Assembly (NCBI RefSeq): GCF_000829825.1
Contig: NZ_JXSL01000030.1
Location: forward strand, 689,501 to 753,500
Direction: 5' to 3'
DNA: 64,000 bases
Source of the DNA: Paramagnetospirillum magnetotacticum MS-1
GTDB taxonomy: Bacteria > Pseudomonadota > Alphaproteobacteria > Rhodospirillales > Magnetospirillaceae
Below, in pieces: positions 1-64,000 of this stretch (its first letter is position 1; every line of letters begins with the position of its first letter). Both the position numbers and the translations under genes were made by a program. The notes under the pieces are model-generated. The model was not told the DNA's origin and ran no database searches. It worked only from the letters and a program-made list of their open reading frames with translations.

Positions 1-89
1 TGGAACAGAGCTTCGCCGCCCTGGTCAAGACCATCGGTGATCTCGGATTCGACAGCTATGACCGTCTGGTCATGACCATCAGCCGGTAG
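1..89 (+). CDS. C-terminal fragment of an unidentified protein
   Basis: An open frame enters from the left edge (first full codon at base 3) and ends at TAG 87-89, giving 28 residues that finish DSYDRLVMTISR. It lies 11 bp before the chemoreceptor gene on the same strand, so the two may be co-transcribed. The visible part is too short to assign a family; no motif is recognisable. Coding status rests on the in-frame stop, spacing and codon use similar to the neighbours. Confidence 0.5.
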   Translation, partial: EQSFAALVKTIGDLGFDSYDRLVMTISR

Positions 90-100
90 GAGATTAAGGC

Positions 101-1432
101 ATGTCCAATCCGAGCTTGCGTGGCCGGACCAATACCGCCGCATTCATGGTGGGCGCCGCCGTGGCCGTCATCGGGCTGGTGGCGATCGCCGCCCTTTGGC
201 GCCTGCTCGCCTCGGAGGGCGCGACCGGTTTCGCTGTGGGCGCCCTGGTGGCGCTGATCCTGGCCGGGGCCTTACTGGCCGTGGTGTCGGTACTGGTTCT
301 GCGCGAAGTCTTCACAGTGCTTGGCCTGATCGAACGCGGCGCCGCCACGGCGCAACAGGCCGCCAAGGGCGATCTCAATATCCGGGTGCTGCGCATCGGC
401 CGCAAGGACGAGCTGGGCCGCATGCTGAACGGCCTCAACCATGTGCTCGACCTCACCGAGGAATTCGCCAAGGATACCGGCGCCGCCATGAAGCGGGCGG
501 GCGCCAAGGAGTATTTCCGCTATATCCCCCTTCAGGGACTGCGCGGCGATTACAGCACCTATGCCGAGATGATCAACAAGGTGCTGGGCGATATGGACGC
601 CCGCGACCAGGAAACCCACGCCTTCGAAAAGAACGTCCACGACATGGTCTCCCAGGTGGCCAGCGCCACCACCGGAATCGGCCGCACCGCCCAGACCATG
701 GCGGGCCGCTCGGAAAGCGCCGGCGGGCGTTCCATCACCGTGGGCGAGGCGGCGGAGACCACCACCCAACTGGCCTCGGCCGTCTCGGATTCCACCCGCC
801 AGTTGGCCCAGGCCATCAACGAGATCGCCCAGCAGGTGACCCAATCGGCCTCGGTCGCCCAGAACGCCGTCGCCGATATCGGCGAGACGGTGGAACGCAT
901 GAACGGCCTTGCCGATTCGGTCAGCCAGATCGGCGTGGTGGTGCAACTGATCAACGACATCGCCGCCCAGACCAATCTCCTGGCCTTGAACGCCACCATC
1001 GAGGCGGCCCGCGCGGGCGAGGCGGGCAAGGGCTTCGCCGTGGTGGCCAACGAGGTCAAGCATCTGGCAAACCAGACCGCCAAGGCCACCGAGGACATCT
1101 CGCGCCAGGTGGGCGCCGTCCAGGGTGCCGCCCAGGCCGCCGCCGCTGGCGTGGAAGGCGTGGTCGCCACCATCCGCACCATCGACGGCATCGCCTCGGC
1201 CATCGCGGGCGCGGTGCAGGAGCAGGAAGCGGTGACCCGCGACATCTCCGCCCATATCGACGAAGTTGCGGCCAAGGCCTCGGAAGTCTCCGAGAACGTG
1301 GCCCATCTGTCGCAATCCACCGCCCAGGCCTGCGGCGGCACGGTGCGCGTCATCTGGAGCGCCCGCGCGCTCTCCAAGGTGGTGGAAGAGCTGAACGCCG
1401 AGGTCAACGCCTATGTCAGCAAGGTGCGGTAG
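101..1432 (+). CDS. Methyl-accepting chemotaxis protein lacking a sizeable periplasmic domain
   Basis: 443 aa. Two hydrophobic helices (about residues 13-36 and 43-68) are separated by only a few polar residues, so there is almost no periplasmic ligand domain. A HAMP-like linker follows (about 70-120), then a coiled-coil signalling domain whose hairpin tip carries the conserved [20 protein letters not shown] stretch that contacts CheA and CheW. Known role of the family: control of CheA kinase in swimming behaviour. With no periplasmic sensor it may sense membrane state, redox or cytoplasmic cues, or act through a partner; that is inference. The stop lies 6 bp from the convergent permease gene. 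ATG follows a purine-rich AGGAG about 13 bp upstream. Confidence 0.9.
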
Positions 1433-1438
1433 GGCTGG

Positions 1439-2581
1439 TTAGTCCAAGGTCTGCCGGTACTGCTTCATGGCCAGGGCGGCGCTCAAGCCCACGAAGGCGA
1501 TGATCGGCCACATCTCGGGCCAGATTTCCGCGACGCCGTTGCCTTTGAGCAAAATGCCGCGCACCACCCGCAGGAAATGGGTCAGCGGAAAGATCTCGCC
1601 CACCCATTGGGCCCAGACCGGCATGCCCCGGAACGGGAACATGAAGCCCGACAGCAAAATGGACGGCAGGAAGAAAAAGAAGCTCATCTGCATGGCCTGA
1701 AGCTGGTTCTTGGCCACGGTGGAAAAGGTGAACCCCACCGTCAGATTAGACGCGATGAACAGCAAAAGCGCCACCGACAGCAAGGTCAGACTGCCCACCA
1801 GCGGCACTCCGAACAGCCAGCGGGCCGAGGCGACGATCACCACCACCTGCACATAGCCCACCCCGATATAGGGCAGGATCTTGCCCACCATCACTTCGGC
1901 GGGCCGCACCGGCATGGCCAGGAGGTTTTCCATGGTACCGCGCTCGCGTTCGCGCGTCACCGCCAGGGCGGTCATCATGACCATGGTCATGGTGAGGATC
2001 ACCCCCATCAGGCCGGGCACGATATTGTACTGGGTGATGCCTTCCGGGTTATAGCGCCGGTGGACCCTGAGATCGACCGGATCGGGCTGGCCCTTCATAT
2101 GGGCAAGCGGCCCGGTCAACTCGGAATCCAGCACGTTGCGCATCAGAGCGCCCGCCGCCGCCACCGCGTTGGACGCCGCCGCCGGGTCGGTGGCATCGGC
2201 CTCCAGCAACAGAGTGGGACGCTCTCCCCGCACCAGGGCGGCCTCGAAACCCGCCGGAATGGTCACCACGAACTGGGCATCGCCTGTGGCCAGACCCTTT
2301 TCCGCCTCGGCATCGGAATGAACCTCGCCGACAATGCGGAAATAGGACGAGTTGCGCAGCCCCGCCACCAGGGCGCGGGCGAAGGGGCCGTTCTCCTGGA
2401 CCTGGACCAGGGTGGGCAGGCCCTTGGGATCGGAATTGATGGCATAACCGAACAGCACCAATTGCAACAGCGGCACCAGCACCATCATGGCGAAGGTGAG
2501 ACGGTCGCGGCGCATCTGGATGACCTCCTTGATCATCACCGCATGAAGGCGCGACCAGGAGAAGGAGGAAGCGCCGCTCAT
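1439..2581 (-). CDS. ABC-2 type transporter permease (YbhS/YbhR-like)
   Basis: 380 aa from the ATG at 2581; an upstream in-frame start exists but would overlap deep into the ATPase gene. One N-terminal membrane helix (around FAMMVLVPLLQLVLFGYAIN) is followed by a large soluble domain of roughly 120 residues and then about five C-terminal membrane segments. This is the layout of ABC-2 permeases of the drug/hemolysin export type. The segment RERERGTMENLLAMPVRP is typical of the family. Its start overlaps the ATPase stop by 4 bp (ATGA). Together with the ATPase and the membrane fusion protein it probably forms a YbhGFSR-like exporter; the substrate is unknown. Confidence 0.9.
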   Translation of the reverse strand: MSGASSFSWSRLHAVMIKEVIQMRRDRLTFAMMVLVPLLQLVLFGYAINSDPKGLPTLVQVQENGPFARALVAGLRNSSYFRIVGEVHSDAEAEKGLATGDAQFVVTIPAGFEAALVRGERPTLLLEADATDPAAASNAVAAAGALMRNVLDSELTGPLAHMKGQPDPVDLRVHRRYNPEGITQYNIVPGLMGVILTMTMVMMTALAVTRERERGTMENLLAMPVRPAEVMVGKILPYIGVGYVQVVVIVASARWLFGVPLVGSLTLLSVALLLFIASNLTVGFTFSTVAKNQLQAMQMSFFFFLPSILLSGFMFPFRGMPVWAQWVGEIFPLTHFLRVVRGILLKGNGVAEIWPEMWPIIAFVGLSAALAMKQYRQTLD

Positions 2582-3504
2582 CGGTAATTGTCCTCCGCCT
2601 GCCCCATCAGGTGGATGAAGACATCCTCCAGACTGGGTTCGGTGCGGCTCCACACCAAAGCCGGTTGGTGGCGCCAGGGCGCGATGGCCGCTTCCAGCGC
2701 GGCCGCGTCGGTACCGCTCACATGCAGCGCATTGCCGAACGGCGCCGCCATGGCGATACCGGGCCTCCCCTCCATGCTTGATGCCAGCCGGTCGGCGCCG
2801 TCGCCTTCCACCAGCCAGGTGATCAGGCCCGAGCCCTTGATGACCTCGGCCACCGTGCCACGCACCATCAGGCGGCCATAGGCCAGATAGCTGATTTCGT
2901 GGCAGCGCTCGGCCTCGTCCATGTAATGGGTGCTGACCAGCACGGTCATGCCGCCCGCCGCCAGCCGGTGGATATGGTCCCAGAAATCACGCCGCGCCTT
3001 GGGGTCCACCCCGGCGGTGGGCTCGTCGAGCAGCAGAAGCTCGGGCTCGTGCAGCACGCAAGCCGCCAGAGCCAGACGCTGCTTCCAGCCTCCCGACAAG
3101 GTGCCCGCCAACTGACGGCGGCGCTGGGCCAGGCCCAGTTCCTCCAGCGCCTCGTCCACCCGCCGCTTGCGCTGGTCGAGGCCATAGACATGGGCGACGA
3201 AATCCAGATTCTCGGCGATGGTCAGGTCCTCGTAGAACGAGAAGCGCTGGGTCATGTAGCCGACGCGCCGCTTGATCTCGGTGGCCTGGGTGCGGATATC
3301 GAGGCCGAGGCAGGTGCCGCGCCCCGCATCGGGGGTCAAGAGCCCGCACAGCATGCGGATGGTGGTGGTCTTGCCCGATCCGTTGGGCCCTAAAAAGCCG
3401 AAGATGCGCCCCCTGGGCACCCGGATGGAAAAGTTGCGGACCACGGCGCGGCCCAAAAAGCGCTTTTCCAGCCCCACCACGTCGATGGCCGCTGCCGTGG
3501 TCAC
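2578..3504 (-). CDS. ABC transporter ATP-binding protein of a multidrug-type exporter
   Basis: 308 aa with a complete nucleotide-binding domain: Walker A GPNGSGKTT near residue 40, signature LSGGWKQRLALA near 140, Walker B ELLLLDEPTAGVDP near 160, and H-loop VSTHYMDEAE. A C-terminal extension of about 100 residues is typical of the DrrA/YbhF class. It drives export through the neighbouring ABC-2 permease. It corresponds to one half of the duplicated E. coli YbhF ATPase. It overlaps the genes on both sides by 4 bp, so the three are translationally coupled. Confidence 0.93.
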   Translation of the reverse strand: MTTAAAIDVVGLEKRFLGRAVVRNFSIRVPRGRIFGFLGPNGSGKTTTIRMLCGLLTPDAGRGTCLGLDIRTQATEIKRRVGYMTQRFSFYEDLTIAENLDFVAHVYGLDQRKRRVDEALEELGLAQRRRQLAGTLSGGWKQRLALAACVLHEPELLLLDEPTAGVDPKARRDFWDHIHRLAAGGMTVLVSTHYMDEAERCHEISYLAYGRLMVRGTVAEVIKGSGLITWLVEGDGADRLASSMEGRPGIAMAAPFGNALHVSGTDAAALEAAIAPWRHQPALVWSRTEPSLEDVFIHLMGQAEDNYR

Positions 3505-4466
3505 TTTTCCGGCACCACGATGTCCACCGGCTGGCCGGGATTGAGGGCCAAGGGCGCGCCTCCCCTGGCCTCGACGCGAAAGACCAGCTTGTCGCGGCTT
3601 TCCACCGAATAGATCACTGGAGGCGTGTATTCCGCCTGGGTGGAAATGAACGACACCCGCGCCTCGCCCGGCGCACAGCGGTCGCAGGTATAGGAAACGC
3701 GATCGCCGGGCTTCAGCGCCCCCAACCGAGGTTCGGGCAGGAAGAACACCAGTTTGACATTGCCGGGCGGCAGCAGCGACACCACCGGCTGACCGGCGGC
3801 GACGAACTCACCCACGCGGTAATAGACTTTCTCCACCAGGGACTCGGCGGGCGCCTTGGGGGCGAGGTCGGCCAGACGCTTGTCGGCCTTGGCCAGTTCC
3901 AGGCGCTTTTGCCCCACCAGGGCCTCTTGCGCCGCGATCTCGTCGGGGCGCGCGCCCAGCAGGGCCGTGCGATATTCGGCCTCCAGCCTGCGCACCTGGG
4001 CACGGTCGCGGTCCAGCGCCGCCCTGGCCTCGTCCAGACGGGCGCGCGAGGCATAGTCATTGCGGGCCAGAACATCCTGGCGCGTTAAGGTCACCTCGGA
4101 CAGGCGAAGGGCGGCGTCGGCCTGGGCCTTCTGCTCGGCGATGGATTTCAACTCGTCGGGCCGCTTGCCCTTGTGCAGATCGGCCAGTTGCGCCTCGGCG
4201 CGGTCCAGATCGGCCTGGGCCTGATCGCGCGCCGCCAGTTCGATCACCGTATCCAGGGCGAAAAGCGGAGCCGCCTCGGCGACCGTGTCGCCCTCGCGCA
4301 CCATGACCTTGGCCAAGGTCCCGGCCCCGGTGGGCGCGACGCGCACATAGTCCCCCTCCACATAGCCTTGCAGCCGAAGCGGCTCGGCCAAAGCCAGGGC
4401 GGGAAGCAGGCAGAGGGCAAAGACTGGGAGGAATGTCCGCACGACGGAGTAACTTTTCTGCGTCAT
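3501..4466 (-). CDS. HlyD-family membrane fusion protein (YbhG-like), periplasmic adaptor
   Basis: 321 aa from the ATG at 4466. A signal peptide with core FLPVFALCLLPALALA leads into a biotinyl/lipoyl-like half (YVEGDYVRVAPTGAGTLAKV), a long Ala/Arg/Glu-rich coiled-coil hairpin (about residues 80-200) and the second half-barrel with beta-barrel (YYRVGEFVAAGQPVVSLLP). This is the YbhG architecture: it links the inner-membrane ABC exporter to an outer-membrane channel. Its stop overlaps the ATPase start by 4 bp. The start is uncertain: the frame stays open into the adjacent intergenic repeat, so a further upstream ATG at 4487 is probably spurious, and a GTG near 4442, just before the signal peptide, is also possible. 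Confidence 0.87.
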   Translation of the reverse strand: MTQKSYSVVRTFLPVFALCLLPALALAEPLRLQGYVEGDYVRVAPTGAGTLAKVMVREGDTVAEAAPLFALDTVIELAARDQAQADLDRAEAQLADLHKGKRPDELKSIAEQKAQADAALRLSEVTLTRQDVLARNDYASRARLDEARAALDRDRAQVRRLEAEYRTALLGARPDEIAAQEALVGQKRLELAKADKRLADLAPKAPAESLVEKVYYRVGEFVAAGQPVVSLLPPGNVKLVFFLPEPRLGALKPGDRVSYTCDRCAPGEARVSFISTQAEYTPPVIYSVESRDKLVFRVEARGGAPLALNPGQPVDIVVPEK

Positions 4467-4520
4467 GCCCGGACTTGATCCGGGCATCCATGGATTGCCG
4501 GGTCAAGCCCGGCAATGACG
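4461..4520. repeat. REP-like double-hairpin intergenic repeat, copy 1
   Basis: Sixty bases flanked by CGTCAT and ATGACG contain two hairpins: ATGCCCGGA (4465-4473) pairs with TCCGGGCAT (4479-4487), and ATTGCCGGG (4494-4502) pairs with CCCGGCAAT (4508-4516). A closely matching element lies at 10666-10725 and a shorter relative at 16933-16971. This resembles the dispersed extragenic palindromes common in alphaproteobacteria. It sits between iorB and the efflux operon and could end transcription or stabilise mRNA 3' ends. Confidence 0.8.
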
Positions 4521-4557
4521 AGAAAAATACACCCTCATCCTTCGCTTGAACACCGTC

Positions 4558-6069
4558 CTATGCCGCCGCCTTTTCCGCGATGGCCATCAATGTACGCTCC
4601 AGCCCCTTGCCCTCCGGGTCGGCCAGGGCGGCGGCACGCGCATTGGCGATGGCGTCCAGGGCGAAGTCCAGCGGCCACAGACCGTTGGCGGCGGGTGCGA
4701 TCACCTGGGCGCGGATACGTAGGAAATTGGCGGTGCCGCGCACCCAGGTCTCGCCATAGCCCTTGATCAGGCGGGCGCATTCGGCCACTTCGAGGCCCAA
4801 AGCGGGCGAGCGGCGAGCGGCATCACTCACCGCCGCCAGCCAATCCTCGATCCCCGCCTGTTCCTGGGCAAAGCGGTAGGAATGGCGGCGCCAGGGCTTC
4901 ATGGCCGCCAGAAGGCGAAGCGTGGCGAAACCGAAGATTCCATTGGCGTTGATTTGCCGCCCCCAGGCCGCCTTACCCGCCCAACCGCCTTGATGAGCGG
5001 CATCGAGGATTCTTCGCGCCAGGAAGCCGGGCAGTAGGGCACAAACCTCCTCCAGGCCGGGCTTGAGGAAATCCTTCACCACCACCGGCTGGCCGGGACG
5101 GGCGGAGATTTCGTCGCGGATGCGCTGCATGCGGGCGGGATCGGTCTTCAGCCGTGCCACATGGATCACATCCTCGAAGGACATGCGCACCGCCAGATGC
5201 CTGGCCATGCGGGCCAACAGGGCCGGATCGGTACTGGCGGCAGACAGGGTGCGCAGGCGTTCCACATACAGCCCGGCATAGCGGGCATCCTGATAGGCGG
5301 CCAGGCGCTTCACCCCTTCCTCGGCCAGAACACGGGCCTCGTCGGGCAGGAAGCCCAGCCGGGCCGCCACCAGTTCCGCGCCCGCCACCTGGGCATGGGG
5401 ACGCTTGTGGGAGCCGGCCTCCTCGGCGGGAATCTCGCCCCGCGCCGCCTGGAATCCCAAGCGGAAGCCACGAAGATTGCTCTCCACCATCTTGGCCGAA
5501 GCCACGATCTGCGCTTCGAAAACCTCGGGCGATATGGGCAGCACTCCGCTGCCCGCCACGGCGCCCAGCAGCACGGCATTGACGATGCAGCCCGCTTGCC
5601 TCGCCGCCTGCTCCATGTCGAACAGCAGTTGGTCCCGGCTTCCCGCCATGATGGCGGATTTCAGGTGATCAAGGTCATAACGGCCATCGCCCATCTCCAT
5701 CTTCTCGGCCACCGCATGGACCCGGTGGCTGGACGCGATAAGGTGAGTGCGCGTGGGGTCGGCCCAGCCGCGCGCCACGCTGCGCGCCGCCTCCATCAAC
5801 TCGGTGGCGACGATCAGGTCCACCTCGCCCAAGGACGGCGACAGGGCCAGAATCGGCCTGGCCTCGCCCAGTTCGGCCAGGGGCGTGGGGAAGATCTCCA
5901 CGTAATAGGTGGTGGCCCCGGTGCGCTGGGCCACGCCCGGCACCGAAGTGCTTTGCACCGCCAGGCCCGAGGCATGGGCTGCCTCGACGATCCAGTCGGT
6001 GAGAACACCGCCGCCCTCGCCGCCCATGGCGGCCACGACGATGCAGATGGGCCGCGAAACCGGGCTCAT
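4558..6069 (-). CDS. iorB: Indolepyruvate (arylpyruvate):ferredoxin oxidoreductase, beta subunit with C-terminal extension
   Basis: 503 aa from the ATG at 6069, which overlaps the iorA stop by 4 bp. The N-terminal ~200 residues (start ICIVVAAMGGEGGGVLTDWI) are the gamma-type pyruvate:ferredoxin oxidoreductase domain of IorB. The remaining ~300 residues form the extension seen in proteobacterial IorB proteins (DUF6537-like from memory), so it is about twice the archaeal length. With IorA it would convert aryl pyruvates from aromatic amino acids to aryl-acetyl-CoA, reducing ferredoxin. It is the last gene of the box transcription unit. The exact 2-oxoacid substrate is not shown by sequence. Confidence 0.88.
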   Translation of the reverse strand: MSPVSRPICIVVAAMGGEGGGVLTDWIVEAAHASGLAVQSTSVPGVAQRTGATTYYVEIFPTPLAELGEARPILALSPSLGEVDLIVATELMEAARSVARGWADPTRTHLIASSHRVHAVAEKMEMGDGRYDLDHLKSAIMAGSRDQLLFDMEQAARQAGCIVNAVLLGAVAGSGVLPISPEVFEAQIVASAKMVESNLRGFRLGFQAARGEIPAEEAGSHKRPHAQVAGAELVAARLGFLPDEARVLAEEGVKRLAAYQDARYAGLYVERLRTLSAASTDPALLARMARHLAVRMSFEDVIHVARLKTDPARMQRIRDEISARPGQPVVVKDFLKPGLEEVCALLPGFLARRILDAAHQGGWAGKAAWGRQINANGIFGFATLRLLAAMKPWRRHSYRFAQEQAGIEDWLAAVSDAARRSPALGLEVAECARLIKGYGETWVRGTANFLRIRAQVIAPAANGLWPLDFALDAIANARAAALADPEGKGLERTLMAIAEKAAA

Positions 6070-8165
6070 GCGCGCGCTCCTTTCTGCATCCAGCCGATGA
6101 CCCGGCGGCGCAGCCCGTCCAGCCAGAGATCGAAGCGGTTGGGGTTCTGAATCACTTCGGCCCGCCAGAAGGAGGGACAGAGCGCCGCGGCATGGGCCAC
6201 CTCGCCGCACAAGCCGCAGCCGACGCAAGACGGGATCACCGAGGCCACGGGGTCGTCTCTTAAGGGGTCGGGATTGGGCTTGATGGTGAGCGACGGGCAG
6301 CCCGACAGGCGGATGCAGGCGTGGTCGCCGGAGCAGATATCGTCGTCGACGCCATAGCGCACCCGGACCACCCGCTCGCCTGCTTTCAGTTTTGCCGCGT
6401 CCTCGGCCTTCACACGACGTTGGCGGGCCAGTTGGCACTCGCCGTCGGCGATGATGACGCGCAGGCCCTTGCCCGCGCCCTTGATGGCGTCCTTCAACGT
6501 CTCGCGCATGGTGGCGACCGAGTAGGAGCGCACCTTCTTCAGCCACTTCACCCCCATGACCTTCAGCGTCGCCTCGATATCCATGGGAGTCTCGTTGCGG
6601 TGCCCCTCGGCCAGGGTCGACGGCATGAATTGCTGCCCCGTCGCCGAGGTATAGCCGTTCTGCAAGATGACCAGCACGCCGTCACCCTTGTTGAACAGCG
6701 AGCCTGCGACCCCTGAGATGATGCCGTTATGCCAGAAGCCGCCATCGCCCATCACCGCCACCGGACGCTTGCCGGTCACCGAACTGATGGCCGCCGCCGA
6801 GGCCAGGCTCATGCCGAAGCCCAGAATGGAATTGCCCATGGAAAAGGGCGGCAGGGTGCCGAAGGAATGACAGCCGATATCGGCGGAAACATGGGTCTGG
6901 CCGATCTCCTTTTGCGCCAGTTTCAGCGCGCTGAACACCGGGCGTTCAGGGCAGCCGGTGCAAAAGCCCGGCGGACGGCCCGGCAGATCCTTGTCCAGCA
7001 GGGCCGCCGCCGCCTTGCCATGGGCGTCAACCGCATTGACGATGGCCTGGGCGGGCTCCGAGCCTAAGAATTTGGCCAACCCGGCGGCCAGCACATCGGC
7101 GGTGTATTCGCCCGCCTGAGGCAGGCAGTCCTTGCCCGAAAGCCGGGTTTGGATGTCGGCTTGGCGCATCATCAGCGACAGGGTCTGTTCCAGATATTCC
7201 GGCGTGCCCTCCTCGACCATCAGCACGGCCTCTTTGCCCGCGCAGAAGTCCGAAACTTCCTCCGGCACCAGGGGCCAAGTGACGTTGAGGCAATAGATGG
7301 GAATCTGGGAATTCCCCAGGGCATCGGCGAGACCCAGCTTGGAAAGTGCCCGCATCAGGGAATTATAGAGGCCACCCTGGACGATGATGCCCACATCCGA
7401 CCTTGTGCCGGGGAAAAGCTCGTTCAGCTTGTTTTCCCGGATAAAGGCACGCGCGGCGGGCAGCCGGTGCTCCACCTTGGCGGCTTCGTGGGCGAAGGTC
7501 GATGGCGGATGGGAGAGCCGCCCATAATCGAAGGCGGCGGGGGTTTGCAATCCGGCTCCCGCCTTGTTGGCCTTGGTCTCGAAGCTGCCGGTGACGTGGC
7601 AGGCCTTGATGCGCAGTTCCACCATGACCGGCGTGTTGGAGGCTTCGGACAGTTCGAAGCCTTTCTCTACCATGCGCACTATGCTGGGCAGATGGGGACG
7701 CGGGTCCAACAGCCACAGGGACGACTTCATGGCGAAGGCGTGGCTGCGCTCCTGAATGACGCTGGCCCCGTCGCCGTAATCCTCGCCGATGATGATCAGC
7801 GCGCCGCCGATCACCCCGGGCGAGGCCAGATTGGACAGCGCATCCGAGGCTACATTGGTGCCCACCACCGACTTCCAGGTGACGGCACCCCGGACCGGAT
7901 AGGCAAGTGAGGCGGCCAGCAGAGCGGCGGCGCCCGCTTCGTTGGTGGCGGCCTCCACATGCACGCCCAACTCGGCCAAGAGATCCTCGGCGTCGATCAG
8001 CACATCCATCAGGTGGGAGACGGGTGCGCCTTGGTAACCACCAACGTAGGTGACACCCGATTGAAGCAGGGCCTTGGTGACCGCCAGGATGCCCTCACCC
8101 CGGAAGGTCTCGCCTTCGCCCAAGCGCAGCAAACCGATTTCATGCTGGAACGACCGTTCGGCCAT
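6066..8165 (-). CDS. iorA: Indolepyruvate (arylpyruvate):ferredoxin oxidoreductase, alpha subunit
   Basis: 699 aa. The N-terminal half is the pyrimidine-binding/domain II part (GGYQGAPVS near 42; EAATNEAGAAALLAASLAYP near 71-90). The thiamine-diphosphate motif is GDGG at about 473-476 with the downstream Asn in LQNGYTSATGQQ near 503. The C-terminus carries ferredoxin-type cysteines (CSGDHACIRLSGCP and CVGCGLCGEV...CP, about 620-665) for two [4Fe-4S] clusters. This is the IorA layout: CoA-dependent oxidative decarboxylation of aryl pyruvates. A strong AGGAGGG precedes the ATG. The 52-bp gap before it contains inverted repeats (separate entry). Linkage to box genes suggests a broader aromatic-acid regulon. 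Confidence 0.9.
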   Translation of the reverse strand: MAERSFQHEIGLLRLGEGETFRGEGILAVTKALLQSGVTYVGGYQGAPVSHLMDVLIDAEDLLAELGVHVEAATNEAGAAALLAASLAYPVRGAVTWKSVVGTNVASDALSNLASPGVIGGALIIIGEDYGDGASVIQERSHAFAMKSSLWLLDPRPHLPSIVRMVEKGFELSEASNTPVMVELRIKACHVTGSFETKANKAGAGLQTPAAFDYGRLSHPPSTFAHEAAKVEHRLPAARAFIRENKLNELFPGTRSDVGIIVQGGLYNSLMRALSKLGLADALGNSQIPIYCLNVTWPLVPEEVSDFCAGKEAVLMVEEGTPEYLEQTLSLMMRQADIQTRLSGKDCLPQAGEYTADVLAAGLAKFLGSEPAQAIVNAVDAHGKAAAALLDKDLPGRPPGFCTGCPERPVFSALKLAQKEIGQTHVSADIGCHSFGTLPPFSMGNSILGFGMSLASAAAISSVTGKRPVAVMGDGGFWHNGIISGVAGSLFNKGDGVLVILQNGYTSATGQQFMPSTLAEGHRNETPMDIEATLKVMGVKWLKKVRSYSVATMRETLKDAIKGAGKGLRVIIADGECQLARQRRVKAEDAAKLKAGERVVRVRYGVDDDICSGDHACIRLSGCPSLTIKPNPDPLRDDPVASVIPSCVGCGLCGEVAHAAALCPSFWRAEVIQNPNRFDLWLDGLRRRVIGWMQKGARA

Positions 8166-8180
8166 GCCGCCCTCCTGAAG

Positions 8181-8221
8181 TCATTCCCGTTACATGTAGG
8201 AATGATACATCTAAGAATCAT
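8181..8221. promoter_or_regulatory. Inverted repeats in the paaG-like/iorA gap
   Basis: TCATTCC (8181-8187) and GGAATGA (8199-8205) are perfect inverted arms around an 11-base centre that itself contains the palindrome TACATGTA (8191-8198). ATGAT (8202-8206) and ATCAT (8217-8221) form a second small pair. It is the only sizeable gap between boxA and iorB in this unit. It could be an mRNA hairpin that sets relative expression, or an operator for an internal iorAB promoter. No TGCA-N6-TGCA box occurs here. Confidence 0.35.
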
Positions 8222-9003
8222 CGCCCCAGGAACTTGGGGGCGCGCTTTTCCATGAAGGCCCGCACCCCTTCAGAATAGTCCTGGGTCCGCCCGGCCTCGG
8301 CCTGGAGATCGCGTTCCAGGTCAAGTTGAGCATCAAGCGTGTTGGCCCCCGAGCGGGCTAGGGCCTTCTTCATCAGGGCCAGTCCCTGTGTGGGCTGGGC
8401 CGCCAGTTGGGCGGCCATGGCCAAAACGGTGGTCAGCAACTGATCGTCCTCGACAAAGGCCCAGATCATGCCCCACTGGACCGCCTGTTCGGCGCTCACT
8501 TTATCGCCCAGCATCATCAGGGCGGTGGCACGCGCCGCCCCCACCAAACGCGGCAGGGTCCAGGTTCCTCCGGAATCGGGGATCAGCCCCACCTTGCAGA
8601 AGCTTTGGACGAAGGCGGCGGATTTGGCCGCGACGACAATGTCGCAGGCCAAAGCCAGATTGGCCCCGGCTCCGGCGGCGATGCCGTTGACGGCGGCCAC
8701 CACCGGCATGGACAGCGCCTTCAAGGAGCGGATCAGCGGATTATAGCGCGCATCCAGCGACGCCCCCAGATCGGGCGGCGGATCGCCGGGCTTGGACACC
8801 CGGTCGGAAAGGTCTTGGCCAGCGCAGAACCCCTTGCCCGCCCCGGTCAGCACCAGACAGCGGGTGCCGTCTTCGGCCACATGGGCGATGGCGGCGGCCA
8901 AGGCCCCATGCATCTCCACATTGAAGGCGTTGATGCGTTCGGGCCGGTTCAAGGTGATGGTGGTGACGTCGCCGCTGCGGGCGACCAGGATGGTCTCGCT
9001 CAT
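8218..9003 (-). CDS. Enoyl-CoA hydratase/isomerase family protein, PaaG-like
   Basis: 261 aa crotonase. Features: LNRPERINAFN at the N-terminus, oxyanion-hole segments GKGFCAGQDLSDR (near 60) and NGIAAGAGANLALACDIV (near 110-125), and GLIPDSGGTWTLPRLVG (near 140), with a C-terminal helix ending KRAPKFLGR. The pattern closely follows PaaG, the ring-1,2-epoxyphenylacetyl-CoA isomerase, including Asp in the IPD motif. Here the neighbours are box genes rather than paaABCDE, so it may act on box-pathway enoyl-CoA products (such as 3,4-didehydroadipyl-CoA) or on products of IorAB flux. It overlaps the thioesterase gene by 4 bp. Function within the crotonase family is inferred. Confidence 0.85.
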   Translation of the reverse strand: MSETILVARSGDVTTITLNRPERINAFNVEMHGALAAAIAHVAEDGTRCLVLTGAGKGFCAGQDLSDRVSKPGDPPPDLGASLDARYNPLIRSLKALSMPVVAAVNGIAAGAGANLALACDIVVAAKSAAFVQSFCKVGLIPDSGGTWTLPRLVGAARATALMMLGDKVSAEQAVQWGMIWAFVEDDQLLTTVLAMAAQLAAQPTQGLALMKKALARSGANTLDAQLDLERDLQAEAGRTQDYSEGVRAFMEKRAPKFLGR

Positions 9004-9479
9004 TGGGCCGCAACCTCCACCAGCCGGGTGCGATAGGCTTCCAGGCGTTCGCGCATGGGACCGGGCATGGGAACCGCCTTCACCTTTTCCTGATCGGCGA
9101 CGACACAGACGAAACTGGTCTCGAAGGCCACCACGCCGTCACCCCGCGCGCCGATGGTGCGGAAATGAATGGAAGAGCCCCCCACCCTGTCCACCAGGAC
9201 CGAGATATCCACCCGGTCGCCGGGCCGAAGCGGCGATTTGATCTCCATGCCGATCTTGACGAAGGGCGTGCCGAAGCCGTGTTCCTTGTTGATGGTGTAC
9301 CAGTCATAGCCGATGACATCGGCCATGAAGACCTCCAGCGCCTCCATGGCGTATTCCAGGAAGCGGGGCGTATAGACGATGCGCGCCGCGTCGGAATCGC
9401 CGAAATGGACCCGGCGGCGGTGAATGAACACGCCGCCTTCGATGGCCTCAATCTCTTCCAGCTCAATAGGTTTCGACAT
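9000..9479 (-). CDS. Acyl-CoA thioesterase of the 4-hydroxybenzoyl-CoA thioesterase (hot-dog) family
   Basis: 159 aa from the ATG at 9479. The sequence [20 protein letters not shown] near residues 25-45 matches the catalytic helix region of 4-hydroxybenzoyl-CoA thioesterases, with the conserved Asp followed by the YxxRFLEY-type helix. In known box clusters a thioesterase is thought to release CoA from stalled or misfit aryl-CoA intermediates. Its start lies 17 bp inside the 3' end of boxA and its stop overlaps the paaG-like start by 4 bp, so translation is probably coupled to boxA. Confidence 0.85.
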
Positions 9480-10644
9480 GATAGCGCCCTTCTTCGCGCA
9501 TCTTGGGGCGCAGGCCCGCCCAGTCCAGGCCATGCAGACGGCAGATATCGGCGAAGGCCTCGTCGCTGCCCTGCTCCATGCCCTTCAGGCCGCAGATGAA
9601 GATGTGGGTTTGGGGCGAAGCCAGCAGGGCGGCCAGATCGTCGGCGCGCTCGCGCAGCTTGTCCTGGACGTATTGCTTGGGCTGATCCGCCACGCGCGAG
9701 AAGGCCAGATTCACGTCGATCAGGCTTTTGGGCAGCTTCATCAGCGGGCCGAAATAGGGAAGCTCCTCCGGCGTGCGCGCCCCGAAGAACAGCATCAGCT
9801 TGCCCGGCGCGTCGGCGGCATTCCTGCGGCGGCGCTCGGTGAAGGCGCGAAACGGCGCCGAGCCGGTGCCGGTGCAGATCATGATGATATTGGCGTGTGG
9901 GTCGTCGGGCATCAGGAAGGCCTGGCCGAAGGGACCGGCCACGCTTACCTCGTCGCCCTTCTTCAGGTCGCAGACATAATTGGAGCCGACGCCGCCCGCC
10001 ACCCGTTTCACCGTCAGCGCCAGATTGTTGCAGCCCGACCGCTCGCCTTCCCTGGGCGAGGCGATGGAGTAGAGGCGGATATTGTGGGCGCGGCCCTTGG
10101 CGTCAACGCCGGGCGGCACGATGCCGATGCTCTGGCCCTCGAGAAAAGGAAAGGCGTTGTGCGAGAAATCCAGCACCACATGGTGGATGTCGGATTCGGC
10201 GCCCTCGCCGGTGATGCGCATATTGCCCGCCACGCGCGCCGTCACCGGCTTGTCGCGGGAATAGAGGTTGAAATAGGGCTTGGACGCGCTGGCCGGTGGC
10301 GGCACGGATGGGCCGGTGGTGGAAGTGGCCGCGGCCAGCAGATCGCTCACCTCGCCGGGGGGCAAGGGGGCGGGCTCGGCCGGGCCGGGACCGGTCTGAC
10401 CCAGGGGCAGTTCATCCCAGCCGAACTGGTCGTCAATGCTCCAGGGCTGGTCCACCAGCAGCCAGTTGTCGATGGCTCCGGTGGGACACGGCGAGACGCA
10501 GGTGCGACAGCCGGTGCACTTGTCGAATGACACCACGTAATTGGTGCCGTCATGGGTGATGGCATCAACCGGACAGGCTTCCTCGCAGGTATTGCAGCGG
10601 ATGCAGACCACCGGGTCGATGAGATGCTGTCGCTTGAGTTCCAT
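9463..10644 (-). CDS. boxA: Benzoyl-CoA 2,3-epoxidase reductase component BoxA
   Basis: 393 aa from the ATG at 10644, which has AAAGGA 8 bases upstream; the frame is open further back into a repeat. Two ferredoxin motifs lie at the N-terminus: [12 protein letters not shown] (C14, C17, C20, C24) and [12 protein letters not shown] (C43, C46, C49, C53). A Pro/Ala-rich linker follows, then an FNR-like FAD/NADPH module with RLYSIASP (FAD), [10 protein letters not shown] (NADPH) and a C-terminal aromatic end (RYHVETY). BoxA passes electrons from NADPH to BoxB for oxygen-dependent epoxidation of benzoyl-CoA. It is separated from boxB by a REP-like repeat of about 60 bp. Confidence 0.95.
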
Positions 10645-10665
10645 GGCCCGGATCCTTTGTTCTTT

Positions 10666-10725
10666 CGTCACCCCCGGGCTTGGCCCGGGGGTCCATGGAT
10701 GGCCGGGTCAAGCCCGGCCATGACG
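10666..10725. repeat. REP-like double-hairpin intergenic repeat, copy 2
   Basis: Lies between boxB and boxA. It has the same layout as 4461-4520: CGTCA, a CCCCCGGG...CCCGGGGG hairpin, the shared centre TCCATGGAT, then GGCCGGGTCAAGCCCGGCC and ATGACG. Being inside an operon, it may reduce read-through into boxA or protect the upstream boxCB message from 3' decay, changing BoxB:BoxA stoichiometry. That effect is inference. Confidence 0.8.
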
Positions 10726-10734
10726 GAACAGACG

Positions 10735-12156
10735 TTAAGCGAACCGCACGTAGTCGAAATCCACCGCCTGATTGTTGATGCCACGGGCCGGAGGCGCGAT
10801 CCAGTTGGCGAACTGGCCGGGCTTGGTCACCGCGCTGCCCATGAGCGAAAGCACATAGGCGAGATCGGATTCCGACGGCAGCCACTCGTCACGGCGACGC
10901 GCGAATTCTTCCGTGGAAATGACCTTACCGCTGGGGTCCACCGCGATATCGGAGAAGTGGCCGATGGCGCGGTTGAAGGCCAGATGGGGCAGCGTCAGCT
11001 TGAAGTCGATGCCGTGCTTGGCGATGATCTTGTTCCAGCGCTCCACGCCCTTGGCCACGTCCTCGGCCCAATCCAGACGCAGACGCTCGTTGAGCGCGTT
11101 CAAGGCCGGAACCTCGATGGCCTGGAAACCGCCGTTCACCGGATGCAGCACCGAATAGGTGGTGTTCTCCAACTGGTGATCGTCGCCGATCTTGGTTTCC
11201 TCATAGCGGCCCTTGATGCCCATATTGTACGAGGTGGCGGCATTGGTGGAGACTTCGGCGCCGTAGAGATCCGACGTCACCGAGTAGTGGAAGTTGAGGT
11301 AGCGCTGGATGGTGGGCAGGTCGATGACGCCGAATTTCCGGACATCGTCGGTGCGGTTCTCCTTCATCACCTGGCAGGCGCGCTCGATGATGCGGCCCAC
11401 GCCACTTTCCCCCACGAACATATGGTGGGCTTCCTCGGTCAGCATGAAGCGGCAGGAGCGCGACAGGGGATCGAAGCCCGATTCCGCCAGGGCGCAAAGC
11501 TGGTACTTGCCGTCGCGGTCGGTGATGAAGGTGAACATGAAGAAGGCCAGCCAATCGGCGGTCTTCTCGTTGAAGGCGCCCAGGATGCGCGGCTTGTCGG
11601 CATCGCCCGAGCGCCGGGCCAGCATCTCCTCGGCCTCTTCGCGGCCATCCTTGCCGAAATGGGCGTGCAGCAGATAGACCATCGCCCACAGATGGCGGCC
11701 TTCCTCCACATTGACCTGGAACAGGTTTCTGAGGTCGTAGAGCGACGGGCAGCACTTGCCCAACAGGCGCTGCTGCTCCACCGAGGCCGGTTCGGTATCG
11801 CCCTGGACGGTGATCAGGCGGCGCAGCATGGAGCGGTACTCGCCGGGCACTTCCTGCCAGGCGGCCTCGCCCTTATGGGCGCCGAAATTGACCTTGCGAT
11901 CCTTCTCCGGCGGCGCCAGGAAGATACCCCAGCGGTAATCCTCCATCTTCACATGGCCGAACTGGGCCCAGCCATCGGGCTCGGCGGAAATGGCGGTGCG
12001 CAGATAGATCTCGGAGGTCGACGTGCCCTCGGGGCCCATCTCCTTCCACCAGTCGATATAATGGGGCTGCCAGGATTCCAGGGCGCGCTGCAGCTTCCGG
12101 TCCTCGGACAGGTTGACGTTGTTGGGGATCTTTTCGGCGTAATTGATCGAGGACAT
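10735..12156 (-). CDS. boxB: Benzoyl-CoA 2,3-epoxidase oxygenase component BoxB
   Basis: 473 aa from the ATG at 12156. This is the class I diiron epoxidase of the aerobic CoA-dependent benzoate pathway. Likely metal-ligand helices are VNVEEGRHLW (Glu and His) and LTEEAHHMFVG (Glu, His), the ExxH pattern of diiron oxygenases. Length and the N-terminal NYAEKIPNNVNL match BoxB proteins. It inserts one oxygen atom into benzoyl-CoA to give 2,3-epoxybenzoyl-CoA, with BoxA as reductase. It starts 5 bp after boxC ends. Confidence 0.96.
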   Translation of the reverse strand: MSSINYAEKIPNNVNLSEDRKLQRALESWQPHYIDWWKEMGPEGTSTSEIYLRTAISAEPDGWAQFGHVKMEDYRWGIFLAPPEKDRKVNFGAHKGEAAWQEVPGEYRSMLRRLITVQGDTEPASVEQQRLLGKCCPSLYDLRNLFQVNVEEGRHLWAMVYLLHAHFGKDGREEAEEMLARRSGDADKPRILGAFNEKTADWLAFFMFTFITDRDGKYQLCALAESGFDPLSRSCRFMLTEEAHHMFVGESGVGRIIERACQVMKENRTDDVRKFGVIDLPTIQRYLNFHYSVTSDLYGAEVSTNAATSYNMGIKGRYEETKIGDDHQLENTTYSVLHPVNGGFQAIEVPALNALNERLRLDWAEDVAKGVERWNKIIAKHGIDFKLTLPHLAFNRAIGHFSDIAVDPSGKVISTEEFARRRDEWLPSESDLAYVLSLMGSAVTKPGQFANWIAPPARGINNQAVDFDYVRFA

Positions 12157-12161
12157 GACGG

Positions 12162-13814
12162 TTACACCCTTTCCTGATTGTAGGCGGCGCGCTTGCCGGT
12201 GCCGTAGAGCTTCAAGGCTCCGCCGTCGCCGACGGCATTGGGGCGCTGGAAGATCCAGTTCTGCCAGGCGGTCAGGCGGCCGAAGATCTTGGTTTCCATG
12301 GTTTCGGGACCGGCGAAGCGCAGATTGGCTTCCATGCCGGTCAGAGAATCGGGGGAGAAGGAGGCCCGCTCTTCGATCATCAGGCGGATCTCGTCCTCCC
12401 AATCGATGTCGTCGGGGGTTCCGGTGACCAGACCAAGCTTGGCGCATTCGCCTGCGTCCAGATCCTGGCCGATGGCGTCACGCGCCTTGCCCACGCTGTC
12501 GGGCTCGCCCAGGAAGCGGGTGGCCAGACGCGAGATGCCGTTGCCCATGGGCAGGCCGTCGAAATTGAGGCCCGAAAGCCGAATGGCGGCGGGAGGCAGG
12601 GTCGAGTCCTCGAAGGTACCGTCCAACATGAAGGAGCGGTCCACGGCGAACAGGATCTCGGCGACGAAACCGGCAAAGCAAGAACCGGGCTCCACCAGGG
12701 CGAAGAGGGTGCGGCTGGTGACGTCCAGACGCTTGAGTGTGCGCTTCCAGTAAAGAAGGACTTCCCGCACCAGCCAGTCCGAGGCGCCGAACTTTTGCAA
12801 CGCGGCGTCATAACCCATGACCAGATCGGAATCGCCTTCGGCGCGGAACACCCAGGTGGCGACGGTGGTCTCGTTGGCGCGCAGGTGCAAGATGGCGTCG
12901 TCCAACTCGCGGGCGAGCGCCAGGGGGTAGAAGTCCACGCCTTGGGCCTTGATCCCGGCCAGATCGGCGGGACAGGCGGCCTTGGGCCCCTTCAGCGTGA
13001 TATTGGCGGCCCGCGTCGAGCGGTCGAAAGTAATGTCGATGTGGGGATAGGTGACGCTGTCGGTGCCGATGACGCGCGACACCTGGGAGAGCACCACGCC
13101 CTTCTCGGAAGTGGGACGGTCGGATTTGGCGGCCAGTTCGGCGGCCTTCTTGGCCAGGGCCGCCTTGAAGGCCGAGGACGGAACCACCTCGTCCACCAGA
13201 CGCCATTCCACGGCGCGCTTGCCCTTCACGCCTTCCTCGATGGAGCAGAAGATGTCGGCCAGATCGCGGCGCACTCTTCGCTTGTCCACCACGCGGGTCA
13301 GGCCGCCGGTGCCGGGCAGCACGGCCAGCAGGGGCACTTCCGGCAGGGACACCGCCGTATTGCCGTCATCGACCATCATGATGTAGTCGGTGGCCAGAGC
13401 CAGTTCGTAGCCGCCGCCGGCGGCCGTGCCGGTCACCGCGCACAAATAGGTCTGGCGCGAATTGTCGGTGGCGTCCTCGATGGAATTGCGGGTCTCGTTG
13501 GTGAACTTGCAGAAGTTGACCTTGTGACCATGGCTGGAGACACCCAGCATCTTGATATTGGCGCCCGCGCAGAAAATCTTGGGGTTGGCGGAGGCCATGA
13601 CCACGGCGCGCACCTCGGGGTGCTCGAAGCGCAGACGCTGCACCGCGTCGTAGAGCTCGATATCAACGCCCAGATCGTAGGAATTCATCTTCAGCTCGTA
13701 GCCCGGCGCCAGCGTGGATGCCGGGTCCACATCCATGGTCAGCGTCGCCACCGGACCGTCGAAGGACAGCTTCCAGTGACGGTAGCTCTCGGGGGAGGTT
13801 TGAAAGTTGATCAT
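12162..13814 (-). CDS. boxC: 2,3-epoxybenzoyl-CoA dihydrolase BoxC
   Basis: 550 aa from the ATG at 13814, preceded by GAGGCGG. It is a long crotonase-family protein: the N-terminal half has the enoyl-hydratase core (ANPKIFCAGANIKMLG; GTAAGGGYELALATDYIMM; LPEVPLLAVLPGTGGLTR), followed by a second, diverged C-terminal crotonase-like half. BoxC opens the ring of 2,3-epoxybenzoyl-CoA with two waters, giving 3,4-didehydroadipyl-CoA semialdehyde and formate. It is the first gene of the seven-gene unit and has two TGCA-N6-TGCA boxes upstream. Formate release links it to the formate dehydrogenase genes 3-8 kb away. Confidence 0.95.
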   Translation of the reverse strand: MINFQTSPESYRHWKLSFDGPVATLTMDVDPASTLAPGYELKMNSYDLGVDIELYDAVQRLRFEHPEVRAVVMASANPKIFCAGANIKMLGVSSHGHKVNFCKFTNETRNSIEDATDNSRQTYLCAVTGTAAGGGYELALATDYIMMVDDGNTAVSLPEVPLLAVLPGTGGLTRVVDKRRVRRDLADIFCSIEEGVKGKRAVEWRLVDEVVPSSAFKAALAKKAAELAAKSDRPTSEKGVVLSQVSRVIGTDSVTYPHIDITFDRSTRAANITLKGPKAACPADLAGIKAQGVDFYPLALARELDDAILHLRANETTVATWVFRAEGDSDLVMGYDAALQKFGASDWLVREVLLYWKRTLKRLDVTSRTLFALVEPGSCFAGFVAEILFAVDRSFMLDGTFEDSTLPPAAIRLSGLNFDGLPMGNGISRLATRFLGEPDSVGKARDAIGQDLDAGECAKLGLVTGTPDDIDWEDEIRLMIEERASFSPDSLTGMEANLRFAGPETMETKIFGRLTAWQNWIFQRPNAVGDGGALKLYGTGKRAAYNQERV

Positions 13815-13844
13815 GGGCGTGCCGCCTCGGTTGGAATGACTGAA

Positions 13845-13858
13845 TGCACTATAATGCA
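13845..13858 (-). promoter_or_regulatory. Putative BoxR operator upstream of boxC (proximal)
   Basis: TGCACTATAATGCA, a near-perfect TGCA-N6-TGCA palindrome ending 31 bp before the boxC ATG. On the coding strand it contains TATAGT, which fits a -10 element. Matching boxes occur at 13917, 16902, 21175 and 22149. TGCA-containing palindromes are the type bound by the BzdR/BoxR repressors of Azoarcus, from memory. Confidence 0.75.
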
Positions 13859-13877
13859 CGTTTGGAATTATTCGCAA
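13848..13877 (-). promoter_or_regulatory. Putative sigma-70-type promoter of the boxCBA operon
   Basis: On the minus strand TTGCGA (13877-13872) is followed after 18 bp by TATAGT (13853-13848), which is buried in the proximal operator. A start near 13841 would give a 5' UTR of about 27 bases including GAGGCGG. Repressor bound at the operator would block the -10 element. Confidence 0.5.
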
Positions 13878-13916
13878 GAGCAATTTGGTATTAAAGTACC
13901 GCTTTGCCGATTCACG

Positions 13917-13930
13917 TGCATTATCGTGCA
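13917..13930 (-). promoter_or_regulatory. Putative BoxR operator upstream of boxC (distal)
   Basis: TGCATTATCGTGCA, another TGCA-N6-TGCA box, centred 72 bp upstream of the proximal box. That is close to seven helical turns, so two repressor dimers could sit on the same DNA face and cooperate or loop. Confidence 0.65.
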
Positions 13931-13956
13931 TGTGGGGAGGCGGACGCCGCCTTCAA

Positions 13957-14016
13957 CCCTCTCCCGCGCGCGGGAGAGGGAGGGACCCGGCCGTCAGACC
14001 GGGAGGGTGAGGGCCT
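13957..14016. repeat. Palindromic intergenic repeat / possible terminator downstream of boxD
   Basis: CCCTCTCCCGCG (13957-13968) is followed directly by its reverse complement CGCGGGAGAGGG (13969-13980), a perfect 24-bp palindrome. A second imperfect pair (CCCGGCC...GACCGGG) and GAGGGTGAGGGCC follow. The CCCTCTCCC...GGGAGAGGG type is a dispersed extragenic repeat in many proteobacteria. It lies just after the boxD stop and before the boxC promoter, where a terminator would be expected, but has no U-run. Confidence 0.6.
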
Positions 14017-14018
14017 TC

Positions 14019-15566
14019 TTAAAGTGCGACCACCGCCGCGCCTTGGGTCATGGCATCCAGCATGGCCCGGCTGCCCTGAACGGCGCTGCGCTGCATGTAG
14101 AAGCGCAGGCCCCTCAAGCCGCCCAGTTCCTCGCCGCCACCAGCGCGGCTTGGGCCGCCATGGGTGCAGTGGGGCATGACCACGCCATGGCCGGAATGGC
14201 TGGCGGCCACCGAACCGTCCACCACCAGGACGCGGCCATGACTGGTCGCGATGGCGGGAACGAAATCGGCCAGGAAGGCGCAATCGCCGGAAAAGACTGA
14301 GGCCGCCAGGGAACCGCCGCCCCTGCGCGCCAATTCCACCGCCTGTTCCACGCTGTCATAGGGCATCAAGGTGGCGACGGGTCCGAAGACCTCGACCTCA
14401 TGCACCGCCGTCGCCGCCAGGGGATTGTTGCACAGCAGCAACGTCGGCGGCACGAAACAACCACCATCGTCGTTGCCGCCGCCCGCCACCACCTGGGTTT
14501 CGGCCTTCAAAGTCTCCAATCCGCCCCAGGCGGCCATCGCCTGGGCGCGGCTGACCAGCGGCCCCATGCGCACGCCCTCGGTGCGGGGATCACCCATCAA
14601 AGCCTTGGCCAGAGCGGCTTTCAGCCCATCGACCACGGCGTCCATCCGGTCACGGGGAACCAGGATTCGGCGGATGGCGGTGCATTTCTGCCCCGCCTTG
14701 ACCGTCATCTCGCGCGAGACTTCCTTGATGAAGGCGGCGAACTCGGCCCCGTCCGGTTTGGCGTCCGGCCCAAGGGCGCAAAGGTTCAAGGAATCCGCCT
14801 CCACCGCGAAGCGGATATTGGCGGCGATGACATTGGGATTCGAACGCAGTTGAGCCGCCGTATCGGCCGACCCGGTAAAGGCCACCACGTCGCCCGGCTG
14901 CAGATGATCCATCAGATCACGCCCACCGCCGCACAGCAGCGATAGGGCGCCCTCGGGCAGCACGCCCGCTTCGACCACATCCTTGACCATCTCATAGGCC
15001 AGAAGGCAGGTCGCCGTTGCGGGCTTGGCCAGGAACGGCACACCGGCCAACAGGCTTACCGCCGCCTTCTCCCACAGCCCCCAGGAGGGGAAGTTGAAGG
15101 CGTTGATATGCACCGCCACACCCTGGATGGTGGTCCAGATATGGCGGCCACGAAAGGCCTCGTCCTTGGTCAGTTGGTCGTCGGTGGCCTCGGCCAGCAG
15201 ATGGGCCTCGCCCAGCTTGCGCCCGATGGAGGCGTAGTATTTCAGCGTTCCGATGCCGCCATCCACGTCCAGGGCCGCATCCAGCGCCGTATTGCCGGAA
15301 TTGGCCAGCGCGATGGAATTGTAACGCTCGCGATTCTCGGCCAGCACGCCTGCCACCGCATTGATCAGCCCGGCACGGGCGGCGAATGACAGGGCACGCA
15401 GCACCGGTCCGCCCTTGGTCCGGGCATGGGCCAGGGCTTCGGCCATGTCCAGACCGTCGCCGGAAGCGGTGGCCAGCACCTCGCCGCTCACCGGGTCCTT
15501 CAATTGCGCGCCCGAACCGGCACCATCCTGCCAACGCCCGGCCAGGTAGCTCTGCAAACGGATCAT
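14019..15566 (-). CDS. boxD: 3,4-didehydroadipyl-CoA semialdehyde dehydrogenase
   Basis: 515 aa aldehyde dehydrogenase resembling the N-terminal domain of PaaZ. Visible: NAD(P)-binding/active-site lead NAFNFPSWGLWEKAA (near 155), FTGSADTAAQLRS (near 235), the catalytic Glu region FAVEADSLN, and catalytic Cys in VKAGQKCTAIRRI (near 295). It oxidises the BoxC product semialdehyde to 3,4-didehydroadipyl-CoA, producing NADPH. It is the last gene of a three-gene unit (DUF4863, hydrolase, boxD) with a 4-bp gap to the hydrolase. In Azoarcus this enzyme is called BoxD or BoxZ; the letter here is by analogy. Confidence 0.9.
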   Translation of the reverse strand: MIRLQSYLAGRWQDGAGSGAQLKDPVSGEVLATASGDGLDMAEALAHARTKGGPVLRALSFAARAGLINAVAGVLAENRERYNSIALANSGNTALDAALDVDGGIGTLKYYASIGRKLGEAHLLAEATDDQLTKDEAFRGRHIWTTIQGVAVHINAFNFPSWGLWEKAAVSLLAGVPFLAKPATATCLLAYEMVKDVVEAGVLPEGALSLLCGGGRDLMDHLQPGDVVAFTGSADTAAQLRSNPNVIAANIRFAVEADSLNLCALGPDAKPDGAEFAAFIKEVSREMTVKAGQKCTAIRRILVPRDRMDAVVDGLKAALAKALMGDPRTEGVRMGPLVSRAQAMAAWGGLETLKAETQVVAGGGNDDGGCFVPPTLLLCNNPLAATAVHEVEVFGPVATLMPYDSVEQAVELARRGGGSLAASVFSGDCAFLADFVPAIATSHGRVLVVDGSVAASHSGHGVVMPHCTHGGPSRAGGGEELGGLRGLRFYMQRSAVQGSRAMLDAMTQGAAVVAL

Positions 15567-15570
15567 GGAG

Positions 15571-16359
15571 TCATCCTACGGATTGGACAAAGCGCGTGAT
15601 GGCGGCAAGCACCGCTTCCGGCTGGTCCTTGTGGGGGGAATGGCGGCAGGATTCGAGCAGCACCACTTCGGCGCCCGCTCCGGCCTTGGCTTTGATGGAA
15701 TCGTACTGAACGGCGCTGCCGTATTCGTCGTCACGGCCCTGGATCACCATCACCGGCACCGTGATGCCGGGCAGGAATTCCTCCAGGTTCCATTTCATGA
15801 AATCGGGATCGAGCCAGGCGCCGTTCCAGCCCCAAAAGGCGCAATCCACGTTGTCGTGATGCAGCTTCATCAGCCGCGCCCGCAGATCGCCGCTCTCATA
15901 GGCGGTCTTGGCGTCGCGGATGGAGGCGACGCAGATCTCCTCATTCATCACATGGGGTGCCAGACAGACCACGCCCTTGATATCGGGGGCAGGCGTACCC
16001 CCCGCATGGATCAAGGCGATGGACGCGCCATCGGAATGACCGATCAGCACCACTGGCCCTAAGTCCAGATGGGCCAGCAGGCGTGGCAGAACGTCCAGGC
16101 CTTCGTGATGCATGTAGGTCAGCGGCCGGGGCAGATCCACGGGGCTGGAGCGGCCATAGCCCGCGCGGGAATAGAGGAACACCCCGCATCCCGTGGCCTC
16201 GGCCACCTTATCGGGAAAATCCCGCCAGATGCCCACCGATCCCAGTCCCTCGTGCAGGAAGACCAAACTGGGCAGGCCCGGCCTGTGCGGATGGACCCAG
16301 CGGTATTCCAGGCGTTGGTCGCCCAGGTCGATCAGGCCGTGCTGATGCTCGCGCCACAT
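15571..16359 (-). CDS. Alpha/beta hydrolase of the box cluster (lactonase/thioesterase-like)
   Basis: 262 aa from the ATG at 16359. Alpha/beta hydrolase fold: oxyanion HEGLGSVGIWRDFP near 38, nucleophile elbow IGHSDGAS (Ser near 110), acid in QGRDDEYG near 215, and catalytic His in SCRHSPHKDQP near 240. Comparable hydrolases sit in other box clusters and have been suggested to open lactones or hydrolyse CoA esters formed off-pathway. Its true substrate is not evident. It starts 10 bp after the upstream DUF4863 gene and runs 4 bp from boxD. Confidence 0.85.
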   Translation of the reverse strand: MWREHQHGLIDLGDQRLEYRWVHPHRPGLPSLVFLHEGLGSVGIWRDFPDKVAEATGCGVFLYSRAGYGRSSPVDLPRPLTYMHHEGLDVLPRLLAHLDLGPVVLIGHSDGASIALIHAGGTPAPDIKGVVCLAPHVMNEEICVASIRDAKTAYESGDLRARLMKLHHDNVDCAFWGWNGAWLDPDFMKWNLEEFLPGITVPVMVIQGRDDEYGSAVQYDSIKAKAGAGAEVVLLESCRHSPHKDQPEAVLAAITRFVQSVG

Positions 16360-16369
16360 GAGCCAGCCC

Positions 16370-16840
16370 TCACTTGGGCCGCGAGAAATCGATCTGCCCG
16401 TCAGGCAGAAGATAAAGCACCAAGGCCGCGCCTTCGGTGAGCGTCGGGCGATGAACCGAATCGGGGCCATAGACCAGCCAGCCGCGCGGCGCTCCGTCGA
16501 ACTTGGCCGCTGGGTCGATGGACATGATCATGTCGATCTCGCCCAAGGGGTGGCGATGGCGCGGCCCCGCCACATCCTTCATATGGACCACATCGATGGA
16601 AAAGCCCGACAGTTCGCTGTCGGCCTCGGCGACCCGGCCATAGCGGATGCCGCCATGCTCGTTCTCGCACATCCAGCCTTCGCCGATGGCTTTGTGACAG
16701 GCCGCCTCGATGGATTTGAACAACTCGCCGTCCTCGGGGAACCGCGCGTTCAGCACCGCGCCCAAGGAGGCATCGACCGGCAGTCCGGCAATGGAAGAGG
16801 TTACCTGCGCCACCAGCGCCTTGAATGCGGACTTGGACAC
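16370..16840 (-). CDS. DUF4863 / 4-hydroxylaminobenzoate lyase (PnbB)-like small protein
   Basis: 156 aa from a GTG at 16840 (GTG TCC AAG). The central segment GPRHRHPLGEIDMIMSID with later RGWLVYGPDSVHRPT gives clustered His and Glu residues of a cupin-like metal site. It matches the DUF4863 family as I recall it, which includes PnbB, a 4-hydroxylaminobenzoate lyase. In box clusters its job is undefined; a role in clearing aromatic by-products or sensing is possible. It is the promoter-proximal gene of the boxD unit, with a TGCA-type operator 62 bp upstream and a small 5' UTR hairpin. Confidence 0.8.
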   Translation of the reverse strand: MSKSAFKALVAQVTSSIAGLPVDASLGAVLNARFPEDGELFKSIEAACHKAIGEGWMCENEHGGIRYGRVAEADSELSGFSIDVVHMKDVAGPRHRHPLGEIDMIMSIDPAAKFDGAPRGWLVYGPDSVHRPTLTEGAALVLYLLPDGQIDFSRPK

Positions 16841-16852
16841 GGCTCGATGCTC

Positions 16853-16872
16853 CCGAAACGGCGAAGTTTCGG
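16853..16872 (-). promoter_or_regulatory. 5' UTR hairpin before the DUF4863-hydrolase-boxD unit
   Basis: CCGAAAC (16853-16859) and GTTTCGG (16866-16872) are perfect 7-bp arms with a 6-base loop, ending 12 bp before the GTG start. It could alter mRNA stability or ribosome access to the weak GGGAG just downstream. It may also be incidental. Confidence 0.35.
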
Positions 16873-16901
16873 AACTATATCACCGCATTTTCCATCTTAG
16901 A

Positions 16902-16915
16902 AGCATTATAATGCA
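16902..16915 (-). promoter_or_regulatory. Putative BoxR operator upstream of the DUF4863-hydrolase-boxD unit
   Basis: AGCATTATAATGCA, one base away from TGCA-N6-TGCA and containing the perfect palindrome GCATTATAATGC. TATAAT inside it fits a -10 element on the minus strand. A second candidate -10, TGATATAGT, lies nearer the gene at about 16875-16885. No good -35 was found at 16-18 bp. Confidence 0.6.
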
Positions 16916-16932
16916 TGATCATTTTCCTCTCC

Positions 16933-16971
16933 CGTCATCCCGGCCAAAGCGTAGCGCTATCCGGGATGACG
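16933..16971. repeat. REP-like single-hairpin repeat, copy 3
   Basis: CGTCATCCCGG (16933-16943) and CCGGGATGACG (16961-16971) are perfect 11-bp inverted arms. It shares the CGTCAT/ATGACG flanks of the other two copies but has one hairpin. It overlaps the last codons of the formate dehydrogenase subunit gene and could act as its terminator. Confidence 0.65.
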
Positions 16972-19638
16972 AAGAGGGACCAGCCGCACGGCCGAGACTT
17001 TCAGTTCGGGAATCTTGCCCACCGGGTCCAGTACCGGATTGGTCAGCCAATTGGCCGCCGCCTCGGTGAAGCAGAAGGGCAGGAACAAGGCCCCCGGCGA
17101 CAGCCTGGAATCCGCCGCAACCGCCGCCTCCACGCTGCCCCGTCGGCTTTCAAGGCGCACCCTTGCACCCTCGGTCAGGCCCAGCCGTTCCATGTCGGCC
17201 GGGCTGACATTGACGGCGGGCAAGCCCTGAAGACGGTCCAATACGCCCGACCGCCTCGTCATGGAGCCCGTATGCCAGTGCTCCAGCACTCTGCCCGTGG
17301 ACAGCACGAAGGGATAATCGGAATCCGGATTTTCCGCCGCAGACAGGCCCTTGGCCGGGACCAGCCGTGCCTTGCCGTCCTCTGTGGGAAAGCTCTCGCC
17401 GAACAAGATGGCCTTGCCGCCCGGCGTGGTGATGCCGCCCTCGGCATCCAGCCGCTTCCAGGTGATGCCCGACAACGAGCCCATCAGGCCGCACATCTCG
17501 TCGAACACCTCGTCCGGCCCGGTATAGGTCCAGTCCAGACCCAGGCGTTTGGCCATTTCCGTGATGATCCACAGATCGGGCCGCGCCTCGCCCGGCGGAT
17601 CGATCACCTGGCGCCCCATCTGAATATGGCGGTCCGTATTGGTGAAACTGCCGGTCTTCTCGAAGAAGCTGGACGCGGGCAGAACCACATCGGCCAGCAT
17701 GGCGGTTTCCGTTAGGAAAATATCCTGCACCACCAGATGATCCAGACCCGCCAGGGCCTCGCGGGCATGGGCGAGGTCGGGGTCGGACATGGCCGGATTC
17801 TCGCCCTCGATATACATACCGCGCAAGGTTCCGGCCGCCGCCGCATCCATCATTTCGACAACGGTAAGACCGGGATTGGGGTCGAGATCGACGCTCCAAC
17901 CGGCCTCGAACCGGCTTCGCGCCGCCTCGATCCCCACCCGTCCGTAATCGGGCAGCATCATGGGAATCAGCCCGGCATCCGAGGCGCCCTGGACATTATT
18001 TTGACCTCGTAACGGATGCAGGCCGCTGCCCTTCTTGCCCAGCTGACCACAGAGCAGGGCCAGGGCGATGAGAGCCCGCGAATTGTCGGTGCCGTGGCTG
18101 TGCTGCGACACGCCCATGCCCCACAAGATCATGGCGGATCCGGCCCGGGCATAGGCTCTGGCCACCATTCGTATGGTCCCGGCATCGATGCCGCAAAGCG
18201 GCGCCATGGCTTCGGGGGAATAGGACTTTAGATGTTCGGCCAGCTGGGCAAACCCGGTGGTGCGCGCCGCCACGAAGTCGCGGTCGTAGATCTCCTCGGC
18301 AACGATGGTGTGCAGCATGGCGTTCAAGAGCGCCACATCCGTACCGTTCTTGAATTTGAGATGATGGCTGGCGAAACGGGTCAGCGCCTGGCCCCTGGGA
18401 TCGAGGATCACCAGTTGCGCGCCCCGTTTTACCGCATTCTTGATGAAGCTGGCCGCCACCGGATGATTGGCCGAAGGATTGGCGCCGATCAGGATGATCA
18501 GATCGGCATTGGCCACCTCGGCCACCGGCGCGGTGACCGCGCCCGAACCGATGCCCTCCAGCAGCGCCGCCACCGAGGAGGCATGGCACAGCCGCGTACA
18601 GTGATCCACATTGTTGGTGCCGAAACCGGTGCGCACCAGCTTTTGGAACAGATAGGCCTCCTCGTTGGAGCCCTTGGCCGAGCCCAGCCCGGCCAGAGCC
18701 GATTTGGGCAGGCGTTTGAACCCTTGCGCCGCCCGATCCAGCGCCTCTTCCCAAGAGGCGGGGCGGAAATGGGTGAAGGGATCGGCGGGGTCGAGCGGCT
18801 CCTTGGGCACGCCGTCCTTTCGGATCAGCGGTACGGTCAGGCGCTGGGGATGGCGGGAATAATCAAAGCCGAAACGGCCCTTGACGCATAGGCGCTCGTG
18901 ATTGGCCTGACCGTCACGCCCCGTGGCGGCGATGATGGCATCGCCCGTCACATGATAGGTGAGCTGACATCCCACGCCGCAATAGGGGCACAGGCTGTCC
19001 ACCATCCGCTCCGCCCTGACCGGCCCACCCGCCAGAGCCAAGGCTCCGGTGGGGCAGGCCTGGACGCATTCGCCGCAGCCGACGCAGGAACTGGCCCCCA
19101 TGGGATCAGCAAAGTCGAAACTGATGCGGCTGTGCGCCCCCCGGCCACTCATGCCGATGACGTCGTTGACCTGAACATCGCGGCAGGCCCGAAGGCACAG
19201 CGCGCAGTGGATGCAGGCATCCAGGCGCACCGCCATGGCGGGGTGGGAGGTGTCGGGCGCGCAAGACGCCGTCCTGGGGGCGAAACGGCTTTGTTCCACC
19301 CCCACCGCCTTGGCCCAGCCGAGAAAGGCGGAGTCCAGGTCGGGCGAGACATGATCGGCCAGCAGCAGTTCGAAGACCAGTCGGCGGGACTTCTCCACCC
19401 GCTCGCCCCGGCTCTCCACCACCATGCCGGGGGTGGGAAGGCGTCGGCAAGACGCCACCAGGACGCGCTCGCCCTTGATTTCCACCACGCAGGCGCGGCA
19501 ATTGCCCTCTGGCTCGAAGCCCGGCCGGTCAGTGTGACAGAGATGAGGGATCGTGGTGCCTAAGCGCTTTGACACCTGCCAGATGGTCTCGCCCTCCTTG
19601 GCCTCGACCTCGGCGCCGTCCAGGACGAAGCGGATCAT
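16957..19638 (-). CDS. fdsA: NAD-dependent formate dehydrogenase, molybdenum/tungsten subunit (FdsA-like)
   Basis: 893 aa. N-terminal [2Fe-2S] region (CHTDRPGFEPEGNCRACV), then [4Fe-4S] motifs CIHCALCLRACRDV and CVGCGECVQACP, a Cys set CPYCGVGCQL near 228, and the bis-MGD domain. The metal-ligand segment is HCTRLCHASSVAALLEG, so the ligand is Cys rather than selenocysteine, with the family's following His and preceding Arg. The C-terminal cap (GRVLEHWHTGSMTRR) is complete. It oxidises formate to CO2, passing electrons to the fused NuoE/F subunit and NAD+. Co-location with boxC, which releases formate, supports that substrate. It overlaps its partner by 4 bp. No fdhD or other accessory gene is in the window. 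Confidence 0.9.
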   Translation of the reverse strand: MIRFVLDGAEVEAKEGETIWQVSKRLGTTIPHLCHTDRPGFEPEGNCRACVVEIKGERVLVASCRRLPTPGMVVESRGERVEKSRRLVFELLLADHVSPDLDSAFLGWAKAVGVEQSRFAPRTASCAPDTSHPAMAVRLDACIHCALCLRACRDVQVNDVIGMSGRGAHSRISFDFADPMGASSCVGCGECVQACPTGALALAGGPVRAERMVDSLCPYCGVGCQLTYHVTGDAIIAATGRDGQANHERLCVKGRFGFDYSRHPQRLTVPLIRKDGVPKEPLDPADPFTHFRPASWEEALDRAAQGFKRLPKSALAGLGSAKGSNEEAYLFQKLVRTGFGTNNVDHCTRLCHASSVAALLEGIGSGAVTAPVAEVANADLIILIGANPSANHPVAASFIKNAVKRGAQLVILDPRGQALTRFASHHLKFKNGTDVALLNAMLHTIVAEEIYDRDFVAARTTGFAQLAEHLKSYSPEAMAPLCGIDAGTIRMVARAYARAGSAMILWGMGVSQHSHGTDNSRALIALALLCGQLGKKGSGLHPLRGQNNVQGASDAGLIPMMLPDYGRVGIEAARSRFEAGWSVDLDPNPGLTVVEMMDAAAAGTLRGMYIEGENPAMSDPDLAHAREALAGLDHLVVQDIFLTETAMLADVVLPASSFFEKTGSFTNTDRHIQMGRQVIDPPGEARPDLWIITEMAKRLGLDWTYTGPDEVFDEMCGLMGSLSGITWKRLDAEGGITTPGGKAILFGESFPTEDGKARLVPAKGLSAAENPDSDYPFVLSTGRVLEHWHTGSMTRRSGVLDRLQGLPAVNVSPADMERLGLTEGARVRLESRRGSVEAAVAADSRLSPGALFLPFCFTEAAANWLTNPVLDPVGKIPELKVSAVRLVPLRHPG

Positions 19639-21170
19639 GTCACCACCTCGGGGAAATGGCGCAGCAGGCTCTGCCAGACATTGGGCGCCGCCTGGCCCAG
19701 GCCGCAGATGGAGGCGTCGCGCATCACCTGGGCCAGATCATTCAGCAGATCCTCGTCCCAGCGGGGGCTGGCCAACAGATCCGCCGCCTTGGCCGTTCCC
19801 ACCCGGCACGGCGTGCACTGGCCGCAACTTTCATGGGCGAAAAAGCGGGCGAGGTTCAGCGCATGCGCCCGAAGATCGTCCTCTTGCGAGAACACCACCA
19901 CCGCCGCCGAACCGATAAAGCCGCCATGCTCCTCGATGGCGCCGAAGGCCAGGGGCGGCGTGACATGGGCGGGCAGGAACCCGCCCGAGGCCCCGCCCGG
20001 CAGATAGGCGCGAAGCTGGTGCCCGTCCTCCATGCCGCCGCAGAATTCCTCGATCAGTTCGGTGATGGTGATGCCGTTGGGGGCGATCTTGACGCCGGGC
20101 AGGCGAACTCTTCCGGAAACGGAATAGGTGCGCAAGCCCCGGTGCCCGTTGCGGCCCTCATCGGTGAACAGCTCCGCCCCCTCGGCCAGGATGCGGCTTA
20201 CCCAATACAGGGTCTCGACGTTATTGACCACGGTGGGCCGCCCGAACAGTCCGACCTCGGCCACATAGGGCGGACGCTGGCGCGGCAGGCCGCGCTTGCC
20301 CTCCAGGCTTTCGATCAGCGCCGATTCCTCGCCACAGACATAGGCCCCGGCGCCGCGCCGCAGATGGACGGGCACCGAACCGGGCAAGGCCCGGATCAGG
20401 ACCGTCAGCAGCTTATGCAGGTCGGCATACTCGTCGCGCAGATAGAGATAGACCTCGTCCGCCTCCACCGCCCAGGCGGCGATCAGGGCGCCTTCCAGCA
20501 CGCGGGCGGCGTTGGTTTGCAGGAACCAGCGGTCCTTGAAAGTGCCGGGCTCGCCCTCATCGGCATTGACCACCACCAGCCGGGGACCGGGCCGGGCCGC
20601 CACGGCGCGCCACTTGCGCGCCGTGGGAAAGCCCGCGCCCCCCATGCCGCGCAGACCCGCCCGCTCCAACTCGGCCAGCACCTCGTCGCGAGGCAGCTCC
20701 CCCGACCGGCAGCGGGCGAGAACAGGGTAATCCTCGTGGAGGATCGCATCGGACACCACACCCTTACCCGGCAGGCTGGCCGGGGCGTGATCGCACAGCC
20801 CCATGCAAGGCGCCTCCTCGACCACGACACCCTCGGGCACTCGCTCCGGCATCCGCATGGCGCAGGCCGGGCCGGTACAGCGGCGTAAGACGGCCCCAGG
20901 CGCGGCCTCGTCGTCATCCAGCAGGCGGAAATGGGCATAGAAGCTGGCCACCTCCTGCACTTCGGCGGGACTAAGCCGCATCTCCTCGGCCAGAGCGGTA
21001 AGATGGCGGCGGAACAGCCCGCCGAAACGGTCCTGCAACGCGTGCAGATTCTCGATCAGCAGATCGCGGCGGCGGAAATCGTCGGGCAGCAGGGCCTCCA
21101 CTTCGGCCACGCATTCGGGCGAGGCGGCGGGGGGACCGAGACGGCGATGGGTGCGGGGGGTGGCGCTCAT
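19635..21170 (-). CDS. Fused NuoE/NuoF-type (FdsG-FdsB) diaphorase subunit of formate dehydrogenase
   Basis: 511 aa from the ATG at 21170; a GTG at 21179 lies inside the operator and is less likely. Residues about 20-145 are NuoE/FdsG-like: a helical bundle then thioredoxin-like [2Fe-2S] cysteines CTGPAC and CMGLC. The remainder is NuoF/FdsB: GLRGMGGAGFPTARKW (NADH/FMN), NADEGEPGTFKDR, GAGAYVCGEESALIES and the [4Fe-4S] motif ESCGQCTPCR with a later CGLG cysteine. It transfers electrons from FdsA to NAD+. Separate fdsG and fdsB genes are more usual in the Fds enzymes I know. No Shine-Dalgarno sequence is visible and a TATAGT lies just upstream, so translation may be leaderless. Confidence 0.88.
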   Translation of the reverse strand: MSATPRTHRRLGPPAASPECVAEVEALLPDDFRRRDLLIENLHALQDRFGGLFRRHLTALAEEMRLSPAEVQEVASFYAHFRLLDDDEAAPGAVLRRCTGPACAMRMPERVPEGVVVEEAPCMGLCDHAPASLPGKGVVSDAILHEDYPVLARCRSGELPRDEVLAELERAGLRGMGGAGFPTARKWRAVAARPGPRLVVVNADEGEPGTFKDRWFLQTNAARVLEGALIAAWAVEADEVYLYLRDEYADLHKLLTVLIRALPGSVPVHLRRGAGAYVCGEESALIESLEGKRGLPRQRPPYVAEVGLFGRPTVVNNVETLYWVSRILAEGAELFTDEGRNGHRGLRTYSVSGRVRLPGVKIAPNGITITELIEEFCGGMEDGHQLRAYLPGGASGGFLPAHVTPPLAFGAIEEHGGFIGSAAVVVFSQEDDLRAHALNLARFFAHESCGQCTPCRVGTAKAADLLASPRWDEDLLNDLAQVMRDASICGLGQAAPNVWQSLLRHFPEVVT

Positions 21171-21174
21171 GGAC

Positions 21175-21188
21175 TGCACTATAGTGCA
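21175..21188 (-). promoter_or_regulatory. Putative BoxR operator at the formate dehydrogenase start
   Basis: TGCACTATAGTGCA is a perfect 14-bp palindrome ending 4 bp before the ATG at 21170. TATAGT at 21183-21178 is placed so that transcription would begin at or next to the ATG. It is in the 31-bp gap after boxR, so read-through from boxR is also possible. Confidence 0.75.
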
Positions 21189-21201
21189 TCAGGCTGAAAA
21201 A

Positions 21202-22074
21202 TCACAGCCCCAGATGGGGGGCGCAAAGCCGCGATAATTCCTCGGTGCTGTCGGCGATACTGCGGCCCGACGTGTTGAGCACCGCGTCGGCCCGGCCATA
21301 GAGATGGCGCCGGGCATCGAGAATGGCCCGAAGGTCTTCCATGGCGGCCATTTGCTGCCCGGCGATGGGGCGCAGATCGCCCTGGCCCATGACGCGGCGC
21401 ATATGGTCCTCGGGCGTCGCCTGGACCCAGACGGTAAAGCACGACTGCAGCAGCAATTCGAAGGTTCTGGGCTCGGAGACCAGCGAGCCGCCCGCCTCCA
21501 GCACCATGGAGGGCTGAGCCTCCACCGTGTTCTCCAGGGCGGAATATTCCAGCTTGCGATAGCCCTTCTGACCGGTGGACAGCAAAATCTCGGTCATGTC
21601 CATGCCCGCCATCTGCTCGATCACCGAGGTGATGCGCACGAAGGGGGAGGCAAAACGCTCGGCCACCGCCTGGCCCAGCGTGGTCTTGCCCGCGCCCCGC
21701 AGGCCGATCAGCGCCACCCGGCGCTTGAGCTTCAGGCCGCGCTTGAAGTTCTGGCGCAGCAGGACATAAGCCTCGGATTGCTGATCGGGGTTCAGCTGAT
21801 CCAGGAACTTCTTGGCCAGCGGCAGATCGGGATGGCCGGTCTCGGATTCCGCCTCGATCAGGTCGGTGATGGCGGTATCCATGGCCTGGGCCAGCAGCCA
21901 CAGGATATTGACGCTGACATTGGCCTGGCCGCCCTCCAGTTGGGCGAGATAGCGCTCGGAAATACCGGCATGGCTGGACAGATCCTTGCGCGACATGCCG
22001 CGCCGGGCGCGGAATGCCTTGACCCGATCGCCCAACCGCCTGGAAAGAACGGCGAATTCCGCCTGTTCGACCAT
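21202..22074 (-). CDS. boxR: Benzoyl-CoA-responsive transcriptional regulator BoxR (XRE + shikimate-kinase-like)
   Basis: 290 aa. The N-terminus has an XRE/Cro-type helix-turn-helix (RKDLSSHAGISERYLAQLEG, about 29-48). A linker precedes a shikimate-kinase-like domain with Walker A GLRGAGKTT at 124-132. This is the BzdR/BoxR architecture; in Azoarcus these proteins repress benzoate genes and release DNA when benzoyl-CoA binds the kinase-like domain. A TGCA-N6-TGCA box 75 bp upstream of its ATG indicates autoregulation, and four further boxes lie before catabolic units. It is separated from the formate dehydrogenase genes by 31 bp. Confidence 0.93.
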   Translation of the reverse strand: MVEQAEFAVLSRRLGDRVKAFRARRGMSRKDLSSHAGISERYLAQLEGGQANVSVNILWLLAQAMDTAITDLIEAESETGHPDLPLAKKFLDQLNPDQQSEAYVLLRQNFKRGLKLKRRVALIGLRGAGKTTLGQAVAERFASPFVRITSVIEQMAGMDMTEILLSTGQKGYRKLEYSALENTVEAQPSMVLEAGGSLVSEPRTFELLLQSCFTVWVQATPEDHMRRVMGQGDLRPIAGQQMAAMEDLRAILDARRHLYGRADAVLNTSGRSIADSTEELSRLCAPHLGL

Positions 22075-22148
22075 GATCCCCCGTGCCCGAAATCCTGTTG
22101 CCCGGCAGTCAGTGAAGCACGGCTTTTCCCGATTGGCTAGCCCGGACC

Positions 22149-22162
22149 TGCACTATGGTGCA
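22149..22162 (-). promoter_or_regulatory. Putative BoxR operator upstream of boxR (autoregulation)
   Basis: TGCACTATGGTGCA, TGCA-N6-TGCA type, 75 bp before the boxR ATG and 11 bp from the 3' end of the ldcA-like gene. CATAGT on the coding strand could be the -10 element. No convincing -35 is seen at 16-18 bp. Confidence 0.65.
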
Positions 22163-22172
22163 CAAATAGCGT

Positions 22173-23018
22173 TCAAACCCGCCACAATCCAAACGGCACC
22201 ACCTTGTTGCCCACATCGTGGCCGATATCGGCGCGGCCCAGATAGGCGATGCCGGACCGTTTGCACCAGGCGCGCGCCACCTGTTCCTCGCTTTGTCCGA
22301 AATCGGGCTGGTTGGGCGGAATGTCGGAGCAGCGGCCCAGTTTCAGCCCGACCACACGGCGCAGGGCGGGATTGCTGGTCAGTTGGAAGAGATCGCGGTC
22401 GATGCGGTACATGTATTCCGACACTTCCTCGACCATCAGCACATGGTCCGACAGATCGGGCTGCCAGGGCGTGCCCAGCAGATGGCACAAAATGGTGAGA
22501 TTGAAAGCCGCCGCCGGAACTTCCGCCGACAGGGAGGGCTCCAACGCCTCGATCTTGCGCTCCACCAGGAAGGACAGGGCGCGGGCCACCGCCGCCTCTC
22601 CCCCCGGCCGGATGATGTCCACCGGCATGGGACCGTGGGCCAGATGATGAAAGCCGCGCCCGTAAAGCGCGCCCAGTAGCGAGCCTGCGTCGGAATAGCC
22701 CATATAGACCTTGCGCCGCGCCGCCTCGCTTAAGGACGGCAACAGCCCCTCGATCAGGCGGCAGGCGCCATAGCCGCCACGGGCGAACCACACAGCGTCC
22801 AGGCTGTCATCATTGGCGTATTGGACAAGCGCCCCGGTCCGCGCCTCGTCGTTTCCGGCGAAATGGCCCCAGGTCTCGAAGCATTGGGGGTGGAAGATCA
22901 GGTCCACCCGGCCATCGGGGTAAAGACGCTCCGCCAGGGCCGCCACCCGCCCGGAGATGTCGCGATCGATGGCCGTTCCCGGCGCGACGATGCCGATCCT
23001 GGTCTTGCCCACCGCCAT
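22173..23018 (-). CDS. ldcA: LD-carboxypeptidase (muramoyltetrapeptide carboxypeptidase)
   Basis: 281 aa, family S66. Conserved landmarks: IVAPGTAID at the N-terminus, WFARGGYGACRL near 77-88, nucleophile Ser109 in MGYSDAGSL, general-base Glu in LMVEEVSEY near 197-198, and His267 in IGHDVGNKVVPFG. LdcA removes the terminal D-Ala from L-Ala-D-Glu-mDAP-D-Ala in the cytoplasm so the tripeptide can be reused. It is divergent from a Mur-ligase gene 49 bp away that would use that tripeptide, which supports a shared recycling role. Confidence 0.88.
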   Translation of the reverse strand: MAVGKTRIGIVAPGTAIDRDISGRVAALAERLYPDGRVDLIFHPQCFETWGHFAGNDEARTGALVQYANDDSLDAVWFARGGYGACRLIEGLLPSLSEAARRKVYMGYSDAGSLLGALYGRGFHHLAHGPMPVDIIRPGGEAAVARALSFLVERKIEALEPSLSAEVPAAAFNLTILCHLLGTPWQPDLSDHVLMVEEVSEYMYRIDRDLFQLTSNPALRRVVGLKLGRCSDIPPNQPDFGQSEEQVARAWCKRSGIAYLGRADIGHDVGNKVVPFGLWRV

Positions 23019-23067
23019 CTACGTCGATCCCCTTGCCGTACCGGTCGGCGAATTGTAGCCTCCGCCC

Positions 23068-24486
23068 ATGGAGCGAGACACCCCCTATTTCTTTTGCGGC
23101 ATCGGCGGCAGCGGCATGCTTCCCCTGGCGCTGATCGTCCATGCCCGCGGCCACAAAGTGGCCGGGTCCGACCGATCCCTGGACCAGGGGCGCTTGGCGC
23201 CCAAATTCGAATATCTGCAAGGGTTAGGCATCCGCCTGTTCCCCCAGGATGGCAGCGGCATCACCGACCCGGCCCAGGTCCTGGTCACCTCGGCGGCGGT
23301 GGAAGACACGGTGCCCGACGTGGTGGCGGCCCGCGCGCAGGGCGCCCCCATGCTGACCCGGCCGCAATTGCTGGCCCGGTTGTTCAACGCCTCAACGCTT
23401 CCCATCGGCATCGCAGGCACCAGCGGCAAATCCACCACCACCGGCATGCTGGGATGGGTGTTAGAGCGATGCGGCCAGCGGCCCACGGTGATGAACGGCG
23501 CGGTGATGAAGAATTTCGTCCGCCCCGACTCGCCCTTTTCCAGCGCATTGGTGGGAGCGGGCCCGGCCTTCGTGGCCGAGGTGGACGAGAGCGACGGCTC
23601 CATCGCCAATTACACGCCCCAGATCGCCCTGGTGAACAATATCGCGCTCGACCACAAATCCATGGACGAGTTGCGCCGCCTGTTCGCCGACTTCACCGCC
23701 AAGGCGCGGATAGCGGTTCTCAATCTGGACAATGACGAGACGGCGGCCCTGGCCGCCACCTTGCCTGCCGACAGGCTGCGCACTTACAGCCTGAACGACA
23801 CGGGCGCCGATCTTCGGGCCGAGGACATCACGCCCGCCCCCGATGGCATCGGTTTCACGGCGCGAGAAAAGAATGGCCAAGCCGTAGCGGTCAAGCTGTT
23901 GGTCCCTGGTCGCCACAACGTCGCTAACGCCCTGGCCGCCCTGGCTGCCGCGCGGGCCGCCGGGCTTGGCCTGGAGGAGTCGGCAAGGGCGCTGGGCGAA
24001 TTTTCCGGCGTGCGCCGCCGCCTGGAGACCGTGGGCAGCAGGGGCGGCGTGACGGTCATCGACGACTTCGCCCACAACCCCGACAAGATCGCCGCAACCC
24101 TGGCCACCCTGCACGACTGGCCGGGACGCCTGCTGGTCATGTTCCAGCCCCATGGGTTCGGGCCGCTGCGCCTGATGAAGGACGAATTCGTCGCCTGCTT
24201 CGCCGGGAAGCTAGGGCCGGACGACGTTCTGATCATGCCCGACCCGGTCTATTTCGGCGGCACGGTCGACCGTTCGGTGACCAGCGATCATATCGCCGAA
24301 GCCGTCACTGCGCGGGGCCATAAGGCCCTGGCGATCCCCGAACGCGCCGCCTGCGGCGACGCCCTGGTCAAGATGGCCCGGCCCGGCGACCGCATCGTCA
24401 TCATGGGGGCCAGGGACGACACCCTTTCCCTCTTCGCCGAGGACATCCTCGGCCGTCTTCCTTCCATCGGGCTGGATCAATCATGA
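23068..24486 (+). CDS. mpl: Mur ligase family protein, MurC/Mpl-like (murein peptide ligase)
   Basis: 472 aa with the three Mur-ligase domains: Rossmann start [19 protein letters not shown]-binding GTSGKSTT at 117-124, [12 protein letters not shown] near 170, and C-terminal [15 protein letters not shown] plus [12 protein letters not shown]. Known Mpl attaches recycled L-Ala-gamma-D-Glu-mDAP to UDP-MurNAc. The P-loop reads GTSGKST rather than the GTHGKTT usual in MurC and Mpl, and the AHNPDK segment also deviates, so substrate use may differ. Pairing with the divergent LD-carboxypeptidase favours a recycling ligase over an essential MurC. It overlaps the next gene by 4 bp. Confidence 0.75.
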
Positions 24487-26303
24487 GCATCGCCAAGATC
24501 GCGCCGCTCACCTTGGACACTCTGTCCGGGGTGGTCGTTTCTCCACTTCCCGTGATCACCGGGCTGGTGGTCATCACTGGCGGCGTCCTGTTGGGCCTCG
24601 GCCTGCTGCGCCGCGGCGACCCGGCTACCGCCTTCGCCGCTGGCATGGGGGCCTATGTCCTGTTGCTCACCGCTTTGGGCGTGGCGGGAATCAGCCTGAG
24701 GATCGGGATCGCGGCGGCCACAATCCTTGCCGCCGGAGCCGCCTGGGTCCGACGCGGGGAACTGGCCCATTGGGCCCGTCCGGCGGGAATCGGCCTGGCG
24801 CTGTTGTTGCCGCTGCTTTTGCTGCTGTCCGACCGGCATGGGTCGGAGTGGGACGAGTTCAGCCACTGGCTGCACGCCTTCCGGTATCTGGCCAGCTATC
24901 ACCAGCTTCCCGGCGGGCCGGATGCCCCGACCATCGCCAGTTGCTGCGCCGCCTATCCCTATGCCTGGCCCATGGTGGGCGAAGCGGCCATGGCCCTAAT
25001 CGGCTTTTCCGAGGCCATCCCGGCCTTGCTCAACACAATGGTGCTCGGCCTCTTCGCCATCCTTCTGGGAAAGCTGGCAGCCGAAGCGGCGGGCATCAAT
25101 CGCCCCGGCCCCGGCCTGTGGGCGACGGCCCTGCTGTTCGCCACGCTTTTATCGCCGTCCTTCGTGCCCAAGCTGGCCTTCTCGGCCTATGCCGATGTGA
25201 TCACCGCCTTCCTGGTCGCCACCCTGGTGGTCGCCGCCGAGCGGCTGAGCACCAAGGAGGATGGCGAGAGCAATTGGCGCTGGGGTCTGGCCTTCGGCCT
25301 GATCGGCGGGGCGCTTCTGGCGGTCAAGCCCGGTAATGCCGCGCTGTTCGGTTGCGCCTTCGGGGCGGCGGTGCTGATGACGGTGCGTAATCGGGGCCCG
25401 CGCGCCCTGCTCGGCCGGGAGTGGCTGCCCGCTTTGATCCTGCCCCTGCTCTGCGCCGGATTATGGCGCTGGCATGTGAGCCAATATCTCAGCGGCCAGG
25501 AAATGGGGGTCCGCCCCTTCGCCGATTGGAACATCCATCTGATCCCGGCCATCATTCAGGCCATGGGCAGCGTCGCCAGCCAGAAAGGCGGGCATTTCGG
25601 CCTGGGCCTTGCGGTATCGGCGTTCGGGCTGATGGGATTGATCCGCTGCCGCGACCGCCTGGACCGTCTGTCCGCCGTCGTCGGCATGCTGTTCGTGGGC
25701 TACAACCTGTTCCTGCTGACCACTTATGTGGCGGTATTCGGCGCCCAGGACGGCCTGAACGTCATGTCCTTCTGGCGCTACAATACCCATGTGGGGCTGG
25801 CGGTCACCCTGCCCGCCGCCATGCTGGCCGGGCGCTATCTGGGACGCTTTGCGGGGCGGACATGGATGAGGGGGCTGGGCATCGCCGCCGTCTTCCTGAC
25901 CCTGGCCGGACCCCTGGCCACCGCCTGGTATATCCGCTTCGACCTCGATCCCATGAAGATCCACTACCGCCAGACTCTGCGGCAATTGCCCGCCATGGTG
26001 CCGCCCACCGCCACCATCGAGGTGATGGACCCCCATGGCAGTGGCCTGTCCCAGGTGATGGCCATTTATGAGTGGAACGATCGCAAGCGTTTCAGCCGCG
26101 GCTTCTCCGCCTTCAGCGTCGCCGATCCCCTGGTCTGGCTGAACGGCGCCCCCACCGATTGGGCCATCGTTCTGTCAGGCCAGGAGCGGCTGAACCTGCC
26201 CGCGACCGAGGGCGCCTTGCTGGTGCACCGCGAGGGCAATAGCTGGCATGTGGCAGAGGCCTTCCCCTATCCCGGCCGCGTCATTCCCAAGCAATGGCCG
26301 TGA
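24483..26303 (+). CDS. Polytopic membrane protein, probable GT-C glycosyltransferase
   Basis: 606 aa with about ten to twelve hydrophobic segments over the first 480 residues and a soluble C-terminal domain of about 120 residues. An acidic motif in the first long loop ([19 protein letters not shown] near 118-136) resembles the Asp/Glu site of GT-C transferases that use lipid-phosphate sugars (ArnT, PMT). It overlaps the Mur-ligase gene by 4 bp, so it is co-expressed with it, and a strong terminator follows. Donor and acceptor are unknown; the GT-C call is inference from topology and motif. Confidence 0.65.
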
Positions 26304-26311
26304 AAATAAAG

Positions 26312-26341
26312 AAGGGCGGAACGGTTGCCCGTTCCGCCCTT
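26312..26341. terminator. Bidirectional intrinsic terminator between convergent genes
   Basis: AAGGGCGGAACG (26312-26323) pairs perfectly with CGTTCCGCCCTT (26330-26341), a 12-bp stem with a 6-base loop, followed by T-rich sequence on both strands. It lies 9 bp after the GT-C stop and 21 bp before the stop of the convergent DUF992 gene. Confidence 0.9.
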
Positions 26342-26361
26342 TCTCGTCGCGACGAAGAGCG

Positions 26362-26838
26362 TTACTTGGCGCCCTTCAGATCCGCATAGGAAAGACCGGC
26401 GGTGGCACCGATGCCGATCTGGCCGCCCAGGCCGACCGGAACCAGGACGATGTCGTTGCCGATACCGGCCAAACCGGCCTGCGCGGCAAGGCCGAGACCG
26501 AAGGTGATCGAGGCCTTGGCGCCGATATAATATCCGGCCAGGCTGTCCTTGTTGGTCATGGTGCCGCCGATGACCAGATAGCCCATGCCCTCAATGTGCT
26601 CGATCTCGAGATCGATGCCGAACAGGATGCCGCTGGTGCCGGTATATTTGGACGGACCACCGACGCCGTTATATTCGCAGGCGACCGGATTGCTGGAATG
26701 GACCACATAGGTGGTGCCGGTTCCAGTCTTGCTGCAGGTCAGAATACCCAACACCACGCCGCCATCGGCGCGGGCCTCGTTGCCAAACGCGAACAGAGCC
26801 GCCAAAGCGACAACCGTCGAAGCAATCCACTTCTTCAT
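26362..26838 (-). CDS. Secreted DUF992 family protein
   Basis: 158 aa. A signal peptide (MKKWIASTVVALAALFAFG then AxA before ADGG) precedes a domain with LGILTCSKTG near 30, SSNPVACEYNG near 48, a YTGTSGILFGIDLEIE segment and a Gly-rich C-terminus. This matches DUF992, a small periplasmic/outer-surface family of unknown function in alphaproteobacteria. The two Cys residues may form a disulfide. A strong GAGGAGGGG Shine-Dalgarno lies 4 bases before the ATG. It is monocistronic, with its own promoter somewhere in the 177-bp upstream gap. Confidence 0.82.
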   Translation of the reverse strand: MKKWIASTVVALAALFAFGNEARADGGVVLGILTCSKTGTGTTYVVHSSNPVACEYNGVGGPSKYTGTSGILFGIDLEIEHIEGMGYLVIGGTMTNKDSLAGYYIGAKASITFGLGLAAQAGLAGIGNDIVLVPVGLGGQIGIGATAGLSYADLKGAK

Positions 26839-27015
26839 CGACCCCTCCTCACATTGCCTGTCCCGCGCCCAGTGACTTAGGCCGTATCGGCACGACTTTA
26901 GTCAGTCCCTACGCGGTAACCGGCAGAAGTATGGCATAGAATCCGGCAATGGAAAGCGGGTTGCCTTGACGGAATGAAACATTCACAAGCCGGGTTCCGT
27001 TGCGCCGCAACAATA

Positions 27016-27498
27016 TTACGCCCTGTAATTGTGGGCTTGCCCGGCAAGACATGCCGACATCCAGTCGCGGCATGCCGACGCCTCCCCATGCCCTTCGGGC
27101 GGGGCCCAGGCGGCGAAGTCCGCCTCCATGGTGGGCCGGTAGGGGCCGGGTTTGACCTCGACCATCCGGGTTCCCTCGGCCAGCGACACCAACGAATGCC
27201 AGGTGCCGGGCGGAATTTCCACCACGCGCGCCGCGTCCCCGGCCAGATCAATGATCGCGTCCACCCGGCCGTCATCGGTGAATGACAACAGGCGCGCCCA
27301 GCCCCCCAGCCAGATGAAGGTCTCGAACTGAACAGGATGGCGATGGGGACGGATATAGGTCTCTGGCTCGAAGGCGATCACCATGCGCTGGACCGGGTCC
27401 GAGGCATCCGGGTGCAGGTTGATATTGAGCCGCCGCCGTGGCCCCATGGCGGCCTGGGCGCTCAGTTCGGCCAGGTCCCGTGAATGGATAAGCTTCAT
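27016..27498 (-). CDS. WbuC family cupin-fold metalloprotein
   Basis: 160 aa from the ATG at 27498. It shows the WbuC pattern: N-terminal RRRLNINLHPDASDPVQRM, the cupin metal motif IRPHRHPVQFETFIWLGG (two His and a later Glu) and PPGTWHSLVSLAEGT for the second His. WbuC proteins are found with O-antigen/polysaccharide genes, but no reaction is established. It overlaps the AbrB-family gene by 4 bp. Possible role in tailoring or sensing a sugar is inference. Confidence 0.85.
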   Translation of the reverse strand: MKLIHSRDLAELSAQAAMGPRRRLNINLHPDASDPVQRMVIAFEPETYIRPHRHPVQFETFIWLGGWARLLSFTDDGRVDAIIDLAGDAARVVEIPPGTWHSLVSLAEGTRMVEVKPGPYRPTMEADFAAWAPPEGHGEASACRDWMSACLAGQAHNYRA

Positions 27499-28544
27499 GA
27501 CCGCCTCCCCCGTTGTTCCAGCAGTTTGAAGAGGGGCGGCGCCAGCATGATCACCATCACCACCCGCACCACATGATGGGTGGAAACGAAGGCCACATCC
27601 TGGCCCAGCGCCAGCGCCACCAGACACATCTCCGCGATGCCGCCGGGCACGAAGGCCAGCAGCAGAACCCCGAAGGACGAATGCCCGCCCATGGCCAGCA
27701 AGGCGGCGGCGCCCGCCGACAGGACCAGCATGATGGCGGTGGCGCCCAGCGCCGGGCGGGCCATCGCCGCCATCTCGGCCCAGGACAAACCCCGGAAGCG
27801 GCAGCCGATTGAGGCGCCCGTCACCACCTGGGCCAGCACCACCAGTTCGGCGGGCGGACGAAAGGCGGTCAGCCCGGACAGATGCAGACCCGCGCTAGCC
27901 AGCATGGGACCGGTCAGCATCCAGGCTGGCAGACGGATCAGCCGGGCCAACAAGGATCCGACCAGAGCCGAACCCGCCATGACAAGCGCATCCCTTGCGC
28001 CCAGATCGGTCAAAAGCCCCATGCTGTCGGCCATGGGCACGGAATGGACATGGGCGATCAGGCGATAGCCGAAGGGCACCGTGAAGACGATCAGCAGAAT
28101 GCGCAAGGAATGGGACAGCGCGATGGTCCTCTCGTCGCCGCCCATGGCGCCGCCGGTCACCACCATCTCGTTGATGCCACCCGGCGCGGCGGCAAAAAAG
28201 GCGGTGACCCGGCTCATGTCCGATTTCCGTTGAAGATAGACGGTGACCAGCAGACCACTGGCGGCGGTGGCCAACAGCAAGACCAGCAGGGAATCGCTCC
28301 ACCGCCCGACCCGGCCCAGCAATTCGGGGGAAAAGGCGCTGCCCAGCATCAGACCCAGCACGGCGATCATCACGCTGCGCAACTGGACGGGAACCTCGGG
28401 CCTGATCCCGCCAAGCGAAGCCAGGGTGGTGGCGGTCAGTGCGCCCAGCATCCAGGGCAGCGGCAGATCAAGTGCCGCGAAGAGTCCGCCGCCCACGGCG
28501 CCCAGGCCAAGGGCGGTAAGCCAGCGAATTGGAGGTGAATTCAT
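27495..28544 (-). CDS. AbrB/Aim24-unrelated 'AbrB family' membrane protein (PF05145 type)
   Basis: 349 aa from the ATG at 28544. About ten membrane segments arranged as two repeats, each with a GG-containing loop: FFAAAPGGINEMVVTGGAMG near 122-141 and LLAFVPGGIAEMCLVALALG near 300. This is the membrane AmoA/AbrB family once linked to ammonia monooxygenase; members are often annotated as putative transporters. The repeated PGG(I)xEM motif suggests an internal duplication. It is coupled to the WbuC-like gene by a 4-bp overlap. Substrate unknown. Confidence 0.82.
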   Translation of the reverse strand: MNSPPIRWLTALGLGAVGGGLFAALDLPLPWMLGALTATTLASLGGIRPEVPVQLRSVMIAVLGLMLGSAFSPELLGRVGRWSDSLLVLLLATAASGLLVTVYLQRKSDMSRVTAFFAAAPGGINEMVVTGGAMGGDERTIALSHSLRILLIVFTVPFGYRLIAHVHSVPMADSMGLLTDLGARDALVMAGSALVGSLLARLIRLPAWMLTGPMLASAGLHLSGLTAFRPPAELVVLAQVVTGASIGCRFRGLSWAEMAAMARPALGATAIMLVLSAGAAALLAMGGHSSFGVLLLAFVPGGIAEMCLVALALGQDVAFVSTHHVVRVVMVIMLAPPLFKLLEQRGRRS

Positions 28545-28554
28545 TCGCGTCCTC

Positions 28555-28655
28555 TGAGGCAAGGCCAAAGGCCGCCGCGCCTTATGGCGCGAACCGAAGG
28601 GAACGCGCAGCGGACAAAGCCAAGGACCGCGCGAGCGGTCCGCCCGGCGACTGAG
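28555..28655. repeat. GC-rich structured intergenic element
   Basis: The gap between nadK and the AbrB-family gene holds several hairpins: GCGCC-TTAT-GGCGC (about 28577-28590) and GGACCGC-GCGA-GCGGTCC (28624-28641), plus short matches around them. No frame in it looks coding. It resembles a dispersed structured repeat, but only one copy was seen here. Confidence 0.45.
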
Positions 28656-28671
28656 GGGCAAAAAGGCATCA

Positions 28672-29439
28672 TCACGGCAGAAACTGCTCGGTGATGATGC
28701 GTTCCTCCAGATTGTGCTCGGGGTCGAACAGCATGAACAGGTCGCAGGAGCGGTCCTCGCGCACCTCCACCTCGACCACGTCGCGGGCCTCGGTGTAATC
28801 GGCCACGGCGCTGACCGGGCGCTTGTCGCTTTCCAGAATCTCGAACACCACCTTGGCGGTATGGGGCAGCAGGGCGCCACGCCAGCGCCGGGGCCGGAAG
28901 GCGGATATGGGGGTCAGCGCCGCGATGCCCGCGCCCAAGGGAATGATCGGCCCATGGGCCGAAAGATTATAGGCGGTGCTGCCCGCCGGAGTGGACAGCA
29001 GAATGCCGTCACAGATCAGTTCGTCCATGCGGATCTTGCCGTCGATACGGATGCGCAGCTTGGCCGCCTGACGGGTCTCGCGCAGCAACGACACTTCGTT
29101 GATGGCCAGCGCCTCCACCTCCTCGCCCGAGGAGGTCCGTGCCTTCATGCGCAAGGGGTGCAAAATCACCTCTTCCGCCTTGGACAGGCGCTCGATCAGC
29201 CCATGCTCGCGGTAGACGTTCATCAGGAAGCCGACGCTGCCCCGGTTCATGCCGTAGATGGGCACCCGGCGCTCCACGAAACGGTGCAGGGTTTCCAGCA
29301 TGAATCCATCACCGCCCAGGGCGACGATCAAATCGGCCTCTTCGGGCGGCACATGGGGATAGCGGGCCTGAAGACGGGTCAATGCCGCCTTGGCGGCCTC
29401 GGTCTCGGCGGCGACGAAAGCGATGGAGTTGAAGGTCAT
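28672..29439 (-). CDS. nadK: NAD kinase
   Basis: 255 aa from the ATG at 29439; a GTG at 29448 overlapping the upstream stop is an alternative, but GGGGAG is better placed for the ATG. Diagnostic motifs: [12 protein letters not shown] near 40 (GGDG), [11 protein letters not shown] near 65, [10 protein letters not shown] near 112 and [21 protein letters not shown] near 145. It phosphorylates NAD+ to NADP+ with ATP. The preceding glycosyltransferase gene ends 5 bp upstream, so they are probably co-transcribed. Confidence 0.93.
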
Positions 29440-29444
29440 CGGCG

Positions 29445-30548
29445 TCACCGCTCCCCGTTCAGACGCTTGCCCAGATAGCGCGCCCAGGCTGACAGCGCCC
29501 GCAAGGGACGGCGGATGGGGCGGCGGATCAGGTCCCAGGTGCTGGGCGCCACCGAGCGGCCCATCTTGTTGTTGTCGGTGGTGGCCTTGGCCTCATGAGC
29601 CAGATCCACCAGGAAGCCATTGGCCCGCACCCGGCGGCACCAGTCGGAATCCTCGCCCTCGGACCAGCCCAGATTGCCGTCGAGCGGCACCGACAGCAGA
29701 ATATCGCGCCGGGCCACGAACAGCCCGCCATCGATATAGGGCTCACCCCGATTCAGGAACTCATGATAGCGCCGCCGGGGATAGTCGATAGGCACGTTGA
29801 AGCGCGTCGCCATGCGATTGGGATCGGTGGCATCCGAGATGACATAGTCCAGATAGGCGCAAGGCCGCCCCTTGACCAGGGTGGAGACCGCAGGCGTCAC
29901 CACGTCGAATTCGCGCGGCAGCGCCGCCAGACAGCCAGGCTCCAGGCTGATGCGGGCATGCAGCACCAAGACCTTATCGAAGCGGAATTGGGTGGCCAGG
30001 AAGTTCTTCTTGGCCGAGATCAGAAAGCGCGGACCGGGCGGCGTCTCGAATTCCACATAGCGCACATGGGGCCAGGGCGCCAGAAAGCCCAGATCGCGCT
30101 TGGGCCCGCAGACCAGGATCTCGCCACTGTCTCCCGTCAGTTCCGGCTGGGCGTGCAGCCCTTCCAGGCATTTGGCGACGGCCGCCAATTCTCCGTCATT
30201 GCCCGAAAAGATCAGTCCCGCCGACCAGCCGGGTGCGGGGAGCGGACGGGTGCGGGTGAAGGTGAAGCGGAAGGCTTTCGCGTCCATCTCCACCAGGGCG
30301 GCATCGCCCGCCAGCACCTTGAACACCAGACGGCGCACCTGGGCGAAGGGCATTTCCCAGGTCTCGGCCAGAGCGGGGCCGTCATCTTGCACCACCAGTC
30401 TTCCACCCGGCTTCAAGGCCCACAGGGCGTATTTCAGCGCATGGGGCAAAAGATTGCGGCACTTGAAGCGCGCGGTGCGGACCTCGACCGCGTCCAGATC
30501 GCGGCAATGCTTGGCTTTGACGAGGCTGTCGATACTGTCGATGATCAC
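29445..30548 (-). CDS. GT-A-type glycosyltransferase with methyltransferase-like N-terminal segment
   Basis: 367 aa. Residues 1-110 resemble the C-terminal half of a class I methyltransferase ([20 protein letters not shown]) without the SAM-binding GxGxG. Residues about 115-330 look like a GT2/GT-A domain: [17 protein letters not shown] (metal/acceptor region), [17 protein letters not shown] and [17 protein letters not shown], which includes a catalytic ED pair. The C-terminus is Arg-rich. The sugar and acceptor are unknown. It sits upstream of nadK and is divergent from the GDPD operon across 130 bp. The fused or truncated N-terminus is unusual. Confidence 0.65.
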
Positions 30549-30577
30549 GGCGGCGGCTCTGACAGGGGACGGTCGGG

Positions 30578-30606
30578 TTGCGGAGGAACAGGGAATTTGC
30601 TATCCA
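30578..30606 (+). promoter_or_regulatory. Possible promoter for the GDPD-HAD-NTase-MBOAT operon
   Basis: TTGCGG (30578-30583), a 17-bp spacer and TATCCA (30601-30606) lie 73 bp before the first ATG of the plus-strand operon, in the 130-bp divergent gap. The -10 match is weak. The first gene has GAGG 5 bases before its ATG. Confidence 0.3.
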
Positions 30607-30678
30607 AACCCAGCGGTTTTCCCGCCAATCGATTTGCCGCGATGGCGGCATAAAGGTCAATCCTAATTCCGAGGTCCC

Positions 30679-31305
30679 ATGGGCGCGCGGATTCTGGCTC
30701 ATCGCGGAGCCTGGAAGCAAAAGGCCGAACAGAACCGCCCCGACCGCCTCGGCCATGCTCTGCGGGCCGGGTTCGGGATCGAGACCGATCTGCGCGACCG
30801 ATTGGGCGCCGTGGTGGTCTCCCACGACATGCCCGGCGCGGACGCCCCCGCCCTGGACGTGTGCTGGACCGAGTGGATGGACCTGGCCTCGCCCGAGCGC
30901 GTTCTGGCGCTCAACGTCAAGGCCGACGGTCTGGCCGAGATCATGGCCCCGCTGGTGGCGGGCCGGGCCTCGGACTACTTCTTCTTCGACATGTCGGTTC
31001 CCGATATGCGCCACTATCTGCGCCTGGGCCTGACTACCTTCACGCGCCATTCCGATGCCGAACCGTCGCCCGCCTATTACGCGGCCAGCGCCGGGGTATG
31101 GATGGACGAGTTGGAGCGGGAATGGATCACCGCCACCGATATCTCGGCCCATTTGGATGCCGGCAAGAAGGTCGCCCTGGTCTCGGGCGAATTGCACCGC
31201 CGGGATAAGGCGCCCATCTGGGATCTGGCCCGGCATTTCCGCCATGACGACCGCGTCTTGATCTGCACCGATCTTCCCGAAGAATTGCAGGAGTTCTTGC
31301 GTTGA
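30679..31305 (+). CDS. Glycerophosphodiester phosphodiesterase (GDPD)-like protein
   Basis: 208 aa, shorter than the usual ~250. Catalytic landmarks are present: His8-Arg9 in LAHRGAW, Glu35 and Asp37 in GIETDLRD, His49 in VVSHDMPG, and Lys in LALNVKADG at the position of the family's second strand. TIM-barrel phosphodiesterases of this type cleave glycerophosphodiesters. In this operon it may process a phosphodiester-linked surface intermediate rather than lipid breakdown products; that is inference. It overlaps the HAD gene by 4 bp (TTGA). Confidence 0.8.
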   Translation: MGARILAHRGAWKQKAEQNRPDRLGHALRAGFGIETDLRDRLGAVVVSHDMPGADAPALDVCWTEWMDLASPERVLALNVKADGLAEIMAPLVAGRASDYFFFDMSVPDMRHYLRLGLTTFTRHSDAEPSPAYYAASAGVWMDELEREWITATDISAHLDAGKKVALVSGELHRRDKAPIWDLARHFRHDDRVLICTDLPEELQEFLR

Positions 31306-31934
31306 GCCCCATCCGCGCCGTTCTGTTCGACCTCGACGGCGTCCTGGTGGATGCCCGCGAGTGGCACTGGGAGGCGCTGAATCAGGCGCTGCGCCTGTTC
31401 GGCTATGAGATCGGCCGCGAAGAGCATCTGACCACCTTCGACGGATTGCCCACCCGCAAGAAGCTGGCCTATCTCCACGAGCATCGGGGATTCCCCAAGG
31501 GCCTGGCCGGGGTGATCAACGAGCTGAAGCAGGTCTATACCAAGCAGTTGATCGCCACCCACTGCTTCCCCGTGTTCCACATCGAATACGCGGTGTCGCG
31601 TCTCAAGACCGAGAATTACAAGCTGGCGGTCTGCACCAATTCCATCCGCGAGACTTGCGACATGATGCTGGGCCAGTCGGGACTGCTGGACTATTTCGAT
31701 ACCACTTTGTCCAACCAGGATTGCGCCCGGCCCAAGCCCGATCCCGACATCTATGTCACCGCCATGAGCCGCCTGGGCGTGGCGCCCGCCGAGACGGTGA
31801 TCGTCGAGGACAATGATTACGGCGTGCAGGCAGCCACCGCTTCGGGCGCCCATGTCCTGCGGGTGGCCGATCCAAGCGAGGTGACCTACTGGAATATCCG
31901 CAGCCGAATCCGCCAGGTGGAGGCCGCGTCATGA
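31302..31934 (+). CDS. HAD-superfamily hydrolase (beta-PGM-like phosphatase)
   Basis: 210 aa from a TTG start at 31302 that overlaps the previous stop; CAGGAG is 9 bases upstream. HAD motifs: I FDLDGVLVDAREWH, II VCTNSIRE, III RPKPDPDIY (Lys), IV IVEDNDYGVQAA. A helical cap follows motif I. It probably dephosphorylates a sugar or polyol phosphate, or acts as a mutase. The gene is flanked by GDPD and nucleotidyltransferase genes, suggesting it prepares or recycles the phosphorylated precursor that is activated next. Confidence 0.85.
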   Translation: MSPIRAVLFDLDGVLVDAREWHWEALNQALRLFGYEIGREEHLTTFDGLPTRKKLAYLHEHRGFPKGLAGVINELKQVYTKQLIATHCFPVFHIEYAVSRLKTENYKLAVCTNSIRETCDMMLGQSGLLDYFDTTLSNQDCARPKPDPDIYVTAMSRLGVAPAETVIVEDNDYGVQAATASGAHVLRVADPSEVTYWNIRSRIRQVEAAS

Positions 31935-32674
31935 TCCAGATCCTCATGCCCATCGCCGGTTCGGCCAGGCCCTTCCACGAAATGGGTCAGAAATTCCCCA
32001 AGCCGCTGATCGAAGTGCTGGGCCACCCCATGGTGGAATACGCCATCCGCTCATCCCGGCCCGCTGGCGACCATCGTTTCATCTTCGTCACCAACGCCGC
32101 CGACCGCCAGGAATTCCACCTGGATTCGGTCCTCAAGCTGCTGGCGCCCGGCTGCACCATCGTCCAGACGGAAAAGCCCACCGGCGGCGCGCTGTGCACC
32201 GCTTTGCTGGCCGTCGACCATATCGACCGCGCCGCGCCGCTTTTGGTGTGCAACGGCGACCAGTGGGTGAATCGGGGCATTCAGCCCGCCTTGGACGAGT
32301 TCCGCACCCGCGATCTGGATGTGGGCATCGTGACCTTCACCTCCATGCATCCGCGCTGGTCCTTCGTGCGTACCGACGAGGATGGCATGGTAGTGGAAAC
32401 CGCCGAGAAGAACCCCATCAGCAACCACGCCACGGTGGGCGCCTATTACTACCGCGAAGGCGACATGTTCATCCGCAGCGCCGAGAAGTCGCTTTTGAAG
32501 AACACATTGGTCAACAACCAGTTCTTCATCGTACCCTCCATCAACCAGCTGATCCTGGAAGGGGCGCGCGTCGGCCAGTACAAGATCCCCAATGCCGAGT
32601 TCCATCCGCTGGGTATCCCCGAGGACGTGTCGCACTTCCTCGATCACTACCAGACCTCGCCGCTCGATCAATGA
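31931..32674 (+). CDS. Sugar-phosphate nucleotidyltransferase-like protein 1
   Basis: 247 aa, GT-A-like nucleotidyltransferase fold. The N-terminal loop reads LMPIAGSARPFHEMG, altered from the usual GxGxR(F/L), followed by FPKPLIEVLGHPMVEYAI, GGALCTALLAV (nucleotide site) and LLVCNGDQWV (metal Asp). It is paralogous to the next gene, about 40% alike by eye. Such enzymes make NDP-sugars, or CDP-activated polyols/choline, from the phosphate. The changed loop raises the possibility of altered substrate or reduced activity. ATGA overlaps join it to both neighbours. Confidence 0.8.
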   Translation: MIQILMPIAGSARPFHEMGQKFPKPLIEVLGHPMVEYAIRSSRPAGDHRFIFVTNAADRQEFHLDSVLKLLAPGCTIVQTEKPTGGALCTALLAVDHIDRAAPLLVCNGDQWVNRGIQPALDEFRTRDLDVGIVTFTSMHPRWSFVRTDEDGMVVETAEKNPISNHATVGAYYYREGDMFIRSAEKSLLKNTLVNNQFFIVPSINQLILEGARVGQYKIPNAEFHPLGIPEDVSHFLDHYQTSPLDQ

Positions 32675-33417
32675 CCCAAAATCTCACAATCGTCATTCCC
32701 ATGGCGGGCGAAGGCTCGCGCTTCGCCCAGGCGGGCTATGCCAAGCCCAAGCCGTTCATCGACGTGCTGGGCCGCCCCATGATCCGCCACGTCATCGACA
32801 ATGTGGCCTATCCGGGGGCTGACACCCTGCTCATCGCGCGCAAGGCCCATTGCGAGGCCGAACCCGGCGTGGTGGACGAATTGAAGGCGGCGGGCATCCG
32901 CTTTCATCTGCTGGATGGGTTGACCGAGGGCACCGCCTGCACCTTGCTGGCCGCCTATGACAAGATGGACCCCGACAGCCCGATCCTGGTGGCCAATTCC
33001 GACCAGTTCGTGGATGGCGGCGCGGCGGCCATGCTGGACGACGCCCTGGCCCGCGATCTCGACGGCTCCATCATGGTGTTCAAGTCCGAGCCCCACCCCA
33101 AATGGTCCTATGCCAAGATGGGGCCTGACGGATTGGTGGAGCGTGTGGCGGAAAAGGACCCCATCAGCGAATGGGCCACGGTGGGCCTTTACTACTTCAA
33201 GTCGGCCAGGGCCTTCCGTCAGGCGGCCCTGGCGATGATTGCCGCCAATGACCGGGTGAACAACGAGTTCTACACCTGCCCGGTCTACAACTATCTCCTC
33301 GAGACGGGGGCCAGGGTCGGCGTGTGGGAGATCGCCCAGACCGCCATGCATGGACTGGGCACGCCCGACGATCTGGACGCCTTCATCGCCGAGCGGGCCG
33401 CCGCCGCGTCCACCTGA
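32671..33417 (+). CDS. Sugar-phosphate nucleotidyltransferase-like protein 2
   Basis: 248 aa from the ATG at 32671. Canonical loop IPMAGEGSRFAQAGYAKPKP, then FIDVLGRPMIRHVIDN, EGTACTLLAAYD and ILVANSDQFVDGG with the metal-binding Asp. It is a tandem paralogue of the preceding gene and keeps the catalytic loop that the first has lost in part. It probably activates a phosphorylated sugar or polyol with an NTP. The stop overlaps the MBOAT start by 1 bp. Confidence 0.82.
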   Translation: MTQNLTIVIPMAGEGSRFAQAGYAKPKPFIDVLGRPMIRHVIDNVAYPGADTLLIARKAHCEAEPGVVDELKAAGIRFHLLDGLTEGTACTLLAAYDKMDPDSPILVANSDQFVDGGAAAMLDDALARDLDGSIMVFKSEPHPKWSYAKMGPDGLVERVAEKDPISEWATVGLYYFKSARAFRQAALAMIAANDRVNNEFYTCPVYNYLLETGARVGVWEIAQTAMHGLGTPDDLDAFIAERAAAAST

Positions 33418-34868
33418 TGCTGTTCAATTCGGCGCCCTTCCTCTTCGCCTTCCTGCCCCTGGTCCTGGCCGGGTTCGCATTGGCCCGGCGGATGGGATGG
33501 CGTCCGGCCATGGCCTTCCTGACGCTCGCCTCCATCGTCTTTTACGCCTGGTGGAATCCGGCCTATGCCTGGCCGCTGGCGGTTTCCATCATCGCCAACT
33601 TCGCCTTCGGCCAAGCCATCGCCCGGACCCGCGAGACAGCCTGGGGCGGTGCCGTCCTGGCGCTCGGCGTGGCCGCCAATCTGGCCTTTCTCGGTGTTTT
33701 CAAATACGAGCGCTTCTTCGCCGAGTCCGTAGCCCCCTTGCTGGGTTTGATAATCGAATCGCACCGGCTGGATCTGCCGCTCGGCGTATCGTTCTTCACC
33801 TTCACCCAGATCGCCTATCTGGTGGATGTCAGGCGCAAGCTGGCCCAGGACGGCGACGCGCTCAGCTACACTTTGTTCGTCACCTTCTTTCCCCATCTGA
33901 TCGCCGGGCCCATCATCCACCACAAGGAGATGATGCCCCAGTTCCGCCAGCCCCGGCGCCAGACCTCGGCATCGGAAAATCTGGTGGCCGGGCTGTCGCT
34001 CTTCGCCATCGGACTGTTCAAGAAGGCGGTGATCGCCGATTGGGTGGCGTCCTATGTCGCGCCGGGTTTCGGCGCCGCCGCGTCGGGTCAGGAATTGAAC
34101 CTGCTGGCCGCCTGGGGCTGCGCCTTGGCCTATACGGTACAGATCTATTTCGACTTCTCGGGCTATTCCGACATGGCGGTGGGCTTAGCGCGCCTGTTCG
34201 GCATCGACCTGCCGGTCAATTTCAACTCGCCCTACAAGTCCACCAGCATCATCGAGTTCTGGCGGCGCTGGCATATGACGCTGTCGCGATTCCTGCGCGA
34301 CTACCTCTATTTCCCCTTAGGGGGAGGACGCTGCGGGCCTGTGCGCCGCCACGTCAATCTGATGATCGTCATGGCGCTGGGCGGGCTGTGGCACGGCGCG
34401 GCCTGGACCTTCGTCGCCTGGGGCTGCCTGCATGGGCTGATGCTGGTGGCCAACCATCTATGGCGGGAGGTGCGCCCCAGCGGGCCAGGGCGGAGCGAGG
34501 TTATCGCCGGTTGGGTGCTGACCCAGATTCTGGTGGTCGTCGCCTGGGTGTTCTTCCGCGCCCCCAATTTTGCCTCGGCCCTGATCGTGCTGAAGGGCAT
34601 GGCGGGCTTGAGCGGCCTTACAGGCGGCGAGGTCAAGGTGGCCTGGGACGGGTTGTTCCTGTCGCTGGCCCTGATGGCGGTCTGCGTGCTGGCCCCCAAC
34701 AGCCAGGAGATCATGCAGGCCACCGAGCCGGGGCTGGAACCCGTAGCCAGACCGGAGCGTTTCGCCTGGAAACCCACCACCGGCTGGGCCTGGGCTTTGG
34801 CCGCCATGCTGGCCTGTTCCGTCATGACCCTGTGGCGGACCAGCGAATTCCTCTATTACCAGTTCTGA
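33417..34868 (+). CDS. MBOAT family membrane-bound O-acyltransferase (AlgI/DltB-like)
   Basis: 483 aa from the ATG at 33417. Multi-spanning protein with MBOAT hallmarks: LPLGVSFFTFTQIAYLVDV, FPHLIAGPIIHHKEM, YFDFSGYSDMAVGLARLFG, EFWRRWHMTLSRFLRDYLY and the active-site His in LGGLWHGAAWTFVAWG. AlgI-type proteins pass acyl groups (usually acetyl) across the inner membrane to decorate surface glycans. The following SGNH-like gene is the usual kind of partner. This implies the product of the operon, or a neighbouring polymer, is O-acylated. Confidence 0.92.
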   Translation: MLFNSAPFLFAFLPLVLAGFALARRMGWRPAMAFLTLASIVFYAWWNPAYAWPLAVSIIANFAFGQAIARTRETAWGGAVLALGVAANLAFLGVFKYERFFAESVAPLLGLIIESHRLDLPLGVSFFTFTQIAYLVDVRRKLAQDGDALSYTLFVTFFPHLIAGPIIHHKEMMPQFRQPRRQTSASENLVAGLSLFAIGLFKKAVIADWVASYVAPGFGAAASGQELNLLAAWGCALAYTVQIYFDFSGYSDMAVGLARLFGIDLPVNFNSPYKSTSIIEFWRRWHMTLSRFLRDYLYFPLGGGRCGPVRRHVNLMIVMALGGLWHGAAWTFVAWGCLHGLMLVANHLWREVRPSGPGRSEVIAGWVLTQILVVVAWVFFRAPNFASALIVLKGMAGLSGLTGGEVKVAWDGLFLSLALMAVCVLAPNSQEIMQATEPGLEPVARPERFAWKPTTGWAWALAAMLACSVMTLWRTSEFLYYQF

Positions 34869-34869
34869 C

Positions 34870-36051
34870 ATGACCCAGCCCGCGACCCTTTCCCCCCGCC
34901 GTTTCCTCCTCACTCTCCTGGGTGGGGTGATGGTGGTGCTGGGCCTGGGCGCTCTGTTCAACTTCGCCGTCGATCCCTATGCCAGCTTCCGCTGGAGCGA
35001 CATCAAGGGGCTCAACGACCAGAAGACGCTCCGCCGCGACGGCGGGCGGGTGAACAAGGCACTGATCCTGGGCCACACCAAGTTCGACGTGCTGTTCTAC
35101 GGCACATCGCGGGGCGAGATGGGGCTGGACCCGCAATCACCGGCCTTGGGCGGCGCAAAGGCCTTCAACGCTTCGCTGTCCGACACCAACATCGCGGAGT
35201 TGTCCCGCGCGGCCCAATACGCCGCCCGCCACCAGTCGCCCAAGCTGGTGGTGGTGGCCCTCGACCTGATGATGTTCGGCGCCCGCACCGCCACCAGCGG
35301 CGATTTCGAGCGTTCGGGCTTCGCCGGGGCCTCGCCCTGGCCGGTCTATGCCCGCCGCCTGCTGTCCTTACAGGCCTTCGACGATTCCGGCTGGGTGCTG
35401 TTCAGTTCGGTCAAGGGACTGCGCCAATCCTTCGCCAAGGATGGCACCTACGATATCGGGGCGCGCAAGAAGAGCTTCGACCACCGCGCCGAAATGGACA
35501 GCGTGCTGCGCTCGCAACTGGTCTTTCCCGCCACGGCCAAGACCTATGGCGGATTCGCCTATGCGCCCGAGCGCATGGAGGACTTGAAACGCCTTCTGGC
35601 CGCCTTCGATAACGGAACCACGCGGGTGGTGCTGTTCATCAGCCCTATCCACGCCAAACTGCTGGAGGCCAAGGCCGCCGCCGGGCTGCTGCCCGCCTGG
35701 GAGCAGTGGAAGCGCGATCTTGCAACGACGGTGGCCACCACCAAGGCCGAGTTGTGGGATTTCAGCGGCTATAATCCCATCACCACCGAGGACATTTCCC
35801 GCAATCCCGAGATCCGCATGCGCTGGTACTGGGACGGGTCGCATTTCACCAAGGCGGCGGGCAATGCGATCCTGGAGCGGATCATCGCAGGCCTAGGCGA
35901 CGAATCCTTCGGCATCCGCCTGTCGCCCGACAATGTGGAAGCGGTGATCAACCGCATCCGGGCCGAGCGGACCCTCTATGCCCAAACCCACGCGGACGAG
36001 GTGGCCGAGGTCAAGGCCCTGGCCGAGCGCACCGGTATCAGCCGCCGGTGA
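34870..36051 (+). CDS. Membrane-anchored SGNH-like protein, partner of the MBOAT acyltransferase
   Basis: 393 aa. One N-terminal membrane helix ([20 protein letters not shown]) anchors a periplasmic domain. [10 protein letters not shown] near 77 fits the nucleophile block of SGNH/AlgJ-like proteins, and [14 protein letters not shown] near 320 fits the Asp-x-x-His block. In alginate- and cellulose-type systems such proteins take the acyl group from the MBOAT and place it on the polymer. It starts 1 bp after the MBOAT stop. The last 14 bp overlap the convergent moaA gene. Confidence 0.78.
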
Positions 36052-37024
36052 CGCTCATATGCCGGCCCACGGCGGGGTGGGCGTCGCGGTCGATGATGAA
36101 GTCGTGGCCCTTGGGCTTTCTGGCGATGGCCTCGGCGATGGCCGCCTCCAGCAACTGGTCGCCCTCGCTGGCCCGCAAAGGCGTGCGCAGATCGGCGGCG
36201 TCCTCCTGGCCCAGACACATATACAGCGTGCCGGTGCAGGTCACCCGCACGCGGTTGCAGGTCTCGCAGAAATTATGGGTCATGGGGGTGATGAAGCCGA
36301 TCCGCCCCCCGGTCTCGGCCACCCTCACATAGCGGGCCGGGCCGCCGGTACGGTAATCGATATCGGACAGCGAAAAGCGCTGTTCCAGCCGTGAGCGCAC
36401 CAGGGAAAGGGGCAGGTACTGCTCGGTGCGGTCGGAGTGGATATCGCCCATGGGCATGGTCTCGATGAAGGTGAGGTCGAAGCCGTGGCTCCCGCACCAT
36501 TCCACCAGATGTTCGTGCTCGTCCTCGTTGCCGCCTTTCAGCGCCACGGTATTGATCTTGACCGCCAGACCGGCTGCCTTGGCGGCCATGATGCCTTCCA
36601 AGACCTGATCGAGCTTGCCCCAGCGGGTGATGGCCTCGAATTTGGCCGCGTCCAGACTGTCCAGCGAGACATTGAGCCGCCGCACACCCGCCGCCGCCAG
36701 ACCTTCGGCGTATTTGGCCAGTTGGGTGGCGTTGGTGGTCAGCGTCAGTTCGTCCAGATCCCCCGACTTGACCAGGCGGCCCAGATTGGTGATCAGGCTC
36801 ATGATATTGCGCCGGACCAGAGGCTCGCCACCGGTCAGACGCAACTTGCGCACGCCCTGGCGGACAAAGGCGCCGCACAGCCTCTCCAATTCCTCCAGCG
36901 ACAAGATGTCGGCCTTGGGCAGGAAATGCATGTCCTCGGCCATGCAATAGACGCAGCGCAGATCGCAGCGGTCGGTCACCGACACGCGCAGATAGCTGAC
37001 CTTGCGTCCAAACGGATCGATCAT
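36038..37024 (-). CDS. moaA: GTP 3',8-cyclase MoaA
   Basis: 328 aa from the ATG at 37024 (GGAGGATG upstream). Radical SAM motif CDLRCVYCM near 20-28, GGEPLVRRN near 68, C-terminal [4Fe-4S] cysteines [18 protein letters not shown] and the terminal Gly-Gly (SVTGG) needed for activity. It starts molybdenum cofactor synthesis, converting GTP to 3',8-cyclo-7,8-dihydro-GTP with MoaC. The window's molybdenum-dependent formate dehydrogenase needs this cofactor. It is divergent from the DUF2478-DUF364 gene across 115 bp. Confidence 0.95.
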
Positions 37025-37139
37025 GACGCATCCTCCATGCCCCTCGGCGGGGGCTTGCTGTAATGATATATATGCTGCACCGGCCAAAAACGAGTCTTGG
37101 CGTTGGTCAAGGCATTGGCAAAAGGTAGGAGAGAGTCCC

Positions 37140-38369
37140 ATGCCCCCCGCTCCGCAATCCTGCCCCCCGGCCATCGGCGCGGTGATCTATCCGCCGGGCA
37201 AGCCGCCCGAGGCCCTGCTGGCCCGGTTCGCCGCCCAATTGACCGAGCGCGGATTCCGGCTGGGCGGATTGCTGCAAGACACACTGCGCGATGCCTCGGG
37301 CCGCAAGACGAACATGACGGTGACCGAGATCGATACGGGCCGCAAATTGTCCATCGGCCAAAGCCTGGGCAAGGATGCCAAATCCTGCATCCTGGATTCC
37401 CAGGCCCTGGCCGAGGCCTCGGGCTCTGTGCGCCGCGCCATCGAGAGCCATGCCGACCTGCTGTTCATCAACAAATTCTCCAAATCCGAGATGGAGGGCG
37501 AGGGGCTGGCTGGCGACATGCTGGCCGCCGTGGCCGAGGGCGTGCCGGTGCTGACCGCCGTGCCCGGCGTGCTGATCGAGGAATGGACAGCGTTCACCGG
37601 CGGCCAGACCGAACTGATCGCGCCCAGCCTTGCCGCCCTGTGGCGCTGGTGGGGGCCCGAGCGGCTTTACGCCGATCTGGCCAACGGCGTCGAGGACGCC
37701 CCGGTCAAGCGGGTGGTGGTCGGCCTCAACTGGACCATGGTGGAGACCGAAACCGGCCTGGGTCTGGCCCAGACGCCGGAGCGCGGCACGCCGGGATGCA
37801 ACGCCGCCCCCGATGCGGGACGGCGGAGCGAGGCGGGTCTGAAGGCCCTGGCCGGACTGGTTCATTCCACCAATGCCTTCGATCAGGCCTTAGGGATGGC
37901 CGCCTGCAACGCCCATTACAACCGCTTTGATCTGGACCTTCCCGACGGCAACGGACTGGAAAGCTTTGGGGTCAAGGGCGGCGGCACCGTGGTGATCGGA
38001 GCCTTTCCCGGCATTGCCGAGCGTCTGCCGGGTGCCAAGGTCATCGACCGCAAGCCGGGTCCCGGCCAATACCCCGAGGCCGCGACCGAATGGCTGCTGC
38101 CCGCAGCCGAAGCGGTGATCATGACCGCCTCGACCCTGGCCAACCGCTCGGCGCCCCGCCTGCTGCGCCTGGCCCGTTTCGCCCGCGTCGCCATGGTGGG
38201 GCCGGGCGCACCGCTCACCGACCGCCTGACCAGCTATGGAATCGAGGTCAGTTCCGGCCTGATCGCCACCGACCCCGACGGCATGGCCCGCGCCGTGACC
38301 GAGGGCGGCGGGGCTAAGGATCTGAAGCGCCATGGCCGCCAAGCCACCATCCGGCGTGCCGCGCCATGA
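37140..38369 (+). CDS. DUF2478-DUF364 fusion protein, probably molybdenum/metal related
   Basis: 409 aa from the ATG at 37140 (GGTAGGAGAGAG upstream). Residues 1-165 match DUF2478 ([45 protein letters not shown]), a P-loop-like family often near molybdate and molybdopterin genes. The rest resembles DUF4213/DUF364, a putative heavy-metal-chelation domain ([34 protein letters not shown]). The gene is divergent from moaA, consistent with a role in Mo handling. Fusion of these domains is uncommon in my knowledge. Reaction unknown. Confidence 0.8.
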
Positions 38370-38469
38370 TCGCACTGTTCGAGATGGCGGATTCCTGATA
38401 CTTCGATCGCCACAACAAGCGGGCAGAGAGCGATTGCGGATTTCCTGGTCACTGGGGGCTTGGCGGCCG

Positions 38470-39165
38470 ATGATGCGGCAGATGGAGGATGCCTCGACGG
38501 TGGCCATCACCATCGACGACGCCCCCATGCCCGACACCACGCCAGCGATGCTCGACCTGCTGGACCGTTTCGGGGCCAAGGCCACCTTCTTCATGAGCGG
38601 CTGCCGCGCGGAGAGCGCCGAAGACGTGATCGCCGAGACGGTGAAGCGTGGCCACGCAATCTATGCCCATGGCTGGGACCATGTGCGCCTCGACCGCGAG
38701 CCCACGTCGCGCCTGCGGGGCGACATGGAGCGCTGCGAGGCGCTGCTGGCCCGCCACCGCCCGACGCCTGAACCCTATCTGGTGCGTCTGCCCTATAACG
38801 GCGGGCGGCGCTCGGCCCGCATTCACCGGGCACTGGCCCAGTGGCGCCCCGGCTGCGCCCTGGTCCACTGGGGCCCCAGCACTGAGGATCACATGACCTC
38901 GACCCGCTGCACCTGTGCCGATGATGTGGAGGTCGAGTGCCGCAAGGATGTGGACCGCCTGCTGGCCGATCCCCGGCTGCCCGGTGGCATCCTTTTGATG
39001 CACGACCAGCCCATCAACGAGCGCCCCGGGGCCGAGTTCAAACCCGCCGTCACCATCACCATGCTGCGGCTGCTGCTGGAAGGCCTGAGCGCCCAATCCT
39101 TGCGCTGCGTCACCTTGCCGCCGCCCCCGCCTCAGGCGTGGTGGCAACGCTTCATCCTGGTCTGA
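38470..39165 (+). CDS. Polysaccharide deacetylase family protein (NodB homology)
   Basis: 231 aa if it starts at the ATG 38470, shortly before the first beta strand; earlier in-frame codons reach back into the DUF2478 gene. NodB motifs: ITIDDAPMPD (metal Asp), HGWDH (HxxxH), RLPYNGGRR and a C-terminal LLMHDQP (Leu-His-Asp). It should remove N- or O-acyl groups from a glycan. No signal peptide is seen, so it may act in the cytoplasm on a lipid-linked or nucleotide-linked precursor. The glycosyltransferase gene begins 14 bp downstream. Confidence 0.8.
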   Translation: MMRQMEDASTVAITIDDAPMPDTTPAMLDLLDRFGAKATFFMSGCRAESAEDVIAETVKRGHAIYAHGWDHVRLDREPTSRLRGDMERCEALLARHRPTPEPYLVRLPYNGGRRSARIHRALAQWRPGCALVHWGPSTEDHMTSTRCTCADDVEVECRKDVDRLLADPRLPGGILLMHDQPINERPGAEFKPAVTITMLRLLLEGLSAQSLRCVTLPPPPPQAWWQRFILV

Positions 39166-39179
39166 GAGAGGGATCATCC

Positions 39180-40331
39180 TTGCGCATTCTCCACACCATT
39201 CCGGGACGCAATTGGGGCGGCATGGAGCATCGCACCCTGGAACAGGTGCGCTGGCTGAAATCCCACGGCCACGACGTCTGGCTGGCCTCGCCCCAAGACG
39301 GCGAGTCCTATAAGCGCGCCCAGGCCGCCGGGATGCCGGTGGTGGATTTCGACTTCGACCGCCCGTGGAAGCCCGCCACGGTGCGAAGCTTCCGCAAGCT
39401 GCTCATCGAAAAGAGTGTCGAGGTGGTTGACACCCATGTCACCCGCGACGCCAAGACCGCCTGCGCCTGCCTGGATCTGGTGGCCGTGGTGCGGTCGCGC
39501 CATGTCAACCAGCCCTTGAAGGGCGGCGCCATCCGCCGCCTGCAATGGCGCATGGGCGCCGACCACATCATCACCGTGGCCGAATGCACGCGGAGCCAAT
39601 TGCTGGGCGTCGGCCTTGCCGATGCCAAACGCTCGGTCTCCATCGGCGGCTGGGCGGACGAGCGCTTCTTCGACCTGCCCGACCCTGTCGCCACCCGCGC
39701 CAGACTGCGCGCGGAATTGAATATCCCCGCCGAAGCCTATGCCTGGGTCTGCGTCGGCATGATCCGCCCCGACAAGGGCCAGGACCATCTGCTGGCAGCG
39801 TTAGCCCTGCTCAAAGCCAGAGGCCTGTCACCCATGTTGACGATCGTCGGCTCGGCCACCAGCGAATGCGCCGATTACGAGCGCGGTCTACACGCGCAGT
39901 TGAGCGCCGCAGGGCTTGCCGGGCAGGTGGTCTTTACCGGCTATCGCGAGGACGTGTCGGAACTGATGCAGATGGGCGACGCGGTGGTGATTCCCTCCCT
40001 GACCGAGGCCCAGCCCCGCGTCGCCGTCCAGGCCTTCGCCGTGGGCAAGCCGGTGGTGGCCAGTGCGGTGGGCGGCGTGCCGGAAATCGTCTTCGACGGC
40101 GAAACCGGCCTTCTGGTTCCCGCCGCCGATCCCGCCCGCCTGGCCGAAGCCATGGCCCGAATCATGACCGATCATGACGCTACGGCCCGCATGGCCGCCA
40201 ATGCCCGGCAGATGGCGGAAAAGGACATGCGCTTCGACAATCGCATGAACCAGACCCTGGAGGTCTACCGCACCGCCCAGGCCCATGCCCGCAAACGTTT
40301 CCTGCCCAAGTTCAGGGGAGTCGGCGCATGA
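39180..40331 (+). CDS. Glycosyltransferase family 4 protein
   Basis: 383 aa from a TTG at 39180 (GAGAGAGGG 7-15 bases upstream). The N-terminal domain starts RILHTIPGRNWGGMEHRTLE; the C-terminal GT-B half has VCVGMIRPDKGQDHLLAAL and the EX7E-type donor site in SLTEAQPRVAVQAFAVGKPV with GVPEIV. It transfers a sugar from a nucleotide donor to a membrane-linked glycan. It overlaps the following GT2 gene by 4 bp. Specificity unknown. Confidence 0.88.
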   Translation: MRILHTIPGRNWGGMEHRTLEQVRWLKSHGHDVWLASPQDGESYKRAQAAGMPVVDFDFDRPWKPATVRSFRKLLIEKSVEVVDTHVTRDAKTACACLDLVAVVRSRHVNQPLKGGAIRRLQWRMGADHIITVAECTRSQLLGVGLADAKRSVSIGGWADERFFDLPDPVATRARLRAELNIPAEAYAWVCVGMIRPDKGQDHLLAALALLKARGLSPMLTIVGSATSECADYERGLHAQLSAAGLAGQVVFTGYREDVSELMQMGDAVVIPSLTEAQPRVAVQAFAVGKPVVASAVGGVPEIVFDGETGLLVPAADPARLAEAMARIMTDHDATARMAANARQMAEKDMRFDNRMNQTLEVYRTAQAHARKRFLPKFRGVGA

Positions 40332-41083
40332 CCTCCCTTTCGGCTCTTGTCGTTGTCTGCAACGAGGAAAAGCGCCTGCCTGCCTGTCTGGAAAAGCTCT
40401 CCTTCGCCGACAAGGTGGTGGTGGTCCTCGACAAGTGCACCGACAGCACCAAGGACATCGCCCTGGCCTTCGGAGCCCAGATCGTCGAGGGGCGCTGGGA
40501 TCTGGAAGGCGATCGCCGCAATACCGGCATTGCCGCCTGCGACACCGAATGGGTGCTGGAGGTGGACGCCGACGAGCATGTGCCGCCCGCCCTGGCCGAG
40601 GAAATCCGCCGCACCATCGCCACCACCCCCTTCGACTGGCACGAGATCTTGGTGGACAATTACATCGGCGAGCGGCTGGTGCGCCACGGCTGGGGGGCAA
40701 GCTACGGCAAGGCCGCCTATCCCGGCCTGTTCCGCAAATCCGCCAAGACCTGGGGCCGCGACCGCGTCCATCCCTCGCTGGTCTGGCGGGGCCAAAAAGG
40801 CCCCATGCTGCAAAACCGGCTGAACCATTACGTGGACAAGAATATTTCGGACATGATCCGGCGCCTGGACTCCTATAGCAGCGCCAAGGCCCGCGACCTG
40901 CGCGACCGGGGCGAGACCTGGGGCTCCACCGCCTCCAATATCCGCCGCCTGGTCTCACGCTTCTTCAAATGCTATGTGCGGCGCGGCGGCTGGCGGGAAG
41001 GCGGCTACGGCCTGATCATCGCCATCTGCGCCGGGCTTTATCCCCTGCTGTCCCACTTCAAGGCGAAATACGAGAAGGAATAG
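40328..41083 (+). CDS. Glycosyltransferase family 2 protein (WaaE/KdtX-like)
   Basis: 251 aa GT-A fold: LSALVVVCNEEKRLPACLEK at the N-terminus, EGDRRNTGI, and EVDADEHVPP (DxD-like metal site) near 78. The HPSLVW and YSSAKARDL segments resemble WaaE-type lipopolysaccharide core beta-1,4-glucosyltransferases. Probably adds a hexose to LPS core or a capsule primer. The C-terminus has a hydrophobic stretch (GLIIAICAGLYPLL) for membrane association. An inverted repeat begins 7 bp after the stop. Confidence 0.85.
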   Translation: MTSLSALVVVCNEEKRLPACLEKLSFADKVVVVLDKCTDSTKDIALAFGAQIVEGRWDLEGDRRNTGIAACDTEWVLEVDADEHVPPALAEEIRRTIATTPFDWHEILVDNYIGERLVRHGWGASYGKAAYPGLFRKSAKTWGRDRVHPSLVWRGQKGPMLQNRLNHYVDKNISDMIRRLDSYSSAKARDLRDRGETWGSTASNIRRLVSRFFKCYVRRGGWREGGYGLIIAICAGLYPLLSHFKAKYEKE

Positions 41084-41089
41084 CGCCGC

Positions 41090-41118
41090 CGTCATTCACC
41101 GTGTTACGCTGAATGACG
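41090..41118. promoter_or_regulatory. Inverted repeat before the toxin-antitoxin pair (possible operator or terminator)
   Basis: CGTCATTCA (41090-41098) and TGAATGACG (41110-41118) are perfect 9-bp arms with an 11-base spacer, 20 bp before the antitoxin ATG. Ribbon-helix-helix antitoxins bind such palindromes to autoregulate. The CGTCAT/ATGACG ends also match the REP-like repeats of this genome, so a repeat origin or terminator role is possible. Confidence 0.5.
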
Positions 41119-41138
41119 CCGCATCCCAGGAGGCCGCC

Positions 41139-41420
41139 ATGACCGAACCCGCCGCCAAGACCCAGATTTCGCTGCGCGTCCCCGCCGATTTGGTGGAGGC
41201 CTTCGACGCCATCGCCAAAGGCATGGAGCGCGACCGGTCCTGGGTGATGCTGCGCGCTCTCAAGCAATATCTGGAGACCGAGGGCGCCGATGTCCTGCGC
41301 GAGCTCGAAGGCATCGCCGCCCTCGACCGCGGGGAAGGCGTGGACTTCGATCAGGTGATGGATGAGGCCGACGCCATCATTGCCGAAGCCATGGCACGCC
41401 AGACAAGGAAGGCTGGATGA
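41139..41420 (+). CDS. Ribbon-helix-helix antitoxin (ParD/CopG-like)
   Basis: 93 aa. The N-terminal beta strand and two helices (KTQISLRVPADLVEAFDAIA, SWVMLRALKQYLE) form a ribbon-helix-helix DNA-binding domain; the acidic C-terminus (DFDQVMDEADAIIAEAM) would wrap the toxin. CAGGAGG is 5 bases before the ATG. It overlaps the toxin gene by 4 bp. Antitoxins of this kind neutralise a ParE/RelE-fold toxin and repress their own operon. Confidence 0.85.
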   Translation: MTEPAAKTQISLRVPADLVEAFDAIAKGMERDRSWVMLRALKQYLETEGADVLRELEGIAALDRGEGVDFDQVMDEADAIIAEAMARQTRKAG

Positions 41421-41704
41421 CCTCTCGCCGCCTTGCGATTCTATCGCCGGAAGCCAGCGCCTGGTATCTCGCCGAAATCGCCTACCTAGCCGAACGCAAC
41501 GCTCTGGCGGCTGAAAAAGTGGCAAGGCGCATCCGCGCCGCCCGGAAAACCCTGGCCGAACACCCCAATATCGGGCCACCGGGCCTCATTCCCGGCACCC
41601 GGCGGATGGTGGTCGGCTCCTATGTCCTGACCGTCCGCCTCAAGGGCGGAGCGCCGGAAATCATCGATATCCGCCACGGACGCCAAGCGGACGGAAAGGA
41701 ATAG
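41417..41704 (+). CDS. ParE/RelE-fold toxin
   Basis: 95 aa. The pattern AWYLAEIAYLAERNALAAEKVARRI with LAEHPNIGPPG and a closing GSYVLTVRLKGGAPEIIDIRHGRQ is that of the RelE/ParE superfamily. ParE members inhibit gyrase and RelE members cut mRNA; the sequence alone does not decide, though a CopG-type antitoxin favours ParE. It ends 5 bp before a glycosyltransferase gene, so the module has been inserted neatly within the glycan locus. Confidence 0.83.
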   Translation: MTSRRLAILSPEASAWYLAEIAYLAERNALAAEKVARRIRAARKTLAEHPNIGPPGLIPGTRRMVVGSYVLTVRLKGGAPEIIDIRHGRQADGKE

Positions 41705-41709
41705 CGCCC

Positions 41710-42777
41710 ATGGCCCGCATCGTCATGACCGACGACGGCATTGTCTTCGACGGCGCCACCTTGGAGGAGCGGCCCTTAGGGGGAGCCGAGACCTCGTTCA
41801 TCGAGATGGCCAACGCGCTGGCGGCACGCGGGCACGAGGTGCTGGTCTGCAACAAATGCGAGGCCGAACGGGTCCATAAGGGCGTCACCTGGAGGCCGCT
41901 TTCCCAGGGCGTGCCCGAGAGTGCCGATCTGTACATCCCCAATCGGGGCGACAGGCTGATCCGCCTGTGCCCCAATGCCAGGCGCACCATCTTCTGGATT
42001 CACAATCCAGCCGGCTATCTCTTGAAGTGGCGCTATCAGTGGAAGCTGGCGCTTCGCCGCCCGGTCATCGTCTTTTCCGGGGCCAGCCACGCCTCCACCT
42101 ATCCCGCTTGGGGTTTCGCGGGCGGGCGGGAAACCGTGCCTTACGGCCTCACCGACCTGTTCTGCCACGCAAACCCGCGCGACCAAGCGCCGCCGCCCCG
42201 CGTGGTCTTCACCTCCAATCCCATGCGCGGCCTCGACTGGCTGCTCGACATCTGGGAACGGCGCATCCGTCCCGCCGTGCCCAATGCCGAACTGCACGTC
42301 TTCGCTGGAACCGCCACCTATGGCGCGGCGGGCGCGGCCAAGGCGGGCCGCATGGGCGTGGTTCTGGACAAGGCCGCCGCCATGTCCGATAGGGGCGTGG
42401 TGCTGCGCGGCCCCGTCCCCAAGACCCAATTGGTGGACGAACTGGCTGCCGCCCGCGCCCTGCTCTATCGCGGTGATATCGGCGAGACCTTCTGCTCGGC
42501 GGTGGCCGAGGCCCAGGCCATGGGCGTGCCCGCCGTGCTGGGCGACATCGCCTGCATGAACGAGCGGGTGATCGAGGGTGAAACCGGCCATTGCCTCAAA
42601 GGCGACGATGCCTTCGCCGAAGCGGGGATCCGCATCCTCACCGACGATTCCCTGTGGCGGCGGATGCATCTGGCCTGTCTGGAGAAACAGCGCTCCTGGC
42701 GCTGGGATCAGGCGGCGGCCGAATTCGAACGCATCGGCGATTTGGCCTCGTCATCGCCGGTCAGCGCCACGCAATAG
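41710..42777 (+). CDS. Glycosyltransferase family 4 protein
   Basis: 355 aa. N-terminal LGGAETSFIEMANALAARGH is the acceptor-side loop of GT4 enzymes; TIFWIHNPAGYLLKWRYQW follows. The C-terminal half has VVFTSNPMRGLDWLLDIWER and a donor site GDIGETFCSAVAEAQAMGVP with conserved Glu residues. The last 70 bp overlap the 3' end of the convergent O-antigen ligase gene. Substrate unknown. Confidence 0.85.
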   Translation: MARIVMTDDGIVFDGATLEERPLGGAETSFIEMANALAARGHEVLVCNKCEAERVHKGVTWRPLSQGVPESADLYIPNRGDRLIRLCPNARRTIFWIHNPAGYLLKWRYQWKLALRRPVIVFSGASHASTYPAWGFAGGRETVPYGLTDLFCHANPRDQAPPPRVVFTSNPMRGLDWLLDIWERRIRPAVPNAELHVFAGTATYGAAGAAKAGRMGVVLDKAAAMSDRGVVLRGPVPKTQLVDELAAARALLYRGDIGETFCSAVAEAQAMGVPAVLGDIACMNERVIEGETGHCLKGDDAFAEAGIRILTDDSLWRRMHLACLEKQRSWRWDQAAAEFERIGDLASSSPVSATQ

Positions 42778-44018
42778 ACGGCGAACAGCCACTGGCAGGC
42801 CAGCCACCAGGCCTGCCAGGCGCCAAAGCTCGACGCTCCCACCACCAGCGCTCCCGCCAGCATGGCCAACCCGGCCGGGCCGCTGCGGGCCGAGCGCGAC
42901 AACCTCATGACCAGAACCAGCGCTCCGGCCAGCATGATCAGCGCGCCCACGCCGCCGATCTCAACCCAGACCTGCAGGAACAGATTGTGGGGATGCAGCG
43001 GCAGGGCCAGGCCCTCCACATCCATGACCACGTCGCCGCCCCAGGCCGGAAGCTTGAGATAGGAATTGCCCCCCGGCAATTCCCGCGAACCGTCCAGCCC
43101 CCAGCCGAGGACGGGACGCTCGGCGATCCGCTCGGAGGTGAACTTCCAGATGGCGAAACGGTGAAACATGGAATTGGGCAGGAAGCGGGTCTTGGCCGCC
43201 AGTTCGAACAGCGGCGGCATATTTGCGATGACCACCGGCGTCACCAGAAAACCTGCCGCCAGCACCACGGCCAGGATGGCCGCCACCGGCTTGCGCCGCC
43301 ACGAAGCCACCGCCAGGACAAGCCCCGCCAGGGCGAAGGCCACCAACCCGGTATTGCTGCCCACCACCACGCCACACCCAACCAGGGCCAGGGGCAGCAG
43401 GACCACAGCCGCCCAATTCCTCTGCCGCCAGTACCAGACCAACAGCGGCGCCAGCAGGATGCCGAAGATGGAAATGCCGATCTTGAAATGGCTCATGACG
43501 TGGAATTTGGACGGAGGCTGCCCCCGAAGACGCATGACGAAGTCATCCACGGCTCCCCTGCTCAGCAGATCTGCCAGGATCACGGCGAAAAAGACCACCA
43601 TGGCCGCCGTAAGACCCCATGCGACCCAGCGGCGACCCGCCGCGTTAAGGTGCGAAGCCGCCGCCAGGGAAATGATCCCGGCCCCGATCAGGGCGGCGAT
43701 CTGTCCGGCGCGCGGCAGGGCCAGCCCCGGCGTTACTTCCCACCACCGGCTGAGTCCGCCCCAGACGATGAAGACCATGAAGGCGATGGCGATGCCGCGT
43801 CCCAGGGGCCAAGAGAACGTCCCGCTGCGCAACAGGCTCCACAAACCGGCCACGGCCACGATGATCAGCAGAACCACGGTCCCGCGATTGACATAGGCCA
43901 GCAGCGGAATCATGGCCAAGGCGATTCCGAACAGAATGAAGGCCATGAAGCCCTGGGTTCCGCCCTTCAAGGCGGACCAGCACTCAGCCATCATCGTCGA
44001 AACCCCAGCCCTGACCAT
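42708..44018 (-). CDS. O-antigen ligase / polymerase (WaaL/Wzy_C family)
   Basis: 436 aa with about eleven membrane helices. The large periplasmic loop contains the family motif LPLHPHNLFLQVWVEIG near 335 with the essential His, and RFAIWKFTSERIAERPVLGWG upstream with conserved Arg. It joins O-antigen to lipid A-core, or polymerises repeat units, at the outer face of the inner membrane. Start at 44018 or a second ATG at 43994. Its 3' end lies 70 bp inside the convergent glycosyltransferase gene. Confidence 0.85.
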   Translation of the reverse strand: MVRAGVSTMMAECWSALKGGTQGFMAFILFGIALAMIPLLAYVNRGTVVLLIIVAVAGLWSLLRSGTFSWPLGRGIAIAFMVFIVWGGLSRWWEVTPGLALPRAGQIAALIGAGIISLAAASHLNAAGRRWVAWGLTAAMVVFFAVILADLLSRGAVDDFVMRLRGQPPSKFHVMSHFKIGISIFGILLAPLLVWYWRQRNWAAVVLLPLALVGCGVVVGSNTGLVAFALAGLVLAVASWRRKPVAAILAVVLAAGFLVTPVVIANMPPLFELAAKTRFLPNSMFHRFAIWKFTSERIAERPVLGWGLDGSRELPGGNSYLKLPAWGGDVVMDVEGLALPLHPHNLFLQVWVEIGGVGALIMLAGALVLVMRLSRSARSGPAGLAMLAGALVVGASSFGAWQAWWLACQWLFAVYCVALTGDDEAKSPMRSNSAAA

Positions 44019-44165
44019 CGCGCCGATTTTCCCCGCGTCTTAAAGAGAGGTTGGCTAACACATAATGCCCAAAGCGTCCAGCAACGCCCCCGGCCAGACA
44101 ACAAGGATGAAATCATCCCTGTTCCGATCTAGGATACGGCCCCGCCCAAGGCTGCGCGAATCCGG

Positions 44166-45242
44166 ATGAGACTCCTCGATCTTTACCTGACCTTACGCCT
44201 CGCCTTGTCAACGGCGGTTCACACCCTTGCCGGGCGCGTGAAGGGACGCAGTTACGTCCCCCATCCGCGCACCATGCTGTTCATCGAGCCCACCAGCCAT
44301 TGCAACCTGGAATGCAGCTTCTGCACCTATCGCCTTGACCGGCATCCCCGGCTGACCCTGGACATGGAGCGGTTCGAAGATTATGTCGCCCAGGCGAGAG
44401 CCATGGGCTTCGCCGACATGGTCCTGACTCCCATCAACGGTGATGTGTTCATGGACCGGACCATCCTCGACAAGCTGCGTCTGCTCGATCGCCTGAAGGA
44501 TGGTCCCGGCATCATCCTCTACACCAATCTGATCGGCGCCTCGGCGGAGCAATTGGGCGAGATCCTCGCCCTGGCCCGCCTGAAGATGTTCCAGGTCAGC
44601 ATCTACGGCCACGATTTCGAGACCTTCCGACGCATCACCGGACGCGGCCAGGTCCAGTTCCGCCGCCTGTTGGCCAATCTGGAGACCATCGCCGATCTGG
44701 TCGCCCAAGGCGTAGTGCCCCAGGCCCTGAGCATCTGCGTGCGCACCGAGCGCCATTACCGCCTGGAGGACGAAGCCTCGGGCGAGCTTCATGTCCTGTT
44801 GCGTCGCCTGATCAGCCTCGGCATCCCCGTCTCGGTGCAATCCTGCCTCGACGATTGGGGCGGACTGGTGGCTGAGACCGATCTGGACGGTCTGGACATG
44901 CCCCTGATCCGGGGCCGCCTGATCCCCAAGAACGGCGCCTGTATCGAGCCCTTCTACAACGTCCAGATCCTGGCCGATGGACGGGTCAATGCCTGCGCCT
45001 GCCGCTCGGTGGGCGAGGATCTGATCATCGGCGATCTGCGCCAAGACGATCTCAAGACCATCCTGTCGGCCCGCAACCCCGCCTATACCGGCCTGATCGA
45101 ACGCCAGCAGAAAGGCGACTTTCCCCAGACCTGCCGGGGCTGCTCGTTCTATCGCAGCATCTATGACCGCCGGATCAGGAATGCCTCGCCCCTGGGCCAT
45201 ATGAGCCTGGAGCAGTTCCACACCTTTCTCAGCCGGGAATGA
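44166..45242 (+). CDS. Radical SAM/SPASM-type enzyme
   Basis: 358 aa. The radical SAM cluster motif is CNLECSFC (CxxxCxxC) near 46-53. C-terminal cysteines (GACIEP; NACACRS; CRGCSFY) resemble a SPASM or twitch auxiliary cluster. It may modify a sugar, lipid or peptide during surface glycan assembly. The first gene after a 147-bp divergent gap, followed 9 bp later by an FkbM methyltransferase. No precursor peptide gene was noticed nearby. Reaction unknown. Confidence 0.85.
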   Translation: MRLLDLYLTLRLALSTAVHTLAGRVKGRSYVPHPRTMLFIEPTSHCNLECSFCTYRLDRHPRLTLDMERFEDYVAQARAMGFADMVLTPINGDVFMDRTILDKLRLLDRLKDGPGIILYTNLIGASAEQLGEILALARLKMFQVSIYGHDFETFRRITGRGQVQFRRLLANLETIADLVAQGVVPQALSICVRTERHYRLEDEASGELHVLLRRLISLGIPVSVQSCLDDWGGLVAETDLDGLDMPLIRGRLIPKNGACIEPFYNVQILADGRVNACACRSVGEDLIIGDLRQDDLKTILSARNPAYTGLIERQQKGDFPQTCRGCSFYRSIYDRRIRNASPLGHMSLEQFHTFLSRE

Positions 45243-45251
45243 CGCGCCGCC

Positions 45252-46220
45252 ATGTCCTTGTCCGCAAATCTATTTCGCCCCCTGGGCCTGGGAACCATCC
45301 TCGATCGCCATCCCATGACCGGCCTCGACATCGGATCGCGCGGCGGGTTCGAGCCCGATCTAATGCCCATAGCCTTCGCCGTGGACGCCATCGGTTTCGA
45401 GCCCGAGCCCGAGGCCTTCGCCCGGCTGGGTGACCAGCCCAAGGGAGCATGGCGTTCGCTGCGCCATCTGCCCAGTGCCATCGGGGCCAAGGATGGCCCG
45501 CAGATGCTGCACATCACCCGCGACCCGGTCTCCACCTCGCTGTTGCGCCCTGATCCCTCCATCGGCGAGGCCTTCGCCAAGCCGCAATTCTTCGAAGTGG
45601 TGCGCGAGGTGCCGGTTGCCTGCCGCACCCTCGATTCCGCCCTGGCCGAAGCGGGGGTTTCCGACCCCGCCTATCTCAAGATCGATGTGGAAGGGGCCGA
45701 GCTGGACATCTTAAAGGCCGCGCCCGCCACCCTGGCCTCGCTGCTGGCCATCAAGGCCGAGGTGGGCTTTCTGCGCTTTCGCCATGACCAGCCCATCGCC
45801 GCCGAGATCGAGTTGTTCCTGCGCGGCCAGGGATTCGAACTTCTGGACTTCATCTCGCCCCGCCGCTGGCGCATCCAGGGCTATGTCATCCATCCCCAGG
45901 CGGGAGAGGGCGCCGTGCCCTATAGCCGGGGACGGCTGATGCAGGGCGACTATCTGTTCCTGCGCGATCCCGACACCATCGCCGAGCCCCAGCGTCTGTT
46001 CCACCTGGCCATGCTGGCCATGGCCCATGGTTTCTTCGATACGGGGCTTGCCATTCTGTCGCGCCCCGCCGTCGCCGCCTGGCTGGGCCAGCCGCCCGAA
46101 CCCCTGGTGGCCGAAGCGTCGAAGGCCTTTGGCCGCATGGTCTGGCGCCAATCGGTGGTGCGTCATCTGCGGCTGCTGTGGACCTATGGCCGCTCAGCGC
46201 TCAATCTGTTCCTGAAATAG
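45252..46220 (+). CDS. FkbM family methyltransferase
   Basis: 322 aa. The SAM-binding start GLDIGSRGGFEPDLMPIA and the FkbM signature YLKIDVEGAELDILKAAP near 140 are clear, with CRTLDSALAEAG just before. A C-terminal region of about 120 residues extends past the catalytic domain. FkbM enzymes O-methylate sugars in glycans and antibiotics. It probably works with the radical SAM gene just upstream. Its last 27 bp overlap a convergent glycosyltransferase gene. Confidence 0.87.
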   Translation: MSLSANLFRPLGLGTILDRHPMTGLDIGSRGGFEPDLMPIAFAVDAIGFEPEPEAFARLGDQPKGAWRSLRHLPSAIGAKDGPQMLHITRDPVSTSLLRPDPSIGEAFAKPQFFEVVREVPVACRTLDSALAEAGVSDPAYLKIDVEGAELDILKAAPATLASLLAIKAEVGFLRFRHDQPIAAEIELFLRGQGFELLDFISPRRWRIQGYVIHPQAGEGAVPYSRGRLMQGDYLFLRDPDTIAEPQRLFHLAMLAMAHGFFDTGLAILSRPAVAAWLGQPPEPLVAEASKAFGRMVWRQSVVRHLRLLWTYGRSALNLFLK

Positions 46221-47381
46221 GGTTTCCAGCACCGCCGCTTGGCCGCCCCAGCCATACTGGGCCAGACGGCCAAGATCGGGGGCGCAGCCTTGCGGGCAGG
46301 TCTCCAGCGCCGCCGCCACCTCTTGCGCGCTCGAACATCCCAGCAGCACCCCGCCCAATCGGGCCGCGAGACGTTGCGCATCACCCCCTTCGGGCGGCAG
46401 GCAGATCATGGGCCGGGCCAGGGCGATCAGTTCGAATAGTTTGTGCTGGAACAGGGCGCGCGGCGTGCGCACGTAAAGGGTCGCCCAGGACCTGGCCGCC
46501 ATGTCCCTGATCTCGCCTAAGGTGCGCCAGCCCGGCGCCTCCAGCACGGCACCGGGGACCAGCCGCCCTGCAGCGTCGAGAAACCGCGCCGTCTCGGACC
46601 CGGCATAGGTCAGGGTCAGCGGTCGCCCCGCCTGCCAGCGCCCCACGCCCGCCAGCAATTCCTCCAGTTCCGCCTGACCATACAGCCCGCCCAGCAGCAG
46701 CAGGCGGCGCTCGTCGCCCGCTGGCGGCATGGGGGCCAGCAGACCGTCGCCGATACCGCTGTGAACAACCCTGGCCCCCGTCCCGAACCAGGGCACCGCA
46801 TCCTCGGCATGATCGGGCGAAAGCGCGGTCAGCGCTGCGAAATCGCCGAAGCGCCGGGCCAGCAGACCCCGGATGGGCGCCGGAATAAAGACGCTCCACG
46901 GATCCTTGACATCCATCACCCAGGGGCAACCGGCCAAGGCGGCGATGCCGCGCCCGATGGCCAGGGCATCGGTATTGCCGAAGGTCGCCCACACCACTTG
47001 GGGGCGGAAGGCTTTTGCCAGCACGGGCCAGAAGGGGCGGCTGCCGTCGCGCCAATCACTGAACACCCCGCCACGGATAAGGTAATAGCCCGCCGCCACC
47101 GCCTTGCGCAAAACGGCGGGCAGATGCCCTTCGCGAAAGGCCGAAAGCAGGCGGTCGCGGCGCGGCGCGATGGCCAGCCGGAAGGGCGAGGCCCAGTCAT
47201 GACGCCCCAGCGCCGCCGCCAGATCCTCGGGCCGGTAATCGGCGGGATGGCCCTCCAGCGTCTCTGTCAGCAGCACCACCTGATGCCCCCGCGCCGCCAG
47301 GGCTTCGGCGAAGCGGGCCATGCGGGTGGCGCAGACATGGGGCGTGTCGGGATGGCAGTGGTTGACCAGGACGGCGCGCAT
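46194..47381 (-). CDS. Glycosyltransferase (GT-B fold, GT4-like)
   Basis: 395 aa from the ATG at 47381. N-terminal VLVNHCHPDTPHVCATRMAR and ALAARGHQVVLLTE are typical of a GT-B acceptor domain; VMDKVKDPW-like WVMDVKDPWSVFIP near 160 and a C-terminal donor region FQHKLFELIALARPMICLP follow. The family assignment is moderately secure; substrate unknown. It shares a TGATG junction with the upstream asparagine synthase gene, so the two are co-expressed and likely act on the same product. Confidence 0.8.
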   Translation of the reverse strand: MRAVLVNHCHPDTPHVCATRMARFAEALAARGHQVVLLTETLEGHPADYRPEDLAAALGRHDWASPFRLAIAPRRDRLLSAFREGHLPAVLRKAVAAGYYLIRGGVFSDWRDGSRPFWPVLAKAFRPQVVWATFGNTDALAIGRGIAALAGCPWVMDVKDPWSVFIPAPIRGLLARRFGDFAALTALSPDHAEDAVPWFGTGARVVHSGIGDGLLAPMPPAGDERRLLLLGGLYGQAELEELLAGVGRWQAGRPLTLTYAGSETARFLDAAGRLVPGAVLEAPGWRTLGEIRDMAARSWATLYVRTPRALFQHKLFELIALARPMICLPPEGGDAQRLAARLGGVLLGCSSAQEVAAALETCPQGCAPDLGRLAQYGWGGQAAVLETLFQEQIER

Positions 47382-49276
47382 CAGGGAAGCGCCTCCACAC
47401 CCGGTTGGGCCGTGATGCGCTCCAGGAAATGCCTGCGCCAGGATTCCAGCATCAAGGGCCGCCACAGCACCCAGCCCAGATGAGTCTCACCCGCCCGGAA
47501 GCGGCGGATGGCGCAGCGCCACCACGAGACATTCCAGTAACCGGCCCTGGCGAAGGACGGGTCCTCGATCACCCGTTCCGCCTCGTCGATCAGCCCCTGA
47601 GCGAACCAGATGTCCTGGGGCGGCAAGAAGCCCTGCTTGTTCCAGCGGGTGCGCACTTGTTCCGGCAAGATGCCCTTCACCGCTTCGCGCAGCAGCCGCT
47701 TGGTCTGGGCCTCGCCCATCAGCAGTTTCGGATCCAGCGACAGGGCGAATTCGGCGATGCGGTGATCGCAGAACGGCAGCCGCACCTCGCGCGAATGGGC
47801 CATGGAATTGCGGTCGCCATAGCGCAGCAGCACTGGCAGATGGGTGGAAAACGAATCACGCATCAGTTCGGCGGCCAGGGGCGACCAGCCCTGGGGCACC
47901 ACCGGCGGGGCATTGGCCTTCGCCACCTGTTCGGCCAGATCGGGGGAGAGGCCGAACAAAAGATCGCTGCCTTTGCCGCTGATCTGCGCCAGCCAATGGC
48001 GCAGGCGGGGAGGCAAGGCCTTGGACAGGGCCTGACGCGGGCTATCCAGAGCGCCGGGATAGCGGGCGCGGATGGCCGCCTCCTCGGCCCCGCGCTCAGG
48101 CCCTGGCAAACCGGCGAGATAGCGGGCGAAATATTGCTCGTAACCACCCAGGATCTCGTCGGCGCCCTGGCCGTCCAGCAGCACGGTGACCCCTTGCTCC
48201 TTGGCCAGACGGAAGACGCAGTACTGGGCATACTGGCTGGCGCTGCCCACCGGCAATTCGTTGGCCCACAGAAAGTCGGGCAGATCGGCCAGCAGCCCGG
48301 CGGCACTGGGCTCCACCTGATGGACGATGGCGCCCGCCGCTTGCGATGTATGGCGGGCATAGTCCCACTCATCGGCCCTGGTGCCGGGAAAGCGCCCGGT
48401 GAACACATGATAGGGCGCGTCATCACCCAGCAGGCGCCGGGCCAGCATGATGATCGAGCCCGAATCCAGCCCGCCCGACAGGCACGACCCCACCGCAACG
48501 TCGGACCGCAGCCGCAGGCGGATGGAATCGGTCAAGAGATCGCGGAACCGCTCCGCCGCCTCGCCCATGCCAAGCGCGCCCAAGGCCGGATCGCGCGCCA
48601 AAGTCCAATAGCGGTCGATGCGGGTGTCCAAAGTGGACAGGTCCAGTTCCAGGCGCTCGCCCGGCAGCAATTGAAGGATGGCGGGAAACAAGGTGGCGCG
48701 TTCGTCGTCCAGGCCGGTGGCGGGCCGATGGGCAAAACGCAGCAGCGGCACCGGATCGAAATCGCGCCCGATCTCGGCCATGGCCAGCAATGCCTTGTAT
48801 TCCGAGGCAAAGGCGAACAGGCCGGGCCGCGCGGCGAACAGAAAGGGCTTTTCCCCGAAACGGTCGCGGGCGCAGACCAGGACCTTGCGGCGGCGGTCAA
48901 GGATGGCCAGGGCGAACATGCCGTTGAAGCGGGCGAAGCACTCTGGCCCCCAACGATCATAGGCGGCCAGCAGCACCTCGGTGTCGCTGTTGGTGTGAAA
49001 GACCTCGCCCAGCCCCACCAGTTCGGCCCGCACCTCGACGAAGTTATAGATCTCGCCATTGAAGACGGTGACCAGGCCGTCCCGCTCCATGGGCTGATGG
49101 CCCGCGGCGGAAGTGTCGAGGATGGACAGCCGCCGGTGGCCCAGCACGGCGCAGCCGTCATCGGAGCGCCAGATTCCCTGGTCGTCGGGTCCCCGGTGGA
49201 CCAGACGACCGGTCATGGCCTCGACGGCTCCGGGACTCACCGGCCGGTCGGCGACAATGCCTGCGATACCGCACAT
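47381..49276 (-). CDS. Asparagine synthase (glutamine-hydrolysing) family amidotransferase
   Basis: 631 aa. Ntn-type glutaminase domain with nucleophile Cys2 in MCGIAGIV and HRGPDDQGIW; then the ATP-pyrophosphatase synthase domain with SCLSGGLDSGSIIMLA near 255 and the HSREVRLPFCDHRIAEFA and KRLLREAVKGILP regions. Full AsnB length. In surface-glycan loci such enzymes often amidate uronic acids or other carboxylates rather than make asparagine. Gene context (glycosyltransferases, UDP-sugar dehydrogenase) supports that idea without proving it. Confidence 0.88.
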   Translation of the reverse strand: MCGIAGIVADRPVSPGAVEAMTGRLVHRGPDDQGIWRSDDGCAVLGHRRLSILDTSAAGHQPMERDGLVTVFNGEIYNFVEVRAELVGLGEVFHTNSDTEVLLAAYDRWGPECFARFNGMFALAILDRRRKVLVCARDRFGEKPFLFAARPGLFAFASEYKALLAMAEIGRDFDPVPLLRFAHRPATGLDDERATLFPAILQLLPGERLELDLSTLDTRIDRYWTLARDPALGALGMGEAAERFRDLLTDSIRLRLRSDVAVGSCLSGGLDSGSIIMLARRLLGDDAPYHVFTGRFPGTRADEWDYARHTSQAAGAIVHQVEPSAAGLLADLPDFLWANELPVGSASQYAQYCVFRLAKEQGVTVLLDGQGADEILGGYEQYFARYLAGLPGPERGAEEAAIRARYPGALDSPRQALSKALPPRLRHWLAQISGKGSDLLFGLSPDLAEQVAKANAPPVVPQGWSPLAAELMRDSFSTHLPVLLRYGDRNSMAHSREVRLPFCDHRIAEFALSLDPKLLMGEAQTKRLLREAVKGILPEQVRTRWNKQGFLPPQDIWFAQGLIDEAERVIEDPSFARAGYWNVSWWRCAIRRFRAGETHLGWVLWRPLMLESWRRHFLERITAQPGVEALP

Positions 49277-49385
49277 CTGCTAACGCCATCCCCGTTGCCG
49301 TAAGGTCCCATGTACTCCAGCCCCCTGAACGGCGCAAGCGGCCTTCCAATTGCCCCCAGAGCGGGGATGGGGTAAGGGTTGGGCC

Positions 49386-50684
49386 ATGAAACGCGCCGCC
49401 CATACCGACAACCCCCGCGCCATCGCCGTCGACCTGCTGTCCATGGTGTTGGACAAGGCCCGCCTGCTCGACGACGTGCTCGACGATTCTCGCCTGTCGA
49501 AGCTGGAAGAGCGCGACCGGGGCTTCGTGCGCATGCTGCTGGGCACCACGCTGAGGCGCCTGGGCCAGATCGACGCCCTGATCGAGCATTGCGTGGAAAA
49601 ACCCATGCGAGCCGGGGCCGCCGGGGCGGAACATGCGCTGCGCCTAGGAATCTGCCAGTTGCTGTTCCTCGACGTGGCGCCCCATGCCGCCATTTCCACC
49701 ACGGTGGATCTGGTCAAGGGCTCCAAGCTGGCCGGTTTCGCCAAGCTGTTGAACGCCGTGCTGCGCCGCCTGGACCGTGAAGGCCGCGAACTGGTGACCG
49801 AGCAGGATGCCGGGCTGCTCAACACACCGGAATGGCTGTGGCGCTCCTGGGTCCGGGCCTATGGCGAAGACGGCGCGCGGGCCATCGCCCAGGCCCATCT
49901 CATCGAGGCGCCCGTGGATATCACCGTGGCCGCCGATCCCGCTTTGTGGGCCGAGCGGCTGGAGGCCTCCATCTTGGCCACCGGCTCGCTGCGCCGCGCG
50001 GGCGGCGGCTCCATCGCCGCACTCCCCGGTTTCAACGAGGCGGCGTGGTGGATTCAAGACGCCGCCGCCGCCCTGCCCGCCCGCCTGCTGGGCGACGTCA
50101 GGGGCAAGGCCGTGGCCGATCTGTGCGCCGCACCGGGCGGCAAGGCGCTGCAATTGGCCGTGGCGGGAGCCGAGCTCACTGCGCTCGACCGTTCGGCCAA
50201 GCGGCTGGTGCGATTCACCGATAACCTGAAGCGTCTGGGCCTGAAGGCCAAGGTGGTGGAAGCCGATGCCGGGGCCTGGAGTCCACCCGCGCCTTTCGAC
50301 GCCATTCTGCTGGACGCGCCGTGTTCGGCCACCGGCACGCTGCGCCGCCACCCCGATGTGGCGCGCCACAAGAACCCCGCCGAGGTGATGAAGCTGGCCG
50401 GGGTTCAGGCCCGCCTGCTGCGCGCCGCGCTGCCCATGCTCAAACCGGGCGGCACCCTGGTCTACTGCACCTGTTCCCTGGAGCCCGAGGAAGGGCCGGA
50501 GCAGATCGCCGCCCTGCTGGCCGAGGGCGCACCGCTCAAGCGCGTTCCCATCCGGGCCGAGGAGGTGGGCGGGCTCGCCCAACTGATCACCGCTGACGGC
50601 GATCTGCGCACCCTGCCCTGCCATCTTGCCGAACTGGGCGGCATGGATGCATTCTTCGCGGCGCGTTTGGAGAAGATGTCATGA
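49386..50684 (+). CDS. rsmB: 16S rRNA (cytosine-967-C5)-methyltransferase RsmB
   Basis: 432 aa from the ATG at 49386. An N-terminal NusB-like helical domain (about 1-140; DRGFVRMLLGTTLRRLGQID) precedes the SAM domain: DLCAAPGGKALQLAV near 240, DAPCSATGTLRRHPD with catalytic-site PC near 306 and VYCTCSLEPEEG near 362 with the second Cys. It methylates C967 of 16S rRNA. It overlaps gmhB by 4 bp, so this housekeeping gene heads the glycan operon. Confidence 0.93.
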   Translation: MKRAAHTDNPRAIAVDLLSMVLDKARLLDDVLDDSRLSKLEERDRGFVRMLLGTTLRRLGQIDALIEHCVEKPMRAGAAGAEHALRLGICQLLFLDVAPHAAISTTVDLVKGSKLAGFAKLLNAVLRRLDREGRELVTEQDAGLLNTPEWLWRSWVRAYGEDGARAIAQAHLIEAPVDITVAADPALWAERLEASILATGSLRRAGGGSIAALPGFNEAAWWIQDAAAALPARLLGDVRGKAVADLCAAPGGKALQLAVAGAELTALDRSAKRLVRFTDNLKRLGLKAKVVEADAGAWSPPAPFDAILLDAPCSATGTLRRHPDVARHKNPAEVMKLAGVQARLLRAALPMLKPGGTLVYCTCSLEPEEGPEQIAALLAEGAPLKRVPIRAEEVGGLAQLITADGDLRTLPCHLAELGGMDAFFAARLEKMS

Positions 50685-51229
50685 AGCGCTTCGTCCTCAT
50701 CGACCGCGACGGCACCATCAACGTCGAAAAGCATTACCTGTCCGATCCGGACCAGTTGGAGCTTTATCCCGGCGTGGGCCGCGCCATCCGGCGGCTGAAC
50801 ATGCTGGGCCTCGGCGTGGCCGTGGTCACCAATCAGTCCGGCATCGCGCGCGGCTATTTCGATCTGGAACGTCTCGACCAGATTCACAACCGCCTCTACA
50901 CGCTTCTGGAGTCCGAGGGCGCCATGGTGGACGGGCTTTATATCTGTCCGCATGGCCCCGACGACGACTGCGCCTGCCGCAAGCCGCTGCCGGGCATGGT
51001 GAGCCAGGCGGTGGCCGAGCATCATTTCGACCCGGCCCAATCCTTCATGATCGGCGACAAGGAAGTGGACGTGGAACTGGGCCATGCGGTGGGCGCCGTC
51101 AGCATCCTGGTGCGCACCGGCCACGGCCCCAAATTCGTCGAAGGCACCAAGGCCGATTACGTGGTCGACGACCTGCCCCAGGCCGTCGCCGTCATCGAGA
51201 AGCTGCTGGCATGCGCATCCTCTTCCTGA
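50681..51229 (+). CDS. gmhB: D-glycero-D-manno-heptose 1,7-bisphosphate 7-phosphatase GmhB
   Basis: 182 aa HAD phosphatase. VLIDRDGTINVEKHYLSDP at the N-terminus, VVTNQSGIARGYF, zinc-site residues CPHGPDDDCACRKP and MIGDKEVDVELG match GmhB. It removes the C7 phosphate in ADP-heptose synthesis for LPS core. The zinc ligands are all visible. It overlaps the following glycosyltransferase by 19 bp. The other heptose genes (gmhA, hldE, hldD) are not in the window. Confidence 0.93.
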   Translation: MKRFVLIDRDGTINVEKHYLSDPDQLELYPGVGRAIRRLNMLGLGVAVVTNQSGIARGYFDLERLDQIHNRLYTLLESEGAMVDGLYICPHGPDDDCACRKPLPGMVSQAVAEHHFDPAQSFMIGDKEVDVELGHAVGAVSILVRTGHGPKFVEGTKADYVVDDLPQAVAVIEKLLACASSS

Positions 51230-52470
51230 CCGAAAACTATCCGCCGGAAACCAATGCCGCCGCCACCCGTGTGTCCGAGCGCGCGGCCTATTGGATCAAG
51301 GCCGGGCATCAGGTCACGGTGCTGACCTCGGCCCCCAATTTCCCCGGCGGCAAGCTGTTCGACGGCTGGCGCAATTCCTGGCGCCAAGTCTCGGAGGTGG
51401 ACGGCATCCGGGTGGTCCGCGTCAAGACCTATATCGCCCCCAATGAGGGCTTCGCCAAGCGCATCCTCGACTTCCTGTCCTTCATGGTTTCGGCCTTCGT
51501 CGCCGGACTGTTCGAAGCGCGGCCCGACGTGGTGGTCTCCACCAGCCCGCAATTCTTTGCCGCCGTGGGCGGCTGGGCCCTGGCCGCCGCGCGCCGCGTT
51601 CCCTTCGTCTTCGAACTGGGCGATCTGTGGCCGCGCTCCATCACCGCCGTGGGCGCCATGAAGGACAGCCCCGTCATCCGCGCCATCGAGGCATTGGAAC
51701 TGTTCCTCTACCGCCGCTCGGCCGCCGTGGTGGCGCTGACCCGGGCCTTCAAGGCCGACCTTATCGCGCGCCGCATTCCGGGCGAAAAGATCGCCGTGGT
51801 GATCAACGGCGTCGACCTGCCCCGCTATGCGCCAAGGCCGCGCGACGAGGCCTTGGAGGCCGAATGGGGGCTCAAGGATAAGTTCGTCATCGGCTATGTG
51901 GGCACCCACGGCATGGCCCATGGCCTGATCAATGTGCTGGACGCGGCGGAACGCCTGAAAGAGACCGCGCCCCATATCCGCTTTCTTCTGGTGGGCAACG
52001 GCGCCGAGCGCCAGATGCTGATGCAAGATGCGGGGCGCCGTGACCTCACCAATGTGGTGTTCGGCCCCTCCCAGCCCAAGGAGCGCATGCCCGCCGTATG
52101 GTCGCTGTGCGATGTGGCGCTGATCCATCTGAAGGATTCCCCCGCCTTCGCCGAGGTGATCCCGTCCAAGATGTTCGAGGCCATGGGAATGGGCCTGCCC
52201 CTGCTGCTGGTCGCACCCAGGGGCGAGGCGTCGCATATCGTCGAGGCCGACAGGGCCGGGCTGTTCGTCCCCGCCGCCGACCCGGACGCCCTGGCCGCTG
52301 CCGCGCGGCGTATGGCCGATGAGGTCGAGGAGCGCAAGACCCTGGCCGTAGCCAGTCTGGCCGCCGCCTCGTCCCATACCCGCCAGCGTCAGGCGGAACT
52401 GTTCATCCAAGTGCTGGAAAAGGTGGTTGCCGGGCGCGGCCCCACCGAAGCTGGCGCCATCGAGGGCTGA
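51211..52470 (+). CDS. Glycosyltransferase family 4 protein (WbuB-like)
   Basis: 419 aa from the ATG at 51211, inside the gmhB 3' end. N-terminal LTENYPPETNAAATRVSE and TSAPNFPGGKLFDGWRN, central FVFELGDLWPRSITAVGAM, and C-terminal VIPSKMFEAMGMGLPLLL donor-binding segment match the WbuB/WcaI-type GT4 family used in O-antigen and colanic-acid synthesis. Likely transfers an N-acetyl amino sugar; the exact sugar is unknown. Confidence 0.88.
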   Translation: MRILFLTENYPPETNAAATRVSERAAYWIKAGHQVTVLTSAPNFPGGKLFDGWRNSWRQVSEVDGIRVVRVKTYIAPNEGFAKRILDFLSFMVSAFVAGLFEARPDVVVSTSPQFFAAVGGWALAAARRVPFVFELGDLWPRSITAVGAMKDSPVIRAIEALELFLYRRSAAVVALTRAFKADLIARRIPGEKIAVVINGVDLPRYAPRPRDEALEAEWGLKDKFVIGYVGTHGMAHGLINVLDAAERLKETAPHIRFLLVGNGAERQMLMQDAGRRDLTNVVFGPSQPKERMPAVWSLCDVALIHLKDSPAFAEVIPSKMFEAMGMGLPLLLVAPRGEASHIVEADRAGLFVPAADPDALAAAARRMADEVEERKTLAVASLAAASSHTRQRQAELFIQVLEKVVAGRGPTEAGAIEG

Positions 52471-52547
52471 GCCCATCATCTTTTCGTTGACGGGGAGGGG
52501 CGGCTTTGTCCACAACCCCCTGGCAAGTGTTTGAGGAGCCTCGTTCC

Positions 52548-53819
52548 ATGTCCACCCCGTCGTCGCGGATCGCCGTCATCGGCCTGGGCTATGTCGGCCT
52601 GCCGCTGGCCGTGGCCATCGCCCGCCACTTCCCCACCATCGGGTTCGACATCGATCAGGGCCGCATCGGCGAGTTGCACAAGGGCTTCGACCGCACCGGC
52701 GAGGTGGAGGCGTCGCGCCTCAGAGCCAGCACCATGCGCCTGTCGGCCAAGGCCGAGGACATCATCGGCCAGGACGTCTACATCGTCACCGTGCCCACCC
52801 CGGTGGATTCCGATAACCGCCCGGACCTCAAGCCCGTCCTGTCGGCCTGCCGCAGCGTCGGCCAGGCCATGAAGAAGGGCGCCGTGGTGGTGTTCGAAAG
52901 CACCGTCTATCCCGGCGTTACCGAAGATATCTGCGGGCCCGAGCTGGAAAAGCATTCCGGCCTTAAATGCGGCACCGACTTCTTCCTGGGCTACAGCCCC
53001 GAGCGCATCAATCCCGGCGACCGCGAACACACCGTGGACCGCATCACCAAGGTGATCGCCGGTCAGACCCCCGAAGTGACGGCCCTGCTGACCCGCGTCT
53101 ACGGCTCGGTGACCACGGGCGGCGTCTTTCCCGCCGCCTCCATCCGGGTGGCCGAAGCCGCCAAGGTGATCGAGAACGCCCAGCGCGACATCAACATCGC
53201 CTTCATCAACGAGATCACCATGATCTTCCAGAAGCTGGGGATCTCGGTCTACGACGTGCTGGACGCCTCGTCCACCAAGTGGAACTTCCTCAATTTCAAG
53301 CCAGGTCTGGTGGGCGGCCACTGCATCGGCGTTGATCCCTTCTATCTGGCCCAATGCGCCCAGGATAACGGCCACCATCCGGAAATCATCCTGTCGGGAC
53401 GACGCATCAACGACGGCATGGGCGAATGGATCGCCGACCGGGTCTCGGCCCAGTTGACGGCAGGCTCGCGCATCCTGGTTCTGGGCCTGACCTTCAAGGA
53501 GAACGTCCCGGATCTCAGAAATTCCAAGGTGGTGGACGTGATTCGGGCGTTGCGCAACAGGGGCCATACCGTGGATGTTCACGACCCCTTCGCCGACCCG
53601 GCCGAGGCGGCGCACGAATATTCCGAGACCCTGATGCCCAGCCTGGACGGAGCGCGTGGCTATGACTGCCTGCTGGGCGCCGTGCCCCACCAGTCCTATG
53701 TGGCCTTCTCGGGCGAGAACTTCACCACCTTGGTCCGCGACGGCGGGCTGGTGGCCGACGTCAAGGGCATGTGGCGCGGCATGGATATTCCCGAATCTCT
53801 GCGCCTCTGGCGGTTGTAG
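52548..53819 (+). CDS. UDP-N-acetylhexosamine 6-dehydrogenase (TviB/WbpA-like)
   Basis: 423 aa from the ATG at 52548 (GAGGAG upstream). Rossmann GLGYVGLPLAVA, VTVPTPVD, ESTVYPGVTED, and catalytic Cys in LVGGHCIGVDPFYL near 262, with FKENVPDLRNSKV in the C-terminal domain. The wording NFLNFKPGLVGGHCIG is characteristic of the TviB/WbpA/WbpO branch, which makes UDP-GlcNAcA or UDP-GalNAcA. The product would supply an acidic sugar to the polymer, possibly the substrate for the amidotransferases here. Confidence 0.9.
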   Translation: MSTPSSRIAVIGLGYVGLPLAVAIARHFPTIGFDIDQGRIGELHKGFDRTGEVEASRLRASTMRLSAKAEDIIGQDVYIVTVPTPVDSDNRPDLKPVLSACRSVGQAMKKGAVVVFESTVYPGVTEDICGPELEKHSGLKCGTDFFLGYSPERINPGDREHTVDRITKVIAGQTPEVTALLTRVYGSVTTGGVFPAASIRVAEAAKVIENAQRDINIAFINEITMIFQKLGISVYDVLDASSTKWNFLNFKPGLVGGHCIGVDPFYLAQCAQDNGHHPEIILSGRRINDGMGEWIADRVSAQLTAGSRILVLGLTFKENVPDLRNSKVVDVIRALRNRGHTVDVHDPFADPAEAAHEYSETLMPSLDGARGYDCLLGAVPHQSYVAFSGENFTTLVRDGGLVADVKGMWRGMDIPESLRLWRL

Positions 53820-53824
53820 CCCCA

Positions 53825-54775
53825 TTGCGCATCCTGTTCGTCACCGCCAGCCGCATCGGTGATGCGGTACTGTCCACCGGTCTGCTGGCCCATCTGGCGG
53901 AGAGATACCCCAAGGCCCGCTTCACGGTGGCCTGCGGACAAGCGGCGGCGGGATTGTTCCAATCGGCCCCCTTCGTGGACAAGGTCATCCCCATGGTCAA
54001 GCGCAGGCGCGCCGGCCACTGGATCGAGTTGTGGCGCCAGACCGCCGGCATATTCTGGCATCAGGTGATCGATCTGCGCGGCTCCGCCCTGGGCTGGCTG
54101 GTGCCGACCATGAGCCGCAAGATCATCAAATCCTCGTGGGAACCCAAGCACCGGCTGTTGCATCTGTCCGCCCTGCTGGGCCTCGACCACCCGTTGCCCC
54201 CCGTTCTGTGGTCCACCCCCGACCAGGAGGCGCAAGCGGCGCGGCTGATGGGCGAGGGCCCCATCCTGGCGCTCGGCCCCGGCGCCAATTGGACGCCCAA
54301 GCAATGGCCCGCCGAACGCTTCGCCCAGTTGGCCGGGCGGCTGACCGGTGACGGCGGCATCCTGGCTGGAGCCAAGGTGGCGCTGTTCGGAGCCGAGAGC
54401 GAACGGCCCTCCCTTCATGCGCTGATCGAGGCCGTTCCGATCGAAAGGCGTCTTGACCTGATCGGGCGCGTCGATCTGGCCACAATTCACGCCTGCCTCA
54501 AGCGGGCCAGCCTGTATGTGGGCAATGATTCCGGCCTGATGCACATCGCCGCCGCATCGCATGTCCCCACGCTGGGCCTGTTCGGCCCGTCATCGGAAGT
54601 GTTCTACGGCCCCTTCGGCCCCCTTTGCGCCGCGGTGCGCGGGGCCCGCAGCTTCGAAGACATCTGCCACGCCCCCGATTTCAACCATCGCCGCCCCGAC
54701 TGTCTGATGCTCGACCTGGACGTGGACAAGGTGGCCGAAGCCGCCGCTGGCCTCATGGCCGGAGGCCGGGCATGA
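53825..54775 (+). CDS. Glycosyltransferase family 9 (heptosyltransferase-like)
   Basis: 316 aa from a TTG at 53825; the frame is open further back into the dehydrogenase gene. N-terminal ILFVTASRIGDAVLSTGLL, central LALGPGANWTPKQWPAERFA and YVGNDSGLMHIAAA near 235 are GT9 hallmarks. It transfers L-glycero-D-manno-heptose, or a related sugar, onto LPS core. The weak start (TTG with poor Shine-Dalgarno) may lower expression. It overlaps the next gene by 4 bp. Confidence 0.87.
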   Translation: MRILFVTASRIGDAVLSTGLLAHLAERYPKARFTVACGQAAAGLFQSAPFVDKVIPMVKRRRAGHWIELWRQTAGIFWHQVIDLRGSALGWLVPTMSRKIIKSSWEPKHRLLHLSALLGLDHPLPPVLWSTPDQEAQAARLMGEGPILALGPGANWTPKQWPAERFAQLAGRLTGDGGILAGAKVALFGAESERPSLHALIEAVPIERRLDLIGRVDLATIHACLKRASLYVGNDSGLMHIAAASHVPTLGLFGPSSEVFYGPFGPLCAAVRGARSFEDICHAPDFNHRRPDCLMLDLDVDKVAEAAAGLMAGGRA

Positions 54776-55938
54776 GCCGCGTCCTGGTCATCACCCTTCC
54801 CCCCTTCGCCGGAGGGGTGCCCGCCAAGTGCCGCATCCTGGTCGACCATCTGCGCTCCAAAGGCCACGAGGTGACGGTGGCCTATTACGCCACCCTGTCC
54901 GACCATCCCGATCTGGTGGCACCCTCATGGAAGCCCTGGCGCCGCCCCAGCACCCTGGAGCGAACCATCTGGAACGGCGTTCCCGCCGTGGCGGTGGGCT
55001 GCCGCTTCCCCGAACTTGAGTTTCCCTATTATCTGCCGTCGGAACGCTGGACCCGCCTGATCAAGGCCCATGACCGCCACATCGCGGTGGGCGGCACCGT
55101 GCTGGCCTCCTATCCCCTGGTGGTGGCCGGGGTGCCGCACATCACCTGGTGCGCCGCCACCATGATCGAGGACCGCCAGGACCGCCGCCGCGCCATGCCC
55201 TGGCCGCGCCGTCTGGTGGACCAAGGCTTGATCGGCCCGGTTCAGGCGCGCATGGAACGCCTCATCCTGGCGGACCAAGGCCGTATCCGCCCGGTCAGCG
55301 GCCACACGGCGCGGCTGTTCCAATCCATGGGCGCCGGGCCTTGCCCGGTGATGCCCATTCCCGTGGATTGCGAGCGGTTTCGCCCGCCCGCCCAGCCCGC
55401 CCCGGCCGGTGTGGTGGGCTTTGCCGCTCGCCTCAACGACCCACGCAAGAATCTCGGCCTCTTGATCGACGCCGTGGCCGGCGGCGCCGATCTGCGCCTG
55501 CGCTTGGCCGGAGACACGCCGCAGGGCGAACTGGCGGCGCGGCTGAATGATCCCCGGCTAAAGGGTCGGGTGGAGTTGGCGGGCGAATTGTCCCTGGACC
55601 AATTGCCCGGCTTTTATGCCGGTCTCGATCTCTTCGCCATCCCGTCGCACCAGGAAGGCTTCGGCATCGTCGGCATGGAGGCTATGGCGTCTGGCCTGCC
55701 AGTGGTCTCCACCCGCTGCGGCGGCCCCGAGGATTACGTCACCCCCGGCGAGACCGGCTTTTTGGCAGACGACGCGGCGGAGATGGCGGCGATCTTGGCC
55801 CGCCTCGCCGCTGATCGTCCCTTGCGCGCCCAGCTTGGCGCCAATGCCCGCAGACTGGCCGAGAGCCGCTATTCCCACCAGAAATTCGCGGCCATTCTTT
55901 CCCAGGCCTGGGCCGAGTGTTGGGGCGAAGAGCCCTAA
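54772..55938 (+). CDS. Glycosyltransferase family 4 protein
   Basis: 388 aa. N-terminal VLVITLPPFAGGVPAKCRIL; C-terminal GT4 region GFAARLNDPRKNLGLLIDAV and IPSHQEGFGIVGMEAMASGL with the EX7E pair, then STRCGGPEDYV. It acts in the same glycan pathway as its neighbours, sharing an ATGA junction with the heptosyltransferase-like gene. A 72-bp gap follows before the next gene. Specificity unknown. Confidence 0.88.
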   Translation: MSRVLVITLPPFAGGVPAKCRILVDHLRSKGHEVTVAYYATLSDHPDLVAPSWKPWRRPSTLERTIWNGVPAVAVGCRFPELEFPYYLPSERWTRLIKAHDRHIAVGGTVLASYPLVVAGVPHITWCAATMIEDRQDRRRAMPWPRRLVDQGLIGPVQARMERLILADQGRIRPVSGHTARLFQSMGAGPCPVMPIPVDCERFRPPAQPAPAGVVGFAARLNDPRKNLGLLIDAVAGGADLRLRLAGDTPQGELAARLNDPRLKGRVELAGELSLDQLPGFYAGLDLFAIPSHQEGFGIVGMEAMASGLPVVSTRCGGPEDYVTPGETGFLADDAAEMAAILARLAADRPLRAQLGANARRLAESRYSHQKFAAILSQAWAECWGEEP

Positions 55939-56010
55939 CCGCTTGCATTCGCGCACCACCTGTGGCTTAGAAGGGCCGTCCGCCGACCCTATTGTCGCCA
56001 GAGGTATTCC

Positions 56011-56721
56011 TTGTCCGAGCCCTCCGCCCCCATTCGGGTCAGCGTCGTCGTTCCCGCCTATAACGAAGAGAAGACCATCGCCCAGGTGCTCGAGCGGGTG
56101 CGCGCCCAAGCCATCCCCGGCATCGAGCTGGAAATCGTCGTGGTCAATGACGGCTCCCGAGACCGCACGCGCGAGATACTCGATGCCCGGCCCGAGCTTT
56201 ACGACCGGGTGGTCCATCAGGAAAACGGCGGTAAGGGCGCGGCGGTCAAGACGGCGCTCGGTGCGGCAACCGGCGATTTCGTGCTGTTCCAGGATGCCGA
56301 TCTGGAATACGACCCCGATGATTACGCCCGCCTGTTAAAGCCCATCCGCGACTTCGGCGCCGATGTGGTGATGGGTTCGCGCTTTGCCGCGCCGGAATAC
56401 ACCAGGGTGTTCTATTTCTGGCACAAGATCGGCAACTGGGCGATCACCTTCCTGTTCAACGTGTTGAACAACACTACGTTTTCCGACATCTATTCCTGCT
56501 ATCTGTGCTACCGCCGCTCGCTGGTGGACGGCAGCGGCTTGCGCACCCAGGGCTGGGAGCAGCATGCCGAGATCTTGTCCAAGGCCGTGGCGGCGGGAAC
56601 CGTCTTCTACGAGACCCCCATCTCGTATCACGGCCGCACCTATGCCGAGGGCAAGAAGATCAAGGCCCACCACATCATCGCCGTGTTCGCCACCATCATC
56701 CGCGAACGCTTCGTCCGCTAA
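56011..56721 (+). CDS. Glycosyltransferase family 2 (polyprenyl-/dolichyl-phosphate sugar synthase-like)
   Basis: 236 aa from a TTG at 56011 (AGAGG upstream). RVSVVVPAYNEEKTIAQVLE, VVNDGSRDRT, and FQDADLEYDPDDYA (metal site) match the DPM1/DPG-synthase class, which makes polyprenyl-phosphate sugars. No membrane helices follow the catalytic domain, as in DPM1. It could supply the lipid-linked donor to the GT-C protein at 24.5 kb; that link is speculative. Confidence 0.87.
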   Translation: MSEPSAPIRVSVVVPAYNEEKTIAQVLERVRAQAIPGIELEIVVVNDGSRDRTREILDARPELYDRVVHQENGGKGAAVKTALGAATGDFVLFQDADLEYDPDDYARLLKPIRDFGADVVMGSRFAAPEYTRVFYFWHKIGNWAITFLFNVLNNTTFSDIYSCYLCYRRSLVDGSGLRTQGWEQHAEILSKAVAAGTVFYETPISYHGRTYAEGKKIKAHHIIAVFATIIRERFVR

Positions 56722-56734
56722 GGAGACCGATTGC

Positions 56735-57214
56735 ATGTCCCACGACCACTACCACGACATCGAACCGGTGACCGAGGAAGAGAAGCTGACCTGGCCCGCC
56801 TTCGATCGCGTGGTCAAGCTGGAGAAGGCCTTCACCGATGCCCGCGGCACCATCCAGCCCCTGGTCGATCGCCTGATGAAGAGCGCGGTGCTGATCGAGT
56901 CCAAGAAGGGCAGCCTTCGCGCCAACCACTATCACAAGACCGACTGGCATTATTGCTATGTGGTGTCAGGCTCCATCGAATACTGGCACCGCCCCACGGG
57001 CAGCACCGAGGAGCCCACCCGCATGATCGTCAAGGCGGGCGAGATGATGTTCACGCCCCCCATGGTCGATCACGGCATGGTCTTTCCCGAGGACTGCACC
57101 TTCCTGACTCTGTCGCGCAATTCCCGCGATCAGGCGGCCTACGAGGCCGATGTGGTGCGCATCGACCTGCTGGCCACCGACGGCCTGACGTCTTGGAAAC
57201 CGGGCGACAAGTAA
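56735..57214 (+). CDS. Cupin-fold protein, sugar-modifying or epimerase-like
   Basis: 159 aa from the ATG at 56735 (AAGGAGA upstream). The cupin metal motif NHYHKTDWHYCYVVSGSIEY near 65-85 and a second set PPMVDHGMVFPEDC near 110 are clear. It begins with a His-rich SHDHYHD. Such cupins in glycan clusters include sugar isomerases and dTDP-sugar tailoring enzymes. The next gene encodes a C-methyltransferase, for which epimerase or isomerase partners are common. Exact role unknown. Confidence 0.75.
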   Translation: MSHDHYHDIEPVTEEEKLTWPAFDRVVKLEKAFTDARGTIQPLVDRLMKSAVLIESKKGSLRANHYHKTDWHYCYVVSGSIEYWHRPTGSTEEPTRMIVKAGEMMFTPPMVDHGMVFPEDCTFLTLSRNSRDQAAYEADVVRIDLLATDGLTSWKPGDK

Positions 57215-57218
57215 GATC

Positions 57219-58463
57219 ATGGCCGGGTCCCACCATCGCCGCGACACTTGCCGTCTGTGCGGGTCAGCGCATCTGACCGAAGTGGTCAAGCTGGCCCCCA
57301 CGCCGCCCGCCAACGCCTTCGTTCCCGCCTTGGAGCTGGACACGGCGCAGGAGCGCTTTCCCCTCGACGTGTTCTTCTGCGAGGACTGCGCCCATGTGCA
57401 GTTGCTCGACGTGGTCGATCCTCGGGTTCTGTTCGAGCATTACGTCTATGTCTCGGGCACGTCGCCGGTCTTCGTGAAGCATTTCGAGGATTACGCCGCC
57501 TTCGTCATGGAGCGCTTCAAGCCCGTTTCCGGCGGACTGGTCCTGGATATCGGATCCAATGACGGCACGCTTTTGTCCTTCTTCCAAAAGGCGGGCATGC
57601 GGGTGCTGGGCATCGATCCCGCCCAGGAAATCTCGGCCGAGGCCACGTCGCGTGGCATCCCCACCATCTGCGGCTTCTTCGGGGCCGATAAGGGCGCAGA
57701 AATCGCGGCCAGCCACGGCAAGACCGAGGTGATTACCGCCAACAACGTCTTCGCCCATATCGACGATCTGTCGGGCGTGGTGGACGGAGTGCGCGGATTG
57801 CTGAGCCCCAGCGGCGTCTTCGTCTTCGAGGTGTCCTATCTGGTGGATGTGTTCGAGAACACCCTGTTCGACACCATCTATCACGAGCATCTGGATTATC
57901 ACTCGGTGGGTCCCCTGGTCCGTTTCTTCGCCGCCAAGGGAATGGAACTGGTGGAGGCCATCCGGGTGGGCTCCCACGGCGGGTCCTTGCGCGGCATCGC
58001 CCAATTGAAGAATGGTCCGCACAAGGTGGGGTCCTCGGTGGCCGAGGCACTGGCCTTGGAGCAAAAGCTGGGCCTGGACAAGGCCGCCACACTCGCCAAA
58101 TTCGCCGCCGATATCGAGGCGCTGGGCGCCGAGTTGAACGGGCTGTTGAAGACACTCAAAGCCCAGGGCAAGCGTATCGGCGGTTTCGGGGCGCCTGCCA
58201 AGGCCACCACGCTGATGTACCATTTCGGCATCGGGCCGGATCTGGTGGATTTCATCATCGACGACAGCCCGCTGAAGCAGGGCCTCTATTCGCCCGGCAT
58301 GCATATTCCGGTGGTGTCCTCGGCCGACGGCTTTGCCCAAAAGCCCGATTATCTGGTGATCCTGGCCTGGAACTTCGCCAAGGCCATCGTCGATAAGAAC
58401 GCCGCCTTCCGTGACGCGGGCGGCAAGTTCATCATCCCTATCCCTAAGGTCGAGGTCGTCTGA
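57219..58463 (+). CDS. Sugar C-methyltransferase (NovU/TylC3-like)
   Basis: 414 aa with the three-part layout of NDP-sugar C-methyltransferases: zinc-binding N-terminus (CRLCG and FFCEDCAH), SAM domain (LVLDIGSNDGTLLSFFQ near 108) and C-terminal domain (GKRIGGFGAPAKATTLMYHF near 310). Family members add a branch methyl to keto-sugar nucleotides. The nearby epimerases, cupin and Gfo/Idh reductase could finish a branched or deoxy sugar. Its stop overlaps the next start by 1 bp. Confidence 0.88.
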   Translation: MAGSHHRRDTCRLCGSAHLTEVVKLAPTPPANAFVPALELDTAQERFPLDVFFCEDCAHVQLLDVVDPRVLFEHYVYVSGTSPVFVKHFEDYAAFVMERFKPVSGGLVLDIGSNDGTLLSFFQKAGMRVLGIDPAQEISAEATSRGIPTICGFFGADKGAEIAASHGKTEVITANNVFAHIDDLSGVVDGVRGLLSPSGVFVFEVSYLVDVFENTLFDTIYHEHLDYHSVGPLVRFFAAKGMELVEAIRVGSHGGSLRGIAQLKNGPHKVGSSVAEALALEQKLGLDKAATLAKFAADIEALGAELNGLLKTLKAQGKRIGGFGAPAKATTLMYHFGIGPDLVDFIIDDSPLKQGLYSPGMHIPVVSSADGFAQKPDYLVILAWNFAKAIVDKNAAFRDAGGKFIIPIPKVEVV

Positions 58464-59524
58464 TGGCCGAGTTTCTGCTGAAATCCGATATCGCTGAAAT
58501 CTGCGAGCGCCTGGGCGACACCGCCCAGGACTTCGCTGGCAAGACCGTGCTGCTGACCGGCGGGCGCGGCTTTCTCGGCCGCTATTTCATGGAGATCTTC
58601 GCCCATCTCAACCAGCATGTCCTGAAGAAGCCGGTCAAGCTGGTGGCCGCCGACAACCTGATCACGGCGGGCAAGGAAGGGGCGCAGATCACCGAATATC
58701 CGCACACCACCTTCCTCAATCACGACGTCATCCAGCCCCTGAAGTGGAAGGGCGGGCTCGACTACGTCATCCACGCCGCCGGTATCGCCAGCCCGTTCTA
58801 TTACCGCGCCCATCCCCTGGCCACGCTGGAGGTGGCCATCACCGGCACGCGGCGCATGCTGGAACTGGCCCAGGAGCACGGCGCCCGTTTCACCTTCTTC
58901 TCAAGCTCGGAGATCTACGGCGATCCCGATCCCAAGCATGTTCCCACCCCGGAAAGCTATCGCGGCCATGTATCTTGCCAGGGACCGCGCGCCTGCTATG
59001 ACGAGTCCAAGCGGGTCGGCGAGACGCTCTGCTACATCTTCCACGGCGAGCACGGCACCAAGACCAACACCATCCGCCCCTTCAACGTCTTCGGCCCCGG
59101 CATGCAGGAGACTGATTACCGCGTCCTGCCCAACTTCGCCAACCGCATCAAGGGCGGCCATCCGCTCAATGTCTATGGCTCGGGCAATCAGACGCGAACC
59201 TTCTGCTACATCACCGACGCCATGGTCGGCTTCCTGTTGGTGATTTTGCGCGGCGTGCCGGGCGAGGCCTACAATATCGGCAATCCCAAGCCGGAAATCT
59301 CCATGGTGGATCTGGTCAACCGCATCTCCGAGGTCATCGGCAAGCCGGTCAACCACAACATCATCGAATACCCGGATTCCTATCCCGCCGACGAGCCCAA
59401 CCGCCGCTGCCCCGACATCCGCAAGGCCAAGCTGCAGCTCAAGTTCGAGCCCAGTGTCGAGTTGAACGAAGGCCTGCGCCGCTTCCTGACATGGGCCGAC
59501 GGTGTCTATACCGGCGAACAATAG
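58463..59524 (+). CDS. NAD-dependent epimerase/dehydratase (UDP-glucuronate decarboxylase-like)
   Basis: 353 aa extended short-chain dehydrogenase. VLLTGGRGFLGRYFMEIF near 29, FSSSEIYGDPDP, and catalytic YxxxK in RACYDESKRVGE near 172; RCPDIRKAKLQL near 320. It is longer at the N-terminus (about 27 residues) than the Uxs gene nearby. Probably a 4-epimerase, 4,6-dehydratase or decarboxylase acting on the branched sugar path. It overlaps the Gfo/Idh gene by 23 bp. Confidence 0.85.
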   Translation: MAEFLLKSDIAEICERLGDTAQDFAGKTVLLTGGRGFLGRYFMEIFAHLNQHVLKKPVKLVAADNLITAGKEGAQITEYPHTTFLNHDVIQPLKWKGGLDYVIHAAGIASPFYYRAHPLATLEVAITGTRRMLELAQEHGARFTFFSSSEIYGDPDPKHVPTPESYRGHVSCQGPRACYDESKRVGETLCYIFHGEHGTKTNTIRPFNVFGPGMQETDYRVLPNFANRIKGGHPLNVYGSGNQTRTFCYITDAMVGFLLVILRGVPGEAYNIGNPKPEISMVDLVNRISEVIGKPVNHNIIEYPDSYPADEPNRRCPDIRKAKLQLKFEPSVELNEGLRRFLTWADGVYTGEQ

Positions 59525-60446
59525 CCCCGTCCGCCTCGCCCTGATCGGGGCCGGGCGCTGGGGGAAGAATTACATCCGCACCATCGCCGGGCTGCCCGGC
59601 GCGGCGCTGGTGCGGCTGGCCAGTTCCAACCCGGACAACCTTGCCCTGGTGCCGCCCGGTTGCGTGATCGAAAGTGACTGGCGCTCGGTCGTCTCCGCCC
59701 CTGAGGTGGAAGCGGTGATCATCGCCACACCCCCCGCCACCCATGCCGAAATCACCCTGGCCGCCATCGCCTCGGGCAAGGCGGTGCTGGTGGAAAAGCC
59801 TCTGACACTGGATCTGGCCGAAGCCGAGGCCGTTGCCGCCGCCGCCAAGGCCACGGGCGTGATGGTCTGGGTCGAGCATACCCAGCTGTTCAATCCGGCC
59901 TGGGAAGCGCTGAAGGCCGATCTTACCTCCATCGGCCCCATCCTGGCCGTCCGCTCGGAAGCGGGCAATCACGGCCCTTATCGGCCGGGCGGCGTTCCCA
60001 TGTTATGGGATTGGGGGGCGCATGACGTTTCCATGGTGCTGGACCTGATGGGCCGCGATCCAGATTCCACCTCCGCCAGTTGGGCGGCACGGGGCGAGAA
60101 AGACGGCGGCGAGGCCGGAGACGTCACCCTGACTCTGGCATTCAGCACCGTAGAAGCGCATATCCGCCTGTGCAATACCATGGATAAGTGCCGCCGCTTG
60201 GCGGTATTCGGCGAGGCCGGAACTCTGGTCATGGACGACCGGGCGACGGACAAGCTCACCCTCCATCCTCCGCAACCGGACGGGAATTGGCCCGTCGGGC
60301 AGGGCCATGCGCTGACGGTGACAGACGAGATGCCGCTGACCCGCGCCGTCCGCCTGTTCGCCGGGGCCGTGCGCCAGCCAGAGCCGGGGCCGAGCCCGCT
60401 GGAATTAGGCCTTCGGGTGGTCAGGGTTTTGGGGGCTTGCAGCTAG
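59502..60446 (+). CDS. Gfo/Idh/MocA family oxidoreductase
   Basis: 314 aa from a GTG at 59502, inside the 3' end of the epimerase gene. NAD(P)-binding [13 protein letters not shown] near 16, [10 protein letters not shown], catalytic-Lys motif [11 protein letters not shown] near 97 and [10 protein letters not shown] near 170. It probably reduces a keto group on an NDP-sugar. Linkage to the C-methyltransferase and epimerase supports a sugar-nucleotide substrate. Confidence 0.85.
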
Positions 60447-60513
60447 GGCCCGTTTGTTGTCATCTACATCCGCCGCCTCACTGGGAACGGCAGAACAGCC
60501 AAGGACGAGTTTC

Positions 60514-61464
60514 ATGAGCTATGGTCGCAAGCGGGTACTGGTGACGGGCGGAGCCGGATTCCTGGGATCGCATCTGTGCGAACGCCTGCTGGCCGAAAAT
60601 TGCGACGTCTTGTGCGTGGACAACTTCTTCACCGGCACGAAGGAGAATATCGCGCATCTGATCGGCAATCCCTATTTCGAGCTGATCCGCCACGACGTCA
60701 CCTTCCCGCTTTATGTGGAGGTGGACGAGATCTTCAATCTGGCCTGTCCGGCGTCGCCCATCCACTATCAGCGCGATCCCGTCCAGACCACCAAGACCTC
60801 CGTGCACGGCGCCATAAACATGCTGGGCCTGGCCAAGCGCGTCGGCGCCAAGATTTTCCAGGCCTCCACCTCCGAGGTCTATGGCGACCCGGAAGTCCAT
60901 CCCCAGCCCGAGGATTACCGCGGCTCCGTCAACACGATCGGCCCGCGCGCCTGCTATGACGAAGGCAAGCGCTGCGCCGAGACCTTGTTCTTCGACTACT
61001 GGCGCCAGCATGCCTTGCGCATCAAGGTGGCCCGCATCTTCAACACCTATGGCCCGCGCATGCATCCCAATGACGGGCGCGTCGTGTCCAACTTCATCGT
61101 CCAGGCCCTGGAAGGCCGCGACATTACCATCTATGGCGATGGCAGCCAGACCCGCTCGTTCTGCTTCTGCTCCGACCTGATCGAGGGCTTCATCCGCCTG
61201 ATGAATTCGGGCGACGACGTCACCGGCCCCATCAATCTGGGCAATCCCGGCGAGTTCACCATGCTGGAACTGGCCGAGACGGTGCTGCGCCTGACCGGTT
61301 CCAAGTCCAAGCTGGTCTTCATGCCCCTGCCCGCCGACGATCCGAAGCAGCGTCAGCCCAACATCACCCTGGCGAAGCAGGTGCTGGGCTGGCAGCCGAC
61401 CATTCCTCTCGAAGAGGGTTTGGCACGGACCATCGCCTATTTCCGCGAGCGTGTCGGCCACTGA
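60514..61464 (+). CDS. uxs: UDP-glucuronic acid decarboxylase (UDP-xylose synthase)
   Basis: 316 aa from the ATG at 60514 (AAGGACGAG upstream). [57 protein letters not shown] and YxxxK in [11 protein letters not shown] near 149 give the soluble Uxs pattern; [14 protein letters not shown] and [10 protein letters not shown] are also typical. It converts UDP-glucuronate to UDP-xylose, which may feed the polymer. It is last in the plus-strand operon and ends 18 bp from a convergent gene. Confidence 0.92.
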
Positions 61465-61482
61465 GAGAATGCCTTGGTGTCT

Positions 61483-62409
61483 TCAGGCCGATAGAAATTC
61501 GCCTGCCAGCCGGTATTCCTCGCCGTTGATGCCGCGCTTGAAGGCGGCGATGCCGGGCGTCAGGCGGTCGTCGATGCCACCCAGATCGAGGAACCGCACG
61601 CCGCGGCGGGGCAATTCCACCATGGCGGCCCATAACAGGGCGTTGTTGGCCTTGCGCTTGCGCCCCTCGTCGCCGTTCCAGCCGATCAGATAGGTGGCGG
61701 CATCGCCGTGGCGGGCGGTCAGAATGCCGGCCACCGCCTCTCCGCTCTCGGCAACGGCACGCAGCACCAGCAGATCGTCGGGACGGAAAGCCTGATCGGC
61801 CAGGGCCTGAACCAGCTCGGGCGGCGTGGCGCCGAAGCCGCGCTCGGCCAGCAAGGAGCGGTAACGATCCAACATCCAGGGCAGCAGATCGGGCGAGGCC
61901 TCGATGGTCAGCCCGGCCCGCTCCGAAGCGTTCAGCATGTTGCGCCACTTGCCGTCCAACCGCTTGCGCAAGACTTCCGCCCCAAAGGACAGATCCACCC
62001 AGGCCGAGCACCAATGATCGGCCTTGCGGGCGAAAAAGCCGGGCACGGCACTGCCCTCGGACAGTTCGGGAGCCAGGGACAAGGCCCCCAGCCGCCAGAC
62101 CCGCCAGGGGGAGCGCAGGGCGGCGATCACCGCCAGTTTCTGGTCGAGAGACAGTTCCGCCAGCCAGACCGGCCCCCGGTTGAGCCGTCCCACCCGCACG
62201 AGGCCGCCGATCCGCTTTTCCAGCACCTGGGCCAGAGCCACCAGCTTGCCCTCCTGGGAAATCACGGCACGGCGCGGCACCCAGCCGCCCTCGGCGCGCT
62301 TGGCCTCACCATAGGCCCAGCTTTGCACCAGGGTGGAACGCCCGGCGGACGCGAAGGCGGTTTCCCACTCCTCGCGGGTCATGCCGTCCCAGGTAACGAC
62401 CGGGCTCAT
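61483..62409 (-). CDS. FemAB/GNAT-like acyltransferase family protein
   Basis: 308 aa. The pattern STLVQSWAYGEAKRAEGGW near 25, VDLSFGAEVLRKRLDGKWRNMLNASERAG near 138-165 and the closing LDLGGIDDRLTPGIAAFKRG resemble FemAB/peptidoglycan bridge-type or GNAT_6 proteins. In EPS and PEP-CTERM-linked loci such genes add an acyl or aminoacyl group. Here it shares a 4-bp overlap with a PLP-dependent enzyme. Substrate unknown. Confidence 0.75.
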   Translation of the reverse strand: MSPVVTWDGMTREEWETAFASAGRSTLVQSWAYGEAKRAEGGWVPRRAVISQEGKLVALAQVLEKRIGGLVRVGRLNRGPVWLAELSLDQKLAVIAALRSPWRVWRLGALSLAPELSEGSAVPGFFARKADHWCSAWVDLSFGAEVLRKRLDGKWRNMLNASERAGLTIEASPDLLPWMLDRYRSLLAERGFGATPPELVQALADQAFRPDDLLVLRAVAESGEAVAGILTARHGDAATYLIGWNGDEGRKRKANNALLWAAMVELPRRGVRFLDLGGIDDRLTPGIAAFKRGINGEEYRLAGEFLSA

Positions 62410-63476
62410 GACAGCACCTTGGCATAGGCGCGCGCCAAGGCGGCGGACTCCAACGCCCCGTGCACCGGCAACAGCAGCAGCGAGCGCCGCAAGGCCACGG
62501 CGCCTTCGGCATGACCCGGATCGGCCATCACCTCGGGCGGCAGGTCGGGCCAGCTTTCCACCGGCAGACGGGCGGCGCGGATGCGGGCATAGACCTCTGC
62601 AGGCCGTTCGGGGGCGAAGACGAAACGGTAGGGGGCCGCCTCACCCGGTTCGAACCAGGCAGGCGCCAGTCTGGCCAGGGCGGCGAAATTGGCCTTGCGC
62701 CGCTTAGCCTCCTCAGTCAGATCGGCCGAGCCCATCAGGCGCCGCGACAAGGCGGTCGGACGGCAGGGCGGTGGCAGCGCTCCGCTGGACGGGTCGGAGA
62801 GGAAGTCCACCTGTCCGCCCTGGGGCAGGAGAGGGCGCAAGCCATCGGGCAGAAGCTTCTGGATCAGACGCCGCGCCAGCCATTTCCCGGCATGCTGGGG
62901 CGAGTCCGCCCGGGCGGCGAAGATCTCCGCCGCCCAATCCTCCTCGGCGCGTGGGCGCACCACCACCACCGCGCCATCGGGCAGGGCCAGCAGCTTGTGA
63001 GGGGAATAAAGAACGACGTCGCCCGCCTCGCCGATACCCGGCACCGGCGCCAGGGCATGGGCGGCATCCTCCACCAGCAAGGCGCCGTGTTTATCGGCCA
63101 AGGCGCGGGCTTCGGCCAGGGGCGCGGGACGGCCAAAGCTGTGGACCACCACCACCATATCCACCGGCCCCAGAGCGGGGGCCTTGCGCCATTCCACATG
63201 GCCGTCGATGCCGACCGGCAGGAAGACCAGTTCGGCCCCCAACTGCCGCAAGGGCCAGAGGGACTGGTTGCAGATCCAGCCGGGCAGCAGCACCCTCGGC
63301 GCGCGGCCCTTGGCCTTGGCCACGGCCTGGGCGACGGCGGCCAGGGACCAAGCCGAGCGCCCCATGACCCAACCCGTATCCCAAGGTCGCAGCCAGGGCG
63401 ACACATTGCCCACCGGGTCGGCCCACAGGGCGCGGAGCAGATGACTCCAACAGGGCAGGGGCGCGGTGGTGATCAT
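62406..63476 (-). CDS. DegT/DnrJ/EryC1-type PLP-dependent enzyme
   Basis: 356 aa. Fold type I aspartate-aminotransferase family features: RAPRVLLPGWICNQS, LLVEDAAHALAP near 135 (PLP-ring Asp) and the Schiff-base Lys in VLYSPHKLLALPDGAV near 160. Sequence drifts from typical sugar aminotransferases, so it may act on an unusual amino sugar or amino acid. It is joined by 4-bp overlaps to the FemAB-like gene and the asparagine-synthase gene, suggesting a three-step tailoring unit. Confidence 0.75.
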   Translation of the reverse strand: MITTAPLPCWSHLLRALWADPVGNVSPWLRPWDTGWVMGRSAWSLAAVAQAVAKAKGRAPRVLLPGWICNQSLWPLRQLGAELVFLPVGIDGHVEWRKAPALGPVDMVVVVHSFGRPAPLAEARALADKHGALLVEDAAHALAPVPGIGEAGDVVLYSPHKLLALPDGAVVVVRPRAEEDWAAEIFAARADSPQHAGKWLARRLIQKLLPDGLRPLLPQGGQVDFLSDPSSGALPPPCRPTALSRRLMGSADLTEEAKRRKANFAALARLAPAWFEPGEAAPYRFVFAPERPAEVYARIRAARLPVESWPDLPPEVMADPGHAEGAVALRRSLLLLPVHGALESAALARAYAKVLS

Positions 63477-64000
63477 GCCGACGCCTCCAATCCTTGCCAG
63501 CGTTCCAGCACCAGCAGCGCCCAGACCGGCAGCGATAGGTCACGCCGCCCGGCCCGGTGTTCGGCCAGCAAGGCCTCGACCCCTTTCCACTCCAGGCCGA
63601 GATCGGCCATGCGGGCGGGAATGAGGCGCTCGGCCACCATAGGGGCCAGTTCGTTCTTCAGCCACAACCCCATGGGCGGGTTGAAGCCCAGCTTAGGCCG
63701 GTCGACGATCTCGGCGGGCAGCAGACGCCGCGCCGCCGCCTTCAGCAGGGTCTTCTTGCCCGCCTGGAAACGGGTGGCGGCGCTGATGGCCTGAACCCGC
63801 TCGATCAGGCGGTGGTCCAGCAGCGGCAGGCGCAGCTCCAGGGCATGCATCATGCTCATGGCATCGCCATAGGCCATGAGATTGCCGGGCAGGAAAGACA
63901 GAAGATCCGTCTCCTGCATGGCGTCCAGGGGATGGACCCGCCCGGTGGCGCGGTAGATGTCGGCCACGGGCCGGGGCGGCGTGCCTCCCCCCAAGAGGGC
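63473..64000 (-). CDS. Asparagine synthase-like amidotransferase, C-terminal part (runs off the edge)
   Basis: At least 175 codons; the 5' end lies beyond the right edge. The visible part is the C-terminal synthase region: MAYGDAMSMMHALELRLPLL near the middle and VDRPKLGFNPPMGLWLKNEL, as in glutamine-hydrolysing AsnB. It is the second such gene in the window, the other being at 47.4-49.3 kb, and the two differ in sequence. It overlaps the PLP-enzyme gene by 4 bp. Confidence 0.82.
   Translation of the reverse strand, partial: ALLGGGTPPRPVADIYRATGRVHPLDAMQETDLLSFLPGNLMAYGDAMSMMHALELRLPLLDHRLIERVQAISAATRFQAGKKTLLKAAARRLLPAEIVDRPKLGFNPPMGLWLKNELAPMVAERLIPARMADLGLEWKGVEALLAEHRAGRRDLSLPVWALLVLERWQGLEASA

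Follow-up and report, generated by a model that had tools for sequence, protein, structure and literature searches.

Systems of the kind considered here are already known, and the motif of the BoxR regulator has been published as ATGCACTATAGTGCAT (Suvorova and Gelfand 2019, PMC6449761). The box clusters of Betaproteobacteria, from which that regulon is described, have a divergent layout and may contain the ligase gene bclA; in Azoarcus EbN1, formate dehydrogenase was suggested to come under BoxR by co-transcription, on the basis of its short distance to the lactonase gene (PMC6449761). BzdR of Azoarcus sp. CIB is a BoxR-paralogous repressor whose TGCA(N6)TGCA operators have been footprinted and whose inducer is benzoyl-CoA (PMC6678401). 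The PN promoter has three operator regions; in that at the -10/-35 the palindromes have spacings other than N6, the N6 palindromes being upstream, and one operator region alone leaves the promoter repressed and not inducible (PMC6678401).

Here we compare with these systems a candidate BoxR regulon of Paramagnetospirillum magnetotacticum MS-1, located in a window of 64,000 nt (the whole stretch of DNA that was analysed). On the minus strand lie, in order, boxR, fdhGB, fdhA, pnbB, a lactonase-like hydrolase gene, boxD, boxC, boxB, boxA and followers; whereas the betaproteobacterial clusters are divergent (PMC6449761), the units here run one way, and the ligase gene is elsewhere and without a proper box. 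The boxR gene (21202..22074) encodes 290 aa with an XRE helix-turn-helix and a shikimate-kinase-like domain (Pfam HTH_3, PF01381; SKI, PF01202), and its product reaches 369.6 bits against NF006015 in the profile search (cut-off 204). Both domains, the company of the boxABCD cluster in the window and TGCA-repeat operators at the target promoters place it in the BoxR/BzdR group, and boxes are found on the box genes as well as on boxR. It is followed by fdhGB (19635..21170), a fused thioredoxin-like [2Fe-2S] and NADH/FMN-binding subunit of an NAD-type formate dehydrogenase (PF01257, PF01512, PF10589), and by fdhA for the alpha subunit (16957..19638; TIGR01591, 701.2 bits, cut-off 666.25). A pnbB-like DUF4863 gene (16370..16840; PF16155) precedes an alpha/beta hydrolase gene (15571..16389; PF12697), likely the 3-hydroxyadipyl-CoA lactone lactonase by analogy with described box clusters (PMC6449761), and boxD (14019..15566; NF008868, 785.7 bits, cut-off 444). 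The last unit begins with boxC, encoding 2,3-epoxybenzoyl-CoA dihydrolase (12162..13814; TIGR03222, 1000.4 bits, cut-off 712.3), and continues with boxB and boxA for benzoyl-CoA 2,3-epoxidase (9463..12156; boxA by TIGR03224, boxB by position and conservation). Thioesterase, paaG-like and iorA-like genes (6066..9533; profile matches, conserved order) would probably form the rest of the boxC operon.

A pattern scan of the window finds TGCA-N6-TGCA exactly at 13845-13858, 13917-13930, 21175-21188 and 22149-22162, and with one mismatch at 16902-16915, just where a sequence-only reading had located five palindromes. Two stand upstream of boxC and one each upstream of pnbB (DUF4863), the fused fdhGB and boxR, all four units being on the minus strand. 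The five fit BoxR operators well enough to be taken, with considerable confidence, as candidate sites, and very probably they are the operators through which BoxR, acting as a cluster-encoded repressor that senses benzoyl-CoA, would control these four units; binding, repression, the response to benzoyl-CoA, the transcription starts and a leaderless fdh mRNA are predicted from sequence. The four-unit BoxR regulon that had been proposed is well supported by the NF006015 score, the match to the published motif and the retention of the boxes with their targets in relatives. With benzoyl-CoA absent, BoxR dimers would bind the boxes and shut off boxCBA and the genes after it, pnbB-lactonase-boxD, fdhGB-fdhA and, probably less strongly, also boxR. 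Activation of benzoate to benzoyl-CoA would then release BoxR from the boxes, and formate from the BoxC reaction would be oxidised by the co-induced formate dehydrogenase.

Conservation was followed in 17 genomes of the genus, with promoter counts taken from the 14 that have BoxR, including the genome studied here. In the order as a whole, BoxR was found in 28 of 297 genomes searched; the other 14 of these were only mapped. Boxes at boxC and pnbB are present in 14/14 genus genomes. They remain with their targets where boxR is on another contig (G255, G158, G190) and where boxC and boxR share a contig but are far apart (G185, G118), which shows that the box usually stays with the target genes when the cluster is rearranged. 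Among the 14 loci from other genera of the order, nine have a box, exact loose or near-tight, at some place in the stretch, while five have none there, several of these 14 stretches being short. Zero-mismatch sites on G275 C221, on G158 C59 and at G152 C1:143948 are treated as chance, as the nearby ORFs scanned fit no pathway gene; at an extra one-mismatch site on G275 C10, mapping found none of the queried genes nearby.

The position of the box relative to the promoter differs between units. For comparison, the mapped promoters of M. gryphiswaldense have cTTGcc and TATaaT elements, transcription of most of its genes starts at an A 6–9 bp past the -10 and about 5 % of its transcripts are leaderless (PMC9549626). 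At boxC, the proximal box TGCATTATAGTGCA (13845..13858) holds the -10 of a promoter TTGCGA-N18-TATAGT (13848..13877). The promoter scan by itself is no evidence for this element, because it returned two promoter-like sites against 1.8 expected in shuffles; the argument comes from the genus, where the box contains TATAGT (TATAAT in one genome) in 14/14 genomes and a -35-like hexamer accompanies it in every one, TTGCGA at 18 bp in nine and TNNTCA at 17 bp in five. An operator over the -10 is thus supported at boxC, as a predicted repression geometry. The distal box (13917..13930), 72 bp upstream of the proximal one, is kept in 11 of the 14, with at least 7/8 arm letters at 71–73 bp. A third, degenerate site GGTACTTTAATACC, 42 bp (four helical turns) before the proximal box, was considered and set aside: the test did not single it out, the best internal offset being -18, not -42, and in some genomes the stretch belongs to a longer, different inverted repeat, so that no BoxR site is claimed there.

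Formate dehydrogenase has its own box, the perfect palindrome TGCACTATAGTGCA (21175..21188, minus strand), with TATAGT at 21183-21178 and the ATG 4 nt beyond. Of the genus genomes, 12 have fdh within the box cluster; 11 of these carry this box, and all 11 boxes contain TATAGT or TATAAT; G158, the only exception, has fdh without a box, and no fdh was found in the stretch examined in G110 and G140. In seven genomes exactly 4 nt separate the box from the ATG, a gap that holds no ribosome site, and the A of this ATG is therefore the eighth base after TATAGT. The first 34 codons of fdhGB look coding, with variable columns numbering 11, 5 and 18 of 34 by codon position (six genomes, G275 left out of this count). 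An ATG placed where transcription should begin, lacking a ribosome site and followed by coding-like codons, leads to the prediction that the fdh mRNA is leaderless in these seven genomes and starts at the ATG. The likely fdh ATG of G255, G185 and G190 stands 20–21 nt after the box with GGAG between, G190 also having an out-of-frame ATG 4 nt after it, and the gap in G118 is 7 nt.

An own operator at fdh differs from the Azoarcus EbN1 case, where membership was inferred from the short distance to the lactonase gene (PMC6449761). The earlier expectation that the regulon reaches beyond the core box genes to formate dehydrogenase thus finds support within the genus; for Azoarcus EbN1, part of it had been predicted in the literature (PMC6449761). 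The BoxC reaction yields formate, which gives a metabolic reason for the inclusion of fdh (PMC6449761), and the own box would tie formate removal directly to the benzoyl-CoA switch, where the earlier proposal was of co-transcription only.

An improbable but still arguable alternative is that the palindrome between boxR and fdh acts for boxR alone or is a relic, with fdh read through from boxR. Read on the same strand, the fdhGB ATG comes 31 nt past the boxR stop; the genus comparison finds no conserved -35 at fdh, ahead of the box, both as read-through would have it. However, boxR is on another contig in G255 and G190, yet the fdh box persists there, 20–21 nt before the ATG and with GGAG. A terminator-like hairpin at the end of boxR (21222-21207) also speaks against read-through, if weakly, because the search gave four such sites where shuffles gave 6.9. 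We therefore prefer a direct BoxR operator at fdh. Its being single counts against this reading, as at PN one operator region alone gives repression without inducibility; a further difference from PN is that boxC has two clear boxes here and fdh a single one, the -10 lying within an N6 box (PMC6678401).

At pnbB, the box TGCATTATAATGCT (16902..16915) is followed by a promoter TTCTAA-N17-TATAGT with a TG extension (16874..16902). The spacing is 17 bp in 13/14 genomes and 18 in G158, the -35 is TTCTAA in 12/14 and the second hexamer is TATCGT in two; conservation is low ahead of the box, in contrast to the downstream promoter. The last T of the box, the mismatch noticed in the sequence-only reading, is also the first T of the -35 and is identical in 14/14 genomes; the mismatch is therefore kept. 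Since the conserved promoter lies downstream and shares this T, the TATAAT within the pnbB box is unlikely to be the -10. A further, degenerate box covering the pnbB -10, at 31 bp from the main one, was considered and rejected, being indistinguishable from conservation of the -10 itself. At boxR, the box TGCACCATAGTGCA (22149..22162) lies upstream of a promoter-like element TAGCCA-N17-TTCACT with TG before the second hexamer (22111..22139), recognised from conservation only. The form TAGCCA-N17-TTCANT occurs downstream of the box in 10/14 genomes, or in 13/14 with a pattern loosened after the sequences were viewed. The box itself has 8/8 arm letters in seven of the 14 genomes and 7/8 in two, and is weak or missing in five (G190 has none at boxR); in the nine genomes with a good box, the element starts 6 or 9 bp after it.

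Three geometries would follow: a box over the -10 (boxC, fdh), a box abutting the -35 with the -10 downstream (pnbB) and a box just upstream of the -35 (boxR). The observation that TATAAT, TATAGT or CATAGT stands inside four of the palindromes is correct as to the letters, but for boxC and fdh alone does conservation back it as a true -10. Repression by blocking this element, which had been predicted from those letters, is accordingly supported for these two units and not for pnbB or boxR, and a single -10-blocking mechanism is too simple. With the same operator placed on the -10, next to the -35 or upstream of it, the units form a natural promoter set in which the effect of position on repression and on benzoyl-CoA induction can be compared.

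That a regulator other than BoxR binds the palindromes is very unlikely. Within the genus, boxC above cut-off is found in the identical 14 genomes that have BoxR, and the three genomes lacking both have no zero-mismatch tight sites and two to three one-mismatch matches each; because each genome has either both genes or neither, these 17 genomes do not tell a motif that follows BoxR from one that follows the box genes, which leaves such a regulator some room. Against it, the motif matches the BoxR and BzdR operators (PMC6449761, PMC6678401), the XRE domain is well conserved in an alignment of BoxR sequences (L154, whose translation contained a stop, omitted), and BenR recognises a different motif, TGCA-N6-GGNTA (PMC6449761). 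Enrichment of the motif near boxR is also seen across 79 named BoxR loci, which are the best 80 of a longer list minus one duplicate (L091, identical to G110). With up to one mismatch allowed, the tight motif gave 72 sites in 51 of these 79 best-listed loci, against none for the reversed and the arm-swapped controls and 17 sites in 14 loci for the core-swapped one; 28 of the 79 have no such site in the DNA examined. An fdh-like match (some weak) occurs in seven of these best-listed loci outside the genus with no box directly ahead in the maps, and L079 and L081, also outside the genus, have fdh-like genes near boxR, again with no box directly ahead. In these maps, the boxed fdh of the genus does not carry over to other genera.

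BoxR thus remains the preferred regulator, and the motif statistics depend on how the motif is written. Loose TGCA-N6-TGCA occurs four times exactly in the window against 1.29 expected, a count reached by 4/100 shuffles, and its one-mismatch form gives 18 sites against 31 expected, therefore no enrichment. In the whole 4.52 Mb genome it has 19 exact sites against seven for the reversed control pattern, and these 19 are fewer than the 94.6 expected from a chain on the dinucleotides of the window. The loose pattern alone is weak evidence; significance comes from the shared core. The tight motif TGCAYTATNRTGCA with at most one mismatch has 10 strand-wise matches in the window, all of them the five sites, where 0.15 are expected and 0/100 window shuffles reach the count, and the whole genome holds these five sites and none elsewhere. 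Placement of the boxes ahead of boxC, the DUF4863-boxD unit, formate dehydrogenase and boxR only, as originally claimed, is hence true of the tight motif genome-wide, and the concern that the motif might occur at random at similar density does not agree with this. That the boxes are chance or composition effects has negligible probability, despite the 19 genomic copies of the loose pattern and its unenriched one-mismatch form in the window, as the tight motif is confined to five promoter sites in the whole genome at positions conserved in up to 14 genomes.

Whether the motif also marks benzoate-CoA ligase, as had been suggested, was answered in the negative. The best ligase match (C24:56072-57592, 794.5 bits in the profile search) follows branched-chain-type ABC transporter genes on one strand, the first gene of this row being known by translation alone. 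The genome scan with the tight motif, one mismatch allowed, gave nothing at the ligase, and there is no TGCA-N1/N6/N15-TGCA in the 20 kb around it; a proper BoxR box at the ligase is thereby rejected. In this respect the regulon departs from those Betaproteobacteria in which the ligase is included, an inclusion that is not stated as universal (PMC6449761). Ahead of the first gene of the likely ligase operon, the closest orthologues in all 12 genomes examined (12 of 19 transporter-gene matches were used) have a promoter-like TTGCA-N17-TANNNT, and in box register there is CGCA-N6-TGCC in eight and CGCA-N6-TACC in four; at the ligase studied here, CGCA-N6-TGCC lies over the -10. This degenerate CGCA-N6-TRCC is a lead only, because the pattern was written after viewing the sequences. 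Speculatively, a weak BoxR site at this promoter would permit some residual ligase for inducer synthesis.

In the open-access literature searched, we did not find in print a direct fdh operator, the three geometries or the behaviour of the box under cluster rearrangement. A wider picture, which we offer tentatively and rate at a little under even, is of one BoxR operator in three geometries that would have moved with catabolic genes as clusters split and been gained by unrelated genes recruited to the pathway, with fdh transcription starting at the ATG. Two genus genomes have no boxD above cut-off, G110, where no boxed replacement was seen, and G190 (97 % complete, 920 contigs). In G190, an unrelated aldehyde dehydrogenase gene on C320 has a perfect box, with GGAG before its ATG, and a separated iorA-like gene on C64 has a box of its own.

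The two BoxR boxes (putative BoxR operators, TGCA-N6-TGCA) that precede boxC flank a conserved inverted repeat, located at 13887-13900 plus flanks on the minus strand. In three genomes of the genus which carry boxR (G140, G255 and G158), by-eye reading of the aligned promoters found this repeat to be long and near-perfect, with paired changes across both arms, and it may be a site for another regulator.

Outside the window, on contig C24 of the window's own genome, a promoter-like element (TTGCA-N17-TANNNT, L082:12600-12700) lies 5′ of the likely benzoate transporter-ligase operon. The pattern CGCA-N6-TRCC, which was written after the orthologues had been seen and is hence a lead only, overlies its -10 in all 12 of the 12 closest orthologues.

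In another boxR-bearing genome, G190, the aldehyde dehydrogenase gene at L213:5947-7437 carries a perfect BoxR box and is preceded by a 3-hydroxyacyl-CoA dehydrogenase gene; no boxD scoring over the cut-off was found in this genome.

The indolepyruvate-ferredoxin-oxidoreductase-like (iorA-like) protein of the window (6066-8165) scores 283 bits against TIGR03336, short of that family's cut-off of 650.9. In the box operon its gene follows the paaG-like one in at least 10 of the 14 genomes as mapped, some of the maps being truncated. The iorA-like gene, elsewhere the end of the box operon, is separated in G190, where it has its own BoxR box, TGCACAATAATGCA (L214:6072).
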